This document shows, in pieces, positions 1 to 64,000 of a stretch of DNA of 64,000 bases. Position numbers and translations under genes: made by a program. Under the pieces are notes generated by a model. It did not search any database. It was given only the letters and a program-made list of their open reading frames with translations, and was not told where the DNA came from. The DNA is taken from positions 1 to 64,000 of the forward strand of contig NZ_JARUKW010000018.1 in assembly GCF_029688845.1 (NCBI RefSeq), given 5' to 3'. How positions within the stretch are numbered: position 1 is the first letter of the stretch; every line of letters starts with the position of its first letter. Source of the DNA: Natronococcus sp. A-GB1. GTDB taxonomy: Archaea > Halobacteriota > Halobacteria > Halobacteriales > Natrialbaceae.

Positions 1-2
1 GA

Positions 3-266
3 CTGCGGGACGCGAGCCTCGAGGAACTGGGCGAGGAGTGGCTCTCGATCGTGGTACCCTACCTCGAGTCCCTCGAACTCGAACTGCCGGTCAGCGCGCA
101 GGTCGACGACGACACCTTCGAGATCACCGAGGAGATGCTCCCCGAGGAGCGCGGCCGGGACGGGAGTCACACCGACGCGTGGGTCGACCTTCACGACGAC
201 CTCACCCACACGTACCGCGACCTCGGGCGCAGCGAGACCACCAAAATTATGGACAAACCAGAATGA
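3..266 (+). CDS. paaC: 1,2-phenylacetyl-CoA epoxidase subunit PaaC, C-terminal fragment
   Basis: The 5' end lies outside the window; 87 codons remain. In the bacterial PaaABCDE complex PaaC is the structural, ferritin-like partner of the catalytic di-iron subunit PaaA, which epoxidises phenylacetyl-CoA. The visible tail ends with a GRxGxHTxxxxxLxxxL pattern (GRDGSHTDAWVDLHDDL), which matches PaaC C-termini. The stop overlaps the ATG of the PaaD gene (ATGA), so the two are translationally coupled. The family call rests on a short tail plus the neighbours, so PaaA is less likely but not excluded. Confidence 0.7.
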   Translation: MRDASLEELGEEWLSIVVPYLESLELELPVSAQVDDDTFEITEEMLPEERGRDGSHTDAWVDLHDDLTHTYRDLGRSETTKIMDKPE

Positions 267-682
267 GCAGCGAGATGCCGGATCCGGATAGAGACGCGAC
301 CCCGTGTGCGTACACGGAGTACCGAGAGGGTGACGGGGTCGAGGACCTCCCCGCGACCGGCGAGGACGCTACGGGCGTCGAGGCCGACGTCTGGGAAGCC
401 CTCTACGGGATCGAGGACCCCGAGATGCCGATCAGCATCGTCGACCTCGGGCTGATCTACGGCGTGACTATCGAGGACGGACACGCGGTCGTCGACATGA
501 CGCTGACCTACTCGGGCTGTCCGGCCAGAGACATGCTCACCGAGCAGGTCCAGGAGGCGGCGGCCGACGTCGAGGGCGTCGACGACGCCGAGGTGCGCCT
601 CGTCTGGAGCCCCGAGTGGACGATCGAGATGGTGACCGAGCAGGGGAAAACGGACCTCCGGGAGTTCGGACTAAGCATATGA
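263..682 (+). CDS. paaD: PaaD, MIP18/DUF59 family maturation factor of phenylacetyl-CoA epoxidase
   Basis: 139 residues. The ATG at 263 overlaps the previous stop; an upstream in-frame extension would run through the PaaC gene and was rejected. A DUF59/MIP18 core spans roughly residues 40-125, with the family signature DPEMPISIVDLGLIYGV and TLTYSGCPARDM, whose cysteine is the conserved one thought to act in Fe-S or metal assembly. Bacterial PaaD carries a C-terminal zinc ribbon after this domain. Here the protein stops first and the ribbon is a separate overlapping gene. Confidence 0.85.
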   Translation: MSSEMPDPDRDATPCAYTEYREGDGVEDLPATGEDATGVEADVWEALYGIEDPEMPISIVDLGLIYGVTIEDGHAVVDMTLTYSGCPARDMLTEQVQEAAADVEGVDDAEVRLVWSPEWTIEMVTEQGKTDLREFGLSI

Positions 683-849
683 GACGGAGCCGAGACCCGA
701 GCGTCACGACCAGCGGCGAGGACGCGGGCGCGGAGTGCCCGTACTGCGAGTCGACCGACACCGTCCGTGAACACCCGAAAGGGCCGTCGCTCTGTCGGTC
801 GATGCACTACTGCAACGCCTGCGAGCAACCCTTCGAGAAGTTCGAGTAG
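679..849 (+). CDS. PaaD-type zinc-ribbon protein (split PaaD C-terminus)
   Basis: 56 residues, starting at an ATG that overlaps the PaaD stop. Two cysteine pairs are visible, CPYC and CNAC, with CRSMHYCNACEQPFEKF at the end. This matches the C-terminal zinc ribbon of bacterial PaaD (CxxC ... CKAxYxCxxCxEPFDxF). It probably works with the preceding DUF59 protein in maturing the epoxidase complex. The separation is a gene fission relative to bacteria rather than a frameshift, because both pieces have clean starts and stops with an ATGA overlap. Confidence 0.75.
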   Translation: MRRSRDPSVTTSGEDAGAECPYCESTDTVREHPKGPSLCRSMHYCNACEQPFEKFE

Positions 850-947
850 TCGAGCCGACGTACGTTTTTCCCAGCGCGAGCGAACGCGCCCGTCGACGAC
901 CGGGGATCAAAGCTTTGGTATTCGGTGTCGTGGACTCGAGACGAGCC

Positions 948-2231
948 ATGGCAGGCACTACCGAGCGAACCGCCCTCGAGGAGCGCCAGGAGCTGCAGTC
1001 CGAGCGGCTTCGCGACACCGTCGCTCACGCCTACGAGAACGTCCGGTTCTATCGCGATCGACTGGACGAGACTGGAGTTTCGCCCGAGGACATACAGTCA
1101 GTCGACGACCTCGAGCGGTTGCCGTTCACGACGAAAGAGGACTTCCGCGATGAGTATCCCGACGGCCTCTTCGCCGTCGACGCCGACGAGCTCCTGCGTA
1201 TCCACGCCTCGTCGGGCACGACGGGCAAACCCAAGATCGTCGGCTACACCGAGCGCGACCTCGAGCTGTGGGACGAGGTGATGGCTCGGTCGATGGAAGC
1301 CGCGGGGATCGAACCGGGAGATACCGTCCAGAACGCCTACGGATATGGCCTCTTTACGGGCGGACTGGGGTTTCACGGCGGTGCTGAAGAACTCGGCACG
1401 ACGGTGATCCCAACGGGCAGCGGGAACACCCAGCGACAGGTCGAACTCGCCCGCGACCTCGAGAGCGACGTCCTCGCCTGTACGCCGTCGTACGCGCTGT
1501 ACTTCGCCGAGACCGCCCACGAGATGGGCGTCGATCCACGCGAGCTCCCGGTGTCGACGGTGCTGTACGGTGCCGAACCCTGTACCGAGCCGATGCGAGC
1601 GGAACTCGAGGACCGCCTCGGCGCGGCCGGAATCGAGAACTACGGGCTCTCGGAGCTGATCGGTCCCGGCGTCGCCGTCGAGTGTCGCGAGGCCCAGGAC
1701 GGGATGCATATCTGGGAGGAACACTTCTATCCCGAGGTAATCGACCCACAGACGGACGAGACCCTTCCCGAGGGCGAGGAGGGAGAGCTGGTGCTGACCT
1801 CGCTGTCGAAGGAGGCACTCCCCGTTCTCCGGTACCGGACGGGGGACCTCACGTCGCTCACCTACGGGGAATGTGCCTGTGGCCGGACGACGGCGCGAAT
1901 GGACAGCGTCACGGGCCGAGCCGACGACCTGCTCATCGTCCGGGGGGTCAACCTGTATCCGAGCCAGATCGAGGACGTCGTCCTCGAGTTCGACGCGGTG
2001 GCGCCCCACTACCGGATCGACCTCTCCCGCGAGGACGAACTGGATCGGCTGGCGCTGACCGTCGAGCTTGCGGAGGGGTTCGACGGCGACCGCGAACGGC
2101 TCCGGGAGGCGGTCCTCGAGCGCCTGGAGAACGCCCTCTCGGTCCGGCCCGATTCGCTCGACGTGGTCGAGTACGGAACGCTCGAGCGGACGGAAGTAGG
2201 AAAGGTCAAACGCGTCTACGACCACCGCTGA
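948..2231 (+). CDS. paaK: Phenylacetate--CoA ligase family protein (PaaK-like)
   Basis: 427 residues from the ATG at 948; a longer reading from 915 lacks support. It is an ANL-superfamily adenylating enzyme that would activate phenylacetate or a similar aryl acid to its CoA ester with ATP. Visible motifs are the P-loop-like SSGTTGKPKIVGYT near residue 95, YGLSELIGPGVA in the aryl-substrate region, YRTGDL, and VRGVNLYPSQIED in the C-terminal lid domain, which are classical PaaK signatures. The closing EVGKVKRVYD holds the catalytic lysine region. It lies 98 bases after the PaaD ribbon gene and before a PaaI-type thioesterase. Confidence 0.88.
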   Translation: MAGTTERTALEERQELQSERLRDTVAHAYENVRFYRDRLDETGVSPEDIQSVDDLERLPFTTKEDFRDEYPDGLFAVDADELLRIHASSGTTGKPKIVGYTERDLELWDEVMARSMEAAGIEPGDTVQNAYGYGLFTGGLGFHGGAEELGTTVIPTGSGNTQRQVELARDLESDVLACTPSYALYFAETAHEMGVDPRELPVSTVLYGAEPCTEPMRAELEDRLGAAGIENYGLSELIGPGVAVECREAQDGMHIWEEHFYPEVIDPQTDETLPEGEEGELVLTSLSKEALPVLRYRTGDLTSLTYGECACGRTTARMDSVTGRADDLLIVRGVNLYPSQIEDVVLEFDAVAPHYRIDLSREDELDRLALTVELAEGFDGDRERLREAVLERLENALSVRPDSLDVVEYGTLERTEVGKVKRVYDHR

Positions 2232-2299
2232 CGCACGGTTGAGACGGATCCTGCGGCTGACCTGCTACCTTTATTACGATTCGTTCGGCACCGTGTTGC

Positions 2300-2686
2300 A
2301 TGGACACCGAAGCGTTCTTCGAAGGGATGCCCTTCGCGTCCCTGCTGGGAATCGAGGTTACCGAGTGTGCCGACGGACACGCCGAGGGTCGCCTCGAGAT
2401 GCGCGAGGAGCTCTCCTGGAACGAGGACGAGCTGATGGCCCACGGCGGCGTCACGTTTACGCTGGCCGACACCGTCGGCGGCGCGGCGCTGGTCTCGCTG
2501 GTCGACCAGCCCGTTCCGACGATCGATATGCGCATCGACTACCTCAGCGCGGGGACGGGCGACCTCTACGCCGAGGCCGACGTGGTGCGCTGTGGCAGCG
2601 ACGTCGGGACGGTCGACGTCGAGGTCTACGCGGCGAAAGATGACACGCTGATCGCGGACGCCCGCGGCGTCTACAAAACCGGGTAG
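2300..2686 (+). CDS. paaI: PaaI-type hotdog-fold thioesterase
   Basis: 128 residues. It has the PaaI/YbgC hotdog fold with the active-site helix region HGGVTFTLADTVGGAAL near residues 49-65. Enzymes of this family release CoA from dead-end phenylacetate-pathway intermediates. A TTTATTA TATA-like box lies about 30 bases before the ATG, which fits a leaderless transcript. Its place just after PaaK supports the family call, although the substrate is not shown by sequence. Confidence 0.85.
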   Translation: MDTEAFFEGMPFASLLGIEVTECADGHAEGRLEMREELSWNEDELMAHGGVTFTLADTVGGAALVSLVDQPVPTIDMRIDYLSAGTGDLYAEADVVRCGSDVGTVDVEVYAAKDDTLIADARGVYKTG

Positions 2687-2698
2687 TCGGGGAGCAGG

Positions 2699-5293
2699 TC
2701 AGTCGGTCCCCGAGGCCGACTCGCTCGGGTCGGCCGCGCGATCGCAGCCGTCGGCGTCGGGTCGCAACACCCGCTGGTCGACCGTCGCGGCGGCGACCTC
2801 ACCGTCCTCGAACAGCAGCTCCTTGTACTCGAACGCGAGGAAGAGATCGAGTTGGTCGTCGTAGTGGGGGGCGGGCTCCCCGTCGGGCGAGACGTACCCG
2901 GAGTTGCCCGGCGGCAACACGTTCTCGGCACAGACGACCTCGTCGCCGATTCGGACGAAGTGGTTCTCCGTGCCGCGGTTCATGAACGGCAGCTCACCCG
3001 CGTCGCCGACGCCGACGGGCATCCCGAACAGGACGACGTTCTCGAGGTCGTCGACCGCGACGTCGGCGCGCCAGTCGTCGACGTCGAGGCCGTACTCCTC
3101 CTCGAGTTCGGCGACGGCCTCCTGGAACGCCTCGCGGAACACGGCGTCACGGTCGCCGTCGAAGTAGTCGACCGCCGTCTCGAGTGCCGTCTCCTCGGGG
3201 TAGAGCGCTCGCATGAGCGTGGCGCGGCCGTACCGGAAGTCCAGGAACGTCATCGCGGACTCGAACTGCTCGCCGAACGTCGGCGCGAAGGTCCGCTCCA
3301 TCAGCCGCGGGAAGAACGCGTCGAAGACGGTGTATCCGGGCGGGTACGTTCCCATGTAGTCCTCGCCGTCGGCCTGCCCGTAGTCGTCCCACGCCTCGAG
3401 GGCCGCCTTCGCCTCGCTCTCGGTCTCGGAGAGGTCCGCACCGTCGAGCGCCTCGAGCAGGAACGGCTTGTACCGGATCGCCCGCAGGTCGACGAAGGAG
3501 GTGTCGTACACCATCTGCTTCAGGTTGTCGTAGCTGACCGACCCGGTCGTCTCGAGTTCGTGTTCGACGAGGTTGATGAAGCGCTGGACGCGGTGGTCGA
3601 CGCCCCACGAGTAGCTGCGGTCGCCGTTGTCCCAGTCGGGCGCGGGCTTGTTGTTCCACTGGGCGGAGTAGCCCACCGGCGGGTTGATGCTGTAGGGTAC
3701 CTCGCCGTCGGCTGCTCGCAGGAAGTCGTCGTCGGTCAGTTCGTGTTCGGTGCCGTCGGCCGGCAGCCGGGTGTCCCACGGAACGGACTCGAAGTCGGGG
3801 TAGCGACCGAGGTGGAAGAAGCCGATGCCGCCCTCGCCGGCCCACATGAAGTTGAGCGCGTAGTCACACTGCCTGGCGGCCTCGCCGTAGCTCTCGACGT
3901 CGTCGGCGAACTGTGCGTCGTAGAACGCACGGAAGCAGCGCATGTCCCGGCCGTCGAACGCTCTGGTCTGGGCGATCGCTTCGCCGGCGTCGGGATCGTA
4001 GTCGGTGACGACGCCGTGGCGGGTCCGGCGAACGGTGTGAGTCACGTCCTCGGCATCGGCGACCTCGATGCACTGTTCGTCCTCGTCCATCTCGTACCAC
4101 TCGCCGCCGAACTCGTACTTTGCGGGCCCGTCCTCGGCCGTTCGGATCGACTCGACGAACGTCTGGATGCTCTTGTCGATGCCTGCCGTCGACGTGAACG
4201 AACCGTCGCCGTTGTGACCGAACATGATGGCCGGGTAGCCCGTCACCGTGATCCCGGCGACGTCGAAGTCGGGGCCGTGGAGACCAACCTCGTACATGAC
4301 CGAGGGCGTAGAGAACTCCATCTGTGGACCACCCATCAGGAGGTGGTCCCCGCTCTCGGTGACGTCGCCGTGGACCACGAGCGCGTTCGAGCCGACCGTC
4401 GTCGGAATCCCGAGTTCGTGCGCACCGTCGACGAGCGTCCCCAGTCGCTCCTGCTGGCGCTCGAACGTCCCGGCGGGATCGCTCGAGAGGCGATACTCGC
4501 CCCCGGTGACCCGGTTGCTAACGTCGTTCGTCTCGCCGTCCGAGATCCGATCGGCGTAGATCCCCGCCGCCGCCGTCGGCGGCGTGAATCCGGGGTTCGG
4601 GACGTCGCCGGACGTCGGCGCGTCCGGGTCGTCGCCCCACTGGAGGTCCTCGAACAGCGCCCACGCCGTCTCCTCGTCGTACTCGGCCTCAAGCCCGGCC
4701 AGCACGGCCGCGTTCAGCCCCTCGAGGTTCACCCCCGAAAAGAACGCCATCGTCGCGACGAAGACCCCCGCAACGTCGACCGGGTCCCACGGCTCCGGTT
4801 CGAAGTCGTGTTCGACGAACCCGCGGTGGAACCCCGGTCGGTCGCTCTCGCCAGAGCGTACGTCCTCGATGTGACGGTTGATCCCGTCGGCGTAGGCCCG
4901 CAAGACGGCGCGGTGTTCGTCCTCGAGTTGCGTCTCGATCTGTTCGGCCAGCGGAATCGCGCTGTCGTGGTTGATTCGGGCCTCTCGATCGAACTCGATC
5001 CACTCCTCGCCCAGCACCGCGGCGACGGTGCCGTGGTAGTATCGCCGATAGAGCTCGAGCTGGTAGAGGCGATCCCGAGCCGTCGCGTACCCGTAGCCGT
5101 AGAAGACCGGCTCCGGTCCGCGGCCGTCGCGCGCGTAGACGTGCGGGACGCCGTACTCGTCCCGTCTGATCCGAACGGCGGTCTCGACCCCGTCTTCCTC
5201 CTCGTAGGCCAGCGCCGTCGACCCCACGAACTGTCCCGCGGTAGCCACGGCGCTCGCTTTCAGTAGGCTGCGCCTATTGAGTGGTGCTACCAT
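2699..5293 (-). CDS. Penicillin acylase (S45) family Ntn hydrolase, Tat-exported
   Basis: 864 residues. The N-terminus, NRRSLLKASAVATAG, is a twin-arginine signal, so the protein is probably exported folded. S45 enzymes are made as one chain and cut themselves to expose a catalytic N-terminal Ser on the beta chain. The expected site is TTVGSNALVV, giving Ser302 as nucleophile after Gly301. FGHNGDGSFTSTAGIDKSIQ and MNRGTENHF fit the beta subunit. Members hydrolyse amides such as penicillins, N-acyl homoserine lactones or polyamine conjugates. Beside Paa genes, release of phenylacetate from phenylacetamides is a reasonable idea, not a demonstrated one. Confidence 0.85.
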   Translation of the reverse strand: MVAPLNRRSLLKASAVATAGQFVGSTALAYEEEDGVETAVRIRRDEYGVPHVYARDGRGPEPVFYGYGYATARDRLYQLELYRRYYHGTVAAVLGEEWIEFDREARINHDSAIPLAEQIETQLEDEHRAVLRAYADGINRHIEDVRSGESDRPGFHRGFVEHDFEPEPWDPVDVAGVFVATMAFFSGVNLEGLNAAVLAGLEAEYDEETAWALFEDLQWGDDPDAPTSGDVPNPGFTPPTAAAGIYADRISDGETNDVSNRVTGGEYRLSSDPAGTFERQQERLGTLVDGAHELGIPTTVGSNALVVHGDVTESGDHLLMGGPQMEFSTPSVMYEVGLHGPDFDVAGITVTGYPAIMFGHNGDGSFTSTAGIDKSIQTFVESIRTAEDGPAKYEFGGEWYEMDEDEQCIEVADAEDVTHTVRRTRHGVVTDYDPDAGEAIAQTRAFDGRDMRCFRAFYDAQFADDVESYGEAARQCDYALNFMWAGEGGIGFFHLGRYPDFESVPWDTRLPADGTEHELTDDDFLRAADGEVPYSINPPVGYSAQWNNKPAPDWDNGDRSYSWGVDHRVQRFINLVEHELETTGSVSYDNLKQMVYDTSFVDLRAIRYKPFLLEALDGADLSETESEAKAALEAWDDYGQADGEDYMGTYPPGYTVFDAFFPRLMERTFAPTFGEQFESAMTFLDFRYGRATLMRALYPEETALETAVDYFDGDRDAVFREAFQEAVAELEEEYGLDVDDWRADVAVDDLENVVLFGMPVGVGDAGELPFMNRGTENHFVRIGDEVVCAENVLPPGNSGYVSPDGEPAPHYDDQLDLFLAFEYKELLFEDGEVAAATVDQRVLRPDADGCDRAADPSESASGTD

Positions 5294-5373
5294 GGCTCTT
5301 GAACCACGGTAGCTGACATATACGTCCCGATGGCGGAGATTCTTACTGGTTGAAGGGTTCGGAGTCGACTCAA

Positions 5374-6381
5374 CTACCGGAGTTCGGGCGCGACTTCGTC
5401 GCCGAGGCGCTGGACGCAGTCGATCGTCGCCTCGGTCTTGACGCCGGGGTAGTACGTCCGGAAGATAAAGTGGATATCGTCGCCGAGCGCCTCGCGGTAG
5501 CTCTCGAGTTCCTCACGGACCTGCTCTGGCGTGCCGAAGATCGCCTGTTCTTTCAGTTCCTGCTTTCGGTCCTCGTCGAGTTCCTCGACCGACTCGCCCG
5601 AAAAGATCTCCGCGTAGCGGCGCTGGAGGTAAAAATAGCCGTCGCGTATCGCCTCCCAGGCCGCCTCGCGGGAGTCGCCGACCCAGCCGTGCTGGAGGAC
5701 GTAGATCGTGAACTCTCCCTCGAGCCCCTCTGTCTCTCGAACGGTTCGGATGTCCTCGACGCGCTTTCGTACGCCCTCGAGTGACAGTGCGGACGGCGCA
5801 CACCAGCCGTCACCGACTCTGGCTGCGCGCCTGACGGCGGGTTTGGCCGCGCCGCCGAGCATGACCGGGACGTCCCCTCTGGCGGGTTTCGGCGTGATCG
5901 AGACGTCGGTCGGAACGTCGTGGAACTCGGCGTCGTACTCGAGATCACCCTCGCTCCAGGCGCCTCGCAGAAACGGGACGAGATCCGCGAGCCGTTCGGC
6001 ACGTTCCTCGCGCGGGACGCCGAAAACGTCGAACTCGCGGGGGTTCGAGCCGATAGCGAGTCCGAGCGTGAGCCGGCCGTCAGAGAGGAGATCGACCGTC
6101 GCCGCGTCCTCGACGAGCCGGATCGGGTCGTACAGCGGTCCGAGCGCGACGCAGCTGCCGATCTCGAGGTCGTCGCTCTCGGCGGCCATCGCTCCGAGCG
6201 CCGGCATCGTTCCCGAAAGGTAGCCGTCCTCGGCGAAGTGGTGTTCCGAGACCCACGCGCTGTCCAGGCCCGCGCTCTCGATCTCGCGGGTCAACTCGAG
6301 AATCTCGTCGTACAGTTCGCTCGGTTCGCGGTCGTCGTCGGGCCGCTGCTGGGCGGTAAAGAGGCCAGTCCCGAGTTTCAT
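5374..6381 (-). CDS. LLM-class (luciferase-like) flavin-dependent oxidoreductase
   Basis: 335 residues. It fits the bacterial luciferase-like monooxygenase TIM barrel: an N-terminal MKLGTGLF strand, SAWVSEHHFAEDGYL near residue 40 (the family's typical histidine-rich loop), GRLTLGLAIGSNPREFDVFG, and PVMLGGAAKPAVRRAARVGDGW. These enzymes use FMNH2 or F420 to oxidise varied substrates. Haloarchaea contain F420, so either cofactor is possible. It stands between the penicillin acylase and the M24 peptidase with the same orientation but separate spacers. Confidence 0.85.
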   Translation of the reverse strand: MKLGTGLFTAQQRPDDDREPSELYDEILELTREIESAGLDSAWVSEHHFAEDGYLSGTMPALGAMAAESDDLEIGSCVALGPLYDPIRLVEDAATVDLLSDGRLTLGLAIGSNPREFDVFGVPREERAERLADLVPFLRGAWSEGDLEYDAEFHDVPTDVSITPKPARGDVPVMLGGAAKPAVRRAARVGDGWCAPSALSLEGVRKRVEDIRTVRETEGLEGEFTIYVLQHGWVGDSREAAWEAIRDGYFYLQRRYAEIFSGESVEELDEDRKQELKEQAIFGTPEQVREELESYREALGDDIHFIFRTYYPGVKTEATIDCVQRLGDEVAPELR

Positions 6382-6567
6382 ACTCTCGGCATCACCGGGA
6401 ACCGGCTTAATGGTTGGCGAACCAGCTAGTGGTCGTGTGCTACTTCGGTTTGAAACCTTCTATCGTCGCTGTGAACACCACGAAAGGGGCTGTCGTGGTG
6501 TTTTCGATGGTCTCCGTACTGCTCGAGCGGTACCGATCACCAGTCTCATCTCGAACGGTTCGAACGA

Positions 6568-7842
6568 TCAGTAGTCGATAGTGGTGATCTCCTCGACGGG
6601 CCACTGGCTCAGAATCTCGACACCGTTCTCGCGAACGACGACCATCTCCTCGACGCGGACGCCCTGGCGACCCGCGGGCTCCTGGGTCTCGACGGCCATC
6701 GTCATCCCCTCCTCGATCTCGATGGGGTGGTCCGGCGAGAGGCCGCGCCAGATCAGGGGCACCTCGTACAGCTGGAGGCCGAGCCCGTGGGCCCAGTGGT
6801 TGGTCGTCAGCTGCCAGTGTTCGTCGGCGTCGTAGTAGTCGGCATGTTCGCCCTCCATGTCGGGAAAGCCCTGCGCGATCTCGTCGGTCGTCGCGCCTGG
6901 CTCGATCCGCTCGAGGACGGCGTAGAGGTTGTCTCGAGCGGTCTCGTAGGCCTCCCGCTGTTCCTGGGTGGGCTCGCCCATCGAGAACGTGCGGTAGTAA
7001 CAGGATCGGTAGCCCAGGTAGCCGATATTGTAGAAATCGGCGTAGACGAGGTCGCCGGGTCGGATCGCCCGATCGGTGGTGTTCGCCTGGTGTTTCGGCC
7101 AGGTGTTCGGTCCCGAGGTGAGATACCCCCCGCCGACGAACGCGCCGTGGCGCCAGAGCTCTTGTACGGCGTCGCCCCAGACCTCGTTTTCGCGCTTTCC
7201 GGGTCTCGCGGACTCTTTGATCCGCTGGAAGCCGGCCTCACATATCGCCGCGACCTGGCGCAGGCACTCGATCTCCTCGGCGGTCTTGACCTTCCGGGCG
7301 TCTTCCATCACCGACTGCGCCGTTTCGGGATCGGTCTCGACGCCGTGCTCTTCGAGAGCCTCGAGCAGCCCCCGGTTGCCGACGTCGACGCCGAGTTTCT
7401 CGTCGGCGACGCCGTACTCCTCCATGGCTTCGTAGACGGTTTCGGCCATCGTCGACAGCAGGAACCGACGGGCCGACGGACTGCCCGAGGCCCGCGGAAC
7501 GTTGCCCAGCCCGGGACAGGCGTAGCGGATGTCGTGGAGCCACGGGCAGTTCGCCCGCTGGTTGCTCGCGTGGTCGGCGGTGTCCCAGTGAACGATATCA
7601 CCGTCCTCGGTGAGCAGCGTGTAGTGATCCGCGCCGCTGCCGCCGGTCATCGCCAGCCCGGTCACGTATCGAATATTCGGATCGGAGACGAGCAACATCG
7701 CGCCGAGGTCAGTCTCTCGGAGGCGCTCGAGAGCCCGCTCCCTGCGCTCCCCGCGCAGCCGCTGGGTGTCGATCCGTTCCTCCCAGTCGACGGCCTGGGT
7801 TCCCAGCGTCCCTTCCATGTAGTCGCGCTCGTGGAACGTCAT
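6568..7842 (-). CDS. M24 (Xaa-Pro/creatinase) family metallopeptidase
   Basis: 424 residues with the two-domain creatinase/prolidase layout: an N-terminal domain (about 1-180, with AMLLVSDPNIRYVTGLAM) and a pita-bread catalytic domain. Metal ligands are partly recognisable: DLVYADFYN supplies one Asp, while the second region reads YRSCYYRTF, where the usual second Asp is not obvious. Later come HWAHGLGLQLYEVP and ETQEP. The missing canonical second Asp suggests a creatinase-like or DMSP-lyase-like member with altered chemistry rather than a standard aminopeptidase P. The direct substrate is unknown. Confidence 0.8.
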   Translation of the reverse strand: MTFHERDYMEGTLGTQAVDWEERIDTQRLRGERRERALERLRETDLGAMLLVSDPNIRYVTGLAMTGGSGADHYTLLTEDGDIVHWDTADHASNQRANCPWLHDIRYACPGLGNVPRASGSPSARRFLLSTMAETVYEAMEEYGVADEKLGVDVGNRGLLEALEEHGVETDPETAQSVMEDARKVKTAEEIECLRQVAAICEAGFQRIKESARPGKRENEVWGDAVQELWRHGAFVGGGYLTSGPNTWPKHQANTTDRAIRPGDLVYADFYNIGYLGYRSCYYRTFSMGEPTQEQREAYETARDNLYAVLERIEPGATTDEIAQGFPDMEGEHADYYDADEHWQLTTNHWAHGLGLQLYEVPLIWRGLSPDHPIEIEEGMTMAVETQEPAGRQGVRVEEMVVVRENGVEILSQWPVEEITTIDY

Positions 7843-7943
7843 GGCCTGACGTATCAGGGGAACCTACTAAATCGTACCGCTGTCGGGCGGCCGGCGGCGC
7901 ACGGAGGCCACACTATAAGAGCCGTGGCGTCGTGCGGTAGCAC

Positions 7944-8147
7944 ATGCCAGTACCAGGATACGATCCGGAAGACATCGACGACACGCTCGAGACGCTCCTC
8001 GAACCCGATGAGATCGAAGAGTATCTGGACGACGAACAGCTCGAGTCGTACCGAAACGGCGGCGATGACCTAGTAGACCTACTGGAGGGCGACGAGATCC
8101 GCCGCATCCTGGATCGGAAGGACGCGTCGATCGACGCTCCCGACTGA
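7944..8147 (+). CDS. Small acidic hypothetical protein
   Basis: 67 residues, rich in Asp and Glu, with no cysteines and no membrane segment. The pattern is three or four short amphipathic helices (LETLLEPDEIEEYLDDEQLE). A CTATAAGA box about 25 bases before the ATG supports a leaderless start. It is convergent with the amine oxidase gene, with 12 bases between stops. I do not recognise the family; it is kept because promoter, length and codon use all look genuine. Confidence 0.6.
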   Translation: MPVPGYDPEDIDDTLETLLEPDEIEEYLDDEQLESYRNGGDDLVDLLEGDEIRRILDRKDASIDAPD

Positions 8148-8159
8148 GTCGCGACGAGA

Positions 8160-10190
8160 TTAGTCGTCGTCCGCGTCAGCCGAGCAACCCTCGCCGTGGC
8201 CCGGGACGTCTTGGCCCTCGATCGCGTGCTGCGGTGGGACGTCGATCGCCGGACTTTCCTCGAAGAAGTTGACCGGCTGGAGCTTGAAGCTGTAGACCTG
8301 TACCGGGAGGATCGGCCAGTCCTCCGGACGGGTGACGTGGTTCACGCCGAGCGTGTACCAGAGAACCAGGTCCTCCGCCTCGAGGTCGCGGTCAGCCGCG
8401 GTCCAGGCCGGGAGCCCCGCGCCGCCGGGGTGTTGGTTCGGGTACCGACCCGACGGATACCGTTCGTCCTCGCGGAACGGCGTCGCCCACAGGTGGTACT
8501 TGATGAAGCCGGAGCGTTTCATCACGCTCGAGTCGTTCTGTACGGCCGCCTCGACGTTGCCACCGGGCATCAGTCGGTAGCCGGTCGGCTTCCCGAGCCG
8601 GTTCGTCTCCTCGAGGTTGACGACCTGCCAGTATCGACCCTTCAGCGGATCGATAAGCTCCTTCGCCGCCGTCTCGCTCGCCAGCTTCTCGCGTGTTGCG
8701 TAGAAGGCGTTCCCGCCGGGGTTGTGGGTGCGGTCATCGGCGTCGCCCATCGGATCGAGGCCGTCCGGCCCGGCCGGGACCTGCTGGTTCTCGACGCGGT
8801 AGAGCGTGTTCGGGCCGTCGTCGACGTTCACGTCCAGCCGGAAGTTGAAGAAGTGCTGGTGGATCGGGCCGCTGAGCTGCGGCGCGACGAGTTCGCCGTA
8901 CCCCGAGGGATCGTCGTCCGGACCGACGGCGGAGACGCTGTCGATCCCCGTCAGCCGAACCTCGACCTCCATCGAGGCGTCCTGGTAAAAGTACCAGTTG
9001 AAGATGTAGTCGTAGTTGCCGACCGCGGCGACGAACGAGACGACCAGTCGTCGGCGCCTGCGGACCTCGTCGCTGCCGGTGCGCCAGTCGCTTCGCTCCC
9101 AGAGGGTGCCGTTGTCCTCCTCGTGGAGACAGATCGCGTTCTCGAGGACGTTCGCGTCGCCGCCGGCGGTGTTCATCACGGCGTCCCAGTAGTGCATGTG
9201 GCCAAGACAGTCACAGCCGTTGGTCAGCGACTTCGCAAGCCGGCCGATGTTGTACTCGCCGACGTCCATCGCGTTCTTGAACCGGTCGTTGATGTCGGCC
9301 GTGCCGTAGGGCACGGACATCTCGGCACACGACGCGCGGTCGATGATCGAGCGCACCTCGCCGTCGTCCTCGTAGCCGATATTGTACAGCACGAGCCCCT
9401 CGCGCTGGGTCCAGCCGACGCGCATGTGCCACCCCTGCCACTCGAGCTTCTGTCCCTCGACGCTCCAGCTCGGTCCGTTCGGCTGGTCGACGTTGTAGGC
9501 GGTCAGGTCGTCACGGAGGTCGACGTCGTCCTCGCGGTAGGCCATCCCCTCCGGCGGCAGCGGCTCCTCGTCGTTGGGCGGGCCGTAGTCGACGACCTCG
9601 ACGACCTCCATCCGATCCAGGTCTACGAAGGTGTGGACGCCGGTCACCGGTTTCGCGTACCCCTCGTCGCCGTCGTCCTCGCTCGGCCGGAGAAACGTGA
9701 GTCCGTGGGCTAGCCGCTTCGACCGATCGACGCCCTCGGGGACAAACTCGTGGCCGACTGACCACGGATCGACCATTGCCCGCTCGGTGTGCTCGATCCC
9801 GCGGCGCTCGAGGGCCGCCTGCCACTCTTCGTTTTCTTTGACCGTCTCCTCGCAGGCGATGAACTCCTCGATCGCGATCGAGGGCTGGGCGCCCTCGACG
9901 TGCTCCCAGGAGACCACGGCGTCGTCGTCCGGCGAGACGACGGCCTCGATGGTCTTCCGTTCCGCGCCGTCCCTAATGACGATCCGCGCTCGGCGGTCCG
10001 GAACGTCGCCGCCGTCGTCGTCGTACGCCGCGAGCTCGTCCTTCGCCGGTTCGGCCAGTTCGATCTTGATACAGAGACTCGAGTCGCCGAGCTCCCGTTC
10101 GTTGGTCAGAATCTCGTACGCCGACTCTATCTCTTCCGGCGAGAGCGGGTCGAGCGGGTGATCCGCCGCTGGCGTGTGTTCAAGTGCCAT
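8160..10190 (-). CDS. Primary-amine (copper-amine) oxidase
   Basis: 676 residues, the normal size for the family. The active-site consensus NYD/E appears as VAAVGNYDYIFNWYF, so Tyr393 should become the topaquinone cofactor. Copper ligands appear as GPIHQHFFNFRLD (HxH) with a later His near the C-terminus. N-terminal N2/N3-like domains cover roughly the first 220 residues. The reaction converts a primary amine to aldehyde, ammonia and H2O2. With Paa genes in the same region, arylalkylamines such as phenylethylamine or tyramine are plausible substrates. No signal peptide is seen, so it is probably cytoplasmic. Confidence 0.92.
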   Translation of the reverse strand: MALEHTPAADHPLDPLSPEEIESAYEILTNERELGDSSLCIKIELAEPAKDELAAYDDDGGDVPDRRARIVIRDGAERKTIEAVVSPDDDAVVSWEHVEGAQPSIAIEEFIACEETVKENEEWQAALERRGIEHTERAMVDPWSVGHEFVPEGVDRSKRLAHGLTFLRPSEDDGDEGYAKPVTGVHTFVDLDRMEVVEVVDYGPPNDEEPLPPEGMAYREDDVDLRDDLTAYNVDQPNGPSWSVEGQKLEWQGWHMRVGWTQREGLVLYNIGYEDDGEVRSIIDRASCAEMSVPYGTADINDRFKNAMDVGEYNIGRLAKSLTNGCDCLGHMHYWDAVMNTAGGDANVLENAICLHEEDNGTLWERSDWRTGSDEVRRRRRLVVSFVAAVGNYDYIFNWYFYQDASMEVEVRLTGIDSVSAVGPDDDPSGYGELVAPQLSGPIHQHFFNFRLDVNVDDGPNTLYRVENQQVPAGPDGLDPMGDADDRTHNPGGNAFYATREKLASETAAKELIDPLKGRYWQVVNLEETNRLGKPTGYRLMPGGNVEAAVQNDSSVMKRSGFIKYHLWATPFREDERYPSGRYPNQHPGGAGLPAWTAADRDLEAEDLVLWYTLGVNHVTRPEDWPILPVQVYSFKLQPVNFFEESPAIDVPPQHAIEGQDVPGHGEGCSADADDD

Positions 10191-10274
10191 GAGGTGGGGA
10201 GCACGACTACCGATAAATAGGTTGCCGGCACCTGACGCCGTCGCCGACCGGACGCGGTGTGGCCGCGCGTGGAG

Positions 10275-11243
10275 CTACACCGGCTCGAGTCCGTGTTCCT
10301 CGCGCAACACGTCGATATACTTCCGGAAGCCCGACTCGAGGTCGTAGGCGGGTTCGTAGCCCAGATCCGCCTGCGCCTTGGTCATGTCGAGGTTCTGCGT
10401 CCAGGGGAGTTCGCCGTCCTCGGAGACCTTGATCTCGGCGTCGGGCACGATCGATTCGACGGTTTCGGCGGCCTCCCGGACCGTCGCCAGTACGCCGCGG
10501 ACGTTGTAGACGCGCTGGGTGAGTTCGGCTTCGGGGGTGAAGGCCGCCTTCCGGAACGCCTGGGCGATGTCCTCGACGTGTTGCCAGTCGATCGCCTGGT
10601 CGCCGTAGTCGACGCTGTAGGGCTCGCCGAGTGCGGGTTTTTCGATGATGTTGGCGAGAAAGGCCGAGCCGCCGGTCTCGCGGTAGGGGCCGTAGGCGAC
10701 CGTCGGCCGCAAGGCGACGTGGTCCAGTCCGTAGTCCTCGTGGTAGACCCGGGCCTGGTGTTCGTTGTACTCCTTGGTCGCGCCGTAGAGCGTGTCCGGA
10801 TACAGGAGTTCGTCCTCGTCGACCCACTCGGCGTCGTAGTTGTGGGGCGGGGCGTAGGCCGCCGCCGAGGAGGCCCAGGCGACGCGCTCGACTTGATCGT
10901 CGAGCGTGCGGGCCGCCTCGAAGACGTTGTTCGTCCCCAAAATGTTCACGTCGGCCGCCGCCCGGGGGTTCTCGCGGGCGGTCGTCGTCAGCAGCGCGGC
11001 GAGGTGAACGATGTGGGTCGTTCCGGTCTCCTTGACTGCACGGATTACGTCGGTCGATTCGGAGACGTCACCCCGTCGCACCGCGACGTCGTCGGCGACG
11101 CCGAGATTCTCGAGGATCTCCGTGTCCGTCGAGAGGTCGTAGGCCACGACGTCGTGGCCGTGCTCGAGCAGGTCCTGTACCACGTAGGAACCGATGAAGC
11201 CGGTTCCGCCGGTTACCAGTACGGTCGCGTTGTCGTCGGTCAT
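10275..11243 (-). CDS. NAD-dependent epimerase/dehydratase (extended SDR)
   Basis: 322 residues. The Rossmann motif GGTGFIGSYV is at residues 12-21. The SDR catalytic pair appears as YGATKEYNE (YxxxK), with an Asn/Ser-rich WASSAAAYAP strand before it. Length and layout match UDP-glucose 4-epimerase-like or dTDP-glucose dehydratase-like enzymes. The substrate cannot be read from sequence. Neighbours are catabolic rather than cell-surface genes, so a small-molecule dehydrogenase role is also possible. Confidence 0.85.
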   Translation of the reverse strand: MTDDNATVLVTGGTGFIGSYVVQDLLEHGHDVVAYDLSTDTEILENLGVADDVAVRRGDVSESTDVIRAVKETGTTHIVHLAALLTTTARENPRAAADVNILGTNNVFEAARTLDDQVERVAWASSAAAYAPPHNYDAEWVDEDELLYPDTLYGATKEYNEHQARVYHEDYGLDHVALRPTVAYGPYRETGGSAFLANIIEKPALGEPYSVDYGDQAIDWQHVEDIAQAFRKAAFTPEAELTQRVYNVRGVLATVREAAETVESIVPDAEIKVSEDGELPWTQNLDMTKAQADLGYEPAYDLESGFRKYIDVLREEHGLEPV

Positions 11244-11298
11244 GTGTCCGTAGTATGTCGATCGTTCACGTATAGGTTGGTGGTCGTCCGATACGTTG

Positions 11299-12999
11299 CT
11301 ACTCGTGGAGCCCCCCGACCGAGTCGTAGAACGAGGACGAGAGCGTCTCCGCCATGTCCTCCTCGCGGTCGATCCGGACGTCGATGACGTGAGGGGTATC
11401 GGCGGCTTTCCCCTCGGCCAGCGCGTCGGCGAACTCGTCGGGTTCAGTTACCCGACAACCGATCGCGCCGAACGCCTCCGCGATCTTCACGAAGTCGGTG
11501 TCGTGGAACTCGACGCCCGCGATGTCGCCGTCCTCGTGTTGCATCTGGCGGACCATCCCGAGGCTGGTGTCGTTCAGCACGACGAACGTCGGCGCGACGC
11601 CGTACTCGACGGCCGTCTCCACGCTGTTCATCGTCATCGAGAAGCCGCCGTCACCCGCAACGGCGATGACGTCTTTGTCGGTCGTCAGCGCCGCCGACAC
11701 CGCGGCTGGGTTCGCCCACCCCATTCCGCCGACGCCGCCGCTGCCGAAGTAGGTGCGGACGGCCGGGGTCTGGAGGTAGTACAGCAGCCAGAACCGGTTG
11801 TTACCGGAATCGGCAGTGACGATGGTGTCCTCGTCGACGACGGCCTGGATCTCCTTGGCCGCGCGCTGGGGTTTGATCGGGGCCGAGTCGTCCTCGAACT
11901 CGGGGGCGGTGAACCACTCCCGAGCCTCGGCGGCGCGCTCGAGCGCCCAGTCGTTCTCCCCGCTCCCGGCGTCGGCGAGCGCCTCGAGGCTCGCTTTCGC
12001 ATCGCCGATCAGTCCCACGTCGGCGGGGTAGACCCAGCCGGCGTTGCGGGCGTCGACGTCGGCGTGGACGATCGTCTGCTCCTCCGGACGAACGAAGTCG
12101 GGCGACTGCCAGTTGGTGTCCATCGGGTTCAGTCGACAGCCGACGACGAGCACCGTGTCGGCCTCGCTGACAACCCGGTTGGCACCCTCGTGGCCGAACG
12201 AGCCCATGACGCCCGCGGCGCGGTCGTCGGTTTCGGGGTACGTCGACTTCCCCAGGTAGGAGGTGACGACGGCGCAGTCGTAGGCGTCGGCGACCGCAGC
12301 GAGCTCGTCGTACGCTCGGGCTGCATGGATCCCGTTGCCCGCGACAATTACGGGCTTGGCCGCGTTCTCGAGCGCTTCGGCCGCCGAGGCCACGTCTGTC
12401 GCAGTCGGCGCAGCGTCCCAGGTCCGGACCTGTGCGCTCGCGTCCCAGACGGCCGGCGTCGGGTCGTGGGGAACGTCGTCGGTGATCGCACCCCCGTCCA
12501 GGATGACCGCGGTGGGACCGGGACGGCCCGCGACGGCGTGTTTGAACGCCAGTTGCGTGCTCCGGAGCGTCTCGGTCGGCGTCCGAGGAAACCACCATTC
12601 CTTGCTCACGCCGTCCAGAATGCTCGGCAGGCTGAATCCGCCGTAATCGCCCCGGGCCTGCTGGTAGGGTGCGAGCGTGGAGTACTCGCCCCGTTCGGAG
12701 GCCTCGGTGAGTACGACCATTGGTGAGGAGCCCAGCCGTGCCTCGAGCTGCCCCATCAGCCCCAAACTGCCGATCCAGGGTCCCTGGCCGGTGAGCACCC
12801 CCGGGTTTCCGGTGAGTCGGCCGTGCATCTCTGCCATCACGCTCGCCTCGCGCTCGTCGCGGGGTCGGACGAGGTCGATCTCCGACTCCGGCAGGTGCTC
12901 GAGCAGCTCGATCGCGCGCCCGCCGGGGTAACCGAAGACGTACTCGACGCCCAGTTCCTCGAGGGTTTCGACGAGCGCAGCGGTGGTGGTCGTCGTCAT
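11299..12999 (-). CDS. Thiamine diphosphate-dependent enzyme, acetolactate synthase-like
   Basis: 566 residues from the ATG at 12999; a longer reading frame to 13539 overlaps the EthD gene and was rejected. Three-domain POX/AHAS layout: Pyr domain with the activating Glu in DEREASVMAE, a central domain, and a PP domain with the ThDP-Mg motif AGDGGFSMTMNSVETAVEYG ending in LNDTSLG. True AHAS large subunits are usually paired with a regulatory subunit, which is absent here. It overlaps the EthD gene upstream by an ATGA junction, so it is more likely a catabolic decarboxylase or carboligase than branched-chain biosynthesis. Confidence 0.85.
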   Translation of the reverse strand: MTTTTTAALVETLEELGVEYVFGYPGGRAIELLEHLPESEIDLVRPRDEREASVMAEMHGRLTGNPGVLTGQGPWIGSLGLMGQLEARLGSSPMVVLTEASERGEYSTLAPYQQARGDYGGFSLPSILDGVSKEWWFPRTPTETLRSTQLAFKHAVAGRPGPTAVILDGGAITDDVPHDPTPAVWDASAQVRTWDAAPTATDVASAAEALENAAKPVIVAGNGIHAARAYDELAAVADAYDCAVVTSYLGKSTYPETDDRAAGVMGSFGHEGANRVVSEADTVLVVGCRLNPMDTNWQSPDFVRPEEQTIVHADVDARNAGWVYPADVGLIGDAKASLEALADAGSGENDWALERAAEAREWFTAPEFEDDSAPIKPQRAAKEIQAVVDEDTIVTADSGNNRFWLLYYLQTPAVRTYFGSGGVGGMGWANPAAVSAALTTDKDVIAVAGDGGFSMTMNSVETAVEYGVAPTFVVLNDTSLGMVRQMQHEDGDIAGVEFHDTDFVKIAEAFGAIGCRVTEPDEFADALAEGKAADTPHVIDVRIDREEDMAETLSSSFYDSVGGLHE

Positions 13000-13316
13000 T
13001 CCTCGTCGACGTGGACCGTCTCCTCGACGATCATGCGCTCGCCGGCGTCGAAGTCGACGTAGTCGGCGGCGTCGGCCACCACCTCTTGGCCCGTTTCGGA
13101 GTCGAAGGCGTCCTCGAGCGCCGACATATCCTCGAAGGCGAGCTCGAGCACGCCGTCGTACTCGACGGCGTCGGGGTTCGTCGGGACCGACGTGGTGTAA
13201 CGCTTCAGCCCGGGCAGGTCGCGCGCGAGGTCGGCGTGGTCGCCCTGCCACCACTCGACGAACTCCTCGTGGCTGTACTCGTCTCCGCGGACCAGAAACT
13301 CGACCTGTTTGATCAT
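12996..13316 (-). CDS. EthD-domain protein
   Basis: 106 residues, starting at MIKQVEFLVRG. It is a dimeric alpha-beta barrel protein of the EthD family, with HEEFVEWWQGDHADLARDLPGLKRY matching the family core (W-x-x-x-H pattern). Family members assist monooxygenases or act as small dehydratases and polyketide-type cyclases. The stop overlaps the ATG of the ThDP enzyme by four bases, so the two are co-translated and probably act in one pathway. A divergent VOC gene begins 119 bases away. Confidence 0.8.
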   Translation of the reverse strand: MIKQVEFLVRGDEYSHEEFVEWWQGDHADLARDLPGLKRYTTSVPTNPDAVEYDGVLELAFEDMSALEDAFDSETGQEVVADAADYVDFDAGERMIVEETVHVDEE

Positions 13317-13434
13317 GCAGTCGTACTGTTGCGAGCCCTTCTCTTCGTTCTGTCGGTGCGACGCGTTCCCGATCGGCGTGACGATCGTTTCCGCGGCCCG
13401 AACAGCTATGTGTGACGACCGCACTGTCGCCTGT

Positions 13435-13902
13435 ATGTCCGAGATGCCAGCGGTACGCGTCGACCACGTCGGGATCGCCGTCGAGTCGATCGAGGAGGCC
13501 GAGGGGCTGCTGTTCGCGCTCGGCTGCGAGAAGATCCACGAGGAGCGAAGCGAGTACGGGTCGTTCACCTGGGCGACGTACGTGTTAGGTGGTGCTTCAC
13601 GGCTCGAACTCATCGCCCCCGAACCCGGCTCCGACTCCTTTCTGACCGAGTTCCTCGAGCGAAACGGGCCCGGCCTCCACCACGTTACGCTCGAGGTCGG
13701 CGACCTCGATCGAGCAGTCACCGCACTCGGGGAGCGGGACGTCGCGGTCGTCGACCGCGCCGAGTTCGACCACTGGACGGAGGCGTTCCTCCCGCCGAGC
13801 AACCCGACGGGCGCGCTGTTTCAGTTGATGGAGTACCACGACGGCTACGCCGAGACACGGGCGGCGGGAGAGACACTGTTCGTCGACGGAAAGCCGCTTT
13901 GA
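13435..13902 (+). CDS. VOC-family protein, methylmalonyl-CoA epimerase-like
   Basis: 155 residues from MSEMPAVRVDHVGIAV; the longer in-frame extension reads poorly and was rejected. It has two beta-alpha-beta-beta-beta repeats. Putative metal ligands are His in VDHVGIAV, Glu in RLELIAPE, His in GLHHVTLEV and Glu near LFQLMEYH, the standard H-E-H-E set of glyoxalase/MMCE enzymes. Methylmalonyl-CoA epimerase is the closest recognisable class. The catabolic context leaves another CoA-ester isomerase or a ring-cleavage-like enzyme possible. Confidence 0.75.
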   Translation: MSEMPAVRVDHVGIAVESIEEAEGLLFALGCEKIHEERSEYGSFTWATYVLGGASRLELIAPEPGSDSFLTEFLERNGPGLHHVTLEVGDLDRAVTALGERDVAVVDRAEFDHWTEAFLPPSNPTGALFQLMEYHDGYAETRAAGETLFVDGKPL

Positions 13903-13963
13903 GGCTGCCAATCGGTCACGAGCCTCATCCTTTATTACTCCATAGCAAAAACCCACCGACCCG

Positions 13964-14686
13964 ATGTACAAACACGCCGCTCTCCTCGTCCGCAAGGAGG
14001 GGATGAGCCACGAGGAGTTCGTCGACTACTGGCAGACCGAACACACCCCGATCGCCCGCGAGATCGACGGCGTCGTGCGCTACCAGCAGGTCCTCCCCAC
14101 CGAGCCCGACCACGCCGAGTTCGATGGGATCGCCGAACTTTACTTCGAGGATCTCGAGAAACTGTACGACGCACTCGGGAGCGAGGGGTCGCGTGACTAC
14201 GACCCCGAGAAGGGGAACGCGAAGGAGGCCCGCGAGGACGTCGACAACTTCCTCGCGATCGAGGAACGTCCCCGCTTCATCGGCGAGGAGATCGTCCAGA
14301 AGGACGAGGTCGACGGCGACACGGACGACCTCTACAAACACTCCGCCTTCCTCGTCCGCAAGGAAGGGATGAGCCACGAGGCGTTCGTCGACTACTGGCA
14401 GACCGAGCACACCCCGATCGCCCGCGAGATCGACGGTGTCGTGAAGTACAATACCGTCGTCCCGACCGATCCCGACAACGCCGAATTCGACGGTGTCGCC
14501 GAACTCTACTTCGAGGATCTCGAGAAACTGTACGACGCACTCGGGAGCGAGGGATCGCGTGACTACGACCCCGAGAAGGGGAACGCGAAGGAGGCCCGCG
14601 AGGACGTCGACAACTTCCTCGCGATCGACGAGCGACCCCGTCTCATCGGTCGGGAGCGACTCGTCAAACGCGAGGGAGAGCGCTGA
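13964..14686 (+). CDS. Tandem double EthD-domain protein
   Basis: 240 residues made of two EthD domains, about 4-105 and 124-235. Each begins LYKH- or MYKHxAxLVRKEGMSHE and contains FVDYWQTEHTPIAREIDG. The repeats are also nearly identical at DNA level, especially 14145-14260 against 14510-14620, which indicates a recent duplication or gene conversion. EthD proteins normally form a dimeric barrel, so this chain may be a covalent dimer. A TTTATTACT box sits about 30 bases upstream of the ATG. The HD-domain gene follows after 5 bases. Confidence 0.8.
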   Translation: MYKHAALLVRKEGMSHEEFVDYWQTEHTPIAREIDGVVRYQQVLPTEPDHAEFDGIAELYFEDLEKLYDALGSEGSRDYDPEKGNAKEAREDVDNFLAIEERPRFIGEEIVQKDEVDGDTDDLYKHSAFLVRKEGMSHEAFVDYWQTEHTPIAREIDGVVKYNTVVPTDPDNAEFDGVAELYFEDLEKLYDALGSEGSRDYDPEKGNAKEAREDVDNFLAIDERPRLIGRERLVKREGER

Positions 14687-14691
14687 TCGAA

Positions 14692-15285
14692 ATGGCGGAC
14701 GCCGACTTCGAGCGACAGGTCCGCGAGGCGTTCCCCGAACTCGAGCGCATCGGGAGCGACGACCTTCGGGAGCGGGTCGTCGAGGCCTGGACCCTTGGCC
14801 TGGAGCGCGGCGGCTGGCGCGACGTCGACGATATTCCCTACGCCTGGAACATCCACGAAGTGACGAACGCCGAGCACGTCTGCGGGGTCACTCGTATTGC
14901 GCTCGAGAGTGCTCGCGAACAGCGGGAGTTCCACGGCGCCGACACCGACATCGACACGGTCGTCGCGGCCTGTCTGCTTCACGACGTCGGGAAGTGTTAC
15001 GAGTACCCGGACCACGTCGACGACGCGCTCCTCGAGGAGCCCGACCCGCGGTACGTCAGCGAGGAGATTCCCCACTCCATCTCGGGGTACGCGCTGGCCC
15101 ACGAGGTCGGCTGTCCGCTGGCCGTTCAGCGGGCGATCCCCCACTTCCTGGGAGAGGTGCCGACGCGCACGCTCGAGGCCGAACTCGTCAAGAGCGCGAA
15201 CTCGGCGTCGTCGAACGCGATCACGCAGGCGACGTTGGGGATCACGCTTCAGGAGTGGGTCGAAGAGTACTCCCAGACCGCGTAA
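14692..15285 (+). CDS. HD-domain phosphohydrolase-like protein
   Basis: 197 residues. The HD signature is visible: EHVCGVTRIALES supplies the first His, and VVAACLLHDVGKCYEYP is the HD pair, followed by a later HSISGYALAHEVG and AIPHF. This order matches metal-dependent HD phosphohydrolases or hydratase-like HD proteins. It lies 5 bases after the tandem EthD gene and before the IclR regulator. The substrate is unknown. Catabolic HD-domain proteins exist, so it need not be a nucleotidase. Confidence 0.75.
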   Translation: MADADFERQVREAFPELERIGSDDLRERVVEAWTLGLERGGWRDVDDIPYAWNIHEVTNAEHVCGVTRIALESAREQREFHGADTDIDTVVAACLLHDVGKCYEYPDHVDDALLEEPDPRYVSEEIPHSISGYALAHEVGCPLAVQRAIPHFLGEVPTRTLEAELVKSANSASSNAITQATLGITLQEWVEEYSQTA

Positions 15286-15345
15286 GCGAGTGGTGCGTTC
15301 GAATAGCGGGAACAGACTTTTGTCGGCGCGCTCACCACTACCGGT

Positions 15346-16113
15346 ATGGGAAGCGAACCGGGACACAGACCGGTCGAGACCGTCGAGACCGCCCTCGAGA
15401 TCGTCGCCCTGCTCAAACGCCGGGACCAAGCGGGCGTGACGGTGATCGCGGACGAACTCGGGATCGCGAAGAGCACCGCATCCCGCCACGCCCGAACGCT
15501 CGAGGATCGGGGCGTCCTCGTCCGAGAGAAGGGGGCGTATCGCCTCGGAACGTGGTTTCTCGACTACGGGACCTACGTCCGGAACCGGTGCCCCGTCTTC
15601 GAGGCGGCGAAGCCGAAGGTCGACGAGCTCGCCGCGGCGACCGACGAGAAGGTCTGGTGCGTGATCGAAGAACACGGCGTCGGCGTCCACATCTACGGCG
15701 CCGAGGGTCGCCACTCGGTGCGGACCCACGCTCGAGTCGGCAGGCGAACCCCGCTGCACCAGTTCGCCGCGGGAAAGGCGATCCTCGCGCACCTGCCCGA
15801 AGTGCGAATCGGGACGATCCTCGAGGAACGCGGGCTCGAGGCGGCGACCGACGAGACAATCACCGACCGATCGGCGCTCCGGGACCGTCTCGAGACGATC
15901 CGCGAGCGGGGGTACGCGATCAACCGCGAGGAGTCGGTTCGCGGGGTCCACGCGGTCGGTGCGCCGATCAGATCCGCCTCCGGCGACGCCGTCGCGGCGA
16001 TCAGCGTCGCCGGCCCTGCCAATCGGCTCCGCGGGGAAGTGTTGACCGAGGAGCTACCGGCGCTCCTGCTCGGCGCGACGAACGAGATCGAGGTCAACCT
16101 CGCTCACTCCTGA
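15346..16113 (+). CDS. IclR-family transcriptional regulator
   Basis: 255 residues. The N-terminal winged helix (about 10-70) contains TVETALEIVALLKRR and ITVxxxELGIAKSTASRHARTLE-like spacing, a typical IclR helix-turn-helix. The effector-binding domain (about 85-250) includes HQFAAGKAILAHLPE and ISVAGPANRLRGE. IclR proteins in haloarchaea control catabolic operons by binding pathway metabolites. It most likely regulates the adjacent EthD/HD genes or the divergent catabolic genes. A gene-free, AT-rich stretch follows it. Confidence 0.88.
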   Translation: MGSEPGHRPVETVETALEIVALLKRRDQAGVTVIADELGIAKSTASRHARTLEDRGVLVREKGAYRLGTWFLDYGTYVRNRCPVFEAAKPKVDELAAATDEKVWCVIEEHGVGVHIYGAEGRHSVRTHARVGRRTPLHQFAAGKAILAHLPEVRIGTILEERGLEAATDETITDRSALRDRLETIRERGYAINREESVRGVHAVGAPIRSASGDAVAAISVAGPANRLRGEVLTEELPALLLGATNEIEVNLAHS

Positions 16114-16779
16114 CTCGTCGCAGTGTGGCGTTCGAACTACTCGAACGAATTACGCTCGAGCGACCGATCACGCCGTCGAGTGTCGCGAGACATTACGAAC
16201 ATACCTCTGTAATATCCCGCCGGCGGATGAGTGGAAGAGACAGCACGAAATCATCTCCTTCCTCGTTGTTTCAATGATTCGAACGCAAAGGGAGTGACGC
16301 CACCTCGAGCGGTGTACATCAGTTCTGACAATTGTCACTGTTCGAAACATCTGATGCTATACATTACTAGTGTTGCCAATATAAAGCATCACTATAGCAC
16401 AGTATTAACCGGTGAGATAGCTCTACTGCTCGAATTACCACCGACCAAGAAGTGGGTCGACTGGGTAGTTACCGAAGCGATCATTCTTCCCAGACCGTCC
16501 ATTCTATCCGTTTTATGTACGCTTTTCCGGAATATATGCAGAGAGAGCCGAATCAACAAACCGTTCTAAATCGCTTTATTTTCGCTATCAGCTTCTGGAA
16601 TAGCATAGAGTACTTGTATGAAAGCTGCAAAGACATAATCGAAAAGGCGCAGTAGTGTTGCGCCAGATGTGCATCTTCTGTCCTCGAAATCCAAGTCAAT
16701 CAATTGGTGATTAACCAATTATCGAACCGGCAGCGTCGTCCTACGGGGTCCAGGCGACCGATCGGTGGTGCCGGCGCGC
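16114..16779. other. Gene-free AT-rich stretch
   Basis: About 660 bases between two convergent host genes. Composition from about 16180 to 16730 is clearly richer in A and T than both flanks. Reading frames present are short, lack haloarchaeal codon bias and do not look coding. One inverted repeat stands out at 16702-16720, AATTGGT-GATTA-ACCAATT, which could be an operator or a transcript end. The stretch may be a decayed insertion, but I see no transposase remnant or target duplication. Confidence 0.5.
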
Positions 16780-17850
16780 TCAGAGCTCCACCGATCGCTT
16801 CTCCTCAGCCGCCCGGTGTATCGCCTCGATGATACGCATATCGGCGAGCCCGTGGCGGCCGTCGGGGTAGATCTCGCCGTCGGTCAGCACACGGTCCGCG
16901 AAGTAGTCGAACACCTCCCGAACCTCCCGCTGGGCGTCGAACCCCTCGTGTTCGATTTCGATGGAGACATCACCGCGAGAGAGTTGCAGGGTCGCCTCAC
17001 CGTGAAATGCCGGGTCGAGTTCGATCGTTCCCTCGGTTCCGGTGAGTTTCAAGTGGGTGTCCTCGTGGGCGCGCTGGCTCGAGGTCGTGATCACGTGAAC
17101 GTCGTCCTCGAGCAACAGCGCGGAGGAGGCGCGTTCGTCGGGCACGTCGTCGAACGCCTCATGATGGGCAGTCATCCGCGAAGAGACTGCCACGGGCTCA
17201 CGCCGGAGCAGGTATCGCGTCGTGTTGATCGAGTAGATGCCCAGATCCATTACGGAACTGCCGTACCCCGTGAGCTCCGGATCGAGGCGCCACTGATCGT
17301 GATCGGAGTTCATCTCGAGCAGCGGCTGGCCGTTCGCGCCGTAGACCGAGACCGGCTCGCCGATGAAACCCGATTCGACGAGCTCTCTCGCTCGGCGGAC
17401 GGCGGGCTCGGTCTGCATTCGGTAGGCGATCATCAGGGGAACGTCGCCGTCCTCGCAGGCGTCGACCATCCGTTCGGCCCGCTCGACGGTCGCCTCCATG
17501 GGCTTCTCACAGAGAACCGCCTTCCCGAGGTCGGCCGCCGTCTCGGCGTACTCGAGGTGGTAGGCGTTTGGCGTGCCGACGTAGACGGCGTCGTAGGCGT
17601 CGCCGCCTTTCCCCTCGTGGTACTGGTCGTAGCTGATGCCGTGCTCGACGCCGTTCTCCTCGGCGAGCCGTTCGGCCTTCTCGGTCGAACTGCTCACGAG
17701 TACCGAGACCTCGCCGAGGTCGGAGTTCTCGATCGCCGGGATCGCGACGTCGACCGTCCACCAGCCGAGCCCGATCAGTGCGTACCGGACGATACCCTCC
17801 TCGGTCGTCTGCCAGTCCCGCTCGTCGTAGCCGTCGATCCAGTCGTGCAT
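16780..17850 (-). CDS. Gfo/Idh/MocA-family NAD(P)-dependent oxidoreductase
   Basis: 356 residues. The N-terminal Rossmann domain reads VRYALIGLGWWTVDVAIPAI around residues 20-40, with the fold's second segment YVGTPNAYHLEYAETAADLGKAVL and the conserved catalytic CEKPME around residue 115. The C-terminal alpha-beta dimerisation domain completes the chain. These enzymes oxidise or reduce sugars, inositol-like polyols or related compounds. An N-terminal extension of about 18 residues before the Rossmann strand is present if the ATG at 17850 is right; a downstream start is possible. Confidence 0.88.
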   Translation of the reverse strand: MHDWIDGYDERDWQTTEEGIVRYALIGLGWWTVDVAIPAIENSDLGEVSVLVSSSTEKAERLAEENGVEHGISYDQYHEGKGGDAYDAVYVGTPNAYHLEYAETAADLGKAVLCEKPMEATVERAERMVDACEDGDVPLMIAYRMQTEPAVRRARELVESGFIGEPVSVYGANGQPLLEMNSDHDQWRLDPELTGYGSSVMDLGIYSINTTRYLLRREPVAVSSRMTAHHEAFDDVPDERASSALLLEDDVHVITTSSQRAHEDTHLKLTGTEGTIELDPAFHGEATLQLSRGDVSIEIEHEGFDAQREVREVFDYFADRVLTDGEIYPDGRHGLADMRIIEAIHRAAEEKRSVEL

Positions 17851-17886
17851 CTATGGAAAAGGTACTCGGAGGAGGAATAAAACTCC

Positions 17887-18312
17887 TCACCCGCCGACGA
17901 CGAGCACCGGTCGGGTCGCGAGCCTGACGACCGCGTCGACGGTGCTCCCGAGCAGGGCACCCTTGAAATCCGACCGTCCGCGGCTGCCGACGACGATCGC
18001 GTCGACCCCGCAGTCGTCGGCGTAGGTGACGATCTCCTCGTGTGGGATCCCGACCCGAACGGCCGCCTCGACCGGAACACCGGCCGCCTCGGCTCGCTCC
18101 TCGAGAGTTGCAAGCGACGCCTCGGCCCGCCCCCGGAGGTGGCGCTCAACCTCGTTTGGATCGACGATGGCGTTGTCGTACTCGGTCCGGGTCTCGAGGA
18201 CGGCGACGCCGTACAGCGTCGCCTCGAGCCGGTCTGCGAGATCGATCGCGTGCTCGACGGCTACCGACGCCGTCTCGCTGCCGTCGGTCGCGACGAGTAT
18301 TGAGTCGTACAT
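17887..18312 (-). CDS. Universal stress protein (UspA family)
   Basis: 141 residues. It starts MYDSILVATDGSETASVAVE, and ends with the ATP-binding motif G-2x-G-9x-G(S/T): VVGSRGRSDFKGALLGSTVDAVV. This indicates an ATP-binding UspA. It precedes the Gfo/Idh gene with the same direction, 36 bases apart. Haloarchaeal genomes carry many such paralogues, and the specific stress cannot be inferred. Confidence 0.92.
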   Translation of the reverse strand: MYDSILVATDGSETASVAVEHAIDLADRLEATLYGVAVLETRTEYDNAIVDPNEVERHLRGRAEASLATLEERAEAAGVPVEAAVRVGIPHEEIVTYADDCGVDAIVVGSRGRSDFKGALLGSTVDAVVRLATRPVLVVGG

Positions 18313-18358
18313 ATTGGATCTACGCGAGCGAGCGACAAAGAGCTACGGCTGCGATCGG

Positions 18359-19282
18359 CTACCGGTTTCGCTTCGGCATCGTCGAGTGGCGCTTGACCGC
18401 GTTCATATCCGCCCGCTCGTTCGGCGGCGGCGCCATCGTCGAGTACCGCGACGACTCGCTCGAGCCGAGTCCGTCGTCGCCGGAGCCCAGCAGACCGTCG
18501 TCGTCCTCCTCGTCGTCTTCGTCATCTTCGTCATCTTCGTCGTCCAGGAGGCCACCGTCGTCTTCATCGTCCTCGTCTCCGTCGGCATCGTCCTCGGAGT
18601 CCAGAAGATCACCGGCGGAGTCGAGGAGTCCGTCCTCGTCTTCGTCATCCTCGTCGTCAGCCCCCGCTGCCGCCGCCAGCTGCTCCCGAACCGACTCGAG
18701 GTCGGCGCCGAACTCCTCGACCGACGAGTCTACGGCGTCTCGGAGGCGGTCCTCGAGTTCGTCGGTCGTACTCTCGTCGTCCTCCGCCTCGTCGTCATCA
18801 GCCGGCTCGTCGTCACCGTCTTCCGACTCGTCGTCGTCTTCATCTGCCGACTCCTCCTCGGCACCGTCATCCTCGTCGACTTCGGTGTCGCTTTGTCCCT
18901 CCGTTTCGTCGTCGCCGTCCCCCTCCTCGGTCGCCTCGCGGAGCCCGTCGATCGCGGTCTCGAGCTCGCCCTCCTCCTCGCGGTCGCCGAGCTTCGCGAG
19001 CCGGACCAGCCGTCGGAGCTCCTCGACGCGTTCGGGCTCGCCCTTGGTGATCGCCTCGGGGACGGTCTCGGGTTCGGTTCCGTCTTCGAGCGTGCCCAGT
19101 CCGACCGCCTCGAGCAGCTCGCGGGGGTCGGTCGACTCGAGGATGTCGGCCGCCTCCTCGGAGAGCTCGAGCAGGTCGTCGTCGGCGCCGTCGCCGTCGT
19201 CATCCGGAACGGCGAGCGCTCCGCTCTCGGTGCTGGCCTCGTCGAGAATCTCCGTAATACGGTCGTAGAGTTCGTCAGTCAT
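18359..19282 (-). CDS. Highly acidic protein A of a four-gene acidic cluster
   Basis: 307 residues, unrecognised. An N-terminal helical region (about 1-130) contains LYDRITEILDEAS, STDPRELLEAVGLGTLEDG and RVEELRRLVRLAKLGDREEE. The rest is almost all Asp, Glu and Ser with hydrophobic islands such as TDELEDRLRDAVDSSVEEFG. There are no cysteines, membrane segments or signal peptide. It is the last gene of a minus-strand run that starts at 21441, with spacers of 48, 36 and 2 bases, so it is probably transcribed with them. The opposite-strand 838-residue reading is an artefact of GC-rich acidic coding. Confidence 0.75.
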   Translation of the reverse strand: MTDELYDRITEILDEASTESGALAVPDDDGDGADDDLLELSEEAADILESTDPRELLEAVGLGTLEDGTEPETVPEAITKGEPERVEELRRLVRLAKLGDREEEGELETAIDGLREATEEGDGDDETEGQSDTEVDEDDGAEEESADEDDDESEDGDDEPADDDEAEDDESTTDELEDRLRDAVDSSVEEFGADLESVREQLAAAAGADDEDDEDEDGLLDSAGDLLDSEDDADGDEDDEDDGGLLDDEDDEDDEDDEEDDDGLLGSGDDGLGSSESSRYSTMAPPPNERADMNAVKRHSTMPKRNR

Positions 19283-19330
19283 GGTTCTGGATCGGGGTTG
19301 GGTGAGAGTCCGGACTCGGTGCCGAGGGGA

Positions 19331-20092
19331 TTACGACGAGTCGTCGTCCGCGTCGGATTCCTCGTCGTCGTCGGCTCCCTCGTCCGCGACCGCTTCGATG
19401 ATCTCGTCGGTCATCTCCTCGCGGCTGAGGTTCGCCTTGACGCCGACGTCCTTGGCGACCGACTGCAGATCCTGGTACGACATCACGCCGAGGAAGTCCT
19501 CGAGCGTCTCGCGTCGCAGGTTCTCGAGTTCCGCGACCGACGGCTCCTCCGAGGTCTCCGCTTCGTCTTCCGCTTCGTCGGCAGCGTCCTTGTCGGTTTC
19601 GTCGTCCTCGGTTTCGTCAGCTTCGGCTTCGTCGTCCTCAGTTTCGTCGGCTTCGGACGCGTCGTCCTCGGCGGTTTCATCCTCGTCCTCGTCAGCCTCG
19701 GACTCCTCGTCCTCCGTCGTTTCCTCGTCTTCCGCCTCGTCACCCGTGAGTGCACCGGCCGCCGACGAGAGGGCGTCCTGACCGACGACGCTGGCGATCG
19801 CATCGCGGATCGCCGTCCGGAGCGCGGCAACCAGATCCGAAAGGAGCTCGCGGAGGCTCTTTCCGTTCTCGATCCCCTTTCGAAGGGTTTCCTGGATATC
19901 ACGACCGATCGTCGCGCCGAGTTCGCGACCGAGCTGTTCGCCGAACTGTCTGCCGACGGCCGCACCGACCTCGCCGCCGTCGACGTTGTCCTCGAGGCTG
20001 CCGTCGCCGAGCAGATCGGCGACGTCGACCTGTTCGGTTACCTCGTCGGTGACCATCTGCTTCAGCCCGGAGTCCTCACTCATCGCGCTCAC
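19331..20092 (-). CDS. Acidic glycine-zipper protein B with SAP-like C-terminus
   Basis: 253 residues (start could also be the ATG three codons in). Residues 40-67 form a glycine zipper, GAAVGRQFGEQLGRELGATI, with Gly every 4 residues, a pattern used for helix packing or membrane association. A helical segment follows (RELLSDLVAALRTAIRDAI). Residues about 118-195 are an Asp/Glu/Thr-rich linker. The C-terminus (about 200-240), DFLGVMSYQDLQSVAKDVG then LSREEMTDEIIEAV, resembles SAP/HeH-like nucleic-acid-binding helices. This combination suggests an adaptor, but no function is known to me. Confidence 0.75.
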   Translation of the reverse strand: MSAMSEDSGLKQMVTDEVTEQVDVADLLGDGSLEDNVDGGEVGAAVGRQFGEQLGRELGATIGRDIQETLRKGIENGKSLRELLSDLVAALRTAIRDAIASVVGQDALSSAAGALTGDEAEDEETTEDEESEADEDEDETAEDDASEADETEDDEAEADETEDDETDKDAADEAEDEAETSEEPSVAELENLRRETLEDFLGVMSYQDLQSVAKDVGVKANLSREEMTDEIIEAVADEGADDDEESDADDDSS

Positions 20093-20128
20093 CTCGAGTC
20101 GCTCGTAGTGGAGAACTCGGTCTCACGG

Positions 20129-20560
20129 CTACTCTCCTCCGTCCTCGCTCTCGTCGTCGTCATCCTCTTCGTCCTCGTCGCTTTCACTTTCGTCGTCGTC
20201 ATCCTCTTCATCCTCGTCGCTTTCGCCCTCGTCTTCCGCCTCTTCGTCCTCTTCGCCTTCGTCCTCGTCTTCCGCCTCTTCCTCTTCGTCGCCTTCGGAC
20301 GCCTCGTCGTCCTCCTCGTCCTCATCGCCCGCACTGAGCAGCTCCTCGACGACGAGATCGCCGATCGTGCGCCCGACCTGCTCGCCGATCTTGCGACCAA
20401 TGATCGCGCCGATCAGCCCGCCCAGCGTCTCGCCGATGGGCTCGTCCTCGCTGATCTCGTCTTCCCACTCGGTGCCCTCGACGAGCCCCTCGAGCTCGAG
20501 GTTCTCGCTTATCTTGTCGTAGTCGATCTGTTCCGTCAGTGACTGGGATTCCTCACTCAT
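20129..20560 (-). CDS. Acidic glycine-zipper protein C
   Basis: 143 residues. A short N-terminal part is followed by a strong glycine zipper at about 43-67, GETLGGLIGAIIGRKIGEQV and on, parallel to the one in the next gene downstream. After residue 75 the chain is almost pure Asp/Glu with a few Ser, Gly and Ala. The stop is 2 bases from the next upstream gene's stop-start junction, so it is tightly packed in the operon. The shared zipper with protein B suggests the two pack against each other or derive from a duplication. Confidence 0.75.
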   Translation of the reverse strand: MSEESQSLTEQIDYDKISENLELEGLVEGTEWEDEISEDEPIGETLGGLIGAIIGRKIGEQVGRTIGDLVVEELLSAGDEDEEDDEASEGDEEEEAEDEDEGEEDEEAEDEGESDEDEEDDDDESESDEDEEDDDDESEDGGE

Positions 20561-20562
20561 TG

Positions 20563-21441
20563 TTATGCGCTCGCCTCCGCCTCGCCTTCCTGTTCGTTCG
20601 ATTCCTCCTCGCCCTCGAGCTGGTCGATCAGCGCCTGAAGGATTTCACGGACGACCGTGGCGATGAACTCCTCGACGGGCAGGTCCGGAATCAGTCCACG
20701 CAGGCTGTCGGTCATCGTCTCGATGGCCGACGAGATCCGACCCTGTGCGTCCTCGTCCTCGCCTTCGTCGTCCTCGTCACCGTCAGCATCCTCGTCGTCT
20801 TCGTCGCCGCCCAGCAGTTCGCTGACGAACTCTCGCGGTCTACTCACGAGCGACGTCAGCGCCTCCTGCGAGCGGTCGACGATCGACGAAAGCGCCTCTG
20901 CCGGGCTCGAGAGCAGGTCCTGAACGCCGCCGAGCAGGTCCTGCGAGCCGTCGAGGAGCCCGGAGACGGCGGACAGCAGGTTGCCGACCAGGTTCCCCTC
21001 TCCCGGCCGAGCCGAGAGGTTGAGTACGACGGGATCGAGGTTGACCTCGAGACCGAGCAGATCGAGGAACAGTCCGTCGAGGTCGAGGTGGAGGACGTTC
21101 GTCGCGTCGTCGTCCTCGTAGGAGTCCTCGGCGCCCTGTTCGTGGCCAACTGGCTGTTCTTCGTCTTCTTCGTCCTCTTCGGCTTCCTCCTCGTCTTCCT
21201 CGTCTTCTTCGTCCTCTTCAGCTTCCTCCTCGTCTTCCTCGTCTTCTTCGTCCTCTTCAGCTTCCTCCTCGTCTTCCTCGTCTTCCTCGTCCTCTTCGTC
21301 CGGCAGTTCGTCCTCGCCACCGTCGGTCATCACTCGTCGCGGTTCGCCCTCGTCGTCGGCCAGCATCGAACGGAAACCGGCGTCCTCGAGTCCGGAGTCC
21401 GAACGGTCTTCCGAGTCGTCGTGCTCTCTCGTCTCTGTCAT
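20563..21441 (-). CDS. Acidic protein D with 13-residue repeats and a hydrophobic LDLLGLEV core
   Basis: 292 residues. Residues 49-95 hold 3.6 copies of a 13-residue unit, EEDEEDEEDEEEA. Residues about 116-165 form a hydrophobic core, LHLDLDGLFLDLLGLEVNL then NLVGNLLSAVSGLLD; I have a loose memory of similar LDLLGL...GNLL cores in uncharacterised proteins of other prokaryotes but cannot name the family. More amphipathic helices and a second acidic stretch follow, then VEEFIATVVREILQALIDQL near the end. It is the first gene of the run, so expression of all four probably starts upstream of 21441. Confidence 0.75.
   Translation of the reverse strand: MTETREHDDSEDRSDSGLEDAGFRSMLADDEGEPRRVMTDGGEDELPDEEDEEDEEDEEEAEEDEEDEEDEEEAEEDEEDEEDEEEAEEDEEDEEQPVGHEQGAEDSYEDDDATNVLHLDLDGLFLDLLGLEVNLDPVVLNLSARPGEGNLVGNLLSAVSGLLDGSQDLLGGVQDLLSSPAEALSSIVDRSQEALTSLVSRPREFVSELLGGDEDDEDADGDEDDEGEDEDAQGRISSAIETMTDSLRGLIPDLPVEEFIATVVREILQALIDQLEGEEESNEQEGEAEASA
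21157..21297 (-). repeat. 39-bp tandem repeat coding for EED-rich units
   Basis: About 3.6 copies of a 39-base unit inside acidic gene D. On the plus strand it reads as runs of cttcctcctcgtcttcctcg. Copies are nearly identical, so copy number is probably unstable between strains. Confidence 0.85.
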
Positions 21442-21558
21442 TATCTGGAAACACAGACGAGAGTGCCCGTTGTGGTGGTTTGCCTTGCGTATGCGATTTC
21501 TGCCTCAGTTACAATGAAACGAAATGTGTGCGGCAGTCCTCGTGTTCCTACAGTGGAT

Positions 21559-22920
21559 TCACTCTCGAGGAGCGACCGATCCGACGGCAAGAGCGTACTC
21601 GCCGCGTGTCCGTCCGTCGTCGTGGTAGGTCACCGGTTCTTCGATCGCGGCAACCGTTCCGTCCTCGATCGCGGCAGCGGTAGCGATCCCCTCGAGTCGC
21701 TCGTGCTCGAGCGGCCCGGACTCGAGATCGAATCGACGAACGGCGTGGGCGTCGGGATCCCGATCCCGGAAGTTCTGCGCGCAGGGGACGACGATTCGCG
21801 AGCCGTCGGTCGCGAGGCCGTGGACGAACCCGCGCACGGAGTCGTCCCACAGCGACCGACCGTCCTCGCCGAAGACGTCGATCCGGTGTTCGTTCGGGTG
21901 ACGGCCCGCCGTCTCGTGACTCTCCGCGGCGTAGGTGTTCCCCGTGAGAAACGCCACCCGCCCACCGTTCGCGTAGGCGTGGTTCGGATAGGCGTACAGC
22001 CGTTCGCCGTCGGTCTCGGTCTCGGTCGCGAGATCGACCTGCCAGCGCTCGGCGCCGCCCGACTCGAGCAGGTAACCGCGCTTGTCGCCGTGGCTCGCGA
22101 CCGCGAGGTGTTCGCCGTCGAAGGAAACGTCGCCGACGCGGCGGTCGCCCTCGGTGCCGGGATCCCAGGTCCAGACGAGGTCGCCGCCCCCTTCGGCGGT
22201 TTCACCGCCTCCGTTTCGCGACGACTCCGTCGTCACGCAGGTCTCGAGGACGACCAGCCCGTTGTCGTGCGCCCCCATACAGCGATTGTAGCCGACGGCC
22301 AGGCGCTCCCCCGACTCGTCTAACTCGAGCGCGATCGGCGAGGCGTCAGTGTCGTACCGCCAGCGGACCGTTCCCTCGGAATCGAACGCGAGAACCGTAC
22401 TCTCCCACCGTCGGGTCTCGCCGCCGCGCTCGTAGCGGCGGGTCGCCGCATACAGTCTGTCGCCGTCGGTCTCGAGGGCGACGACGTACGGCTGGGCGAA
22501 AACGCTCTCCCGAACCGGCTCGCCGACGTCGTCGGCGGTTTCGTACCGCCAGCGGCACTCGCCCGTCTCCAGGTCATAGGCCGCGATCGTTCCCGTCTCC
22601 CCGCGTCCGGCGACGACGACCGAGTCCGCGCGGTCGCCGTCGCTGTCGCCTCCCCCGTCGCTACCCTCGAGCGTCGCGATACCGACCGCGCGGTCGGGGT
22701 GCTCGACGGACCACCGGGCCTCGAGCGAGTCGACCTCGAAGGCCGTAACGGTGCCGTCCCACTGCCCGGCGACGACGACCCCGTCGATCGCGTGAACCGC
22801 CGATCGAGTCCGCATCTGTCGGCTGCGGGCACTCTCGATCTCGCCGAGCGGGCGGCGTCGAAGCGTCGACTCCTGTCCGTTGTCGTCTCTCCCATCGGAT
22901 TCTGCGTCAGCCTCCGTCAT
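21559..22920 (-). CDS. PQQ-like beta-propeller (outer membrane-type BamB/WD-like) repeat protein
   Basis: 453 residues from the ATG at 22920. Repeats of about 45-50 residues each contain a DGVVVAGQWDGTVTAFEVDS- or TGECRWRYET-like unit, the PQQ/WD propeller signature (GTVxAxDxxTGxxxW). No signal peptide is seen, so it is probably cytoplasmic, unlike many exported PQQ enzymes. No active-site residues for a dehydrogenase are evident. It probably acts as a scaffold. It follows the small CxxC gene with two bases between. Confidence 0.75.
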   Translation of the reverse strand: MTEADAESDGRDDNGQESTLRRRPLGEIESARSRQMRTRSAVHAIDGVVVAGQWDGTVTAFEVDSLEARWSVEHPDRAVGIATLEGSDGGGDSDGDRADSVVVAGRGETGTIAAYDLETGECRWRYETADDVGEPVRESVFAQPYVVALETDGDRLYAATRRYERGGETRRWESTVLAFDSEGTVRWRYDTDASPIALELDESGERLAVGYNRCMGAHDNGLVVLETCVTTESSRNGGGETAEGGGDLVWTWDPGTEGDRRVGDVSFDGEHLAVASHGDKRGYLLESGGAERWQVDLATETETDGERLYAYPNHAYANGGRVAFLTGNTYAAESHETAGRHPNEHRIDVFGEDGRSLWDDSVRGFVHGLATDGSRIVVPCAQNFRDRDPDAHAVRRFDLESGPLEHERLEGIATAAAIEDGTVAAIEEPVTYHDDGRTRGEYALAVGSVAPRE

Positions 22921-22922
22921 AC

Positions 22923-23123
22923 TCACTCCGGTACAGGGACCGTCCCGTGACACGAGTCGCAGGTTGCTCGTCCGACGGCACGTCCCTCGAGCGGTCGGCC
23001 GTGCGTGAGGTCGTACTTGGCGAGGCAATCCTCGGACGCGAACACGGACGCCCGTCCGGCGACGGCTCGAGCCGTCGTCGGGCCGGGTCTCGGATCGTAT
23101 GACAGCGCGATAGGTGGCATCAC
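22923..23123 (-). CDS. Small cysteine-containing hypothetical protein
   Basis: 66 residues. It ends in VGRATCDSCHGTVPVPE, with a CxxCH motif and an earlier lone Cys in SEDCLAKYDLTHG. CxxCH alone could be a haem c or a zinc site; with no signal peptide, zinc is likelier. It reads directly into the propeller gene (2-base spacer), which supports co-transcription. The start may be the second Met. I do not recognise the family. Confidence 0.5.
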   Translation of the reverse strand: MMPPIALSYDPRPGPTTARAVAGRASVFASEDCLAKYDLTHGRPLEGRAVGRATCDSCHGTVPVPE

Positions 23124-23295
23124 CCGTGGATGACCGCCGAGGCCACTAAAACAATTCTGTTTGATGTATGGAAACTAAATTTGTCGGGTCGCGGTCGTCG
23201 GACGGAACGGTCGGTTCAAAGGCCGAGCGACAGCTACCGTTCGGCCGAGAGCCTCCGTGAGTGTCGCGCCGAAAACGTCGCGCATTGGCGTCAGG

Positions 23296-24222
23296 TTACT
23301 GACCATCTGTCTCGACCGCGACGTCGAACTTGCCGCGCCACCGGTAGCGTCTCCCGCCCCAGACGAACGACTGGCGAGCCAGGCCGTAGAACAGCAGGGG
23401 GAGCGCCGCCAGCGCCACGGGGTAGGCCGCGAGGAACGTCCAGCGTCAGATCCCGAAGGCGGCATAGACGACGGCCATCAGGGTCGTCGTCAGGAGGAAC
23501 GCGGGAAGCGGGAACAGCACGCAGACGGCGGTCAGCGCGGCCCCGAGCACCCCCTGGGCGGCGAGCCCCGTCGGATCGTGGTAGCGAACGATCTGGACGA
23601 ACCGAACCTGGTTCTCGAGCGTCTCACGGATCGAGCCGCCGATCCCGACGGGTCGCGTTCGCTTGACGGTCGTAAACTCGACGTGCTCCATTAGAAGGCC
23701 GTCGTCGCTGATCGTTCGCCGAAGATCGGCGAGGAAGGCCGCCTCGTCCTCGAGATCGCCGCGTTCGAAAACGAGGGAGCCGGCCCACGGGATGTCCGCG
23801 AGAAAAACGGCGAGCGTTCCGCTGATCGCGTGTGTGGGCTCGAGCGCGGCGGCGAGAGGATCCCGTCCGACGAACACGGGCACCTCGGAGGTCGGCCCCC
23901 GCCGATCGTAGTCGGCGCGGAGCCGCTCGAGCCAGTCGGGCGGGTGGTAGAAGTCGTCGTCGGTCCAGACGATCCGCTCCGTTTCGGCGGCCTCCATGCC
24001 GGCTGCGATCGCGTTGGCCTTCCCGGAACAGCCCTCGGGCTCGCCGGCGACGGTCAACCTGACGCCAGGATACTCCGCAGCGCGTTCGGCGACCGACTCG
24101 AGGGGTTCGTCACAGACGACGAGGAGTTCGTCGCCCGAGCGAAGCTGGGCGGCAACCTGCTCGCAGGCGTCGTTCCACCCCGTCGTCGGGAGGATGACGG
24201 TCGTCGGCGCAGCCGCTCTCAT
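23296..24222 (-). pseudogene. Family 2-type glycosyltransferase with an in-frame TGA
   Basis: The ATG at 24222 opens 258 codons ending with TGA at 23446-23448, in FGI-stop-RWTFLAAYP. The same frame then continues 49 codons to TAA at 23296, giving a sensible tail (hydrophobic segment ALAALPLLFYGLARQSFVW, then RRYRWRGKFDV). The upper part has the GT-A fold markers: TVILPTTGW, CSGKANAIAAGMEAA, WTDDDFYHPPDW (DxD) and a C-terminal membrane segment. The tail fits the normal end of ceramide-glucosyltransferase-like proteins. A single change (TGA for TGG) would restore it. The choices are a true nonsense mutation, a sequencing error, or a functional truncation. Confidence 0.75.
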
Positions 24223-24314
24223 ACTACACCGTTCACGCCGGTTGTCATCAAACGACAGGATCAGTCCGAGAACGACCGGGCGGACACGGCGGCGCGCCGA
24301 AGGTCGACCCGAAC

Positions 24315-25631
24315 TCAGTGCTCGAGCAGATCGAGGAAGCGATCGAACGCCCCGCTCTCGGGGTGGACGTGGGCGTAGGTGCCCAGCGAGTCGTACTCGA
24401 GGAGGCCGTCGCGCTCGCCGTCGATACCGTCGCCCCGGACCGTCTCGAACGCAAAGCGGGCGTCGCCGTCGACGTCGGCGCTCGAGTAGTGGAACTCGTG
24501 ACCGCGGATCGACTCGCCCGCGGCCGCGGTGAGCGTGCCGTCGATCGCCTCGAGTTCGACGTGGTCGAGCGCCTGGTAGCGGTCGTGCATCGTCACGTCC
24601 GCGGGCAGGATCCTGGCCATCTCGCCGCGCTCGCCGTCGGCACTCGTCAGTGATCGGCTCATCGCCATCAGCCCGCCGCACTCGCCGAGGACAGGGAGGC
24701 CGTCGCTCGCGCGCTTGCCGAGGGCGGCGAGGGTGCCACCCGCTTCGAGTTCCTCGACGTGGAGTTCGGGGTAGCCCCCGGGGAGGTAGACGCCGTCGCA
24801 GTCGGGCACCGGGTCGCCCGCGACCGGCGAGAACGTCACGAGGTCGGCGCGCTCGCGGAACCGCTCGATCGTCGCGGGGTACCGAAAGCAGAAGGCGGCG
24901 TCGCTGGCGACCGCGACGCGAGCGTCGACGGGCGTCGCCCCCTCGTCGGCCCGTGTCTCGCTTTCGAGCGCGCCGGGTTCGCTCGCCACCGCCGCTAAGC
25001 GTGCGGTCTCGAGCGTCTCGGCGGCCTCGCGCAGTGCCTCGCGGGGCAGCGCCGCCTCCGCGCCCATCTCGAGGCCCAGGTGGCGATCGGGAATCTCGAG
25101 GTCGGGGTTCGGCGGGATCCGTCCGAAGTACTCGAGTTCCTTGGGCAGCGCGTCCCGAATGCCCTGCTCGTGGCGACCGCCGTGGGCGCGCTGGGCGACG
25201 ATTCCGGCGACCTCGACGTCGCGGCTGATCCGGTCGGCGTACTCGCGAAAGCCGAGGGCCGTTGCAGCGACGCTCTCCATCCCCGCACTGGCGTCGACGA
25301 CGAGCACCACGGGGAGGTCGAGCGCCTCGGCGACCATCGCCGTGCTCGAGCCGTCGCCGTCGTACAGCCCCATGACGCCCTCGACGACGCAGACGTCGCC
25401 CTCGCCGCGACGGTAGTTCCGGCGGACCCCGTCCTCGCCGCAGAGCCACAGATCGAGCGTTCGGGAGGGCCGTTTCGCGATCGCTTCGTGGTGGCTCGGA
25501 TCGATGAAGTCCGGCCCCGCCTTCGCGGGCTGGACGTCGTAGCCGGCGTCCTCGAGGGCCTGGATCACCGACAGCGTCGCGACGGTCTTGCCGACGCCGG
25601 AGCTGACGCCACCGAGGACGAACCCCTTCAT
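24315..25631 (-). CDS. cbiA: Cobyrinic acid a,c-diamide synthase
   Basis: 438 residues. The N-terminal dethiobiotin-synthetase-like P-loop reads GGVSSGVGKTVATLSVIQAL (residues 7-26). The C-terminal glutamine amidotransferase domain has VYLPGGYPELH and the catalytic Cys in VLGECGGLMAMS. This is the CobB/CbiA architecture: ATP- and glutamine-dependent amidation of the a and c carboxylates of cobyrinate in corrinoid synthesis. Other cobalamin genes are not adjacent in this window. The glycosyltransferase gene follows in the same direction, 92 bases away. Confidence 0.93.
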   Translation of the reverse strand: MKGFVLGGVSSGVGKTVATLSVIQALEDAGYDVQPAKAGPDFIDPSHHEAIAKRPSRTLDLWLCGEDGVRRNYRRGEGDVCVVEGVMGLYDGDGSSTAMVAEALDLPVVLVVDASAGMESVAATALGFREYADRISRDVEVAGIVAQRAHGGRHEQGIRDALPKELEYFGRIPPNPDLEIPDRHLGLEMGAEAALPREALREAAETLETARLAAVASEPGALESETRADEGATPVDARVAVASDAAFCFRYPATIERFRERADLVTFSPVAGDPVPDCDGVYLPGGYPELHVEELEAGGTLAALGKRASDGLPVLGECGGLMAMSRSLTSADGERGEMARILPADVTMHDRYQALDHVELEAIDGTLTAAAGESIRGHEFHYSSADVDGDARFAFETVRGDGIDGERDGLLEYDSLGTYAHVHPESGAFDRFLDLLEH

Positions 25632-25889
25632 CCTGGCACCCCCGTACGGAGCGCCCGAACGCTTCGTTTCATTGTAATTTCGTTAGCACAATCGAACTTG
25701 AATCCGTCGGTGCGGCCGACGACGGCGTGCCGTTTGAAGCGGTTCGTCGCAGCCGTCTTCGGGATCCTACCGCCGTCGTGCCCAGGTGGAGTCGGGAACG
25801 TGCTCGAGTGGGGCCGGAACGCGCTCGAGCGAGCGAGCATCGCCAACGAAGTTAACAGGCACACGGCCCTACGTTCGCCGCTGGTCCCC

Positions 25890-26054
25890 ATGACCGACGA
25901 GAACGAACGAACGACCGAGCACCACCTTCGGGAGGCGATTCGACACCTCAGCGAGGCACAGGGCGGCGACCTTCGCAAGACGAACGCCGCCGTCATCGAG
26001 GACGTCTCGGACACCGTCTCGACGGTCCTTCGCGAGCAGGAACGAAGCCAGTAG
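25890..26054 (+). CDS. Small hypothetical protein (54 residues)
   Basis: 54 residues from the ATG at 25890, with TTRxHHLREAIRHLSEA-like amphipathic helices and a second helix NAAVIEDVSDTVSTVLRE. It has no cysteine or membrane segment. The AAGTTAAC sequence about 35 bases upstream is a weak promoter candidate. Length and charge fit a small helical haloarchaeal protein; I do not recognise a family. Confidence 0.55.
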   Translation: MTDENERTTEHHLREAIRHLSEAQGGDLRKTNAAVIEDVSDTVSTVLREQERSQ

Positions 26055-26138
26055 CGGAACCGTCCGGCTACTCGGCTCGAGACCTGCCGTCCGCACGCCA
26101 ACCACAGCGTTATCAGTATTCTTCCCCAGGAGTACGAT

Positions 26139-26369
26139 ATGAGTGACGAAAGCCCAGCGACGGGCTCGACGCCGAACTGTCACCGACGCGGCTGTGACGA
26201 GCCCGCGGCGTTCGTCGTTCTCGAGCGCTATCAGGAGGAGACCGGAAAGGGCGCCGTCGAGGCCGAGGCGGCCCTCTGCCGGGATCACACTGACGAGGAG
26301 AGTCCGGCGAACCTCGGCGGGGCGTACGACGACTACGTGTTCCGGATCGAACCGATCGCCGGGGACTGA
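26139..26369 (+). CDS. Small zinc-binding-like hypothetical protein
   Basis: 76 residues. CHRRGCDEPAAFVV gives a C-x4-C pair near residue 14 and ALCRDH a C-x2-H pair near residue 47, so a zinc site of the C2CH type is plausible. Such small haloarchaeal proteins are common and mostly uncharacterised. An AGTATTCTT-like element precedes the ATG by roughly 25 bases. It stands alone between two plus-strand genes. Confidence 0.65.
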   Translation: MSDESPATGSTPNCHRRGCDEPAAFVVLERYQEETGKGAVEAEAALCRDHTDEESPANLGGAYDDYVFRIEPIAGD

Positions 26370-26499
26370 ACGAGGGCTGCGGGCGACGCCACGGTCGCCA
26401 CGCTGAACGACGTATCGCGCTCGAGGAGTTGCGAAATCCCGGGTCGGGACGGATCAGTACGCATTTGAGCGGGCTCTCTCGTTATGCTATCAGAGAGGG

Positions 26500-28083
26500 A
26501 TGACGGAGGACGATACGGTCGACAGGGAGGAAGCCGAGGGGATCGAGTACGGGATCGAGGACCGGCCGCCGCTGGGCGAGTCGACGGTGCTCGGAATCCA
26601 GCACTACCTGACGATGGTCGGCGCGAACATCGCGGTCCCGCTGATTCTGGCTGACGCGATGGGGATGCCCGGCGACGTCACCGCCCAGTTCATCGGGACG
26701 TTCTTCGTCGTCTCAGGAATCGCGACGCTGGCTCAGACGACTTTCGGAAACCGGTACCCGATCGTCCAGGGGGCCCCCTTCTCCATGCTCGCGCCAGCGC
26801 TCGCGATCATCGCCGTCGTGACGGCAGGCGGAGTGCAGGGCCAACCCGACTGGCAGGCGGCGCTGTTGCAGTTACAGGGGGCGATCATCGTCGCCGCGGC
26901 AGTCCAGGTCGCGATGGGGTACTTCGGGCTGGTCGGCAAGCTCCGACGGTTCCTCTCGCCGGTCGTCATCGCGCCGACGATCGCCCTGATCGGCCTGGCG
27001 CTGTTCGACGCCGGCCAGATCACCGACACCGACCAGAGCTGGCTGCTGCTCGGGCTCACGCTCGGACTGATCCTGCTGTTCTCGCAGTATCTTGAGATCA
27101 GACACCGGGCGTTCAGACTGTATCCGGTCCTGCTGGCGATCGGTATCGCCTGGATCGTCGCCGCGGCCCTCTCGGCTACGGGCGTCTTCGGCGGGGGCCA
27201 CCCGGGTCACGTCCCGCTCGGCGACGTCACCGACGTCGATCCTCTGTTGCCGATCCACCCGCTACAGTGGGGTGCGCCGGAGTTCACGACGGCGTTCGTC
27301 GTCGGAATGTTCGCCGGGGTGCTCGCCTCGATCGTCGAGAGCATCGGCGACTATTACGCGGTTGCGAACCTGACCGGTTCGGCGGCGCCGAGCGAGCGAC
27401 GGATCAACCACGGGATCGGGATGGAGGGGCTGATGAACGTCTTCTCGGGTGTGATGGGGACCGGGGGCTCGACCTCCTACTCCGAGAACATCGGCGCGAT
27501 CGGGCTGACTGGCGTCGCCTCGCGGTACGTCGTCCAGATCGGCGCCGCGGTCATGCTGGTCGCCGGCTTCGTCGGCTACTTCGGCCAGCTGATCGCGACC
27601 ATCCCCGATCCGATCGTCGGCGGCCTGTTCGTCGCGATGTTCGCCCAGATCGTCGCCGTCGGGATCTCGAACCTGAGACACGTCGATCTCGAGTCCTCGA
27701 GGAACGTGTTCGTCGTCGGCTTCGCGCTGTTCGTCGGCCTCGCGGTCCCCGAGTACATGGCGAACTTCGCGGACCCGATCGCGTTCCGGGAGGGAATCGA
27801 GCTGGCGGCGACGATCGCGCCGCTGGTCGAGGCCGAGCCGATCGCGGGCACCGCAGTTGCGGTCTGGATCGAGGCGATCGCCCAGGCGCTTGCGGACTCG
27901 GTGTTCATCATCGGCTCGACGGGGATGGCCGTCGGCGGGCTGGCCGCACTCGTCCTCGACAACACGATCCCCGGTACCCGCGAGGAGCGCGGGCTGGCTC
28001 AGTGGGAGCGACTCACCGAGGACGAGTCGGAGTTCGACTCCGCCTGGGACCGCTGGATCGGCTCGGGCCGGGACGGCGACTGA
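26500..28083 (+). CDS. Nucleobase:cation symporter-2 (uracil-xanthine permease family)
   Basis: 527 residues with about 12-14 hydrophobic segments. Signature stretches are YGIEDRPPLGESTVLGIQHY near the N-terminus, QTTFGNRYPIVQGAPFSMLAP (TM3-like with the QG motif), and GTGGSTSYSENIGAIGLTGVASRYV, the NCS2 substrate-binding region. The protein imports uracil, xanthine or a related purine or pyrimidine with a cation. The C-terminal tail is acidic and cytoplasmic. No salvage enzyme is adjacent, so the exact substrate is open. Confidence 0.9.
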   Translation: MTEDDTVDREEAEGIEYGIEDRPPLGESTVLGIQHYLTMVGANIAVPLILADAMGMPGDVTAQFIGTFFVVSGIATLAQTTFGNRYPIVQGAPFSMLAPALAIIAVVTAGGVQGQPDWQAALLQLQGAIIVAAAVQVAMGYFGLVGKLRRFLSPVVIAPTIALIGLALFDAGQITDTDQSWLLLGLTLGLILLFSQYLEIRHRAFRLYPVLLAIGIAWIVAAALSATGVFGGGHPGHVPLGDVTDVDPLLPIHPLQWGAPEFTTAFVVGMFAGVLASIVESIGDYYAVANLTGSAAPSERRINHGIGMEGLMNVFSGVMGTGGSTSYSENIGAIGLTGVASRYVVQIGAAVMLVAGFVGYFGQLIATIPDPIVGGLFVAMFAQIVAVGISNLRHVDLESSRNVFVVGFALFVGLAVPEYMANFADPIAFREGIELAATIAPLVEAEPIAGTAVAVWIEAIAQALADSVFIIGSTGMAVGGLAALVLDNTIPGTREERGLAQWERLTEDESEFDSAWDRWIGSGRDGD

Positions 28084-28215
28084 GACGGACGCTTATCCGT
28101 CGTTCCGAAGCCGGGAGCCGTCCTGTGGTCGTTCGGGAAACAGAGACGACAGATCGAACGAGCGAGCCGCGAACGCCAGCAGGGGATCTATTACCGAGCG
28201 GTCCCAGACGGAGGT

Positions 28216-29043
28216 ATGGCAGAACTCTCACTCGAGGACGGCACGCTCTGGTACGACACGCGCGGCGACGGCTCGCCGCTGGTGTTCGTCCACGGCGGCT
28301 GGCAGAACGGTCGCGCCTGGGGACCACAGGTCGACCGGTTCGAATCGACACACCAACCCGTCACCCTCGACGTACGCGGCCACGGCAACACGGGCGCGAC
28401 CGACACCAACGAGTACTCGATCGATCTCTTCACCGACGATCTCGAGGAACTGCTCGACCACCTCGCGCTCGAGCGGCCGGTGCTGTGTGGCCTCTCGCTG
28501 GGCTCGATGGTCGTCCAGAACTACCTCGATCGCCACCCCGACCGCGCGGCGGGCGCGATCCTCGGCGGGGCCGTCAGATCGATGCCACCCGTCGAGCTCC
28601 CGATGGGGACGAAATCGTTCCTGTCGCCGATGCCCGCCCTGTCGGCGTCGCTGTCGATGACCGGACCCGAGGCGACGTTTCGGTCGATGCTGACCTCGAT
28701 CCAGGCGACGACGGGCCAGCGGTGGCTCTCGGTCGACCCCGAGGTCCGATCGATGGCGATGGACGCCGTCGGCGAGGTCGACGACGATGAGTACCGCAAG
28801 ATCTTCGACGCGCTCTACCAGTACGACCCGCCCGAGCTGACTCACGTCGAGACGCCGACGCTGGTGGTCCACGGCGATCAGGAGGCCCCGCCCGTGAAAC
28901 GACAGGCTCGTGCGATCGCCGGCGAGGTCGACGACGGCGCGTGGCTCGAACTCGACAACTCCGGCCACCTGGTCAACCAGGACCGTCCGGCGGCGTTCAA
29001 CGAGGCTATGACTCAGTTCCTCGAGCGACGGGTGTGGGACTGA
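28216..29043 (+). CDS. Alpha/beta-fold hydrolase
   Basis: 275 residues. It has the oxyanion segment FVHGGWQNGRAWGPQ, nucleophile elbow GLSLGSMVVQN (GxSxG, Ser near residue 96), acid residue near LVVHGDQE, and a C-terminal His in LDNSGHLVNQDRP. This is a complete catalytic triad of the 3-oxoadipate enol-lactonase/haloperoxidase type. Substrate is not determined by sequence. The gene stands 132 bases after the permease and may have its own promoter. Confidence 0.88.
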   Translation: MAELSLEDGTLWYDTRGDGSPLVFVHGGWQNGRAWGPQVDRFESTHQPVTLDVRGHGNTGATDTNEYSIDLFTDDLEELLDHLALERPVLCGLSLGSMVVQNYLDRHPDRAAGAILGGAVRSMPPVELPMGTKSFLSPMPALSASLSMTGPEATFRSMLTSIQATTGQRWLSVDPEVRSMAMDAVGEVDDDEYRKIFDALYQYDPPELTHVETPTLVVHGDQEAPPVKRQARAIAGEVDDGAWLELDNSGHLVNQDRPAAFNEAMTQFLERRVWD

Positions 29044-29150
29044 CGACGGTGTGCGTCCGATGACGATCACGAATCGATGGAGGTAGCGATGTCATCAAGA
29101 GGATGCGAATCCTACTCATAGTCGATCACGATCGGTTCCGGCTACTACCT

Positions 29151-29774
29151 ATGAGTTCGAACACGATACCAACGGACGCCGCCGACATCATACCGAGTCC
29201 CGAACGCTGGGCGACGATCTCACAGCACGTTCTCAACAGCTACGCCGAAGCGAACAACGCGATGCTGGCTGCGATGGGGCTGCAGTCCTCGAGCGAGGCG
29301 ACCAGGGTCGCCCCGACAGTTCCGGAGGTCACCTACGGGGACGCCGACTGGACGACCGAACGGTCGACGGACAGTCTCGAGGAGCTCTCGGTCGGCGACG
29401 CCGTCCGGTTTACCAAATCGGTCGAGGACGCGGACGTCGCCGCCTTCGCCCAGGTCTCGGGCGACACCAACCGGCTCCACCTCGAGAACGACTTCGCCGA
29501 GGACACCCGCTTCGGCGGCTCGATCGTCCACGGCACGCTCGTCGCCGGCGCCATCAGCGCGGCCCTCGCGCGGTTTCCGGGGCTGACGGTGTACCTCTCC
29601 CAGGACCTCGAGTTTCAGAGCCCCGTCGAGATCGGCTCGACGATCACCGCCGACTGCGAGATCATCGAGGAACTGGGCGGGGACCGGTACCGACTGCGGA
29701 CGACCGTCGACTCCGAGGGCGAGCGCGTGGTCGACGGCGAGGCCGTCGTCCTGATCGAGGACGCGCCCGAGTGA
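29151..29774 (+). CDS. MaoC-family (R)-enoyl-CoA hydratase
   Basis: 207 residues from the ATG at 29151; the earlier ATG at 29103 adds a poor 16-residue extension. A phasin-like helical N-terminus (about 20-60, ISQHVLNSYAEANNAMLAAM) is fused to a hotdog hydratase with the catalytic motif DVAAFAQVSGDTNRLHLE and FGGSIVHGTLVAG. Such enzymes make (R)-3-hydroxyacyl-CoA for polyhydroxyalkanoate synthesis or take part in beta-oxidation. The N-terminal helix resembles haloarchaeal PHA-granule proteins, which supports a PhaJ-like role, but no PHA synthase is in this window. Confidence 0.82.
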   Translation: MSSNTIPTDAADIIPSPERWATISQHVLNSYAEANNAMLAAMGLQSSSEATRVAPTVPEVTYGDADWTTERSTDSLEELSVGDAVRFTKSVEDADVAAFAQVSGDTNRLHLENDFAEDTRFGGSIVHGTLVAGAISAALARFPGLTVYLSQDLEFQSPVEIGSTITADCEIIEELGGDRYRLRTTVDSEGERVVDGEAVVLIEDAPE

Positions 29775-29798
29775 GGTGGATCGGCGATCGGGAGCCGC

Positions 29799-30434
29799 TT
29801 ACTCCTCGCCGTCGAAGACGCCGTACACCATCGCGCCCGACTCCGGGTCCTCGAGGTCCTCCTCGAGGCCGACTTCGATCACGCGGACCCAGGTTCCCTC
29901 GGCGGGAGCGTTCCACACTTCGTCGATACAGTAGCAGTTGAGCACGAGCCCGCTGTCGATATCGTAGGGCTCTCCCTCCGGTTGATGGGCGTCGAAAGCC
30001 ACGTCCTCGTCGCCCCGGACGACCAGCGCCATCGTTCGGGTTTCCCCTGGCGCCAGATCGAGGGCGTACAGCGTGATCTCGTCGGTGTCGAGGGTCGGCA
30101 GCTCCTCGACCGGATCGGCGACGAGGTCGACGTCCTCGAGCGCCTGAGTGTCGTACTGCTCGGTATCGCCGATCTCGGCGTCCGGATTCGGCTCGTACAG
30201 CTCGCTCGTCATCGGGAGCTGCTCGTCGGCGAACCCGACGCCCAGCGTCACCGACCCGTCGGGGGCTTCGGACTGCTCGGCGACCGTCTCCTGAAGGGCG
30301 TCCATGTCGAGTTCCTCGAGCTGTGGGTGGGAATCACCGTCCTCCGTATCCGCACAGCCGGCCGCGCCGACGACGAACGCGCTCGCCGCCGTCTGGAGGA
30401 GTCGGCGCCGCTCGAGATCGGGGATCCGTTCCAT
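29799..30434 (-). CDS. Tat-exported lipoprotein of unknown function
   Basis: 211 residues. The N-terminus ERRRLLQTAASAFVVGAAGC combines a twin-arginine motif with a lipobox (GAAGC), so it is probably exported by Tat and lipid-anchored at the Cys. The mature protein is very acidic. A later ALDLAPGETRTMALVVRGDE looks like a beta-sandwich strand series. I do not recognise a family. It converges with the MaoC gene (24 bases between ends). Confidence 0.75.
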   Translation of the reverse strand: MERIPDLERRRLLQTAASAFVVGAAGCADTEDGDSHPQLEELDMDALQETVAEQSEAPDGSVTLGVGFADEQLPMTSELYEPNPDAEIGDTEQYDTQALEDVDLVADPVEELPTLDTDEITLYALDLAPGETRTMALVVRGDEDVAFDAHQPEGEPYDIDSGLVLNCYCIDEVWNAPAEGTWVRVIEVGLEEDLEDPESGAMVYGVFDGEE

Positions 30435-30513
30435 ACCTCCTCCCGCGGCTCGGCGTATTTAGGGGTTGAGATATCCCACGTCGCTCGAGCGCCTCGGCTT
30501 CTCGCGAGCGGCA

Positions 30514-31575
30514 CTACCGAGAGACGTCGCCGGAGTCGACGGCGACGAACGAGCCGTCACCTCGTGCGGACTCGTAGGCCGCCTCGGTGACGGCCGTCAC
30601 CCGCAGGCCGTCGAGCGCGGTCGCCGGCGGTTCACTCCTGGTCCTGATCGCCTCGACAAACGCGTCGGCCTTGGTCTGCCTGCCCTCGGTCCGCAGCCGA
30701 GGCCGGTACTCGCCGCTGTCCGCGTCGATTTCGACGTACTCGCTCGACTCCCAGTCCCGGCTGTCGAGGGCGACGGCGCCCTCTCGATCCCATATCCGGA
30801 CGTGTTCGCGCATGCACGGCACCTCACCGGACATCGAGAACGACGCCGTCGCACCGTTCGTAAATCGGATCGTGACGGTCGCACGGCCGTCGACGCGTCG
30901 CTCGTCGTCGACAAAACTCATGCTCGCCGAGACCGTCTCGGGAGTGAGTCCGGTGCTCCAGAGGACGCAGTCGAGCAGGTGACTTCCGGTGTCGTACAGG
31001 TAGCCGCCGCCGGAGAGAGCCGGATCCTGTCGCCACGTCCCCTCGAAGCGGTCGACCCAGTCCTGTCCGACCTCGGCCGTGATCCAGCTCGGCTCGCGTC
31101 CCTCCGTCGCCCACAGCTCCCGAGCCCTGCGAAACCCCTCGTAGAGATGGCGCTGGTAGCCGACCATCAACACCTCCTCGCGCTCGCGATCGAGCTCGAC
31201 GAGTTCCCGCGCCCGCTCGAGGTCGGTCGTCAGCGGCTTGTCACAGAGCACGTGAAGATCGCGGTCGATCGCCGCGAGTGCCTGCTCGTAGTGGAGCGTG
31301 TGCGGCGTCCCGATCAACACGGCGTCGAGGGGTTCGGCCTCGAGCATCGTCTTGTATTCTGTGTACCGAGCGTCGGCGTCAATGTCTAGTTCGGCGCCGG
31401 CCGACTCGAGAGTCGTCTGGTCGATGTCGACGAGCGCGGCGACGCGGGCGTCGTCGTGCTCGCGGAACTGCCCGCCGACCGTCGTTCCGATGAATCCGCC
31501 GCCGACGACGCCGACTCGAAGCGGCTCGGTCGTGTCGGGGGTATTGGTCCGTTCCTCGCTTTCGGTAGTAGTCAT
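30514..31575 (-). CDS. Gfo/Idh/MocA-family oxidoreductase
   Basis: 353 residues from the ATG at 31575; an ATG nine codons upstream is less likely. Rossmann motif VGVVGGGFIGTTVGGQFREH, then VLIGTPHTLHYEQALAAIDRD, and the catalytic CDKPLTTDLE. The C-terminal domain has the dehydrogenase HLLDCVLWSTGLTPE. The substrate is probably a sugar or inositol-type polyol. It is the last host gene before the tRNA remnant and integrated element. Confidence 0.88.
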   Translation of the reverse strand: MTTTESEERTNTPDTTEPLRVGVVGGGFIGTTVGGQFREHDDARVAALVDIDQTTLESAGAELDIDADARYTEYKTMLEAEPLDAVLIGTPHTLHYEQALAAIDRDLHVLCDKPLTTDLERARELVELDREREEVLMVGYQRHLYEGFRRARELWATEGREPSWITAEVGQDWVDRFEGTWRQDPALSGGGYLYDTGSHLLDCVLWSTGLTPETVSASMSFVDDERRVDGRATVTIRFTNGATASFSMSGEVPCMREHVRIWDREGAVALDSRDWESSEYVEIDADSGEYRPRLRTEGRQTKADAFVEAIRTRSEPPATALDGLRVTAVTEAAYESARGDGSFVAVDSGDVSR

Positions 31576-31666
31576 GGTCCGTACTGGACGCCGGACAGTC
31601 AATACGTGTTGTCGTTGCGGTAGTACCGGAGCTGGGTGTTCGGTGCGCTGCTCAATAGATGATAGT

Positions 31667-31692
31667 CCGGGCGCTGCAGGATTTGAACCACG
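31667..31692 (-). repeat. tRNA 3'-end remnant (candidate attachment site)
   Basis: The minus strand reads GGTTCAAATCC then TGCAGCGCCCGG, that is a T-loop (TTCAAAT), the 3' half of a T-stem and an acceptor end. The sequence to the right does not complete the T-stem or an anticodon arm, so only the 3' part is present. This is what remains on one side when an element enters a tRNA gene through its 3' end. The tyrosine integrase starts 220 bases away. The tRNA identity is unknown. Confidence 0.6.
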
Positions 31693-31723
31693 CGAACGGC
31701 TCGCGGTGCTCGCCGTTCTCTAC

Positions 31724-31793
31724 TTCAAATCCTTCGCGACCCACGTACTCGAGGCTCGCGAGAGTGCTCGCCTCGAGAAGTGGGCGCTGCAGG
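31724..31793. repeat. Second tRNA-like tail, inverted repeat and short direct repeat near the att site
   Basis: The plus strand from 31724 reads CTTCAAATCCTTCGCGACCC, again a T-loop and acceptor-like end, in the opposite orientation and without the rest of a tRNA. At 31748-31755 and 31770-31777 lies a perfect 8-base inverted repeat, CTCGAGGC and GCCTCGAG. GGGCGCTGCAGG occurs at 31669-31680 and again at 31782-31793. These could be integrase arm or core sites. Confidence 0.4.
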
Positions 31794-31910
31794 CTTGCGT
31801 CACCGGCTGTTACGGTTTTCCTTGGGCGCCATGGTTTCCTCGGCCACGAGATTTCAGCCGGGGATTGTTCCACCGGGCTATCGTGATCCTGAGTTCCGTG
31901 GGTGTACACG

Positions 31911-32921
31911 ATGAGTTTGGAACCGATCGATCCGGAAACGGCGCTGGACATGTACCTGACCGACCGCGATACCGAGGTCACGGAAGCAACCATTTATGCG
32001 CATAGCTCTCGGCTCGGGCACTTCATCAGGTGGTGCCAGAGCAAGGGGATGGAGAACTTGAACACGTTGACGGGCCGGGACCTGCATGAATACCGGTTGT
32101 GGCGGCGGAGTGAAGGCGACCTGTCCGCAGTCACCGAGAAGACACAGATGGACACGCTCCGGGTGTTTGTGAAGTGGTTGGAACAGATCGATGCCGTCGA
32201 GCCGGATCTGCATACCCGGGTGCGGTCACCGATGCTGGACGAACAGGAAAACGTCCGGGACGTGATGTTGGGTTCGGACCGGGCCACTGAGATCCTGCAG
32301 TACCTCGAAAAGTACGAGTATGCCACCCGTCCGCACGTTGTCTTGACGTTGCTGTGGCATACGTTCATGCGGGTCGGTGCAGTCCACGCACTGGATGTGC
32401 CCGATTACGATCCGCACAAGCAGCTGCTGGCGGTGCACCATCGTCCGGAGACAGGGACCCCGATCAAAAACAAGTCCCAGGGCGAGCGATTGGTCGCTGT
32501 CTCCGAGGAGGTCTGCCAGGTACTGGATGACTGGATCGACACCCGGCGACCGGACGTCACCGATGACCATGGCAGACAGCCGTTGATCGCCTCACGGCAG
32601 GGCCGTGCCCATACCACAACGCTTCGGGAAGATTGCTACCGGTTTACGCGGCCGTGTACGGTGACCGGGGAGTGTCCACACGACCGGGTTATCGAGGACT
32701 GCGATGGAACCGACTATCACGATGCATCCCGGTGCCCCTCAAGTGTCAGCCCGCATGCGTTCCGCCGCGGCGGGATCACATACGCGTTAAACCAAGAGTG
32801 GCCGATGAAAGCCGTCAGCGACCGAGCAAACGTCTCTGAAAAGGTCCTCGACAAGCACTACGACCGGCGGACACCAGAAGAGAAAATGGAGCAACGCCGC
32901 CAGTACCTTGAGAACATATAA
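31911..32921 (+). CDS. Tyrosine recombinase (XerC/D-like integrase)
   Basis: 336 residues from MSLEPIDPETALDMYL; an ATG three codons upstream is possible. N-terminal SAM-like core-binding domain (about 10-100) and C-terminal catalytic domain. The catalytic set is visible: Arg154 in FMRVGAVHALDV, His282 and Arg285 in PHAFRRGG, and Tyr317 in LDKHYDRRT. A cysteine-rich insertion between 249 and 275 (PCTVTGECPH, CDGTDYHDASRC) probably binds zinc, as in other haloarchaeal integrases. Its position just inside the tRNA remnant marks it as the enzyme that inserted the element. Confidence 0.92.
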   Translation: MSLEPIDPETALDMYLTDRDTEVTEATIYAHSSRLGHFIRWCQSKGMENLNTLTGRDLHEYRLWRRSEGDLSAVTEKTQMDTLRVFVKWLEQIDAVEPDLHTRVRSPMLDEQENVRDVMLGSDRATEILQYLEKYEYATRPHVVLTLLWHTFMRVGAVHALDVPDYDPHKQLLAVHHRPETGTPIKNKSQGERLVAVSEEVCQVLDDWIDTRRPDVTDDHGRQPLIASRQGRAHTTTLREDCYRFTRPCTVTGECPHDRVIEDCDGTDYHDASRCPSSVSPHAFRRGGITYALNQEWPMKAVSDRANVSEKVLDKHYDRRTPEEKMEQRRQYLENI

Positions 32922-32957
32922 TCTCGTAATAATAGCCCAAGTATCTATTTGGAGTAT

Positions 32958-33497
32958 TTAAAATAGCTTCATCAAACCTTCGACTGCATCGGAGAAGCTT
33001 TTTGGCTCAAACTTGATATGACGACGGCGCTTTTCGTATTCAACCCCCTCCTCTGTCTTCATTTCCACTACTTCTGAATCGTATTCTATACTAGCAGTTA
33101 GCCATGCTACAGCAATTGCTGCGAAAGCAACACCGACGAACTCGATTGCAAGAGGGCTCTCTTTCTGTATGCGAGTGATTCTGAGTCTTTTGTCGTTATT
33201 GTCCGGGTATCGGATATAAGGAGAAGATCTCTCAAACCGTCTTGCCCGTTTGAAAACTCCTTCCTGAGTAAGTCGGCCGATAAATTGGTCCCGAGCACGC
33301 CGGTCGTAAAGTCTCTCACTATCTTGGTACTCATACAGTATATCTCGATACGCCTGCTCAACTTCTGATCTATGAAGTACCTCATCCAAATACCTCAAAC
33401 TTGTTATGAAATCCGAGAATTCTCTTAAAGGAAGTTCTTCTGGTTCTTCCGAGAACTCTATCGTGACTTTGACTTCTTCCTGCGGTTCAATGTCCAT
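32958..33497 (-). CDS. Hypothetical protein, AT-rich, one membrane segment
   Basis: 179 residues from the ATG at 33497 (MDIEPQEEV); TTAAATGTAT about 25-30 bases upstream makes a leaderless start there more likely than the ATG at 33527. One hydrophobic segment, AIEFVGVAFAAIAVAWLTA, lies near residues 115-133, with a charged N-terminal part (EPEELPLREFSDFITSLRYLD). The A/T content is far above the neighbouring host genes. I do not recognise the family. Membrane position next to an integrase suggests an accessory gene of the element. Confidence 0.65.
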   Translation of the reverse strand: MDIEPQEEVKVTIEFSEEPEELPLREFSDFITSLRYLDEVLHRSEVEQAYRDILYEYQDSERLYDRRARDQFIGRLTQEGVFKRARRFERSSPYIRYPDNNDKRLRITRIQKESPLAIEFVGVAFAAIAVAWLTASIEYDSEVVEMKTEEGVEYEKRRRHIKFEPKSFSDAVEGLMKLF

Positions 33498-33608
33498 ACA
33501 TCCATATCTTATTGAGAGATAATACATTTAACCATACGCATAGTGCGGCCTCCTGAGGAGTATCAGTAGACTGGTAGTGTCGTCAATATTCACTCTCTCT
33601 AACATCTC

Positions 33609-35699
33609 ATGGCCACCCGTCTACGGAATCAGGAGAAATCTGCGGGGGGTCGAGCTATGTATGCAGTTCAGTGCAGGACCTCTGTGTATATGGTCAAGAG
33701 CGGAGAACAGCCGTCACCGGTGGAGCTTGAACAGTTACGGGAGACACTGGAATTAGTGGGAGAAACGGAGGACCGAATCGCGAAGCTGTTGCAGGTAGCA
33801 GCGGTCAGCCGGGAACGGTACCGGGCGTTTCTCGCGTTGTACCAAGATCAGGCCCGGCAGATCGAAGCAGCCGGAGTAGCCTATGACTGGTCCTACCCGT
33901 TCGACCGGTATGACGGCCAATTCCGAGTAGGAACTGCACCAGACGGACACCCGATCGGGTTAACCCAGGAACAGTTGAACGAGCACGTACTGGTGGTCGG
34001 CCGGACCGGGGCTGGGAAGACAACGTTGTTCTACAACCTGATGGATGAGTGTACTGGCCACGGACTGCCGTTCTGGGCGTTCGATCTGAAAAACGATTAT
34101 CGGCACCTGGTCCGGCACCGGGACTTGCTGGTGATCAACTGGCAGGACCTGAAGTTCAACCCGTTACAGCCCCCGCCCGGGGTCCCGGTGGCGATGTGGG
34201 CCGAAGTCATCGTTGAGACCTTCGCGCATACGATGGGCCTCCTACAGGGATCGCACGGGTATGTTCTCGGGACACTTCGGGACCTGTATGCGGTATACGA
34301 GCCAGCGGAGACCGGGCAGTACCCGTCCGTCTTCGAGCTGCGGAAGCTGGCGGTGGCCGAGGAGATCCCGTTGGCCTCCCCTCGGTTCCGGTACCGGGAA
34401 CGGTTGATCAACCGGTTGACGTTGATGACCGGGTTCAGCGGTGAAGTGTTCGAATGCAGCCAGGGCTATCCCTTGGCGACAGTATTGGACCGTAACGTGG
34501 TGTTCGAACTGAAGGGTACCAACCAGTACGTGGCCACGTTCCTGATCGAGGCGTTGTTGATGTGGCTGTTCTACTACCGGGATGCTCAGGGACACCGCCA
34601 AGGGTTACGGCATCTGGTCCTGTTCGATGAAGCCAAACACGTGTTTGATGTGAACCGGGAACGCCAGCCAGCGTCCGGGTTTCCCCCGATCGATGATCTT
34701 GTGGGCAAAGTCCGGGAGTACGGGGAAGCCCTGATCGTTGCCGACCACGAACCCTCAAAGCTGACGGACAGCATCAAGGCGAACACGGGAACGAAGCTGT
34801 GGTTGAGTCTGGGCAGCGGGAAGGACACGAGGGAGATGGCACAGACGTTCGGCCTGGACGCGGACGAAACCGCGTTCACCCGGACCCTAGAAAAAGGCGA
34901 AGGTATCGTGACCACGGCAGGCCGGGAACCCTGCCCGATCCAGCTCCCAGACTACACGATCGACAAAGCAGTGACGACCCCGGACCTTCAAGAACAGATG
35001 CAACCAGTGTTAGCCGAGTTCTCGTGGGACCCACGGGTCCAGCCCGAGGTGTTCTGTCAGGCCATCGGCGAACAACCAGACGACTTGGACGAACCCGAAG
35101 ATGAGACGGAGACGGTGGGTGCGGTCGCAGAAGCGTTGCTTGTGAGCATCGAGGAGGACCCGTTCCTGTCCCTGTCAGACCGGTACGAAGCGATCGATGT
35201 CGGGAAAAAGGTTGGATCGGAGGCAAAGGAGGAACTCCGGGCACTGGGATTGGTCCGGGAGGTCGAGGTCCGGACCGGGACCCGGGGCCGGAACCCGAAG
35301 ATGCTGGAGTTGACCCGGCAAGGCCGAACTGTCTTAGAAGATCGGGGATTCACTGTTACGAAGACTGGGCGGCGCGGGATTGAGCATCGGTACTGGCAGC
35401 ACCGGATCAAGGCGTACTACGAGACACATGGCTTCGAAGTAGAAACCGAGTTTGCGACCGACGATGGGCACATCGATGTGTACGCAACGCGGCGCGACGA
35501 AGCTGTTGCCATTGAGGTTGCCCGGAGTCCGGCACACGAACTGGCGAACATCGAAAAGTGCCTGGAGCACGGGGTGGACCGGGTGGAAGTTGCGTACCTC
35601 GATGAAGATGTCAAACAACGGGTCGCAGCAGCGGTTACCGGCGTATTCGGTGACATACCGGACGCGGTGATGTTCGTCCCGATCGCGGACTATGTGTGA
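33609..35699 (+). CDS. HerA/VirB4-type ATPase with winged helix and restriction-endonuclease-like tail
   Basis: 696 residues if the ATG at 33609 is used; 33660 and 33690 are alternatives. Walker A is VVGRTGAGKTTLF, with DLKNDYRHLVRHRDLL after it; Walker B is LVLFDEAKHVF. A helix-turn-helix-like part lies around 490-570 (LLVSIEEDPFLSLSDRY, KEELRALGLVREVEV). The final 120 residues fit a PD-(D/E)xK fold, with EFATDDGHIDVYATRRDEAV then IEVARS. It may move DNA during conjugation, packaging or partition; the nuclease tail would be unusual for a plain VirB4. Confidence 0.8.
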   Translation: MATRLRNQEKSAGGRAMYAVQCRTSVYMVKSGEQPSPVELEQLRETLELVGETEDRIAKLLQVAAVSRERYRAFLALYQDQARQIEAAGVAYDWSYPFDRYDGQFRVGTAPDGHPIGLTQEQLNEHVLVVGRTGAGKTTLFYNLMDECTGHGLPFWAFDLKNDYRHLVRHRDLLVINWQDLKFNPLQPPPGVPVAMWAEVIVETFAHTMGLLQGSHGYVLGTLRDLYAVYEPAETGQYPSVFELRKLAVAEEIPLASPRFRYRERLINRLTLMTGFSGEVFECSQGYPLATVLDRNVVFELKGTNQYVATFLIEALLMWLFYYRDAQGHRQGLRHLVLFDEAKHVFDVNRERQPASGFPPIDDLVGKVREYGEALIVADHEPSKLTDSIKANTGTKLWLSLGSGKDTREMAQTFGLDADETAFTRTLEKGEGIVTTAGREPCPIQLPDYTIDKAVTTPDLQEQMQPVLAEFSWDPRVQPEVFCQAIGEQPDDLDEPEDETETVGAVAEALLVSIEEDPFLSLSDRYEAIDVGKKVGSEAKEELRALGLVREVEVRTGTRGRNPKMLELTRQGRTVLEDRGFTVTKTGRRGIEHRYWQHRIKAYYETHGFEVETEFATDDGHIDVYATRRDEAVAIEVARSPAHELANIEKCLEHGVDRVEVAYLDEDVKQRVAAAVTGVFGDIPDAVMFVPIADYV

Positions 35700-36305
35700 G
35701 CTGACAACTGGCGTCGGTGATAGCCGGGATTCTTTCCGTCTCACAGCCGAGACGCTTTCTGATTCGTTCTTCTTTGGCTCGCATGGAACAATTCCGGAGC
35801 ATTGAGTAGATGTTTTGCACGCTTTTCTCCATTGGCGTCGGCCGGACACGGTATTTCGTCTCTCGATCTACAGCCTCAGAATCCAGTAGACAGGATATAC
35901 TCGTCTCTCGTTTTCTGTGCAGCGGTAAATAGGAAGAGTGGGTAGAGAGGAAGGAGGATAAGGGAGGGAGAGAGGGAGGAAGGAAAGGATGAGGGGGTGA
36001 GAGGTTAGTGAAGGTGGGTGAGGGTGATCGGCCAGGGATGGCGATCAGGTGTCGGCAGGCCGAGGGGATGGATAGAGGAACAAGGATGTTCTCTATCCGG
36101 GGACAAAAGGGAGGGGGGAGAGGAGGAAGGTGGGTGGCCTCACGTGTGTCGGTGAGGCCCCTGGGTTAGGCAGGAAGTTGGGAGGGGGGGATCGGTTGTG
36201 TGAGGGAACAGGGAGAACCGATCCTGGTAACGGTGAGAACTCGAGGATGTGCGGTGGCTATCATCGAGTGGAAACGGTTGGCTGGTGGTGGGGGAGAAAA
36301 GGGGG
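35700..36305. other. Gene-free purine-rich stretch with a hairpin
   Basis: About 600 bases. From about 35930 to 36030 the plus strand is nearly all A and G (runs such as gggagggagagagggaggaa). A strong hairpin lies at 36070-36098, GGATAGAG and CTCTATCC arms, extended by AAC/GTT with one bulge. Reading frames here have no coding character. The strand asymmetry and hairpin could be a replication or transfer origin, a transcript end for the flanking genes, or a low-complexity spacer. No Orc1/Cdc6 gene lies near. Confidence 0.5.
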
Positions 36306-36554
36306 TTATTGGGGTGTGTAGGTGATGGTGCCGGTGTGGTCGATGGTGATCTGGTACTGGTAGTAGGTAAAGGAGACGGCGAACTGGTCGAGGGCGGGTT
36401 GGGTGAACAGGTGGTCGAGGTCGGCCGGGTCGATGGCGTGATACAGGAGGGGGAGGTCGGGTTCGGGGGTGTCGGTGAGGTCGGCGATGGTGGTGACGAT
36501 GAGGGGGGTGAGCATCGGTGGGTCGTCGGGGTCGAAGCTGGTGTGGTAGGTCAT
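36306..36554 (-). CDS. HalOD1 (halobacterial output domain 1) protein
   Basis: 82 residues, the normal size for a stand-alone HalOD1 domain. Recognisable pattern: VVTTIADLTDTPEPDLPLLY, then IDPADLDHLF, then VSFTYYQYQITIDHTG. HalOD1 is found in haloarchaeal signalling and transcription proteins as an output module whose mechanism is unknown. It stands alone on the minus strand. An ACTTATCA-type AT stretch around 36590 is a weak promoter candidate. Confidence 0.8.
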   Translation of the reverse strand: MTYHTSFDPDDPPMLTPLIVTTIADLTDTPEPDLPLLYHAIDPADLDHLFTQPALDQFAVSFTYYQYQITIDHTGTITYTPQ

Positions 36555-36708
36555 GGCACACAGGGGTACACGTGGGGTGTACGCGCTGGAGAATGATAAG
36601 TGCTGGACCCGCCTGAGCGGGCCTTGGCCCAGGCTACCGATCGCGTTCCACCAGGGGGTGTCCGTTCCAGTTCACGACCCCGGTGTCGGGTGGACCGGTG
36701 GTTCGTGA

Positions 36709-37575
36709 ATGGACGTCACCCCGATTCCAGCGGTCTTACGGGCCAAGGCCCAGTGGGTCTGCTGGCGAACGGAGATACGCGATGGGACGCACACGAAGGT
36801 GCCGGTGGATCCGGTGCATGGCGGGTATGCAAGTGTAGCGGATCCGGAGACGTGGGGGTCGTTTACGGCGGCGCAGCGGTGTCGGCGGCGGACGCCGGAT
36901 ATCGAAGGGGCCGGGTTCGTGTTTACCGCAGACGATCCGTTTGTCGGCGTTGATCTTGATGATTGTCGGGAGCCGGCGACGGGTGCGGTTGCGGACTGGG
37001 CGGTCGATGTGGTACGACGCTTGGCGTCGTATACGGAGGTCAGTCCGAGCGGAACAGGGTTCCATGTGCTCGTCCGAGGCCAGGTCCCGCGTGGAGGCAA
37101 CCGGCGCGGGGACCTGGAGATGTACGAGGCGGATCGGTACTTCACGGTGACCGGTGAGCATGTGGCCGGGGCACCGACGGAGATCCGGGACCGCGTTGAG
37201 GCGCTTACAGCGGTGCACGACGCGTATATCGGGGCGGCCGACAGCGAGGAGATCGCCGTGGATGGGGCGTCGGGACAGCAGGTGCCGTTGTCCGATGAGG
37301 CATTACTTGAGACGGCGCGGAACGCAGCCAACGGCGACAAGTTCCGGCGGCTCTGGAACGGGGATACGGCAGGGTATCCGAGTCACAGCGAGGCGGACCT
37401 GGCCCTGTGTAGCCTGCTAGCGTTCTGGACGGGCGGGGATACGGCGCGGATCGAGCGGTTGTTCGCCCGGAGCGGGCTCGTCCGCGAGAAGTGGCGGCAG
37501 CGGCCGGGGTACCGTGAGCGGACGATCCGGCGGGCGGTCCAGGGCTGCAGCGACTTCTACGATCCCGGGCAGTGA
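36709..37575 (+). CDS. Primase-polymerase (AEP), NrS-1 polymerase-like
   Basis: 288 residues. AEP catalytic motifs are visible: FVGVDLDDC gives Asp82 and Asp84, PSGTGFHVLVRG gives the conserved SGTGxH at 114-119, and YEADRYFTVTG the third acidic region near 140. A C-terminal helical bundle (about 225-285) with DLALCSLLAFWTGGDT and RLFARSGLVREKW matches NrS-1-type phage primase-polymerases. No helicase domain follows, so the protein is short compared with plasmid RepPol forms. It is the best candidate for the element's own replication protein. Confidence 0.85.
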   Translation: MDVTPIPAVLRAKAQWVCWRTEIRDGTHTKVPVDPVHGGYASVADPETWGSFTAAQRCRRRTPDIEGAGFVFTADDPFVGVDLDDCREPATGAVADWAVDVVRRLASYTEVSPSGTGFHVLVRGQVPRGGNRRGDLEMYEADRYFTVTGEHVAGAPTEIRDRVEALTAVHDAYIGAADSEEIAVDGASGQQVPLSDEALLETARNAANGDKFRRLWNGDTAGYPSHSEADLALCSLLAFWTGGDTARIERLFARSGLVREKWRQRPGYRERTIRRAVQGCSDFYDPGQ

Positions 37576-37713
37576 GCTACGCGGTGTAGCGGGTGAAGCG
37601 GACGGAGAGGCTGCCGTGTATAGTTATTTAAGAAATAGTGGGGAAGAGGGTTGGTAGCAGAGCAAAAGCGGAGAAGGCTGTTTGGTTGTGAAGTTCGAGA
37701 AGGGGGTGATAAC

Positions 37714-38877
37714 ATGGTAACGCGGACGGTGCGGGTGCCGTTGACAGGGTTGAGTCGGCGGAAGAAACAGCGGTTGGAGCGGACGGTTGGTCGGCAGCAA
37801 AAGATCGCGCAGGCGATAGCAGGGTTGATGCCATCGGTGCAGCCGGTACGGTGGCAGTATCCGCGGCGTGATCCGGTGTTCAGTCGGTGGGTGAAAAAGC
37901 GGTTTCCGGAGAACAATGGGTTGCGGAGTCATGATGCGAATCAGGTTGCGTTCAAGGTGGTGCAGAATTTCCGGGCGTGGCGAGCAAGCGGGTATGGAGA
38001 GCATCCACCGGAGTACGAGGAGATGCGGTGGATGCGGTTTTGTAACTGTTCGACGGGGTTGACGTACAAGGAGGCGGACGGGGTCTGGGGAGTGAAGCTG
38101 CCGCTGGCTCCGCGGGATGGGGAGTGGTTCCGGTTGGGGACCGGCCAGTACCAGGAGCAAATCCTTGAACGGTACCGGGCGGAGGAGGTCCTGTTTGGGG
38201 AGGCAGAGGTGATCCAAGAGGCAGGACGGTATGTGTTGCATCAAAGTTATACGCCGAAGAAGACGCCGTCGACCGGGTATGAGCCGGTGACCGTGGTAGG
38301 GGTGGCGTTTGGAGTGGATAATATTGCGGCGGTGGCCGTAGTTGAAGCAGGAGAGATCCAGGAGGTGGACCTGTTTTCCGGGGACAAGATCCGGCATCAT
38401 CGGACGCGGATGCGTCAGCGCCGCCAGGATCTGCAGCGAGCTAACCAGATGGAGAAGGTACGGGCATTGGGCGGTGAGGAGCACCGGTACTGTGCCCAGC
38501 AGACTCACCGGATTTCTCGGCGGATCATTGAGTGCGCCCAGCGGTGGCCGGATCCGGTGATCGTGATGGAGCCGGCAGCCGAAGCCCGAGTCCGGATCAG
38601 GACCCAGTGCCGTCACCGGGATGATCCACAGGCAGGATTGGCTGACTGGGCCTACACCGGGCTCCAGTCGACTATCGCGTACAAAGCAGAAGACGCCGGG
38701 ATACAGACCGAGAAAGTAACGGTACCAGCGTTGGATACGACCTGTAACAAGTGTGGAGCCACAGGAGAGTATCCGGCAGCCGGGAACTGGAAAGAGTTCC
38801 AGTGTCCGGACTGTGAGTATACCGTGAACGCGGATGTGAACCGGGCGCTGGCCCTGGCAACGACTCCATCTCAGTGA
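37714..38877 (+). CDS. TnpB-like RNA-guided nuclease family protein
   Basis: 387 residues from the ATG at 37714, preceded by a GGGGGTGAT ribosome-binding sequence; an earlier in-frame start is less likely. RuvC-type residues are present: Asp202 in GVAFGVDNIAAV, Glu286 in VIVMEPAAE, and Asp374 in VNADVNRALA. Zinc-finger cysteines are 344, 347, 364 and 367 (CNKCG, CPDCEY). The Glu motif is divergent. No TnpA (Y1 transposase) is nearby and I cannot define the element's ends, so it may be a domesticated or stranded TnpB. A TTATTTAAG TATA-like box at about 37623 starts its leader. Confidence 0.82.
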   Translation: MVTRTVRVPLTGLSRRKKQRLERTVGRQQKIAQAIAGLMPSVQPVRWQYPRRDPVFSRWVKKRFPENNGLRSHDANQVAFKVVQNFRAWRASGYGEHPPEYEEMRWMRFCNCSTGLTYKEADGVWGVKLPLAPRDGEWFRLGTGQYQEQILERYRAEEVLFGEAEVIQEAGRYVLHQSYTPKKTPSTGYEPVTVVGVAFGVDNIAAVAVVEAGEIQEVDLFSGDKIRHHRTRMRQRRQDLQRANQMEKVRALGGEEHRYCAQQTHRISRRIIECAQRWPDPVIVMEPAAEARVRIRTQCRHRDDPQAGLADWAYTGLQSTIAYKAEDAGIQTEKVTVPALDTTCNKCGATGEYPAAGNWKEFQCPDCEYTVNADVNRALALATTPSQ

Positions 38878-38891
38878 CCAGTAAATTCTAT

Positions 38892-38911
38892 CTCTTCAAC
38901 AACAAGAAGAG
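38892..38911 (+). terminator. Small hairpin after the TnpB-like gene
   Basis: CTCTTC and GAAGAG arms separated by 8 bases, 15 bases after the stop. It may end the transcript, but it lacks a clear T-run. Confidence 0.35.
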
Positions 38912-38997
38912 AGGGATCGAACGGATACCGTGGACCGGTCAAATACAGTGCTGTTACCGGTTAACACCGTGTTCTCCCAACCTATCAAGTAACTAAC

Positions 38998-39139
38998 TTT
39001 TATATACCGGCGGCGGTAACACCGGTGTATGAAGGCATCGGTCTAGCGATGCCTTTTGATTGCAACGTTTGCAAGCGTTGAAACGAGCAAATCAGCAAAC
39101 ACGCGAACCAACATTCTGAACGGAGGTGAAAAACACAAC
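38998..39139 (+). promoter_or_regulatory. Promoter and structured 5' leader of a secreted protein gene
   Basis: TTTTATATACC at 38998-39008 is a TATA box; transcription would begin near 39027. The leader then folds at once: AAGGCATCG at 39032-39040 pairs with CGATGCCTT at 39047-39055, followed by TTTT, and CAACG at 39063 pairs with CGTTG at 39076. GGAGGTG at 39122-39128 is a ribosome-binding site for the ATG at 39140. A leader of about 110 bases is unusual for haloarchaea, whose messages are mostly leaderless. Confidence 0.6.
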
Positions 39140-40264
39140 ATGAAAAAAACACTACACATCGCAGTAGTTCTCGCACTCGCTGTCGGCATGATGGCAGCAT
39201 TCGGTGCTGCAGAAGATGACGACAGTGAGAGCACAGATGTTGAAGTCACGATCGCGGAACAGACTGCAGTTGATGTGAAACCGGACCAACTGACGTACAG
39301 TGACATGGAACCAGGAATGGATCCAACAAGTCCAAGTGATGTTCCAGATTCTGACCGGAACTTCACAGCAGTGGAAATCGAGAACATCGGTTCTACCCAC
39401 ATTGATCGAATCTGGGCAGAAACAAGCTACCCAGCAAGTAATCCATTTGGAACCGGTGATGCAGAGGCGTACGATGCTGGAAACTTCATCCAGGTACGTG
39501 TCCCTGACATTGACGCAGGAACCAATCCACTTGTGGAAGCTGATCAGAATCAGTTCCACTTCGTGAACCGGATTGAATTCCTTGATGAGCTGGATGATGC
39601 ACCATCGTACATCCAAGTTGATCCTGCTGATTTCGACGAGCAGGACGACACACAGTACGTTGGCCGCATCCGAGCCGGTGAGTACGAGTGGTTCTTCGTT
39701 GTCAACGACAACAACGATGATCAGTGTGTACAAGGCGAAGTCCGCGTAGGAAACACGCCGCACACACCAACAGAACTCGGAACCTACGACTTCACTGACG
39801 GCAACAATGGTGCGAACGATGCGAGCGAAACAAATGGATGGACCTCTCTATCCGTTGAAGAACTCGCAGGCGCATCCCACGGTGCTGCAGCCAGTCGTCT
39901 CCGGCTTTCCTTCGCTGATGAAGGAGCAACCAACGACGGTGACACAGACCGGGCATATGGTCTGCTCACATCCTGTGACGACAACCTGCCACATGTCGTC
40001 GCCAACACTTACAACTCATTCTGGGAAGTAAGTAGCGAGCTTGGGGACAACATGGATCTGACAGAGCCTGAAGTGGACACAGATCTGGAAGATGCAGTAT
40101 CCGGTGTTGAGGACATCCTTGACGCTAGTACTGCCGGTGAAGCACTTGCACCTGGTCAGAGCTTCGCGCTCGATACCACGGTAGAAGTGCCACAAGGAGT
40201 CGCACAGGGATCAGTCGAGGAAGGAACCTTGACCATCCTTGTCACATCCGATCCTGCACTCTAA
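39140..40264 (+). CDS. Secreted surface-type protein of unknown family
   Basis: 374 residues. The signal peptide is clear: MKKTLHIAVVLALAVGMMAA followed by FGAAEDD. The mature chain is acidic and beta-rich: VEVTIAEQTAVDVKPDQLTY, FTAVEIENIGSTHIDRIWAE, then VAQGSVEEGTLTILVTSDPAL at the end. It has two cysteine residues or few more and no C-terminal membrane anchor. An Sec-type signal with a lysine pair is unlike the Tat signals of the host part. It could be a structural surface, pilus-like or virion-like protein. The strong leader and terminator suggest high expression as a single gene. Confidence 0.75.
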   Translation: MKKTLHIAVVLALAVGMMAAFGAAEDDDSESTDVEVTIAEQTAVDVKPDQLTYSDMEPGMDPTSPSDVPDSDRNFTAVEIENIGSTHIDRIWAETSYPASNPFGTGDAEAYDAGNFIQVRVPDIDAGTNPLVEADQNQFHFVNRIEFLDELDDAPSYIQVDPADFDEQDDTQYVGRIRAGEYEWFFVVNDNNDDQCVQGEVRVGNTPHTPTELGTYDFTDGNNGANDASETNGWTSLSVEELAGASHGAAASRLRLSFADEGATNDGDTDRAYGLLTSCDDNLPHVVANTYNSFWEVSSELGDNMDLTEPEVDTDLEDAVSGVEDILDASTAGEALAPGQSFALDTTVEVPQGVAQGSVEEGTLTILVTSDPAL

Positions 40265-40290
40265 CAACTGGATCGTCTTCAAATCACACT

Positions 40291-40330
40291 ATGAGAGCGG
40301 TGTAAGACCCGCTCTCATTTTTCTCCTTTT
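40291..40330 (+). terminator. Hairpin-plus-T-run terminator
   Basis: ATGAGAGCGG at 40291-40300 pairs fully with CCGCTCTCAT at 40309-40318, followed by a T/C-rich run. It sits 26 bases after the secreted protein's stop and looks like a bacterial intrinsic terminator. Confidence 0.75.
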
Positions 40331-40472
40331 CTTCCGAGTAGGTCACAGTGATTCTGGCAAGAGATCCACTAGAGGTAAGATAGTGCATATAACCAGAGTG
40401 ATAGCCAATAAAAAGGTGGGTTTGATTGTTTCGTTTCAACCCCAAATGAAGTGATTCGGTCACTGATAGCGT

Positions 40473-40500
40473 GGAAAAAGAAAAGAGGGGTTCTTTTTCC
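40473..40500. terminator. Perfect 10-bp hairpin with T-rich arms
   Basis: GGAAAAAGAA at 40473-40482 pairs with TTCTTTTTCC at 40491-40500. The T-rich arm could end transcripts from either side, including a minus-strand RNA from the hairpin array to the right. Confidence 0.55.
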
Positions 40501-40579
40501 CGATTTACGTCCCACTGGTGGGTGGCACTTACAGTACGGGTGGGGTTAGCGCGGTCTGCGGTGTTGGTGTTTCCCTCTT

Positions 40580-40935
40580 CGCCTCATAGGTGCGATCAGG
40601 TGAACGCTACAAGATTGTTGGTCTTGTAGTATGTTCCCGGGTTTCGACGCATTCGCATGCGTTGCCCTTCTTGCCTGGTGTGGCATGGGAAGGTCGGGGA
40701 CGGCACCGTGTTAGCCAGCGTCCTTACGGATGCTGGAGGCCGTACGAGTCCAGCCCCGGCTCTTTGGAATGCCGGTGTTCTTGGATCCTCCACAGCGGGA
40801 GTCCAAGTGGTACGGAACAAACCGGTTCCATGGAGTCTTCGGATTCCCTGCGTGCTTCACGGGATACGCGCTTTCACAGCAGTGAAACAGCTGCATCGAC
40901 CGTCACACGCCACTGACGTGTCCCGGCTACCACCT
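40580..40935. ncRNA. Candidate structured RNA: dense array of hairpins
   Basis: About 350 bases with no convincing gene and at least six clear hairpins: 40606-40628 (CTACAAGA/TCTTGTAG), 40648-40663 (ACGCAT/ATGCGT), 40714-40735 (CCAGCGTCC/GGATGCTGG), 40753-40775 (CCGGC/GCCGG), 40779-40806 (CTTGGA/TCCAAG with an inner CTCC/GGAG), and 40870-40887 (TTTCAC/GTGAAA). The strand is open. One hairpin loop is GNRA-like on the minus strand (GCGA), while a G-U pair in another favours the plus strand. A TTTATTTAAA box on the minus strand near 40955 could drive it leftward. A decayed insertion-sequence end is the alternative. Confidence 0.5.
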
Positions 40936-40985
40936 ACATTACAAATAGCTCTTTAAATAAACTGCGCGAGGGGTGGAGTAGCAGA

Positions 40986-41666
40986 ATGCTTCGTGGATAT
41001 GAGAGTGTTTTCGGAGGAAATGGGGGAGGGGTAAGTCCGAAAGAATTTCAGGTGTTCAACAGGATGTCTGTGGGTATGGGATTGTTTGGTGGGGACGAGG
41101 ATGTCCAGATTGAGAACGCGGAGTTGGCGTGTACACCGCAGAACGATTTTGTGTCAGAAGAGGAGGTTGCACCGCTTGATGATCATTTAGATCCGGGGGA
41201 GCAGGTGCATTTCCTGTTTACCGGGGGGTCAGGGATGGAGATTGATGGGGAGCAGGGTGATCGGAAGGGGAAATCACGGACGGCGGTGACGGATGATCGG
41301 GTGTTGGTGAAGGTGGGGACGATTGGGACGTTTACACCGCATAGTGGCCATAGTTATCAGTCGATCCGGTACCGTGATATGTCATCGGTCAATCTGAAGG
41401 AGGGGTTGGTGACTGTGAAGCTGGTGATTGAGAGTTCGTCGAAACGGTACGGGGTATACCTGCAGCAGGCGTCGTTTTCGGATGTGGGACAGGAGGTGGT
41501 GGAGTTCATCCGGGCACAGATGCAGGCATCAACGGAAACGGGGTCACCGGTAGGGGCGGATGATCCATTGGCGAAGTTAGAGCAGCTGCGTGACCTGAAG
41601 GACGACGGGGTGCTCACGGAAGCGGAGTTCACCGAGAAGAAACAGGAGTTGTTGGACCGGATTTAG
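40986..41666 (+). CDS. PH-like domain protein with C-terminal SHOCT motif
   Basis: 226 residues. Residues about 60-185 read as a bacterial PH-like (YokE/bPH) beta-barrel, including VTDDRVLVKVGTIGTF and SIRYRDMSSVNLKEGLVTVK. The C-terminal 35 residues, LAKLEQLRDLKDDGVLTEAE then FTEKKQELLDRI, form a SHOCT oligomerisation motif. The combination is common in prokaryotic membrane-associated or phage-like proteins of unknown role. A TTTAAATAA box 27 bases upstream makes the message leaderless from the ATG at 40986. Confidence 0.78.
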   Translation: MLRGYESVFGGNGGGVSPKEFQVFNRMSVGMGLFGGDEDVQIENAELACTPQNDFVSEEEVAPLDDHLDPGEQVHFLFTGGSGMEIDGEQGDRKGKSRTAVTDDRVLVKVGTIGTFTPHSGHSYQSIRYRDMSSVNLKEGLVTVKLVIESSSKRYGVYLQQASFSDVGQEVVEFIRAQMQASTETGSPVGADDPLAKLEQLRDLKDDGVLTEAEFTEKKQELLDRI

Positions 41667-41785
41667 CGAGTCCCAGGATCACAGGTTTTCTGTGGGACAC
41701 CCGAAGCAGGGCACGGTGCTGGAGGACACTGTGGAGAGATGCAGCGGAAGGGGGGCTGGCCAGGCGGGGAGAGGAGGAGGAGTGG

Positions 41786-42211
41786 TTAGAGCAGGAGAAG
41801 GATGAAAAGGAAGATAAGGAGGACGGCGGCCACATAGTAGAGGAGTGGTTGGAGTGAGGGATCAATGGTTGCGGTTGGAGTGGCTGTAAGAGGGGCAGGG
41901 ATTGTACCGTGGAACGGGGTTGTATCGGTGGGATGGTCGTGGATGGTGGTCGCGCAGTCGGCACAGATGATGTGGCCAGTGACCGCAGGGAGGTGGTCGT
42001 GGTCTTCAGTAAGGGTGAACTGGAATTCGTCGTCCCAGTTGCCGGCGTCTTCGGTGTCGTGGCTGACGGTGCCGGTTCCGAGGACAACGGCGTAGCCGTG
42101 TGGTTCCGAGATATCGGCGGGAGCGTCACCGATAGCGGTTGTGGTACTGCAGATCTGGCAGTCGGTTGTATCGTATTCGTATTCGCGGGTGACAGCGGTT
42201 GTTCTGGTCAT
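41786..42211 (-). CDS. Zinc-ribbon protein with C-terminal membrane anchor
   Basis: 141 residues from the ATG at 42211; the longer frame from 42313 overlaps the next gene. CQIC near residue 18 and CADC near residue 80 should form a zinc site. The last 25 residues, LQPLLYYVAAVLLIFLFILL and so on, are a single membrane segment, giving a tail-anchored protein. It follows another CxxC protein gene by 8 bases on the same strand, so the two are likely co-expressed. Function unknown. Confidence 0.7.
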   Translation of the reverse strand: MTRTTAVTREYEYDTTDCQICSTTTAIGDAPADISEPHGYAVVLGTGTVSHDTEDAGNWDDEFQFTLTEDHDHLPAVTGHIICADCATTIHDHPTDTTPFHGTIPAPLTATPTATIDPSLQPLLYYVAAVLLIFLFILLLL

Positions 42212-42219
42212 ACGGAGCG

Positions 42220-42525
42220 TTAGGGGTCGAAACCGTAGATGGACTGTGCGCACGCCGGACACAGGTGCTGCCGGGTGATCGAGGATGACGTAGTCGTATC
42301 GCCGGTGAACCATTTGACCAGGATTTCTGGGACACGGTAGTCACGAGCTGGCAGTGTCGTTGTATCCGCAGTGATGTTGTCACCGCCCCCAACGAGGACG
42401 GTCACGGCGTCGGGCAACTGCTCCGGAGGCGTCTCCTCATCCGTGACAACCGTCTCACCGCAGTGAACACATGGTGCCGTCTCATAGTCCTCGGTCTCCG
42501 ACCGGTACGCTTTCCGTTCATTCAT
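42220..42525 (-). CDS. Small zinc-ribbon hypothetical protein
   Basis: 101 residues. APCVHCGETVVTDEE near residue 18 and HLCPACAQSIYGF near the C-terminus give two CxxC pairs about 70 residues apart, a zinc-binding layout like the one in the gene after it. It starts MNERKAYRSETEDYE with no signal. The two genes form a small minus-strand operon between the PH-SHOCT gene and a plus-strand hypothetical gene. I do not recognise the family. Confidence 0.7.
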   Translation of the reverse strand: MNERKAYRSETEDYETAPCVHCGETVVTDEETPPEQLPDAVTVLVGGGDNITADTTTLPARDYRVPEILVKWFTGDTTTSSSITRQHLCPACAQSIYGFDP

Positions 42526-42752
42526 AGGTGTTGAATCGCAGGTACGAGAACGGTTCTCAGCCGCCTACTTGGTTCTGGCTGTCCGGGGAGAACCGGGAAT
42601 TGCTGCGGTAACCAAACAGCGGTCCAACGGGTATACGGGCTGAAGCCGTAGAGTATAGGGCCCTTCTGGAAGAGAAGTGTGTAGTGGTTCTGGACCGTGT
42701 TCAATGGTAACGTATGAAACAGCTATAGTGGGTGATGTGGGAGGTTGGGGGT

Positions 42753-44132
42753 ATGACCGGGGATTTGTCCGGTTTGCTTCGGGAGGTAGATCGGAGTTTT
42801 GTTCCGCTGGGAGAGCGAGACGTGTACAATTCGGATGGGGCGCATGTGGTGGTACCGCCACGGGTTGAGGAATTAGGGTTGTTGGTGCCGCCGGTGAAGG
42901 TTCATTTGGGGCGGACGCGGGCGGAGTATGAGTATTTGAAAGAGGAGGAGCAGGGGGCGGAACCGGAGACGGGTGATGAACCGGAGGTAGCGGTGGGAGA
43001 AGCTATGGACGCTGAGGTGTGGACGACTCCTGGCCTGAAAAGGGAGCCGACGATTCCGTATCTGGTTGTCTCAAAGTATGATAAGTGGATGCGGGAGAAA
43101 GCGGAGTTTCTGCAGCATTTCAAGATGCAGCGGTTGAAGGAGAATCGAGCGTTGACGCTGGGAGTCTATTTTGTGCCGGAAACGAGTTCACGGTCAACGG
43201 TGGCAGCGGCACCGAAGCCACACCAGATCGCGGTCGGGGAGATGCTGTCGTTCTGGGTGCGGCCGTGGGAGTGGCGGGAGTATCAGTTCTTGTATATTCT
43301 GCGGGAACAGTTTGGACGGCCATTGCTTGCTGTGTTCGAACAGCCGGTTGAGCAGATCCTTGAGCAGACTGTTGCTGAGAAGGGTGACGACGCGAAGGTG
43401 GGAGAAGACGGGGAGTCAACGGCAGAAGATTCAGAGGATGATGATCGGCCGGTATCGGATGGGGGCCGGTTGGATCCGGACCAGTTCTCGGAGGCGGAGA
43501 TCGCGGCGTTTGCACCGATTATTGAGGAGGTGGAGGTCCCATCGTTTGAACTGGTAGAGAAGTGGCGGGATCATGGGTACTACGTGGATCGGGAGCATCG
43601 GCGGCTGATCAATCAGAAGCTGGTCAATGACTTGCTGGGTGTGTCAGATCAGGTCCGGCAGCTGCGGCAGGTACTGGCGGCGGACTATGACTGGGAGGAT
43701 GCGGCCGTCGACGAGACAAGGGTATTGACGGCCGTGTTCCGTGTGTTTGTCAGTGACCACGAGGACGCAACGTATGATCTCCGCCGGAGTATCTCCGGGA
43801 CGCTGGAAGATGGGGCAGTGGCGACAGAAATCCCGGAACAGGAGGAACCGGAGCTGGATGCACCGGTGACGTTCGACTATGCGAACTTTCACAGCGCGGT
43901 TATGGCGGAGCTGGACTGGGATAATACGCCACCGGAACATGCCCGGTTAGCCGGAGTATTAGACCGGTATGTGCTCCCACTACTGACCGAAGAATCAATC
44001 ATCACGCAGACACCGGCACTGCGGGGTTCGACCCCCCTGCAGACACCGATACCGCCTGGTAAAAACAAGATCGGGTTGACGGTCCGGCCCACAGCGGTCT
44101 ACGCCGCACTCGACCAATATCATACAGAATAA
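42753..44132 (+). CDS. Large hypothetical protein of the element
   Basis: 459 residues from MTGDLSGLLREVDRSF at 42753; the frame opens seven codons earlier. No signal, membrane segment or cysteine pair is obvious. Features are IPYLVVSKYDKWMREKAEFL, WVRPWEWREYQFLYILREQF, an acidic linker (AEDSEDDDRPVSDGG near residues 225-245), and a C-terminal part with helices ending near KNKIGLTVRPTAVYAALDQY. It may be a structural or replication-associated protein. I do not recognise a family. Confidence 0.65.
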   Translation: MTGDLSGLLREVDRSFVPLGERDVYNSDGAHVVVPPRVEELGLLVPPVKVHLGRTRAEYEYLKEEEQGAEPETGDEPEVAVGEAMDAEVWTTPGLKREPTIPYLVVSKYDKWMREKAEFLQHFKMQRLKENRALTLGVYFVPETSSRSTVAAAPKPHQIAVGEMLSFWVRPWEWREYQFLYILREQFGRPLLAVFEQPVEQILEQTVAEKGDDAKVGEDGESTAEDSEDDDRPVSDGGRLDPDQFSEAEIAAFAPIIEEVEVPSFELVEKWRDHGYYVDREHRRLINQKLVNDLLGVSDQVRQLRQVLAADYDWEDAAVDETRVLTAVFRVFVSDHEDATYDLRRSISGTLEDGAVATEIPEQEEPELDAPVTFDYANFHSAVMAELDWDNTPPEHARLAGVLDRYVLPLLTEESIITQTPALRGSTPLQTPIPPGKNKIGLTVRPTAVYAALDQYHTE

Positions 44133-44175
44133 TGACCGATAGGACAATCATCTCGCAAGAGGAGAGAAGTTGTGG

Positions 44176-44346
44176 TCAGTCCTGATGCTGGCGGAGGTAC
44201 CGCAGGATGTAGACGAAAGCGAGTGCCAAGAGGAGATCGCTCCAAAGCGAGGGCGGAGTCTCGTTGTCGCCGGGGTCAGCGGTGAGTTCGGCGGTGCCCC
44301 AGAGTAGTGCGAGGAGGATGATGGCGCCGATGACAGCGTCGATCAT
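44176..44346 (-). CDS. Small membrane protein at the end of the ubiquitin-like operon
   Basis: 56 residues: MIDAVIGAIILLALLWGTAE, then an acidic loop (LTADPGDNETPPSLW) and a second hydrophobic segment LLLALAFVYILRYLRQ. Two membrane helices are predicted by eye. The ATG at 44346 is 9 bases after the stop of the preceding membrane-protein gene, so it is the fifth gene of the run. Too short for many gene finders; codon use and the tight spacing support it. Confidence 0.6.
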   Translation of the reverse strand: MIDAVIGAIILLALLWGTAELTADPGDNETPPSLWSDLLLALAFVYILRYLRQHQD

Positions 44347-44355
44347 GGCCCTGGG

Positions 44356-44793
44356 TTAGGTGCGGAAGTCGTCGATGGTATCGACGTCGTCTTCGAAGTC
44401 GGTGGTAAAGTCGCCTTCTTGGGGTGTAACGGGGTAGTCCTGTTGTGGATCATGGTTCGGTGGGTGCTGGCCTTGGGGCGGACCGGGGCCAGGGTCGTTG
44501 CGGGCAGCGAGTTGGCGCAGCAGGTGGGGTTGGCCGTTGCGTTCGGCGGCACCCCGGACGGTGTAGATGACTGCCGGGAGCAGGAGCGCGAGGATCATCA
44601 TCACGGTCAACGGGGACGAGATGAGCCCGGCGTCGTTGGCGGGTAACAAGACCAGGATGGCGTAGCCGACGCTTGCGAACAGGGACAGGGCGACAACGGG
44701 TTTCGGGAGGAGAGTGGCGATCACGGTCAGGGCAACGATGAGCAGGGCCCACGTCCCGAGAGACGGGATCAGCAGGGGGATCGGTGTAATCAT
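44356..44793 (-). CDS. Membrane protein linked to the ubiquitin-like operon
   Basis: 145 residues. Three or four hydrophobic segments fill residues 5-85 (LGTWALLIVALTVIATLL, VALSLFASVGYAILVLL, LTVMMILALLLPAVIYTV). A Pro/Gln/Asp-rich cytoplasmic tail of about 60 residues follows. The ATG overlaps the E1/JAB stop by four bases (ATGA), so translation is coupled to the conjugation enzymes. This suggests the system acts at, or on, the membrane. Family not recognised. Confidence 0.75.
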   Translation of the reverse strand: MITPIPLLIPSLGTWALLIVALTVIATLLPKPVVALSLFASVGYAILVLLPANDAGLISSPLTVMMILALLLPAVIYTVRGAAERNGQPHLLRQLAARNDPGPGPPQGQHPPNHDPQQDYPVTPQEGDFTTDFEDDVDTIDDFRT

Positions 44794-46229
44794 AGGTGAT
44801 CGAAGTAGGCGGTGACCGCGTCCGGAATCTGGTACACCGACTGGGTGTCAGTCTGTGCAGACCTGGGACGTGGAAGGTCGATCTCAGGATCGTCGGCCGG
44901 GGGAGTGGTGTCGCCGGTTGCGGTGAATCGGGTGCATGTATAGCAGTGGGTGTTGCGGTGGGTTGTGAGGCGGGCCAGGTCGTTGTGGAGGCCGTCGTAG
45001 TGGAGGAAACTGGGCGGGGTGTCGTAGCCGGTGACCAGTTTGGTGAGGGTTTCGGCCGCGAGGCTGGCGGCGATGCCGTTGAGATGGATGACGGCCGGTT
45101 CCGGGCTGAGGGCGGTTTCGGCGATATACCCTTGTTCGACCTCGTCTTCCAGTTCGTCCCGGGAGAGGTGTTCGCGGCGCATTGTTTCGGTGTCGCCGCG
45201 GTCGAGGCAGTCGAAGCAGGCGGTGTCCGTGCCTGGGGCGATGGTCTGGATGTAGGCGGCCATGTCGGTCACCTGGTCGTCTGTGATGTCGATGCGGCTG
45301 CCGGCATCGATGTACGGAGTCAGGTGCTCGGTGGCGTACCGGTTAAGCCACATCCGGGGTGTGATCCGGTCGAGACCGGCAAGGATCACGTCCACGTCTT
45401 GGAGGTACGAGGCGGCGTCTTGGACCGGGGTGGTCACGGCGGTCGTCGCGGCATCCGGGACGCGTTGGACGTACTGTTCCTGGAGGATGGAGACTTTGTA
45501 CGCGCCGGTGTCGCCCTGCCGGGCCTGCGGGATCCGGGGGAGGTTGCTGGACTCGATTTGGTCCGGGTCGATGAACGTTACCGTTTGGACGCCGAGGCCG
45601 GCGAGGTGTTGGGCGAGCAGGCTGCCGATCCCGCCGCAGCCGACGACAGCGACATGCGTGTCGGCCAGTGCCTGCTGCCCCGGTTCGAGGAAACACCGGA
45701 TGTTCCGGTCGTACACCGCTGGATCCACGGTATCGGTCTCTGTCTCGGTTGTCGGCTGTATCTCTGGAGGGTCGCTGAGGGTCCAGGCGCCGATGATCCG
45801 GGCGGGAACCGGGACGGGTGTCTCGGTCGCCGGATCCCATTGCGTGATATGGAACTGGGACGGGGTGAGGACGCCGAACAGGATGGTCAGGTCATCCACG
45901 AGGTCGGTGATCCAGGTGTAGGCGGCGATCGCGTCCTGGTCCTGATCGGTGAACCTGTCCGGGCCGGCAGGATGGCTATGAACGATAAGCGGGTGACGAT
46001 CGGTAGCCAGGCAGTGCTCGATGAACTGGCGATCGGTGGCCTCGGTAACCGCACACCGGGTCGGTGTCATGACGGCCATCTCGTCGGCAGGGACCGGATC
46101 AACGGATGACACGAGCAGGGAATCACCGCTGGCAGAACACGGGCAGAACGCGATGCGTTCCCGGTCGTCTTGGAGTAGCGTGTCCTGGAGCGTGGTGATG
46201 GCGTCAGCGGGGATACGAACAGTGGTCAT
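44790..46229 (-). CDS. JAB isopeptidase-E1 (ThiF) fusion protein
   Basis: 479 residues. The N-terminal domain (about 1-130) is a JAB/MPN metallopeptidase: Glu24, then HSHPAGPDRFTDQD with His84, His86 and Asp97; the usual Ser is Thr94. JAMM enzymes remove or mature ubiquitin-like tags. The C-terminal domain (about 175-435) is E1/ThiF: VVGCGGIGS at 195-203 for ATP, then DPDQIESSNLPRIPQ for adenylation, and zinc cysteines 338, 341, 429 and 432. It starts inside the E2 stop (ATGA). Activation and removal are thus joined in one chain, an arrangement described for some prokaryotic ubiquitin-related operons. Confidence 0.85.
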   Translation of the reverse strand: MTTVRIPADAITTLQDTLLQDDRERIAFCPCSASGDSLLVSSVDPVPADEMAVMTPTRCAVTEATDRQFIEHCLATDRHPLIVHSHPAGPDRFTDQDQDAIAAYTWITDLVDDLTILFGVLTPSQFHITQWDPATETPVPVPARIIGAWTLSDPPEIQPTTETETDTVDPAVYDRNIRCFLEPGQQALADTHVAVVGCGGIGSLLAQHLAGLGVQTVTFIDPDQIESSNLPRIPQARQGDTGAYKVSILQEQYVQRVPDAATTAVTTPVQDAASYLQDVDVILAGLDRITPRMWLNRYATEHLTPYIDAGSRIDITDDQVTDMAAYIQTIAPGTDTACFDCLDRGDTETMRREHLSRDELEDEVEQGYIAETALSPEPAVIHLNGIAASLAAETLTKLVTGYDTPPSFLHYDGLHNDLARLTTHRNTHCYTCTRFTATGDTTPPADDPEIDLPRPRSAQTDTQSVYQIPDAVTAYFDHL

Positions 46230-46696
46230 CGCTGTGGCGCCCGGTAGTCTTCGGGCCGGGAGACGGCCAGATGGCTGGTCGGGTCCGGGACATCAGGGTG
46301 GCTGAATGCGACCTGGAGCAATCCGAGGAGCCAGGGGATGTTGTGTTCGGCTGGATCCCAGTCGAGATCGCGGACGCACCACGGTAGCCAGGCCGGGTCC
46401 GGTGTTTTCGTTAACAGGTGGGTGACCCGGCCCTCGGTGTACTCAAGGCTGCGCGGGATGTAGGCGTACGGCTGGCTGTACGGGTAGCTATCAGGGATCC
46501 GGACGAGTAACGGGGCCACATAGGGTGGGCCACGAGGGACGCCGGGATGACGCTGCCAGCGCCGACGGTCCCGGAGAACCCATCCCTCGGGATAGTGGAA
46601 GTCCCGGAGTTCGTAGGCCTGGAGCTCGGTGTTCCGGGCAACGTAGTAGTTTTTGGCCAGTGCGGTGATTTCCGCGCGAAGTCGTGCTGTGTCCAT
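46226..46696 (-). CDS. E2-like ubiquitin-conjugating (UBC fold) protein
   Basis: 156 residues, E2 size. After an N-terminal helix, the segments APLLVRIPDSYPYSQPYAYI and LPWCVRDLDWDPAEHN, then IPWLLGLLQVAFSHPDVPDP, follow the E2 order: strand with YP-x-x-x-P, active-site Cys, a W-x-P turn, a helix, and a DP-containing tail. Cys107 is the only cysteine in the protein and lies where the catalytic Cys is expected. It would take the ubiquitin-like protein from the E1 and pass it to a target. The gene is 55 bases after the ubiquitin-like gene and overlaps the E1. Confidence 0.75.
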   Translation of the reverse strand: MDTARLRAEITALAKNYYVARNTELQAYELRDFHYPEGWVLRDRRRWQRHPGVPRGPPYVAPLLVRIPDSYPYSQPYAYIPRSLEYTEGRVTHLLTKTPDPAWLPWCVRDLDWDPAEHNIPWLLGLLQVAFSHPDVPDPTSHLAVSRPEDYRAPQR

Positions 46697-46719
46697 TACC
46701 TTGCGTTGGAAATATTACT

Positions 46720-46750
46720 GGTCCGAACGTTCGGACCCCCTGTTTAGGGG
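46720..46750. promoter_or_regulatory. 18-bp palindrome and hairpin between Ubl and E2 genes
   Basis: GGTCCGAACGTTCGGACC at 46720-46737 is a perfect 18-base palindrome. It is followed by a CCCC-TGTTTA-GGGG hairpin that touches the Ubl stop. In the message this would lie between the Ubl and the downstream enzymes. It could stop most transcripts or protect the Ubl message so that Ubl is made in excess, or bind a dimeric regulator. Confidence 0.55.
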
Positions 46751-47068
46751 TTAGCCGAACGGATTCTTTTTCGCGCCAGGCCGGAACGTCAGCCGGTCCC
46801 CGTCGTCCACGTGCTGGTACGGCCGGTCGTCATCATTCAACGCTTTCAGTTCATCGCCGGACCGGAGGTACGCCAGGTTATCCTCGCTCACATCTACCCG
46901 GTCCTTCAGGTCGCGAACCGTCATTTCCTGACTGAGCTGGACGCGGCGGCCTTTCACCTGCACCGTTTTCATATCAGGATCTGTTACCGGCCGTGTCTGC
47001 TTCGGTGGCTGCCCACGGTCCGTCTCCGGCATCGGTAGCCCGCCATCATCTGAGGGTTTCTCTCCCAT
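46751..47068 (-). CDS. Ubiquitin-like beta-grasp protein
   Basis: 105 residues from the ATG at 47068; the longer frame reads through the promoter. A Pro/Asp-rich N-terminal tail of about 32 residues leads into a beta-grasp domain: MKTVQVKGRRVQLSQEMTVR, then DLKDRVDVSEDNLAYLRSGD, then DGDRLTFRPGAKKNPFG. It ends with a bare Gly, the residue needed for E1 adenylation, so no trimming would be needed. A GGTTTATCG box at about 47095 suits a leaderless start. Alternatives are MoaD- or ThiS-like sulfur carriers, but the E2 next door argues for conjugation. Confidence 0.75.
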   Translation of the reverse strand: MGEKPSDDGGLPMPETDRGQPPKQTRPVTDPDMKTVQVKGRRVQLSQEMTVRDLKDRVDVSEDNLAYLRSGDELKALNDDDRPYQHVDDGDRLTFRPGAKKNPFG

Positions 47069-47274
47069 GCCAACATACACCACGCCGTAGTCGATAAACC
47101 TTTGGGTGAAGTTGTCGAAAAGGTTTTGATGTTCGCTAGAGTTATGCCGATTTGGCAGGGACGTGGCGAATCGGGAACAGCCTGACAGGCGTACCCGAAA
47201 CAGGATACCACAAGGAAAGCGGGTAGTACAACTGTTCAGTATACTTAACCGGTTGGGGTGGGAACCCGGCGGGT
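47069..47274. promoter_or_regulatory. Divergent promoter region between Ubl operon and regulator
   Basis: About 200 bases with two outward promoters: a GGTTTATC box on the minus strand near 47095 for the Ubl operon and AGTATACTTAAC on the plus strand near 47235 for the winged-helix gene. The arrangement suggests that the regulator controls the operon and itself. No other genes are seen here. Confidence 0.6.
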
Positions 47275-47736
47275 ATGGACGACGCCGATACTGGGGACCA
47301 AGTGGCACGGTGGGAGACGGTGGCCGCCCTGTTCACCGGGCTCTCGCATCGGGTTCGGATCGCGATTCTTGAGTCGCTGGCCGCGGATACGGACCGGCCG
47401 CTGACCGCGGTCGGGGACGAGTTCGACTACTCCCGGAGTGCCATCCAGAAACACGTCGAGACACTAATCGAGGCCGACCTGGTGTACCGGCCGCAGGAAA
47501 CGGACCAGCACTACGCGTTGACGCCGTTCGGCCAGTTCTTCGCCGCCTTCCTCGACGAACACAGCGAACCCTTGTACCAGGCGATGCAGCAGGCGGACGC
47601 GGCCGAGGCCGAAGCACAAGCCGAGTTCGAAGACGTGCCGTTGGATGAAGCGACACGGGAGAAAGCGGTAACAAACCGGAAGTGGGATCGGGTTTCTGAG
47701 AAAGGAGTTGAAGAATTAGACAGAGAGGACGGATGA
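47275..47736 (+). CDS. Winged-helix (ArsR-like) transcriptional regulator
   Basis: 153 residues. A helix-turn-helix core spans about 10-85, with VAALFTGLSHRVRIAILESL, then LTAVGDEFDYSRSAIQKHVE for the recognition helix, then LIEADLVYRPQETDQHYALT for the wing. The C-terminal helices (DEHSEPLYQAMQQADAAEAE) probably dimerise it. No metal-binding cysteines are present, so it is not a metal sensor of the ArsR type. Divergent from the ubiquitin-like operon, it is the obvious candidate to regulate it. Confidence 0.8.
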   Translation: MDDADTGDQVARWETVAALFTGLSHRVRIAILESLAADTDRPLTAVGDEFDYSRSAIQKHVETLIEADLVYRPQETDQHYALTPFGQFFAAFLDEHSEPLYQAMQQADAAEAEAQAEFEDVPLDEATREKAVTNRKWDRVSEKGVEELDREDG

Positions 47737-47845
47737 GGAAGGTGTGGATGAAGCGTAGGGGTAAAGTAGATGGGGTTCTCTCAGGTTTTGTCAGATAGGC
47801 TATGAGGCTTTGTAGTGTCAGCTCGTTATAAGGGTGTGATGGTTG

Positions 47846-49645
47846 ATGTGGTCGAAGATTTCGTTCAGTTCAAGTAGGTATGCCCGGCCGGGGAAAATAC
47901 CAGTTTGGATATATGTTGTTTCTGGGGTGATCTTGGTTGCAGTGATTGGTTTAGGCCAGGTGATTCAGGATATTCCTGTAGAAAATATCCGTGCGTTTCT
48001 CACGACGTTAACAGGGATTCAGGGTGGAGTTCTTGCGCTTGTGCTTACGATTTTAGTGGTGGGGATTCAATTTATTAGTTGGCTTTCTTCACCCTGGTTA
48101 GCAACGATCCTGTTACAGGCCCGTATTTTTCATTTTACGATCGGTGTCTTTATTGCATCAGTATCCATAAACCTTGGATTATTACTTGTTACACCGGCAG
48201 AGTCGGCACAGTGGATGACGAGTAGCGTTCTACTAAGTGCCGGATTGACATTGGTCGGATTTGTATCATTGTATGGACTTACCGTATTCGTCTTCGAGCA
48301 AAGTACACCGGAAGGGGCGATAGATACGTTCCAGTCGTCGATGAGTCCTCTACGATACGTAGATCTGGCGGAGGATGAATCTAGTCCACATCCACTATAC
48401 CCCTTGTATACGGCTATAGTAACGGCGGTATCGAGAAAAGATTGGGAAACGGCAAGGCGAGGTGTAGACAGTTTTTCACAGATTCTCTTGGATACGCTTG
48501 CTGCTCGTAAAGAGGACGGTGAGTTATCGGATCTTGGTTCAGATATGGATGCTACGGTGTTTATGGCACCGGTCAGGGAGTATGTGCCTTTCCTTGCGCT
48601 CCAAGCGTTTGGGGCAGAGGAATACGATTTAGGGGAATCGCTTTTATTGGTTAATGTACGATTCGGGGAAGTAGTTGCTAAGATGTTATGGAGTGATTCG
48701 GATATTTCCGGTCAACTTTTCAAATATGCAGTATTCGGTCTATCCGATTTTGCTCGGCGTAGTCCAGCAACAGACAATGGTGCTATCGGTTTTGAACTGG
48801 CGATGATGGGGTCAGGACGTCTTTTCCGTGAGGATGCATTGGTTATTCTAGCAGCGGGTATGCAATATCCGGGTTCTGCTATTGGAGAGACGTTCTTGGG
48901 TGGTGAAACGAATGAACGACATGTAAACGGTGCAATTGCGTATCAAAGAGATGTTATCAGGCATCAAGAGGTCATACTGGGTGCATGTTCTTCCACTGAT
49001 GAGGTAGATATCGACTGGTCGTTACTGAAGGATTCTCGAGGTGAAGAGACTCCTGCGACTATTCGGAACTATTTGCAGGGGATTAGAGTCTGTCGGGCAA
49101 TACTGATGGAAACAACAGCAGCGATTATCAGTAGTGAGATCAGTCCGGAGAAAGAAAATAGGTTCTCTGTTTCTCAGGAGCTTTCAGACATCTGGCACTG
49201 GACCTGTATCACTGCAGTCCGTGAAGGTGTTCCTGAGTACGCTACAGATCTCGCTATCGCTGCGATTCACGCATCCTTCGCGGTCTCCAGACAAGAGGGT
49301 CGCGCTGATTGGCAGGTTGCGGCAACGGAACTGGAGAACGAAACCGTTGAACGGCCGTGGATCGCTAATCTCGCATCGATTTCACAAGAGTCCGATGAAG
49401 TTCTCAGTACTGCTTTCGATAAGATCGAACAAAAGCTGGAGCAGACGAGCAGAGGCGAGACAGATGACCCGTTTCACTATCCGTTCCAACCAGATGCTTG
49501 GCATGATTCGATTCTCGAACCGGAACCATTGCTCTCCTGGATAGAAACCGACCTCGTAACCGATTACGAAGGCTGGATTCCTGAGTTCCGCGCTGCCGTT
49601 GAAACCGAGCAAGAGAGGCTTTCTCAAGACAATACAATGATTTAG
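47846..49645 (+). CDS. Membrane protein, DUF2254-like, AT-rich
   Basis: 599 residues from the ATG at 47846. The first 145 residues have about four membrane helices (VWIYVVSGVILVAVIGLGQV, GVLALVLTILVVGIQFISWL, HFTIGVFIASVSINLGLLLV, LLSAGLTLVGFVSLYGLTVF). A long cytoplasmic helical region of about 440 residues follows (KDWETARRGVDSFSQILLDT and similar). The layout resembles DUF2254 predicted membrane proteins, but I am not sure. A/T content is far above the neighbours, marking a separately acquired gene. It may be an effector or defence gene. Confidence 0.6.
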   Translation: MWSKISFSSSRYARPGKIPVWIYVVSGVILVAVIGLGQVIQDIPVENIRAFLTTLTGIQGGVLALVLTILVVGIQFISWLSSPWLATILLQARIFHFTIGVFIASVSINLGLLLVTPAESAQWMTSSVLLSAGLTLVGFVSLYGLTVFVFEQSTPEGAIDTFQSSMSPLRYVDLAEDESSPHPLYPLYTAIVTAVSRKDWETARRGVDSFSQILLDTLAARKEDGELSDLGSDMDATVFMAPVREYVPFLALQAFGAEEYDLGESLLLVNVRFGEVVAKMLWSDSDISGQLFKYAVFGLSDFARRSPATDNGAIGFELAMMGSGRLFREDALVILAAGMQYPGSAIGETFLGGETNERHVNGAIAYQRDVIRHQEVILGACSSTDEVDIDWSLLKDSRGEETPATIRNYLQGIRVCRAILMETTAAIISSEISPEKENRFSVSQELSDIWHWTCITAVREGVPEYATDLAIAAIHASFAVSRQEGRADWQVAATELENETVERPWIANLASISQESDEVLSTAFDKIEQKLEQTSRGETDDPFHYPFQPDAWHDSILEPEPLLSWIETDLVTDYEGWIPEFRAAVETEQERLSQDNTMI

Positions 49646-49865
49646 CTATCCCTCTCTAGTTACAGAAACCGAACCAAATCTATACCACAGATATCAGGAA
49701 GACATAATCTTAATGAAAGGGATTAGCACCTTCAAAACAAGGAAAGCGACTAAAACGGACCAGCGTCGAAAGGTATCGAACATGACTCATAGATCAAATA
49801 CCCGGCATCCGAACCCGGGTGTTTCCATACGGCTTTGATTGTACAGGACCCCGTGCTCTGTCTGG

Positions 49866-50867
49866 GTGATACCACTGACAGGACAACTGCACACGTTCGA
49901 TGGGATCACTGAATTCGAAGAGTTGAAACAGGAGCTGGCAGCGGTTGAGCGGCACGATATCTATGCGTACCATGACGATGCGGATGAGTGGGCCGAGTTA
50001 CCGTACCGGGATTCGTTGTGGACAAATAGTGGGCCGGTCGGGGATGTCTCGGCCAGTTCGAAGTATTATCACGTGTTTCAGCCGGCGGAGATCATCGAGT
50101 ATGAGGTCCATGCCCTGGAACAGTACCGGGATACGGTACGGCCGAAAGGGTATATCCGGGAGTCAGCGGACGGCCGGAAACTAACGGTGTACACGAATCT
50201 GGAGGGCCTGGAGGTGGAACCGGTGGAGGGTGATGTCTACGAATTAGGGAAGCGGACGTCCCACGCGCACACCGGGATGCATGGGTTGCATCATGATATC
50301 GGGGCGGTCCGGGTGGTCTGTTCGAACGGGATGATGTCGTTCGATGCGGAGAAGCAGTTCAGTCAGACCCACAGCGAGCCGTTGAACTATGCGTTGTTCG
50401 AGCATGCGTACGACAGTATCGTGAACGGGGTGGAGGACGTAGAAGACCGGATTCAGGCGGCAGCCGCCCAGGAACTGGTGAACCAGGATGAAGCCCTGCT
50501 GGTGCTGACCGATCTCAATATCGACACGTACCTCCCAGGGGATGAGCCGCTGGCAACACTGGAGGAGGCATTGGAGACAGAGCTTGACATGGAGCAGGAT
50601 CGGCCGACGCTGTACGACACGTACAATGCGGCGACACGGGCACTGACCCATGCACCGGGGATCGAGCCGGACAGCCGGGAGCAGGGCCTCAAACAGGCGG
50701 CCCGGTTGCTGGATCACCAGGGCGCGGTACCGGAGGCGACGGACCTGGGACAGAGCGCAGTCGAACGCCGGCTTGACGCGTACGTCGAGGACGAAACAGA
50801 GCCGTACTGGGACGATGAAGAGGAAACGTTGCAAACCCTGATCGAGACCCATGCGGGGGAACGGTGA
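49866..50867 (+). CDS. DUF932-like plasmid/phage protein
   Basis: About 333 residues from a GTG at 49866 (VIPLTGQLHTFDG); the start is uncertain. The pattern RVVCSNGMMSFDAEKQFSQT, followed by HSEPLNYALFEHAYDSIVNG and VEDVEDRIQAA, is typical of DUF932, a family carried by plasmids and phages whose role is not settled. The stop overlaps the GTG start of the next gene by four bases, so the two are coupled. It has no membrane segment or signal. Confidence 0.65.
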   Translation: MIPLTGQLHTFDGITEFEELKQELAAVERHDIYAYHDDADEWAELPYRDSLWTNSGPVGDVSASSKYYHVFQPAEIIEYEVHALEQYRDTVRPKGYIRESADGRKLTVYTNLEGLEVEPVEGDVYELGKRTSHAHTGMHGLHHDIGAVRVVCSNGMMSFDAEKQFSQTHSEPLNYALFEHAYDSIVNGVEDVEDRIQAAAAQELVNQDEALLVLTDLNIDTYLPGDEPLATLEEALETELDMEQDRPTLYDTYNAATRALTHAPGIEPDSREQGLKQAARLLDHQGAVPEATDLGQSAVERRLDAYVEDETEPYWDDEEETLQTLIETHAGER

Positions 50868-51529
50868 GACCGGTGAGTGCGGACCACGATGATACGGATG
50901 GCCGGGCGGTCGGCGGGGTGATGCGAGACGATATTCCGCAGATACTTGCGGATGTGCTCGTTGACCACGATCAGCATCTTGAGGTGTGGGTGCGGCCGGA
51001 ACGGGCAGGTGCCGGCTATACCATCGAGTGGACACCGGTCGAGTTCGATCGGGACACACAGGACTGGCAGCCAGCCAGTCGCAGCACCCGCCTCCAGGAG
51101 ACGGTCCGCGACCTCTTGGAACGGGTTATTGGCGGGGAGAACCGGGAGCCGGTGAAAGTGTTTGCGGTCAACGATGCGTACCTGTTCAAGCACTACTTCG
51201 AGGAAAAATCGGTGTTCGAGGCGTTGCGATCGTACTACAACGGGGATCAATCCCGGTTCGAGGTCCCAGACCACGCATTCGAGGACGTCCAAACGATATT
51301 GGAGGAGGCCGGGTTTGAACCGGTGCTCATCCGGGATGTCCGGCCGTTCTGCGTTGTCTACCCAAAGTACCGGGAGCATCCAACTGTCCTGTTCAAACGG
51401 TCGGTGCTCCAGCAGAGCCGTGATCGGGTCCACATCTTCTTGATGCAGGACCAGGCCGCGGTCGAGCAGGCCGTCAACCAGGGTGCAACACCGGTGACTG
51501 ACACCGACCTCGATGATAACGGCCTCTAA
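50864..51529 (+). CDS. Hypothetical protein coupled to the DUF932-like gene
   Basis: 221 residues with a GTG start overlapping the previous stop. Recognisable stretches are IPQILADVLVDHDQHLEVWV, an acidic linker, EEKSVFEALRSYYNGDQSRF and PTVLFKRSVLQQSRDRVHIF. It is soluble and has one or two cysteines. No family is recognised. A short frame overlapping its end (from 51513) is not convincing. Confidence 0.65.
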   Translation: MRPVSADHDDTDGRAVGGVMRDDIPQILADVLVDHDQHLEVWVRPERAGAGYTIEWTPVEFDRDTQDWQPASRSTRLQETVRDLLERVIGGENREPVKVFAVNDAYLFKHYFEEKSVFEALRSYYNGDQSRFEVPDHAFEDVQTILEEAGFEPVLIRDVRPFCVVYPKYREHPTVLFKRSVLQQSRDRVHIFLMQDQAAVEQAVNQGATPVTDTDLDDNGL

Positions 51530-51930
51530 ACCCGGGTCAACGTCTGCCTTGTACCTGGTTGAAGACGAACTACAGCGGGAAGATACAGTGGATTTGACGG
51601 TGGCTGTAACCGGGGATCGTGCTCTGGGAACTGGGGTGGTCGGATACCCGGGTGAGCGGACACCGCCTTGTACCGCTGGAGCCCGGTATCGGGAGAAATT
51701 AAAAGTTTCTTAGGTCTTCAATCGGTGAACGCAGGGTTGTACGTGGTTCGTTCGTGGCTGGAGCCATGCAATCGGTCAAATCCGGGTTTCCGGTCTGAAC
51801 GCGTTGCTTCCACGATTGACGTGTTTTCGTGGCCGCAGAAACGGTTTCACGGGTTCGTAAACAATCTATGCGGAAATAACGTGTTTTACATGCGTCTTTG
51901 GCTGTGCGATGAACATTTCCGTCCTAAGGT
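51530..51930. other. Gene-free spacer upstream of the S-layer-type gene
   Basis: About 400 bases. A frame from 51513 to 51713 (66 residues, starting MITASKPGSTSALYLVEDEL) is possible but not supported. A second frame runs on into the hairpin-rich leader and is rejected. ATTAAAAGTTTC at about 51700 resembles a TATA box without an obvious gene after it. I see no other feature. Confidence 0.4.
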
Positions 51931-52156
51931 ACTTAAAAGGTCTTTATCAAGTACTGTACAGGTTGTAAGTGTTCCACCTCCACTTTTCGTGGAACCTACT
52001 TACCAGGTGCCCTCCATTCGGGGGCATCACTACCTATACCCGAATGGGTACCCAGGATCGGCGACCGCTCCGGGCCCGATCCCAAAAATAACTCCCGGAG
52101 CAACCAGAACACAACTGGTTGAACCACAATCAAATCAAATTAGGTGAATCAACACA
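51931..52156 (+). promoter_or_regulatory. Promoter and long hairpin-rich leader of the S-layer-type gene
   Basis: ACTTAAAAGG at 51931-51940 is a TATA box, with a start near 51962. Three hairpins follow in order: GTAAG/CTTAC with GTTCCAC/GTGGAAC (51965-52003), CATTCGGG/CCCGAATG (52015-52046) and GGATCGG/CCGATCC (52055-52082). AGGTGA at about 52142 is a ribosome-binding site for the ATG at 52157. A leader of about 195 bases is exceptional for haloarchaea and parallels the leader at 39027. Confidence 0.65.
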
Positions 52157-54559
52157 ATGAAAGTCAAGAACTCAATCAAGAAGGTCGGAGCCGTTGCAGC
52201 ATCCGGACTGATGGTCGGACTATCAGTCGGTGCCGCAGCATCACTCTCCGACTTCCCAGAACCATTTGTGGAGGACGGCGAAGTCGCCTCCCAGATCGTT
52301 GTGGGATCAACAGGACAAGTAGCCGACGTCGTTGGTGCGGTTAACATCGCAGCAGCACTCGGCCACGCAGCAGTACAAACAGAAGAAACCGAAATCGAAG
52401 GCGGCATCGCTCACGATGTCGACGGAGAAATCGAAGAAACCGCCATCCGTGGCGAAGTTGATTTTGATGTCGGAGACGCGTACTCACAGTTCGAAACGTA
52501 CTACGAGTACGATGAAGACGACAACCTCCGAGTCACAGAAGAAGCAATCGTCAGCATGGGATCAGAAGGTGGTGCAGTCGTTGCAACTGACGTCGAAGAA
52601 GAACTCGACGCAGAAGTACGACTGACAGGAGAAGGAGACTTGGGTGAAAACGATTACCCTATCCAGTACACAGCTGACTATGGTGCAGGTGTCGAAGAAG
52701 GTGAGGCAATCTACCTGCTCGGCGAAACGTACGAAGTGACCGCTCTCGACAGTGATGACCTCGAACTGGGTGCACAGCTTGAGCACCGCAATCTCGCAGC
52801 TGGCGACGAAATCGAGCACGGTGTCTGGACCGTCGAGATCATCGACGTTGACCGGGGAGACAGTCCAGCGGTACGAGTTGATGTCTACGAAGACGGATCT
52901 TTCGTGACCAGTGCCACACTCGATGAGAGTGACAATCCTCGTGAAGAGTTCGGAGACGACAATGAGTTCGTCATCGAAGTCGACGACATCTGGTTCGGTG
53001 ACGCACTGGATCAGGTCCACCTGGACACGACACTCACCGAAATCGAACAGGAAAACGGTGAAGCGTTCTGGATGGACGAGGACTACAACTTCTACTTCGA
53101 AACCACCGCAGACGACGAAGCGGTTGTCAGCGTTGACCTTATGGCCAACGTAGAGTTCGTGATCGTCGAAGATGACGACGATGAGGAACTGGACGAAAAC
53201 GAAGTACATGCACTCGCTCCGGGAGAATCCTTCGCAGGACCGAACGACTACTTCACAGTCGAGAACCTCGGACTCGATGACGCGGACGCTGAAGACATCT
53301 CCATCCAAGAAGACATGGAGCTGGACTTCTACGACGCCAACAACGTCCACCACAACTTCGCACTCGAAGACATCTCAACACTCAGTGACTTGACAACCAA
53401 TGAAGATGACGGGTACGTAATCGTCGCAACCGACGACGATGAAGGCGTTCCACTCTACATGGACGTCAACACCTGGGATGATTCTGGTGGCGACGGAGTC
53501 GATATCGACTTCGAGTACGGTGACCGAGAACAAACCATCGAAGAAGACTCTGGAAGCGGCACCTACACGTTCCGTGGTGACGGATTCAGCGTCGAAGTGT
53601 CTCTCGATGACGGTAATGCAGATAGCATCAGCATTGTCAGTGACGCTGAAGATGGTTCTGGGCCAGTTCTTCCAGGTCATCTTGAAGGCACATCTATCGC
53701 TGATGGTGAAGCCAACTATCTCACCACCTACCGACAAGGTGTCCTGACACTCCACGACCTCGCTGCAGACGACCTGGAGGAAGGCGATGAGACGCTTGGT
53801 GACTACGGTGTCACTGTCGCCGCATCGGATCTGGATGCTGTTAATCCAGAAGACGGTGGTGTCATTGCACTGTCTGAGTCCGACGAAGACACAGAAGAAC
53901 GAGGATACGTTCTGACAGTCTTCGAAGATGACAACCACGTTGGCGCTGAAGATGTCGATGCAGGTGAGATCTATGAGGTCTTCCTCCACGACGACAGCGA
54001 TGATGAACAAGGTGACAACACCAATTGGGACTTCGACGCTGATCAGGATGAGTCGATGACCAATCACGGGACACACGTCACCTTCGACGACTCTGATGAA
54101 GTGGCACTGAGCCACCCTGAAGAGCAGCTCGAACTGTCAGTCGCACTCGGTTCAACGGACACCACCGAAACCAGTGGAGAAACCGTTGAGACTGTTGCCG
54201 AGCAGAGTGATCTGCCTGACATGGCAATGCTTGACGAGGAAGAGACTGAGTCTGTCCGGGACAACAACCACTTGATCTTGGTTGGTGGTCCGGCGGTCAA
54301 CACGTTGACCCAAGAGCTGTACGATGACGGTGACATCGACCTCAGTGATGTTGAGGACGATCAGTCTGGTGCGGTCATTGAGATCGTTGAAGACGCGTTC
54401 AGTACTGGACAGCACGCGATGGTTGTTGCTGGTTACGCAGCTGACGACACACGCGGTGCATCCCAGTACATCGCACAGCACAGGACGAACGCTGACACGT
54501 TGGCTGACAACGATCAGCGACTGGTCCTGACCGAAGCACAGTTCGACACAGAACAGTAG
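52157..54559 (+). CDS. S-layer protein with S_layer_N/S_layer_C-type ends
   Basis: 800 residues, very acidic. Signal peptide MKVKNSIKKVGAVAASGLMV and on to SVGAAASLSDFPEPF. The first segment, FPEPFVEDGEVASQIVVGST then ADVVGAVNIAAALG, matches S_layer_N (PF05123-type). The last 100 residues, LILVGGPAVNTLTQELY, then AMVVAGYAADDTRGASQYI, match S_layer_C (PF05124-type). These ends are typical of methanogen and DPANN S-layer proteins; haloarchaeal cell-surface glycoproteins usually end in a PGF-CTERM anchor. The middle holds beta-sandwich-like repeats. It could replace or overlay the host S-layer, or coat vesicles or virions. Confidence 0.8.
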   Translation: MKVKNSIKKVGAVAASGLMVGLSVGAAASLSDFPEPFVEDGEVASQIVVGSTGQVADVVGAVNIAAALGHAAVQTEETEIEGGIAHDVDGEIEETAIRGEVDFDVGDAYSQFETYYEYDEDDNLRVTEEAIVSMGSEGGAVVATDVEEELDAEVRLTGEGDLGENDYPIQYTADYGAGVEEGEAIYLLGETYEVTALDSDDLELGAQLEHRNLAAGDEIEHGVWTVEIIDVDRGDSPAVRVDVYEDGSFVTSATLDESDNPREEFGDDNEFVIEVDDIWFGDALDQVHLDTTLTEIEQENGEAFWMDEDYNFYFETTADDEAVVSVDLMANVEFVIVEDDDDEELDENEVHALAPGESFAGPNDYFTVENLGLDDADAEDISIQEDMELDFYDANNVHHNFALEDISTLSDLTTNEDDGYVIVATDDDEGVPLYMDVNTWDDSGGDGVDIDFEYGDREQTIEEDSGSGTYTFRGDGFSVEVSLDDGNADSISIVSDAEDGSGPVLPGHLEGTSIADGEANYLTTYRQGVLTLHDLAADDLEEGDETLGDYGVTVAASDLDAVNPEDGGVIALSESDEDTEERGYVLTVFEDDNHVGAEDVDAGEIYEVFLHDDSDDEQGDNTNWDFDADQDESMTNHGTHVTFDDSDEVALSHPEEQLELSVALGSTDTTETSGETVETVAEQSDLPDMAMLDEEETESVRDNNHLILVGGPAVNTLTQELYDDGDIDLSDVEDDQSGAVIEIVEDAFSTGQHAMVVAGYAADDTRGASQYIAQHRTNADTLADNDQRLVLTEAQFDTEQ

Positions 54560-54581
54560 CATCGGTGAACACACATTTCCC

Positions 54582-54622
54582 GAGGGGCTGGGCCTTGCCG
54601 GCCCGCCTCTCATTTCTTCCCT
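54582..54622 (+). terminator. Hairpin terminator after the S-layer-type gene
   Basis: GGGCC-TTGCC-GGCCC, extended by GAGG/CCTC arms, followed by a T/C-rich run. It lies 22 bases after the stop, so this gene is its own transcription unit. Confidence 0.65.
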
Positions 54623-54638
54623 TACAGACTGATGCCCG

Positions 54639-55427
54639 ATGACACAGCAGTACTCCCGTGACGACCTCCTCGAATACCTCCAACGATTAACGGAGGAGCT
54701 GGGACACTCACCGCGGATCGTGGATATCCGAGACAGAACAGATGCACCGCCAGTATCCCGGTTCAAGAACGAGTTCGGATCGTGGAACGCGGCTAAAGAC
54801 GCGGCCGGCCTCACCACGTTCCAACAACGCGGCCAAGGATCGTATTCTGATACAGAACTACTGGACCTGCTGCGGCAACTGGACACCGAACTCCGCGGCG
54901 ATGGCTCGGTGACCAAACAGGAGATGCAGGACGCCGACGGCTATCCCTCTGCCCAGACCTACAAACGCCGGTTCGGCTCCTGGAACGCCGCCAAAGAACA
55001 GGCTGGATTGACCACGATCGCCGAAGACGACACCCGGCCCAGGTACACGGATGGAGAACTACTAGCCATGCTCCAAGACTTGGCCGCAGACCTGGACCGG
55101 CCACTGCTCAAACGGGACGTAGAAGAAACCGAGGACTACCCGGACCCGACAACGTTCGAACGCCGATTCGGGTCATGGAACGCCGCCAAAGAACAGGCCG
55201 GGTTGACCACGATCGGGAAAGGCGAGACACCACGCCCGGACTCATACACGGATGCGGAGCTGCTGGACTTGTTACGGCAACGCGCCGCCGAGGTCACAGG
55301 AACACTGACGGAGAACGCGATGGATGCTGCCCCGGACTATCCGAACTCGTCAACGTACCGGCGGCGCTTCGGATCCTGGCAGGCAGCGAAGGAGAAGGCC
55401 GGGGTCCAGAAATCATCTGGGAAGTAA
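54639..55427 (+). CDS. Homing-endonuclease-associated repeat protein (four repeats)
   Basis: 262 residues, made of four copies of about 55-60 residues. Each starts YSxxELLxxLxxL-like and ends FGSWNAAKEQAGL (FGSWNAAKDAAGL, FGSWQAAKEKAGV). This is the DNA-binding repeat found beside HNH and LAGLIDADG homing endonucleases (HNH_repeat type). No nuclease domain is present, so it is probably a DNA-binding or regulatory protein. Repeats 2-4 are very alike, which points to recent internal duplication. It may regulate the S-layer gene before it or the NTPase after it. Confidence 0.8.
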   Translation: MTQQYSRDDLLEYLQRLTEELGHSPRIVDIRDRTDAPPVSRFKNEFGSWNAAKDAAGLTTFQQRGQGSYSDTELLDLLRQLDTELRGDGSVTKQEMQDADGYPSAQTYKRRFGSWNAAKEQAGLTTIAEDDTRPRYTDGELLAMLQDLAADLDRPLLKRDVEETEDYPDPTTFERRFGSWNAAKEQAGLTTIGKGETPRPDSYTDAELLDLLRQRAAEVTGTLTENAMDAAPDYPNSSTYRRRFGSWQAAKEKAGVQKSSGK

Positions 55428-55483
55428 TCGGGAGGGGGATAGACAGTAGGAATATATGATTTTCGTGCCTATAGGGATGTAGG

Positions 55484-58400
55484 ATGGATCCTGCGTCACT
55501 CGGTACGAGTCTTCTTGCGTCTGCTACAGCTCGGCGTGTCGGTCAGAAAGCTCATGAGATGGTCTTCCTGGAGGATCCAGTGGAGACAGCAGCAAGTCGG
55601 GTTGCCGAAAACCATGATGCATTAGAGCCAGAGGTCTTTCCGGCGATTTTTCAGGATGAGCAGGTTGCAGGGTTAGTTGAAGAGTTTGAATCAGGGGGGT
55701 CGGTGATTACACCGAGACAGGTAGCTGACGCGTTTGATGCCGATATGTTGGGATCTGAAGTCGAAGCAACGCCAGAGGAACTGGTTGAGGAGTTTCTGGA
55801 GTATCTTGAACAGGAGATCGGGCAGCAGCCGGAGGTTGGGCGGAAACTGTTACTGTGTTATTCGCAGCGGATCTTCCAGTATGCCACCGAACTTCAGGAG
55901 GGTCAAGAGGAGATACTGTTCGACCTGCGGAAAGTAGCTGGCCGTGTCCATACCGAGAAGGGATATACGATCTTCAGTCCGATAGAGGACCGGTTCGCCA
56001 AACAGCTGGCCGGAGACCATCCCAAGGAGCGATACGATCTACCGTTTTACGGGAGGGAAGACGCCGTCGAGGATTTCTTTGAGTTCGTCGACTCAGATCA
56101 GGCCGTTTTCGTTATCAGTGGGCCTGCCGGCGTTGGAAAAACCCGGCTCGTGGTCGAAGCAGGGCTCCATATCCAAGCCAGTTATCCGAAGTGGCGGGTT
56201 CTGACGACAGATATCCATGCGGGAAACATCGACGACGGCCTCCATGAAATCGACTTCAACGATGAGGAAAAGATCATCTTGTTTATCGATGATGCACGGG
56301 ATGTCGACCAAGTAGAGCGGCTGTTTGCTATCGCAGATCAGTACCGGCCAGATGTCAAACTGGTCTTTACGGAACGATCCTACTTCGTGCAGCCCTTACG
56401 AGAACGTGCGAACCGGTTTGCACTTGGTCATACGGTCTATGACCTTCCTCCACTCGATTCAGACAGCGTCAGGAACGTTCTCCGGGAATACTACCAGATC
56501 ATAGACCCGCCGACCCAGGACTGGATTATCCAGGTAAGTGAGGGGCGGCCCCAGATCGCCCATCTGTTGGCCGATCAGGTTCGCCAGCAGGGATCGGTCG
56601 AAAAAGATCCCCTGGCTGACAGTGAAGTGCTCCAGTGGGTGTTCGATGATACGGTCCGGGACGTGACCGCAGCAGCAAAGCAGCGCAGTGTCGGCGATCC
56701 ACAGAAAGCCGAAGAATATCTCCGGTACTTGGCTGCAGTAGGCAAGTTACAGACCGAAGATACGGCAATGGTGGATGCGTTTTGCGGGGCCATCGGAATC
56801 GACCCGGTTGAGGAGCCACGGTACCGCGCCATTTTGACCGAAACAACCGGATTAGTTGATACATCAGGTAGTCAGCTAACGGTAGAACCCGATGCGTTAC
56901 AGGAATACATCGTCTATACCTCGTTCTTCACCGAAACGGGCCGCGACTACCAGGCACAAGTATTCGACGTGTTCAGCGAACACACCCTGAAAGAACAGAT
57001 CAATACGTTACTCGTTATCGAGCATCGATACGACTGCCGGGACGCCGGCGCTGTCGTCAACGCCGTGGTGACCGACCACATGGATCAGATGACCGAGTAC
57101 GGGTTGGCGGCGCGGACAGAACTTCTTCGCCAGTTCGAGATCCTGGGTGCAGCAAAACCGGTGTGGGGAATAGACCTGGTCCGGGCTGCACTCACCGAGG
57201 AACTCCCTGAAACAGACGACAGCGAGGAACTACAGCGTCGTCTCCTCAAAGCACCGAGTACAGCCGGGAACCTGTGTCTGGCAGCTATCTCTATTCTGCA
57301 TAATGCCCTATCCCAGGAACCAGCGGCAGCAACAGAGCTGTTACTGGAACTGCACGTGCTCTACAGGGAACACAGCGGGATCACCGATGACATCACCCAA
57401 AAGCTGCGGCAAGAACTCGAGCCGGGATGGAGTCGAGACCCGACTACGCAGCGCCAGATGCTGTCCGTTATCAGCACCTATATTCACAACGAAGAGATTC
57501 CGCTCGAGATACGGCTGGAGTTGCTGGATCTCGTCGCAGCCCCGTCCCGGAGCCACGTCAATGATCACTTTGTGGACCCGCTCAACCCAGATGTGGTCCA
57601 ACTCCGGCGAGGTCCTGTTCCAGTTACCGATGACCGCCAAGCCCTCCGCATGGATGCGGTTAACCTGCTGATCGAGGTTATAGAGAGCACCGATTCAGCA
57701 CCCTTGCTACAAAAGGCAACAGAGACACTTACCGGGTTTTACCAGTCACAAGCCCAGCACTTCTATGAAACCGGAACAGTATACAATGCAGAGGAACTGA
57801 CCCGTATCTATGATTTCGCGGTCCAGTACGTTGCGGGGGCAGATAATCTGAATTGTGTTGACCAGTTCAGTAATCTGGTGGAGACAGACCTGGCTGCTGA
57901 CCTGGGAATCGAAGACCATGTTACGGGGCTTGAATCGCAGCTGACTCAGCACGATGGCTACCAGACCCTGCTCCAGATGAAACCTCAGAAGCGGCCACGA
58001 GACGAGCGGGGGCGAATGGAGGAACAGGAAGCCGCGATCAGAGAGTATCTTCAGGGGATTGATGTTACAGTCAACCGAGAGCTATTTACCACCGTTGTGG
58101 AAAACTACTCTGGCACATCGTTCCACCGCTTCTTTAGACTGCTCGGCGCGGAGTGTCCTACTGCGGGGCGAAAGCTGGTGAGCGGCGAAGAGTCGGGGTT
58201 ACAGGACTACCATCCCGATATTGTGAGCGGGTTCTGTACGGCCCGTCCTGATGCGGGAGAAACACTTGTTCAGGAGTTCATTGATAACGGCCGGTATGAC
58301 TTGGGCTGTGCCGGGCTACGGGTGCTTATCAACACGCGGCGGGGATTCGCAGTCAACCAAGTAGAGCAGCTGCTTCAGGAACATCAACCGTACTCAGTGG

Positions 58401-59257
58401 ACTTCACGGTGAACATGGCCAATGTTCTGTACGGACAGTGGCAGGACCACCAGACATGGACGGAATCACAGCTTCTTACCCTTCTTGAGGAGACACAGTC
58501 ATTGGATACTCAGGCTATAACCGCCCTTTTAGAAGTGCTTCCCTGTCGTGATACAACGGCGCTCCAGCACGTGGATGAAGCGATCATCATGGCAGTTATG
58601 GCCTATGCGGAGGAGCAGGACGGATTCAGTACCGCGCCAGGTACCCTTTCTAAGGTTATTGCCGAGGCAGCTGCCCGGTATCCAAAGCAGTTCGTCGAAT
58701 TCTGTCGTGCGCGTTATGACCAAGGAGATATGGGCGGCTCCCTGTTACCGACGTATCTTGATGTTGATACGGCACGTATGCAACGCAGCGATGAATACGC
58801 AGCTGCCGTCGATCAACTGGTAACCCTCATCCTGAATCCGGACTACCATGCCGATCTGTATTCTGATCTCTTAACCGTGTTTCCGACGGACGATGTTACC
58901 ACCGGGCTTATCGAGAGAATTCCTTACTGTGATGCGGCTCAACTTGCTGAAATCGGCGACTACTGCAAACAATTCACTTTGTCCAATGCGATTGAGGAGT
59001 TACTCTTAGCAGTTCTGACAGAGGGCGTCGAGGATCTCCAAGATGCCGATGACGTCCGTGCCAGTGTGCTCATCGCATTAAGTAATGATGGAGAGATGGG
59101 CATGATCTCCGGCGACCGGAACTCGACGGAACTCGAGACGGTTCGCCGCTGGCAGGACGATTCCAGTCTCCCGGTCAGTGTCCGCCGGTTCGCCGAGGAA
59201 GCCGAGCAGTACCTATTAGACGATATCAAGCGGATGAACCAAGCTTTCGACCGCTAG
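55484..59257 (+). CDS. STAND-type P-loop NTPase, large (1257 residues)
   Basis: An N-terminal domain of about 190 residues without recognised fold precedes the NTPase. Walker A is GPAGVGKTRLV at 213-223; Walker B is KIILFIDDARDVDQVERLF. VKLVFTERSYFVQPLRERAN and YDLPPLDSDSVRNVLREYYQ are the following STAND/NACHT landmarks. The C-terminal 700 residues are all-helical and may form a superhelical sensor (LETVRRWQDDSSLPVSVRRF near the end). In bacteria, such proteins often act as pathogen sensors with an effector domain. A GAATATATG box 30 bases upstream gives a leaderless message. Function is inferred. Confidence 0.75.
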   Translation: MDPASLGTSLLASATARRVGQKAHEMVFLEDPVETAASRVAENHDALEPEVFPAIFQDEQVAGLVEEFESGGSVITPRQVADAFDADMLGSEVEATPEELVEEFLEYLEQEIGQQPEVGRKLLLCYSQRIFQYATELQEGQEEILFDLRKVAGRVHTEKGYTIFSPIEDRFAKQLAGDHPKERYDLPFYGREDAVEDFFEFVDSDQAVFVISGPAGVGKTRLVVEAGLHIQASYPKWRVLTTDIHAGNIDDGLHEIDFNDEEKIILFIDDARDVDQVERLFAIADQYRPDVKLVFTERSYFVQPLRERANRFALGHTVYDLPPLDSDSVRNVLREYYQIIDPPTQDWIIQVSEGRPQIAHLLADQVRQQGSVEKDPLADSEVLQWVFDDTVRDVTAAAKQRSVGDPQKAEEYLRYLAAVGKLQTEDTAMVDAFCGAIGIDPVEEPRYRAILTETTGLVDTSGSQLTVEPDALQEYIVYTSFFTETGRDYQAQVFDVFSEHTLKEQINTLLVIEHRYDCRDAGAVVNAVVTDHMDQMTEYGLAARTELLRQFEILGAAKPVWGIDLVRAALTEELPETDDSEELQRRLLKAPSTAGNLCLAAISILHNALSQEPAAATELLLELHVLYREHSGITDDITQKLRQELEPGWSRDPTTQRQMLSVISTYIHNEEIPLEIRLELLDLVAAPSRSHVNDHFVDPLNPDVVQLRRGPVPVTDDRQALRMDAVNLLIEVIESTDSAPLLQKATETLTGFYQSQAQHFYETGTVYNAEELTRIYDFAVQYVAGADNLNCVDQFSNLVETDLAADLGIEDHVTGLESQLTQHDGYQTLLQMKPQKRPRDERGRMEEQEAAIREYLQGIDVTVNRELFTTVVENYSGTSFHRFFRLLGAECPTAGRKLVSGEESGLQDYHPDIVSGFCTARPDAGETLVQEFIDNGRYDLGCAGLRVLINTRRGFAVNQVEQLLQEHQPYSVDFTVNMANVLYGQWQDHQTWTESQLLTLLEETQSLDTQAITALLEVLPCRDTTALQHVDEAIIMAVMAYAEEQDGFSTAPGTLSKVIAEAAARYPKQFVEFCRARYDQGDMGGSLLPTYLDVDTARMQRSDEYAAAVDQLVTLILNPDYHADLYSDLLTVFPTDDVTTGLIERIPYCDAAQLAEIGDYCKQFTLSNAIEELLLAVLTEGVEDLQDADDVRASVLIALSNDGEMGMISGDRNSTELETVRRWQDDSSLPVSVRRFAEEAEQYLLDDIKRMNQAFDR

Positions 59258-59522
59258 TATACAGAAGGACCGCTAATCGTGAACCCTCTGATCAGTCCGA
59301 AGGATACGAAACACCGTCTATCCCCAGTGATATCTCTGTAGCAATAATACCACGATGCAACAATGCCCTGGCACACTAAGTCAGTTGAGACAGTTAACAC
59401 CGGGCACAGAGAGGAGACCGAGACCGATCGGATGTGGCGACGGATCAGCCCGGTACTGTACTATACGGTAAAACAGGTTGCAGACCAGTCGGATAACACG
59501 GGTAGGGCACCTGTATACCAGG

Positions 59523-59855
59523 GTGGGCACAGTCACCGGTGACACGCATAAACAGGTCGAAACATACGACCTACAGCTTCCGACACGAACGCTCGAAGTC
59601 GAACACGTAGTGCGAACCGATTGGGACGATCTGTACGATCCATGCCCCGTCTGCCAGGGTACCGAGTTCGATCACCTCCGGTACGAGGGCGGGCACTACG
59701 GTCACCACCAGGAGACAGTTGTCCAGCGGTCCGACTACTGGGACCAGCAAGGCAGCCTGTACACGGCCTGTAAATCGTGTGATGAAGTCCTCTACAAGAG
59801 TCCGGCTTATGATGTGCTCAGATACGAAGAAGCAGGTCTCCTCGAAGACAGTTGA
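59523..59855 (+). CDS. Small zinc-finger protein
   Basis: About 110 residues from a GTG at 59523; earlier in-frame starts are possible. CPVC near residue 44 and CKSC near residue 85 form a zinc site, and HYGHHQETVVQRSDYWDQQG lies between. It ends RYEEAGLLEDS. No family is recognised. It lies between the NTPase and the DpdA-like gene in the same direction and may belong to the same locus. Confidence 0.55.
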   Translation: MGTVTGDTHKQVETYDLQLPTRTLEVEHVVRTDWDDLYDPCPVCQGTEFDHLRYEGGHYGHHQETVVQRSDYWDQQGSLYTACKSCDEVLYKSPAYDVLRYEEAGLLEDS

Positions 59856-59970
59856 CAACCGTTAGGCCATGGCCGCTGTGAACAGTATGAGGGTTTGATA
59901 GGTGGTGGTGAGCGGACTCCAGCAGGTTGATATGGGAATGCGCGTAATCGATGGACGGTGAATAATTCGC

Positions 59971-62166
59971 GTGCGGTTCTATGTTCCGGAATGGGATGAC
60001 TTTGTTGACGCGAACTATGATTTCATCCATGATGAGCACTCATCATTGGATCCCCGTGAGCGGGATATCGCGTATATCTGGGATATTTTCGATCATGAGT
60101 CAACACCGATTGATGGGGTGTTGATTTCCCGGGAGCAGGTTGAGGATACCCCTGCGAAGTTTAACCGGATCACGGAGAACGGGGTCTACGATGCACCCAT
60201 GCTGGATCTCCCAGAGTGGTTGCCAACGATCAGTGACTGCGGTGCGTGGGGGTACAAGGCATTGCCGTTCCCGCCGTACGGCAACAAAGGGATGCTGGAG
60301 TTCTACGAGACACTCAATGTATCCGTCGGTGTTACGATTGACCATCTCGTACTCGGCAGCGGCCACACCGCGCGGTTGTACCTGGATGAACGGGCGTTCC
60401 CGGACGGGTTTACCGCCTCAGATATTCCGGACGCGGTCACAGACGAGATCGATGTGATGACCGATGAATGGCCGACAGAGTGGCCAGCGTACGTCCAGGA
60501 ATATGAGCCATCGATCTGTAGCACCGGGGTTACCGAGTTCGATACGACCGTGTTTGATCAGCCGCTTCCAGCAGTGCTGACCGACCTTGAGGACCATCCG
60601 CACGCGGTCTACCGGGAGGACGATATGTCGTTCCGGTACGATCTGACGTTAGCAAACGCCGAGGAGATGAAAGAGCTCTACGAGGCAGGGAAGTATTCGT
60701 TCCGTCTGATGGTTGCGGTCCAGGGATGGGATCCACAGTCGTATGAACAGGCGACCGAGGAGGTCCTCGATATGGGCTATCAGTACCTCGGGATTGGAGG
60801 GGTTGCTGGCAGCTCCGAGGAAGCAGTCAAAGACTGCGTAGAATCCGTTGGACAGGCGGTGAAAGCGTATGAACGCGAGCACAACACCCGGGTCGATACA
60901 CACGTGTTCGGGTTTGCAAAGACCGGTGCCTTCGATGCGATCGGGCAAGCCGGGATGTCCAGTTTTGACAGTGCCAGTATGCTTCGGGCAGCATGGACCG
61001 GCGGCGAAAACTACCATTTAGACGACACCCAACGATACGATGCAATTCGCATCCGTTATCCTTCAAGCGGAGACGACCTTGGTGATGCCGTAGAGACCGC
61101 ACTTCGCGGACAGGAGATGCTGTATGCGTTGCGGGCGTTCGATAACAACAAATCGATCGTGGACGCACTAACGGAGTGGCACGAAGCGGCGATCCCAGCA
61201 CTGGATCAGCTTGAACCGTACCTGAAAGAGCACCGGCACGATGACCGGTACGATCAGTCGTTGCTCCGCGAGATCAAAGAAGAACTGCGGACCGATTATG
61301 CGTACGGCCGGAAGCTCCGGTCCAACTTCAGCGGCAAGTTCCGTGGCCGGCTCGCGAAACTACTGCGGAAAGACGATCCGGACAGTCCACTCCCGTTCAG
61401 CCAGTACCAAGAGCTGATCGACCAGGTCAGAACGGTCTTCACCGATCGGACACCGACAAAGATTGAGAAGATCAAGGACAAGGAAACGACATCCGGCGAA
61501 TACGGGACCTACAAGCAACTGGTACCCCTCTTAGAGGATTACGTTGAGCATGTTAAGGATGAGGACTTACTGGACGGATACAGGGATTTGTTGCGTCGAC
61601 AACCATGGCGCGAGTGTGGGTGCCCGATTTGTGAAGAGCACGGCATCGAAGTCGCGACCTTCCGTGGAAACAACCGGAATCGACGCCGTGGCTTCCATAA
61701 CACGCACCGGTTCTACGAGCAGTTCGAACGGGCGTTACCGAAGATTGCGGTCCTGACACGGGGCGGGGTCCGTCTCTCCCGGAAGGATTCGGTCGAAACG
61801 TTCCTCCAGGACGATCGAAACCGGTTGTGGTCGCAGGTCCACGATCTTCCTGTCGTGGAAATCGGTGCGGTCACCGCGAACGGAGTACACGAGTGGTGGG
61901 AGACACCGCCAGCCTCGATTTCGTTTGCACCACATGCGATGCAGGCAGTCCTCACAGACTACTGCACCCGGTACCAGACGGTGTACATCGACGGCAGCAA
62001 CTGGACCCCGGATCAGGAACTGATCGATGCTGTTGAAGCGACCGGCTGTGCGGTCCACCTACTCACTGACCCGACCGAGTTACGCACCGCGGTACTTGAC
62101 CAACTGGGCTACGACACAGAGTTCGCTTCGGAACCAATGACCCAGTCCGGGATTACGGACTACTAA
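59971..62166 (+). CDS. DpdA-like transglycosylase (TGT superfamily), 731 residues
   Basis: GTG start at 59971. A TGT-type barrel is indicated by TISDCGAWGYKALPFPPY (Asp89, the position of the first catalytic acid) and FGFAKTGAFDAIGQAGMSSF then DSASMLRAAW. Zinc ligands are Cys549, Cys551 and Cys554 (CGCPIC) and His576 in RRRGFHN, preceded by TFRGNNRNRRR. This CxCxxC...H zinc site is a TGT hallmark, and the FRGNNRNRRRGFHN box is one I associate with DpdA, which inserts 7-deazaguanine bases into DNA. A 150-residue helical insertion is extra. A tRNA enzyme is the alternative, less likely in this context. Confidence 0.75.
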   Translation: MRFYVPEWDDFVDANYDFIHDEHSSLDPRERDIAYIWDIFDHESTPIDGVLISREQVEDTPAKFNRITENGVYDAPMLDLPEWLPTISDCGAWGYKALPFPPYGNKGMLEFYETLNVSVGVTIDHLVLGSGHTARLYLDERAFPDGFTASDIPDAVTDEIDVMTDEWPTEWPAYVQEYEPSICSTGVTEFDTTVFDQPLPAVLTDLEDHPHAVYREDDMSFRYDLTLANAEEMKELYEAGKYSFRLMVAVQGWDPQSYEQATEEVLDMGYQYLGIGGVAGSSEEAVKDCVESVGQAVKAYEREHNTRVDTHVFGFAKTGAFDAIGQAGMSSFDSASMLRAAWTGGENYHLDDTQRYDAIRIRYPSSGDDLGDAVETALRGQEMLYALRAFDNNKSIVDALTEWHEAAIPALDQLEPYLKEHRHDDRYDQSLLREIKEELRTDYAYGRKLRSNFSGKFRGRLAKLLRKDDPDSPLPFSQYQELIDQVRTVFTDRTPTKIEKIKDKETTSGEYGTYKQLVPLLEDYVEHVKDEDLLDGYRDLLRRQPWRECGCPICEEHGIEVATFRGNNRNRRRGFHNTHRFYEQFERALPKIAVLTRGGVRLSRKDSVETFLQDDRNRLWSQVHDLPVVEIGAVTANGVHEWWETPPASISFAPHAMQAVLTDYCTRYQTVYIDGSNWTPDQELIDAVEATGCAVHLLTDPTELRTAVLDQLGYDTEFASEPMTQSGITDY

Positions 62167-62168
62167 CC

Positions 62169-62867
62169 ATGCAGATACTTATCGTCGATCAGTGCTCGAA
62201 AGCGAAAAAAGGCGACGACCGGTACGAACCAGTCGATCCGGAAACGATTGCTACAACCCCACGGACCGATCTCATCAGCCAAGATGATATCCCTGCGGTA
62301 CCGGCCACAGATCTGTATGAAGGCCGGCAACAACAACGGATCACCGAGGCGGTCAACCGGTTCGAGGAAGCCGGTGATGCGGTGGATCGAATCTTTATCA
62401 GTGCCGGGTTCGGCGTAATCGATTCAACAGATCGGCTGCCACCGTACAATATCACGTTCGCGGATATGACGAGCACCGAAGTCGATGACCGGGCCACCCA
62501 ACTCGGGATCTATGAGGATCTCCGCCGCTGCCTCGACACCGGGACATACGATCTGGTGTTTTTCGCCCTGGGCAGTGATTACTACCGGAGTGCCCGGATC
62601 GAAGACCTGATCGAAGCCACGACGGATGCCCCCAGTATCGTAGTGTTCAACCGCGAAGAACTGGCCGCAGAGTATGACCATGTAGTATCCATCTCGGCCC
62701 GAACCGACGACGCAAAAGACCATGGAACGATCGTGATCGCGCTGAAAGGACAGTACCTGAAAAACTTCGCTGCCCACCGCGAAACCGGGAAAACACCCAC
62801 CGAGACCGGCGATGTGAAACGGTACTGTACGGAAGATCCCTACCAGTCCGGTCTCAGCGACTACTAA
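62169..62867 (+). CDS. DUF6884/YaaA-like protein
   Basis: 232 residues, starting 2 bases after the DpdA-like stop. It opens MQILIVDQCSKAKKGDDRYE, then ATDLYEGRQQQRITEAVNRF, then FISAGFGVIDSTDRLPPYNI, the CSKxK...Ay.ly.s...SA.yGll pattern of DUF6884 and YaaA-like proteins. Such domains occur with archaeal and phage TGT relatives and have been proposed to act on nucleic acids. It closes with YCTEDPYQSGLSDY, echoing the SGITDY end of the DpdA-like protein. Coupled expression supports a joint function. Confidence 0.75.
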   Translation: MQILIVDQCSKAKKGDDRYEPVDPETIATTPRTDLISQDDIPAVPATDLYEGRQQQRITEAVNRFEEAGDAVDRIFISAGFGVIDSTDRLPPYNITFADMTSTEVDDRATQLGIYEDLRRCLDTGTYDLVFFALGSDYYRSARIEDLIEATTDAPSIVVFNREELAAEYDHVVSISARTDDAKDHGTIVIALKGQYLKNFAAHRETGKTPTETGDVKRYCTEDPYQSGLSDY

Positions 62868-62990
62868 CACCGATAACTGACAGTCGGCTCCACTGAGTAA
62901 CACGGTGTTGGATCCATCACCTTAGACGACTTACTTGTCTCCTAACTAGGCATTTTATTACCTGGCCCAGCTTAGCCGAGCGCATCCGGC

Positions 62991-64000
62991 ATGCTGTACC
63001 GGCAACAAACACTTGAGACACCGCACGGGACCGTTGAAACACCGGTCCTGTTCCCGGTCAGGAACATCGGGAAACGGTCCACGGACAACACCCCCCAGTA
63101 CACCGATGCTGTCCCGGACCTGCAGACCGCAATGGTGAATACGCGCGCGATCAGACAGCGTGAATCACAATGGCACCGTCTTCTCGATGGGAGCACGATC
63201 CGCGGTGAAATGGGGGCCTCGCCGGATACCGTTGTCTTTGCCGACAGTGGCGGCTATGGTTTCCAGACGGACGAGGTAGATACCACGCCCGAACGGATAC
63301 TGGAAGCACAACAGGAACTTGATGCAGATATCCTGGGAACAGTCGATCGGCCACTGTCCCGGAATAACCGGGATGCAGAAAACCAGCACCGGATATCAGA
63401 AAGCACCGAGTATGCGCTTGCTGCAAGTGATCACCACGATGGGGAGGAACTCCTGTTTGCCAGTGTCCACGGGTTAGACCCGGAGACAGTCAGAAACAAT
63501 ATCAACTATTTGGAGAACCACGGTGACTTCGATGGATACGCTTTGGGGAGCCTGGTCCCGGTCAGAACGGACTACGAGAAGGTCATCCGGTTGGTACTGG
63601 CAGCACGACGGACGACAGAAAAGCACCTCCATGTGTACGGGCTTGGTGGACTGGTGTATCAACCGTTATTGCTGTATCTCGGGGTGGACAGTTTCGATTC
63701 AACCGCGTTCATCCGCAGTGCAGCGAACCGAAACTATCTGATTCCTGGATTCGGCGGGCAAGAACTGTCGACGGTCACAGACCTTGCGTACCTGCCGTGT
63801 TCCTGTCCGGTCTGTTGTGATACGCCGCTATCAGAACTGCGTGAGGACCGCGATGCCTTGACCAAACACAATCTTTGGGCGCTCACGATCGAACTCCGGC
63901 GGTTCCGGTACATGGTGACCGCTGGCAAGGACATCGAGACGTACCTGGATCTTCGGTTCCAGGGAAACGAGGTCACCCAGCGAGCGTACCAAGCCGCAAA
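62991..64000 (+). CDS. Second TGT-family enzyme (3' end beyond window)
   Basis: At least 336 codons, open at the window edge. VVFADSGGYGFQT puts the TGT nucleophile Asp at residue 85 (DSGG motif). The second acid is expected near DYEKVIRLVLAARR, and LHVYGLGGLVYQPLLLYLGV matches the H-V-x-G-x-G strand of tRNA-guanine transglycosylases. Zinc-type cysteines are 270, 272 and 275 (CSCPVC). The ATG at 62991 follows a CATTTTATTA box, giving a near-leaderless start. A tRNA archaeosine role would not need a second copy, so a DNA-modifying role beside the DpdA-like gene is likelier. Confidence 0.75.
   Translation, partial: MLYRQQTLETPHGTVETPVLFPVRNIGKRSTDNTPQYTDAVPDLQTAMVNTRAIRQRESQWHRLLDGSTIRGEMGASPDTVVFADSGGYGFQTDEVDTTPERILEAQQELDADILGTVDRPLSRNNRDAENQHRISESTEYALAASDHHDGEELLFASVHGLDPETVRNNINYLENHGDFDGYALGSLVPVRTDYEKVIRLVLAARRTTEKHLHVYGLGGLVYQPLLLYLGVDSFDSTAFIRSAANRNYLIPGFGGQELSTVTDLAYLPCSCPVCCDTPLSELREDRDALTKHNLWALTIELRRFRYMVTAGKDIETYLDLRFQGNEVTQRAYQAA

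What the first reader, a model, noticed from the sequence alone, without database searches (positions are those of the whole stretch)
44176..47068. Ubiquitin-like conjugation operon on a haloarchaeal integrated element
Gene order on the minus strand is ubiquitin-like protein (ends in Gly), E2-like protein with one cysteine (Cys107), JAB isopeptidase fused to an E1, then two small membrane proteins, with ATGA overlaps at E2/E1 and E1/membrane protein. The parts are seen directly; the enzyme families are established for bacterial operons such as Bil and for Aravind-type JAB-E1 systems. The novel part is the archaeal element setting, the JAB-E1 fusion with Thr in place of the JAMM Ser, and the coupled membrane proteins, which suggest a membrane target such as a surface or virion protein.
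Basis: partly seen in the sequence, partly recalled or inferred. Interest (0 to 1): 0.9.

Follow-up and report, generated by a model that had tools for sequence, protein, structure and literature searches.

The report
Archaeal membrane-linked ubiquitin-like conjugation operon
A salt-loving archaeon carries, on a mobile element, a five-gene kit that looks able to attach a ubiquitin-like tag to proteins at the membrane; it is a distant cousin of bacterial 'Bub' operons, but its conjugating enzyme has a cysteine where the bacterial ones examined all have a serine.

Summary
Window 44176-47068 (minus strand) encodes a beta-grasp Ubl ending in Phe-Gly, an E2-fold protein with a single Cys (Cys107), an N-terminal JAB fused to an E1, and two small membrane proteins, with ATGA overlaps at E2/E1 and E1/membrane protein.

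The closest known system is the bacterial polyUbl/E2/JAB-E1 operon (type 6e of Iyer 2006, now 'Bub'), not Bil. The best solved match over the whole JAB-E1 is Citrobacter BubCD (E=8e-43), so the fusion itself is not new.

New here: (1) Cys107 aligns with the invariant Ser of bacterial Bub E2s. It is Cys in 14/14 haloarchaeal E1-linked E2s, Ser in 12/12 bacterial E2s and Ser in 6/6 of another haloarchaeal clade. Surplus or E1-less haloarchaeal E2s have Cys in 0/7. (2) None of the 26 aligned relatives' E1s has the crossover-loop catalytic Cys, so the E2 Cys would be the only thioester site. (3) Membrane linkage recurs in 12 of 14 relatives, as a downstream membrane gene or as a hydrophobic tail on JAB-E1. 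(4) A divergent wHTH gene is conserved.

Best reading: a regulated, mobile-element-borne, membrane-tethered Ubl conjugation and deconjugation module of Bub ancestry with thioester chemistry, possibly anti-virus. Targets and activity are untested.

The parts
46751..47068 (-). Ubl modifier (105 aa): disordered N-terminus, beta-grasp core about residues 33-97, C-terminal Phe-Gly (F104-G105)
   Evidence: (F104-G105 invariant in A6), AF2 model, Foldseek
46226..46696 (-). E2/UBC-fold conjugating enzyme (156 aa), single Cys107 in motif W..WCVRD..WDP
44790..46229 (-). JAB (JAMM) isopeptidase fused N-terminally to an E1/ThiF domain (479 aa); BubCD homologue
45937..45980 (-). JAMM segment HSHP...FTDQD (H84, H86, T94, D97); Thr replaces the family's Ser
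44940..45713 (-). E1 (ThiF) adenylation domain with GxGGxG, two CxxC zinc pairs (C338/C341, C429/C432), no crossover-loop catalytic Cys
44356..44793 (-). Membrane protein 1 (145 aa, three hydrophobic segments, C-terminal acidic motif DVDTIDDFR), ATGA-coupled to JAB-E1
   Evidence: (37% identity to the L024 protein)
44176..44346 (-). Membrane protein 2 (56 aa); homologue at the same place in Halovivax (L032)
47275..47736 (+). Divergent winged-HTH regulator, conserved at the same divergent place in at least five relatives; probable operon regulator
31902..32921 (+). Tyrosine integrase at the left edge of the element that carries the operon

Best explanation
The operon is a mobile-element-borne Ubl conjugation/deconjugation module descended from the same stock as bacterial Bub (type 6e) operons. 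Proposed cycle: the E1 domain adenylates the Ubl C-terminal Gly (Phe-Gly end) with ATP. Having no catalytic Cys of its own, it passes the Ubl straight to E2 Cys107 as the only thioester. The E2 then transfers it to an amine or hydroxyl on a target. The JAB domain cuts the linkage and, in relatives whose Ubl carries extra residues after Phe-Gly, matures the precursor. The membrane proteins (or a hydrophobic JAB-E1 tail in sister species) hold the machinery at the membrane, and the divergent wHTH protein controls expression. The likely role is defence of the element and host against viruses or rival elements at the membrane. Shown here: homology, order, folds, residue conservation, recurrent membrane genes, element context. 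Inferred: every catalytic step, the membrane tether, the regulation and the defence role.
For: JAB-E1 profile matches Citrobacter BubCD over both domains, E=8e-43. E2 AF2 model (pLDDT 85.7) matches E2s, prob 0.99, and BubB 9eae_C with TMt 0.65. Halo E2 against bacterial Bub E2: hhalign prob 95, E=2e-8, Cys on Ser. Active column: 14/14 Cys (halo, E1-linked), 12/12 Ser (bacteria), 0/7 Cys in surplus or E1-less E2s. In L030/L104, E2 Cys, Ubl Gly (ends FR) and JAB-E1 are all missing together. Ubl model matches Ub-like folds; Phe-Gly conserved with 0-27 trailing residues. E1 catalytic Cys absent in 14/14 halo and 12/12 bacterial rows; the genome's own UbaA has it. Membrane link in 12 of 14 relatives. 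Divergent wHTH conserved. Element carries Dpd-like, GmrSD and BrxC/D-like genes.
Against: No biochemical data. The E2 Foldseek E-values are above 0.001, so the fold call rests on probability, profile alignment and topology together. T94 in place of Ser may weaken or abolish this copy's JAB. Some hydrophobic JAB-E1 tails fall below a standard hydropathy cut-off, and the Halobellus/Natrinema/L029 membrane proteins are barely alignable with the window's. The Haloglomus and L026 operons have no membrane partner. No PADLOC defence model covers the operon as such (one search gives only generic E1-E2 hits), and bacterial Bub is reported as not yet shown to protect against phage (PMC13373217).
Confidence: 0.62

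Rival explanations
1. Same conjugation module, but its role is housekeeping or stress control of the element or host membrane (for example conjugation pili, vesicles or S-layer proteins) rather than defence.
For: Bub operons are not shown to protect against phage and may be stress responses (PMC13373217). The element also encodes an S-layer-like protein and HerA-like ATPases. The module recurs on plasmids.
Against: Sporadic distribution (18 of 391 class genomes with any E2 of this kind) and neighbouring defence-type genes fit defence better than housekeeping.
Confidence: 0.4
2. The proteins act in sulfur transfer (tRNA thiolation or molybdopterin), as with ThiS/MoaD and UbaA.
For: The E1 domain belongs to the ThiF family, and haloarchaeal UbaA is known to serve both sulfur transfer and protein conjugation (PMC3403918).
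Against: E2 and JAB are built in; the Ubl ends in FG, not GG, and is not a ThiS/MoaD match. The genome already has two other ThiF proteins and five ThiS-family carriers elsewhere. The E1 lacks the Cys of UbaA-type enzymes.
Confidence: 0.04
3. E2 Cys107 is not catalytic; as proposed for type 6e, the E2 is a scaffold and E1 delivers Ubl directly to targets or to a hydroxyl.
For: Iyer 2006 judged 6e E2s inactive for lack of Cys; bacterial homologues have Ser at the position.
Against: Cys is invariant in every E1-linked E2 of the clade (14/14) and lost in every surplus or E1-less copy (0/7), as expected for a catalytic residue. In the model it lies straight after the strand at 103-106 and before the helix at 120-132.
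Confidence: 0.2
4. This copy is decaying or regulatory only: the JAB is impaired (Thr94) and the operon is maintained mostly for conjugation.
For: T94 is the exception at a nearly invariant Ser, and this Ubl needs no trimming because it ends exactly at FG.
Against: All metal ligands and the upstream Glu are intact; all ORFs are open with normal coding bias.
Confidence: 0.2

Closest known systems
Bub operons / type 6e polyUbl-E2-JAB-E1 operons (Iyer 2006, PMC1779556; Gong 2025 and Ye 2026, cited in PMC13373217)
   Same: Gene order Ubl, E2, N-terminal JAB fused to E1; BubCD homologous over both domains; E1 without crossover-loop Cys; mobile, sporadic distribution; an adjacent regulator is common
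   Different: Archaeal; single-domain Ubl ending FG; E2 Cys instead of invariant Ser; no DUF6527/metal-binding fourth gene; membrane proteins or a hydrophobic E1 tail instead; wHTH regulator unlike the Cap regulators named in that paper
Bil operons (BilABCD)
   Same: Ubl, E2, E1 and JAB in one operon, antiphage in bacteria
   Different: In Bil, E1 (BilD) and the JAB DUB are separate proteins; here JAB and E1 are fused and the best structural match is BubCD
CBASS Cap2/Cap3 (types 6a-6c)
   Same: E1, E2 and JAB activities
   Different: Cap2 fuses E2 and E1 and works with a CD-NTase; here E2 is separate and no CD-NTase was identified nearby
Haloarchaeal SAMP/UbaA system
   Same: Haloarchaeal Ubl conjugation with an E1-like enzyme and JAMM proteases
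   Different: No E2; UbaA has the crossover-loop Cys; those genes are separate in this genome
Caldiarchaeum Ub-E1-E2-RING-Rpn11 operon
   Same: Archaeal operon with Ub, E1, E2 and JAMM; CsUb is among the Foldseek hits of the Ubl
   Different: Eukaryote-like E1 and RING E3; no JAB-E1 fusion or membrane genes

Membership tests
Bub / type 6e | JAB domain fused to the N-terminus of E1 | tested here: met
   BubCD match over profile positions 4-399, E=8e-43; JAB ligands and ThiF domain
Bub / type 6e | Ubl gene (one to three Ub-like domains) upstream | tested here: met
   Single beta-grasp Ubl
Bub / type 6e | Separate or Ubl-fused E2 fold with Ser (no Cys) at the active position | tested here: not met
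   E2 fold is met, but Cys replaces the invariant bacterial Ser
Bub / type 6e | Fourth gene: metal-binding protein Y / DUF6527 | tested here: not met
   The next genes encode membrane proteins without Pfam match; bacterial relatives have DUF6527
Bub / type 6e | E1 lacks crossover-loop catalytic Cys (feature derived here from the alignment) | tested here: met
   14/14 haloarchaeal and 12/12 bacterial rows
Bub / type 6e | Conjugation activity | not testable with these tools
   Needs biochemistry
Bil | Separate BilD (E1) and JAB DUB | tested here: not met
   JAB and E1 are one polypeptide
CBASS type II/III (Cap2/Cap3) | CD-NTase in the operon and fused E2-E1 | tested here: not met
   E2 is separate; no CD-NTase among the genes scanned; PADLOC gives only the generic E1 region of E1-E2 models
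SAMP/UbaA or sulfur transfer | GG-ending ThiS/MoaD-type Ubl and E1 with catalytic Cys, no E2 | tested here: not met
   FG end, no ThiS match, no Cys, E2 present
E2/UBC fold | UBC/UEV topology with Cys after the beta-meander | tested here: met
   AF2 model and Foldseek prob 0.99 to E2s, though E>0.001; UEV of Vps23 by profile, E=0.0014

The most novel reading that the evidence does not exclude
Within one homologous family of Cys-less-E1 conjugation systems, the E2 nucleophile has switched between Ser and Cys: bacteria and one haloarchaeal clade use Ser, while this haloarchaeal clade and a group outside the haloarchaeal class but in the same phylum use Cys. That would make this a one-thioester, membrane-tethered ubiquitin-like pathway encoded by archaeal mobile elements, and in five relatives the E2 is accompanied by a Cys-less second E2, as with a Ubc13/UEV pair.
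Probability: 0.45. Interest if true: 0.8.

Novelty: new variant of a known kind. Interest (0 to 1): 0.63.

Why it matters
Ubiquitin-type conjugation normally runs through two Cys thioesters. Here is a natural series of homologues in which the E1 has none and the E2 has either Ser or Cys, so the question of how thioester chemistry entered or left the ubiquitin pathway becomes testable by a single residue swap in a genetically tractable group. It would also be an E2-dependent Ubl system of mobile elements in haloarchaea, which are so far known for E2-less sampylation, and its repeated link to membrane proteins gives a concrete place to look for targets.

Tried and rejected
Single-protein scans of viral and genome collections found no relatives, and the A3 scan of viral contigs gave only short or distant ThiF matches, so no viral copies are claimed. 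The E2 alignment A1 was too diverse for a pattern scan. A RING/E3 gene was looked for: zinc-finger ORFs follow the operon in Natrinema and G176, but only a sub-threshold FLZ match was found and there is no homologue in the window, so no E3 is claimed. The HerA-like ATPase at 33609-35699 was considered as part of the module because it recurs nearby, but it is spread more widely (26 of 295 genomes), with a second copy in this contig, so it is treated as an element gene. Sulfur transfer was rejected. The Halovivax JAB-E1 was misframed in the tree input and dropped; its E2 and membrane genes were used. Ye 2026, Gong 2025 and Chambers 2024 could not be read. My recollection that Bub forms Ser oxyesters is therefore a lead, not evidence.
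Full report
Observation. The five minus-strand genes are as described. The Ubl ends in Phe-Gly, the E2 has one cysteine (107), JAB-E1 overlaps E2 and membrane protein 1 by ATGA, and base composition by codon position supports all five as genes. The host is a haloarchaeon of 4.5 Mb. It belongs to Natrialbaceae, since relative G247 of the same family has the same contig (861,699 bases, matching coordinates) as the Natribaculum luteum plasmid.

Families. Pfam sees only ThiF clearly (E=2.4e-42) and a weak JAB; the Ubl and E2 have no significant family match in Pfam, NCBIfam or PADLOC. They were identified by relatives and structure. The AF2 E2 model (pLDDT 85.7) has only E2/UBC folds at the top of the PDB ranking (prob 0.99; E-values not below 0.001), including Citrobacter BubB with TM 0.65 by target length. 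A profile of the E2s finds the UEV domain of Vps23 (E=0.0014; weaker, 0.097, when the Cys-less E2s are left out). The Ubl model is a beta-grasp (core pLDDT about 85-90) with Ub-like domains, NEDD8, SUMO, Caldiarchaeum ubiquitin and bacterial multi-ubiquitin proteins among its hits.

Relatives. The order Ubl-E2-JAB-E1 recurs in Natribaculum, Natrinema, Salinigranum, Halobellus, Halovivax, Haloferax marisrubri, Halolamina, Haloglomus, Halorientalis and unnamed haloarchaeal genomes. By sequence alone the E2 is found in 10 of 391 sampled class genomes; by profile, which also catches a more distant clade, in 18 of 391. Bacterial homologues on plasmids are annotated multiubiquitin, E2/UBC, ThiF, DUF6527. 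These are type 6e of Iyer and colleagues (PMC1779556), the set now called Bub (PMC13373217). The haloarchaeal JAB-E1 profile finds Citrobacter BubCD over both domains at 8e-43. The JAB-E1 fusion is therefore an old and known architecture.

What is different: the E2 nucleophile. Profile-profile alignment places Cys107 on the serine of the bacterial WQRWSRH motif (prob 95, E=2e-8). In a joint alignment the column is Cys in 14/14 haloarchaeal E2s of complete operons, Ser in 12/12 bacterial E2s, Ser in 6/6 of a separate haloarchaeal group, most with Ubl fused to E2, and Cys in 3/3 proteins from genomes outside the haloarchaeal class but in the same phylum (loci). Seven haloarchaeal E2s that are a second copy in an operon or lie where no JAB-E1 was found have S, S, E, E, D, D or G. 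In the two loci without JAB-E1 (L030, L104) the Ubl also ends in Arg instead of Gly. Joint loss of Gly, Cys and E1 is what a conjugation cascade predicts. Iyer and colleagues judged the 6e E2s inactive for lack of Cys; this clade does have it.

What is different: the E1. The only cysteines conserved in all 14 haloarchaeal rows are the two CxxC zinc pairs. The crossover-loop Cys seen in this genome's own UbaA (motif DCATTG) is absent in all 14 and in all 12 bacterial rows. Direct transfer from Ubl-AMP on E1 to E2 Cys107 is the simplest mechanism; this is inference.

Ubl processing. Phe-Gly is conserved in the aligned operons with JAB-E1 and is followed by 0 to 27 extra residues. The variable tails suggest that JAB matures the modifier in relatives. 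In the window the Ubl needs no trimming, and its JAB has Thr for the otherwise conserved Ser; whether it is active is open.

Membrane link. A small membrane protein follows JAB-E1, often overlapping it, in the window, L023, L024, L015, L029, Halobellus and Halovivax. In a supported sister clade (Salinigranum, Natribaculum, Halorientalis, Haloferax, Halolamina; 100/100) JAB-E1 itself ends in a hydrophobic segment, mostly flanked by basic residues (only two of the five pass a strict hydropathy cut-off). Only the Haloglomus/L026 pair lacks both. Twelve of 14 thus have a membrane link, in two alternative architectures. The tails of several membrane proteins share an acidic C-terminal motif like D-x-D-x-I-E-D-x-Y-R, a possible docking site; this is a lead only.

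Regulation and setting. A divergent wHTH gene (47275-47736) lies at the same place upstream in L023, L024, L025, L029 and L032, as bacterial Bub operons have their own Cap regulators. The element begins at the integrase at 31902 where GC falls from 0.66 to 0.54 and extends to the contig end. Its cargo includes DpdA/DpdC-like, BrxC/D-like, GHKL-HNH and GmrSD genes, so a defence island is plausible; nothing ties the operon itself to defence directly.

Verdict. The identification as a Ubl conjugation operon of Bub ancestry is about 0.9 likely; a Cys107 thioester about 0.7; a membrane-located machine about 0.65; defence as its main role about 0.45. It is filed as a new variant, not as a Bub operon proper, because two defining features were tested and not met: Ser in E2 and the DUF6527 gene. 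The Ser-oxyester chemistry of Bub itself is from memory, since the paper (Ye 2026) could not be read here.

Noticed in passing
window 59971-62867, 62991 to L065: DpdA-like (PADLOC 4e-74) and DpdC-like (1.5e-8) genes followed by another TGT-like ORF and a BrxC/D-like ATPase: a candidate 7-deazaguanine DNA modification cluster on the same element. TGT-type genes also lie beside relatives L016 (with QueC/D/E, FolE) and L029.
   Followed up: partly
L065:3437-5752 and L065:5831-8419 (contig 67437-69755, 69828-72419): GHKL ATPase with HNH-associated repeats next to a GmrSD-type (type IV restriction) gene, further defence-like cargo.
   Followed up: partly
L105, L106, L107, L108, L110, L111: A second haloarchaeal group, most with Ubl and E2 in one polypeptide (with an N-terminal coiled-coil-like stretch) and a Ser-type active site, next to a JAB-E1 of about 560-615 aa.
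   Followed up: partly
L017, L027, L028/L033, L034, L029: Operons with two E2 genes (four also with two Ubl genes), one E2 with Cys and one without, recalling a Ubc13/UEV pair.
   Followed up: partly
L030 and L104: Ubl-E2 pairs with no JAB-E1 found nearby, Ubl ending Phe-Arg and E2 without Cys, next to a transglutaminase-like ORF in L030 (by eye): a repurposed or decayed pair.
   Followed up: no
L015:11087-11257 and L029:7329-7631: Homologous small Cys-rich (zinc-finger-like) proteins right after the membrane gene in two operons; possible partner, no E3 family match.
   Followed up: partly
window 33609-35699 and contig 72445-74481: Two HerA/FtsK-like ATPase copies on the element; homologues lie near the operon in L023, L024, L029 and L032 but also occur in many genomes where no such operon was found.
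   Followed up: yes
window 36709-37575: NrS-1 polymerase-like protein (HBD domain, 4e-24), probably an element replication gene.
   Followed up: no
window 55484-59257: 1257-aa nSTAND NTPase, defence-like and without a PADLOC match.
   Followed up: no

What the first reader, a model, noticed from the sequence alone, without database searches (positions are those of the whole stretch)
52157..54559. Methanogen/DPANN-style S-layer gene inside a haloarchaeal mobile element
The protein shows S_layer_N at the start and S_layer_C at the end, the layout known from methanogens and DPANN archaea, whereas haloarchaeal S-layer glycoproteins typically carry PGF-CTERM anchors. It sits in its own transcription unit with a long leader and terminator. 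The element may have come from, or be shared with, a nanohaloarchaeal-type partner, or may use the protein to coat a particle or change the host surface.
Basis: partly seen in the sequence, partly recalled or inferred. Interest (0 to 1): 0.78.

Follow-up and report, generated by a model that had tools for sequence, protein, structure and literature searches.

The report
Nanohaloarchaeal S-layer gene on haloarchaeal element
A mobile DNA element in a salt-loving archaeon carries the gene for a cell-coat protein of the kind used by nanohaloarchaea, the tiny archaea that live on such hosts, which suggests that cell coats can pass between very distant archaea and may let the element redress its host.

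Summary
The gene is real. It encodes an 800-aa protein of the Methanococcus/DPANN S-layer family (PF05124, 7.9e-25; TIGR01564, 7.6e-14). Its two ends fold together into one domain that matches the crystallised S-layer anchor of Methanococcus voltae (9FSA: Z 15.7, 126 of 135 residues). It lacks the PGF-CTERM anchor of the host's own surface glycoprotein.

It is rare in haloarchaea (over the family cut-off in 2 of 392 genomes of the order) and near-universal in nanohaloarchaea (26 of 28). Trees nest the three haloarchaeal copies (window, G397, Halobellus captivus) inside nanohaloarchaeal S-layer proteins. The nearest non-haloarchaeal copy (nanohaloarchaeal bin G674) shares 72% C-terminal identity, near-identical 5' coding DNA and part of the leader. 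The three haloarchaeal copies do not form one clade once G674 is included (p-AU 0.0006), so the gene probably crossed between phyla at least twice.

The window and H. captivus elements share neighbouring genes. Best reading: element-borne surface conversion of the host. Function is inferred, not shown.

The parts
51933..51940 (+). TATA-like promoter element TTAAAAGG, 224 nt before the ATG
   Evidence: Pattern scan. TATA-like motifs lie 178-279 nt before the ATG in six of six S-layer gene upstream regions examined: window, L008, G674, H. captivus, L020, L021.
51958..52156 (+). Structured mRNA leader (start inferred about 25 nt after the TATA-like element)
   Evidence: MFE -68.5 kcal/mol, z -4.43, 0 of 200 shuffles as low. 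Proximal part conserved in L008 and the nanohaloarchaeal G674 copy. In a 3-sequence alignment 5 of 40 predicted pairs show two-sided changes; covariation term only -0.21.
52157..54559 (+). S-layer protein gene, MJ/DPANN type, 800 aa
   Evidence: PF05124 7.9e-25; TIGR01564 7.6e-14; only copy in its genome.
52157..52396 (+). First 80 codons: signal-peptide-like segment plus N-terminal half of the anchor; nearly frozen at DNA level
   Evidence: Same-residue codons identical: 64 of 72 against L008 and 59 of 70 against G674, versus 96 of 159 and 118 of 201 in the middle of the gene.
52253..52366 (+). N-terminal half of the anchor domain (residues 33-70)
   Evidence: pLDDT mostly 82-90 over this stretch; aligns with 9FSA together with the C-terminal half.
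54224..54526 (+). C-terminal half of the anchor domain (residues 690-790)
   Evidence: pLDDT 82-96; 9FSA Z 15.7, rmsd 2.4, 126 aligned of 135, 38% identity.
54589..54605 (+). Terminator-like stem
   Evidence: Consensus scan only.
54639..55427 (+). HNH_repeat (PF18780) gene directly downstream
   Evidence: Four repeats, 1.4e-62; 43% identical protein at the same place in H. captivus.
50864..51529 (+). Gene of unknown function directly upstream of the leader
   Evidence: 58% identical protein directly upstream of the S-layer gene in L008/G397; 35% relative in the H. captivus element; partial relatives on 14 haloarchaeal plasmids.
49839..50867 (+). DUF932 gene of the element
   Evidence: PF06067 4.9e-08; 43% identical protein in the H. 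captivus element.
31902..32921 (+). Tyrosine integrase at the chromosomal edge of the element
   Evidence: PF00589 2.2e-08; GC change at this point; 39% identical protein in L008.
31902..64000 (.). Integrated element that carries the gene (continues to the contig end at 82102)
   Evidence: Lower GC than the 66% flank; integrases, Cdc6-like ATPases, HerA/TrwB-like ATPase.

Best explanation
A haloarchaeal integrative element carries, as its own transcription unit, an S-layer gene of nanohaloarchaeal type acquired by gene transfer from (or exchanged with) nanohaloarchaea that live on haloarchaea. SHOWN: family, fold of the anchor, absence of a C-terminal membrane anchor, phylogenetic nesting in nanohaloarchaea, near-identity of 5' DNA with a copy in a nanohaloarchaeal bin, shared neighbouring genes with a second element. 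INFERRED: transcription from the promoter at 51933 gives a stable, structured, highly translated mRNA; the protein is secreted; its ends pair into the anchor domain (dimeric in methanogens) and the beta-rich middle forms lattice arms; it is laid on the haloarchaeal surface beside, or in patches within, the host's glycoprotein layer. The result is element-driven surface conversion: it changes what viruses, other elements and nanohaloarchaeal symbionts meet, to the element's advantage.
For: Family and fold; published dimeric anchor (PMC11410804, passages). Prevalence: 2 of 392 in the order and 2 of 125 in the family over the cut-off, against 26 of 28 in the nanohaloarchaeal class. Trees: 7-row clade of window, G397, H. 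captivus and four nanohaloarchaeal rows 100/99 and 100/98; with denser sampling window+G397+G674 100/99, whole group nested in nanohaloarchaea 97/90. DNA: window 52036-52449 82.6% identical to G674; G397 copy 73.7% over 1778 columns. The G397 protein is closer to G674 (69%) than to the window protein (45%). Monophyly of the three haloarchaeal rows: p-AU 0.00063. H. captivus and window elements share at least six gene families around it. Leader, promoter and terminator.
Against: Function is untested: no expression, proteome or microscopy data. What the anchor would bind on a haloarchaeal membrane is unknown. The protein has no N-glycosylation sequon (0; host protein 9), unlike the host's own surface glycoprotein. 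The G397 copy is truncated before its C-terminal anchor half, so the gene is not always kept whole. Without G674 the data do not reject a single haloarchaeal clade (p-AU 0.205). G674 is a fragmented bin; a neighbouring ligase on its contig has relatives (up to 38%) in haloarchaea and none at 1e-20 in the 19 other nanohaloarchaea tested.
Confidence: 0.62

Rival explanations
1. Transfer ran the other way for this gene: haloarchaeal elements own this S-layer subtype and a nanohaloarchaeon (G674) took it from an element, complete with leader.
For: G674 lies beside the two haloarchaeal element copies (100/99); its contig has a ligase with haloarchaeal but no detected nanohaloarchaeal relatives; the window element and G674 contigs have similar tetranucleotide make-up (r 0.82-0.88 for element stretch 33-52 kb).
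Against: The whole group, H. captivus included, is nested in a wider set of nanohaloarchaeal S-layer proteins (97/90); only three haloarchaeal copies were found in all searches; nanohaloarchaea usually carry several such genes.
Confidence: 0.18
2. The nanohaloarchaeal copies are misbinned haloarchaeal element contigs, so no transfer between phyla happened.
For: All named nanohaloarchaeal relatives are metagenome bins; G674 C70 is an 11.4 kb contig; composition alone cannot exclude a mobile element.
Against: 26 of 28 class members carry the family, several at positions near 0.9 Mb of a single contig. L020 and L021 are 40-43% GC with housekeeping-type genes. G674 C70 matches other G674 contigs (r 0.84-0.92) better than haloarchaeal chromosomal stretches (r 0.60-0.64); C34 of G674 is clearly nanohaloarchaeal by gene order. 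Two other C70 genes tested are at most 31% (five rows listed) and 38% identical to haloarchaeal proteins.
Confidence: 0.09
3. The protein coats a virus-like particle or plasmid vesicle made by the element.
For: pR1SE-family vesicle plasmids carry an ORF9 with weak S-layer-like fold hits (PMC10818511, passages).
Against: No PHROG family for the protein and no capsid or portal hit among the 10 element proteins scanned; no relative in phages, viral contigs or plasmids (pR1SE2 is in that collection); the element looks integrative/conjugative.
Confidence: 0.08
4. Passenger or decaying gene: captured by chance, silent, of no use to element or host.
For: Truncated copy in G397; only three haloarchaeal copies found; no glycosylation sites in a host that has its own surface glycoprotein.
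Against: 800 intact codons, intact anchor, promoter-like element, structured leader and terminator-like stem; related gene neighbourhood kept in two families of haloarchaea.
Confidence: 0.13

Closest known systems
MJ/Methanococcus-type archaeal S-layer proteins (TIGR01564, PF05124; anchor structure 9FSA of M. voltae)
   Same: N- and C-terminal segments form one anchor domain; beta-rich middle in the model.
   Different: Carried by a haloarchaeal mobile element; strongly acidic (27% D+E, 2.4% K+R); outside the anchor no close sequence relative among methanogens was seen.
Nanohaloarchaeal (DPANN) S-layer proteins
   Same: Closest sequences in tree and DNA apart from other haloarchaeal elements; TATA-like motif at a similar distance; same anchor.
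   Different: Those lie in nanohaloarchaeal genomes, often several per genome; here one copy in a haloarchaeal element next to element genes.
Haloarchaeal S-layer glycoproteins with PGF-CTERM (Csg type, TIGR04216)
   Same: Acidic, presumably secreted surface protein.
   Different: No PGF-CTERM or C-terminal helix, no N-X-S/T site, no TIGR04216 hit.
Surface protein genes on other archaeal mobile elements (SLP on a thaumarchaeal integrated element, PMC6563490, legend seen; ORF9 of pR1SE-like vesicle plasmids, PMC10818511; BGTF surface protein on pR1SE2)
   Same: Surface-layer-type protein encoded by a mobile element.
   Different: In the passages seen those are not reported as S-layer genes of another phylum's type.

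Membership tests
MJ-type S-layer protein (TIGR01564/PF05124) | Sequence match over the curated cut-off | tested here: met
   PF05124 87.9 bits (cut-off 23.9), TIGR01564 51.2 bits (cut-off 25).
MJ-type S-layer protein (TIGR01564/PF05124) | N- and C-terminal segments fold into one anchor domain | tested here: met
   9FSA Z 15.7, rmsd 2.4 over 126 of 135 residues, model range 33-777; both halves are among the confident parts of the model.
MJ-type S-layer protein (TIGR01564/PF05124) | Secretion signal | tested here: inconclusive
   Lysine-rich start then hydrophobic stretch (hydropathy windows over 1.6 from residue 10); no signal-peptide predictor was run.
MJ-type S-layer protein (TIGR01564/PF05124) | DUF1608-like beta domains in the middle | tested here: inconclusive
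   3u2g Z 10.1 but rmsd 9.7; low pLDDT in much of the middle.
MJ-type S-layer protein (TIGR01564/PF05124) | Forms a two-dimensional lattice on the cell | not testable with these tools
   Needs microscopy or proteomics.
Nanohaloarchaeal S-layer subgroup | Nested among nanohaloarchaeal S-layer proteins in a supported tree | tested here: met
   (nested starred groups at 97-100 / 85-99).
Haloarchaeal PGF-CTERM S-layer glycoprotein | C-terminal PGF motif with transmembrane helix | tested here: not met
   C-terminus without hydrophobic window or PGF; the host's own protein has both.
Haloarchaeal PGF-CTERM S-layer glycoprotein | TIGR04216 match | tested here: not met
   NCBIfam scan at E up to 1 returned only TIGR01564. 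The host's own PGF protein also scores below the TIGR04216 cut-off.
Integrative (conjugative) element | Integrase at an edge with composition change | tested here: met
Integrative (conjugative) element | Coupling protein and secretion apparatus | tested here: inconclusive
   HerA/TrwB-like ATPases in the window element, TraG-type in H. captivus; relaxase and pore not searched.
pR1SE-type vesicle plasmid | Core vesicle genes (ORF6-9, 17, 21-25) | not tested
   Only the S-layer protein was searched against plasmids, pR1SE2 among them: no match at 0.01.

The most novel reading that the evidence does not exclude
Mobile elements shuttle S-layer genes between nanohaloarchaeal parasites and haloarchaea, using a nearly frozen 5' block (leader plus first 80 codons) as a shared expression and anchor cassette and swapping the variable lattice body. 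The element dresses its haloarchaeal host in a nanohaloarchaeal coat, and so hides it from, or marks it as 'taken' to, viruses, rival elements or nanohaloarchaeal parasites.
Probability: 0.22. Interest if true: 0.92.

Novelty: new variant of a known kind. Interest (0 to 1): 0.73.

Why it matters
S-layers are usually taken as a lineage's own skin: the receptor for viruses, the barrier in cell fusion and the contact face for symbionts. A DPANN-type S-layer gene on a haloarchaeal integrative element, with near-identical 5' DNA in a nanohaloarchaeal bin, would mean that the skin itself is mobile between a parasite lineage and the group it lives on. It makes two questions testable in a cultured strain (H. 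captivus ZY8): can a cell wear a foreign archaeal S-layer, and does that change who can attach to it. It also offers a genetic trace of contact between nanohaloarchaea and particular haloarchaea.

Tried and rejected
Led nowhere or was set aside: tblastn in plasmids and phages and four viral-contig scans: no relatives. Wider search of the phylum (294 genomes): 6 matched, 5 over the cut-off; apart from the window these are mostly membrane-protease-like proteins with a short similar segment (read by eye) plus L011, a DPANN-like S-layer end in a bin of another family. G245 is a 114-aa frame below the cut-off and was not counted. Silent cassettes for antigenic variation: no second copy in the genome. 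HNH_repeat as a general partner of surface genes: of 12 plasmid neighbourhoods viewed (the regions belong to two records of what looks like one H. marismortui plasmid) only pR1SE2 (BGTF surface protein) and pNG100 (pilin-type N-terminus) have a clear surface protein directly downstream; pAArc-CO has a tail-fibre-type gene upstream and H. caseinilyticus a solute-binding protein downstream; so only suggestive. The 50864-gene relatives on plasmids are short and their neighbourhoods differ (five annotated regions viewed; one search has no annotation). Structural look-alikes at middling Z (viral envelope proteins, clathrin) were treated as common beta arrangements.

Limits: one search returned the best 80 of 191 confirmed relatives (248 candidates), through one peptide pattern that does not fit copies reading LVLVGG, as G674 does. 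Trees: one search dropped 20 of 83 rows (long, gappy or doubtful); one search used 56 rows: a subset of the 83, 17 of 29 newly extracted C-terminal segments (12 dropped as duplicates or short paralogues) and G674. L008 and several bins contribute only one half of the domain.

No paper reporting a nanohaloarchaeal-type S-layer gene on a haloarchaeal element was seen in the listings of searches (open-licence PMC full text only, no bioRxiv).

Full report
WHAT IS THERE. The ORF at 52157-54559 (+) encodes 800 residues. Pfam PF05124 and NCBIfam TIGR01564 match well over their cut-offs; no separate S_layer_N model was hit. The PF05124 match runs from residue 30 to 772 because the family is split: a short N-terminal piece and a C-terminal piece make one domain. 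A PDB sequence search hit only 9FSA, at both ends. The AlphaFold model (36-row alignment) is poor overall (mean pLDDT 63.4) but confident for residues 33-70 and 690-790, and those align with 9FSA, the M. voltae 'cell wall anchoring domain', at Z 15.7, rmsd 2.4, 126 of 135 residues, 38% identity. The paper behind 9FSA describes a dimeric anchor in methanogen and Thermococcales S-layers (PMC11410804, passages). The protein is very acidic, has a hydrophobic stretch near its start, no C-terminal membrane helix and no N-X-S/T site; the host's own 827-residue surface glycoprotein has nine such sites and ends in a PGF-type helix.

HOW IT IS EXPRESSED (inferred from sequence). TTAAAAGG at 51933 lies 224 nt before the ATG. 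All six S-layer upstream regions examined have a TATA-like motif 178-279 nt before the ATG, so the long leader looks like a shared trait. The window leader folds with z -4.43 (0 of 200 shuffles). In the three-way leader alignment with L008 and G674, 5 of 40 pairs changed on both sides but the covariation term is only -0.21, so a conserved RNA fold is suggested, not shown. A terminator-like stem follows the gene.

THE ELEMENT. GC falls from about 66% to mostly 53-63% at the integrase gene at 31902 and stays low to the contig end at 82102. The S-layer gene sits between a gene of unknown function (50864) and an HNH_repeat gene (54639). In G397, another genus of the same family, a 12.8 kb contig (L008) has the 50864 relative (58%), the S-layer gene cut short before its C-terminal anchor half with a tyrosine recombinase gene directly after it, and relatives of the element's Cdc6-like, primase and integrase genes. 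In Halobellus captivus ZY8 (Haloferacaceae; title) the first 54 kb or so of a 402 kb scaffold is a low-GC region with relatives of the window's ThiF-type gene and neighbours, the DUF932 gene, the 50864 gene, the S-layer gene and the HNH_repeat gene, and a TraG-type ATPase. The S-layer gene thus sits in related haloarchaeal elements of three genera. The HNH_repeat and 50864 genes have haloarchaeal plasmid relatives; the DUF932 gene had none in that collection.

WHO ELSE HAS IT. By protein, 1 of 100 relatives (the window's genome itself). By PF05124, 3 of 392 genomes of the order match at E 0.001, 2 over the cut-off; in the family 3 of 125, 2 over the cut-off. One scan of genome contigs gave 248 candidates, 191 confirmed, 80 kept: the best was H. 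captivus, the next four were nanohaloarchaeal bins, then mostly Aenigmatarchaeota and other DPANN. In the class of L019's genome 26 of 28 genomes carry the family, commonly in several copies (6 of 6). PF05124 also counts some shorter proteins of about 310 aa there, so copies per genome overstate S-layer genes.

PHYLOGENY. With 83 rows, window, G397, H. captivus and four nanohaloarchaeal rows form a clade at 100/99; with 63 rows 100/98, and one haloarchaeal clade inside it is not rejected (p-AU 0.205). Adding nanohaloarchaeal genomes revealed G674: its C-terminal segment is 72% identical to the window's. In the 56-row tree window+G397+G674 stand at 100/99, H. captivus groups with L020/L021 at 94/81, and all are nested in nanohaloarchaea (97/90). 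Holding the three haloarchaeal rows together is now rejected (p-AU 0.00063). The G397 protein is 69% identical to G674 but 45% to the window, although G397 and the window share the upstream gene. So at least two crossings between phyla are the simplest reading. The direction nanohaloarchaea to haloarchaea is favoured by nesting and prevalence, not proven.

THE FROZEN 5' BLOCK. Over the first 80 codons, same-residue codons are identical in 64 of 72 (window/L008), 59 of 70 (window/G674) and 54 of 70 (L008/G674), against 96 of 159, 118 of 201 and 148 of 229 in the middle; the proximal leader is conserved too. H. captivus does not share this (21 of 52). Either constraint at DNA or RNA level, or recombination that swaps bodies onto a common 5' cassette, would explain it; three sequences cannot decide.

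ARE THE NANOHALOARCHAEAL COPIES REAL? L020 and L021 contigs are 40-43% GC and carry dTMP-kinase-like and other housekeeping-type genes (read by eye). G674 C34 shares gene order with several nanohaloarchaeal loci. C70, the S-layer contig, matches other G674 contigs in tetranucleotide make-up (r 0.84-0.92) better than haloarchaeal chromosomal stretches (0.60-0.64), but haloarchaeal elements are close as well (0.69-0.86). Its flippase-type gene is at most 31% identical to haloarchaeal plasmid proteins in the five rows listed; its ligase is at most 38% identical to haloarchaeal proteins and has no relative at 1e-20 in 19 other nanohaloarchaea. I judge misbinning unlikely, not excluded.

WHAT IT DOES. 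Haloarchaeal S-layers serve as virus receptors or triggers (PMC9973310 and PMC8875312, search listings only), and nanohaloarchaea attach to haloarchaea and appear to disturb their surface (PMC11291902, passages). An element that adds a foreign S-layer protein could exclude viruses, rival elements or symbionts, or alter cell contact. This fits the sequence facts, but no step from transcription on is shown. Capsid-type genes were not found among the element proteins tested, so a particle coat is less likely.

VERDICT. The protein family is known. A nanohaloarchaeal-type S-layer gene as cargo of related haloarchaeal elements, with evidence of more than one crossing, is a new variant of mobile-element-encoded surface proteins.

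Noticed in passing
window 59971-64000 and L007 1-2087: DpdA-like genes (59971: PADLOC DpdA 4.3e-74; 62991: TGT family 1.6e-28), a weak DpdC-like gene (62169) and a BrxC/D-type ATPase: a dpd-type 7-deazaguanine DNA modification or defence cluster on the same element.
   Followed up: partly
L007 5828-8419 (contig C10 69828-72419): Minus-strand gene matching defence models Orf5, HEC-06 and SspE, next to a HerA/mad8-type ATPase gene.
   Followed up: no
window 44790-47736: ThiF/E1-type gene with neighbours, related to the E1-E2 defence models and conserved in the H. captivus element (45.9% for the ThiF gene).
   Followed up: partly
window 55484-59257: 1257-aa STAND-type NTPase directly after the HNH_repeat gene; no PADLOC match.
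   Followed up: no
L100 19611-24219 (pR1SE2): On the vesicle plasmid pR1SE2 the gene holding an HNH_repeat match is directly followed by a BGTF surface protein, an echo of the S-layer/HNH_repeat pairing here.
   Followed up: partly
window 31671-31690: Sequence near the integrase that looks like the 3' end of a tRNA on the minus strand (by eye; ARAGORN found no tRNA): possible attachment site remnant.
   Followed up: no
window 13967-14283 and 14333-14649: Direct repeat of 317 bases, 90.5% identical, in the chromosomal part.
   Followed up: no
L009, L010, L012-L015: Membrane proteins of other members of the phylum with an S_layer_C-like segment before what looks by eye like an M50-type protease domain.
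   Followed up: no
L033, L059, L060, L083: DPANN-type S-layer genes in bins labelled Syntrophomonadaceae, Chloroflexi, Thermotogae and Methanohalobium, probably misbinned contigs; L083 and L011 have zero-length end branches side by side in the tree.
   Followed up: no
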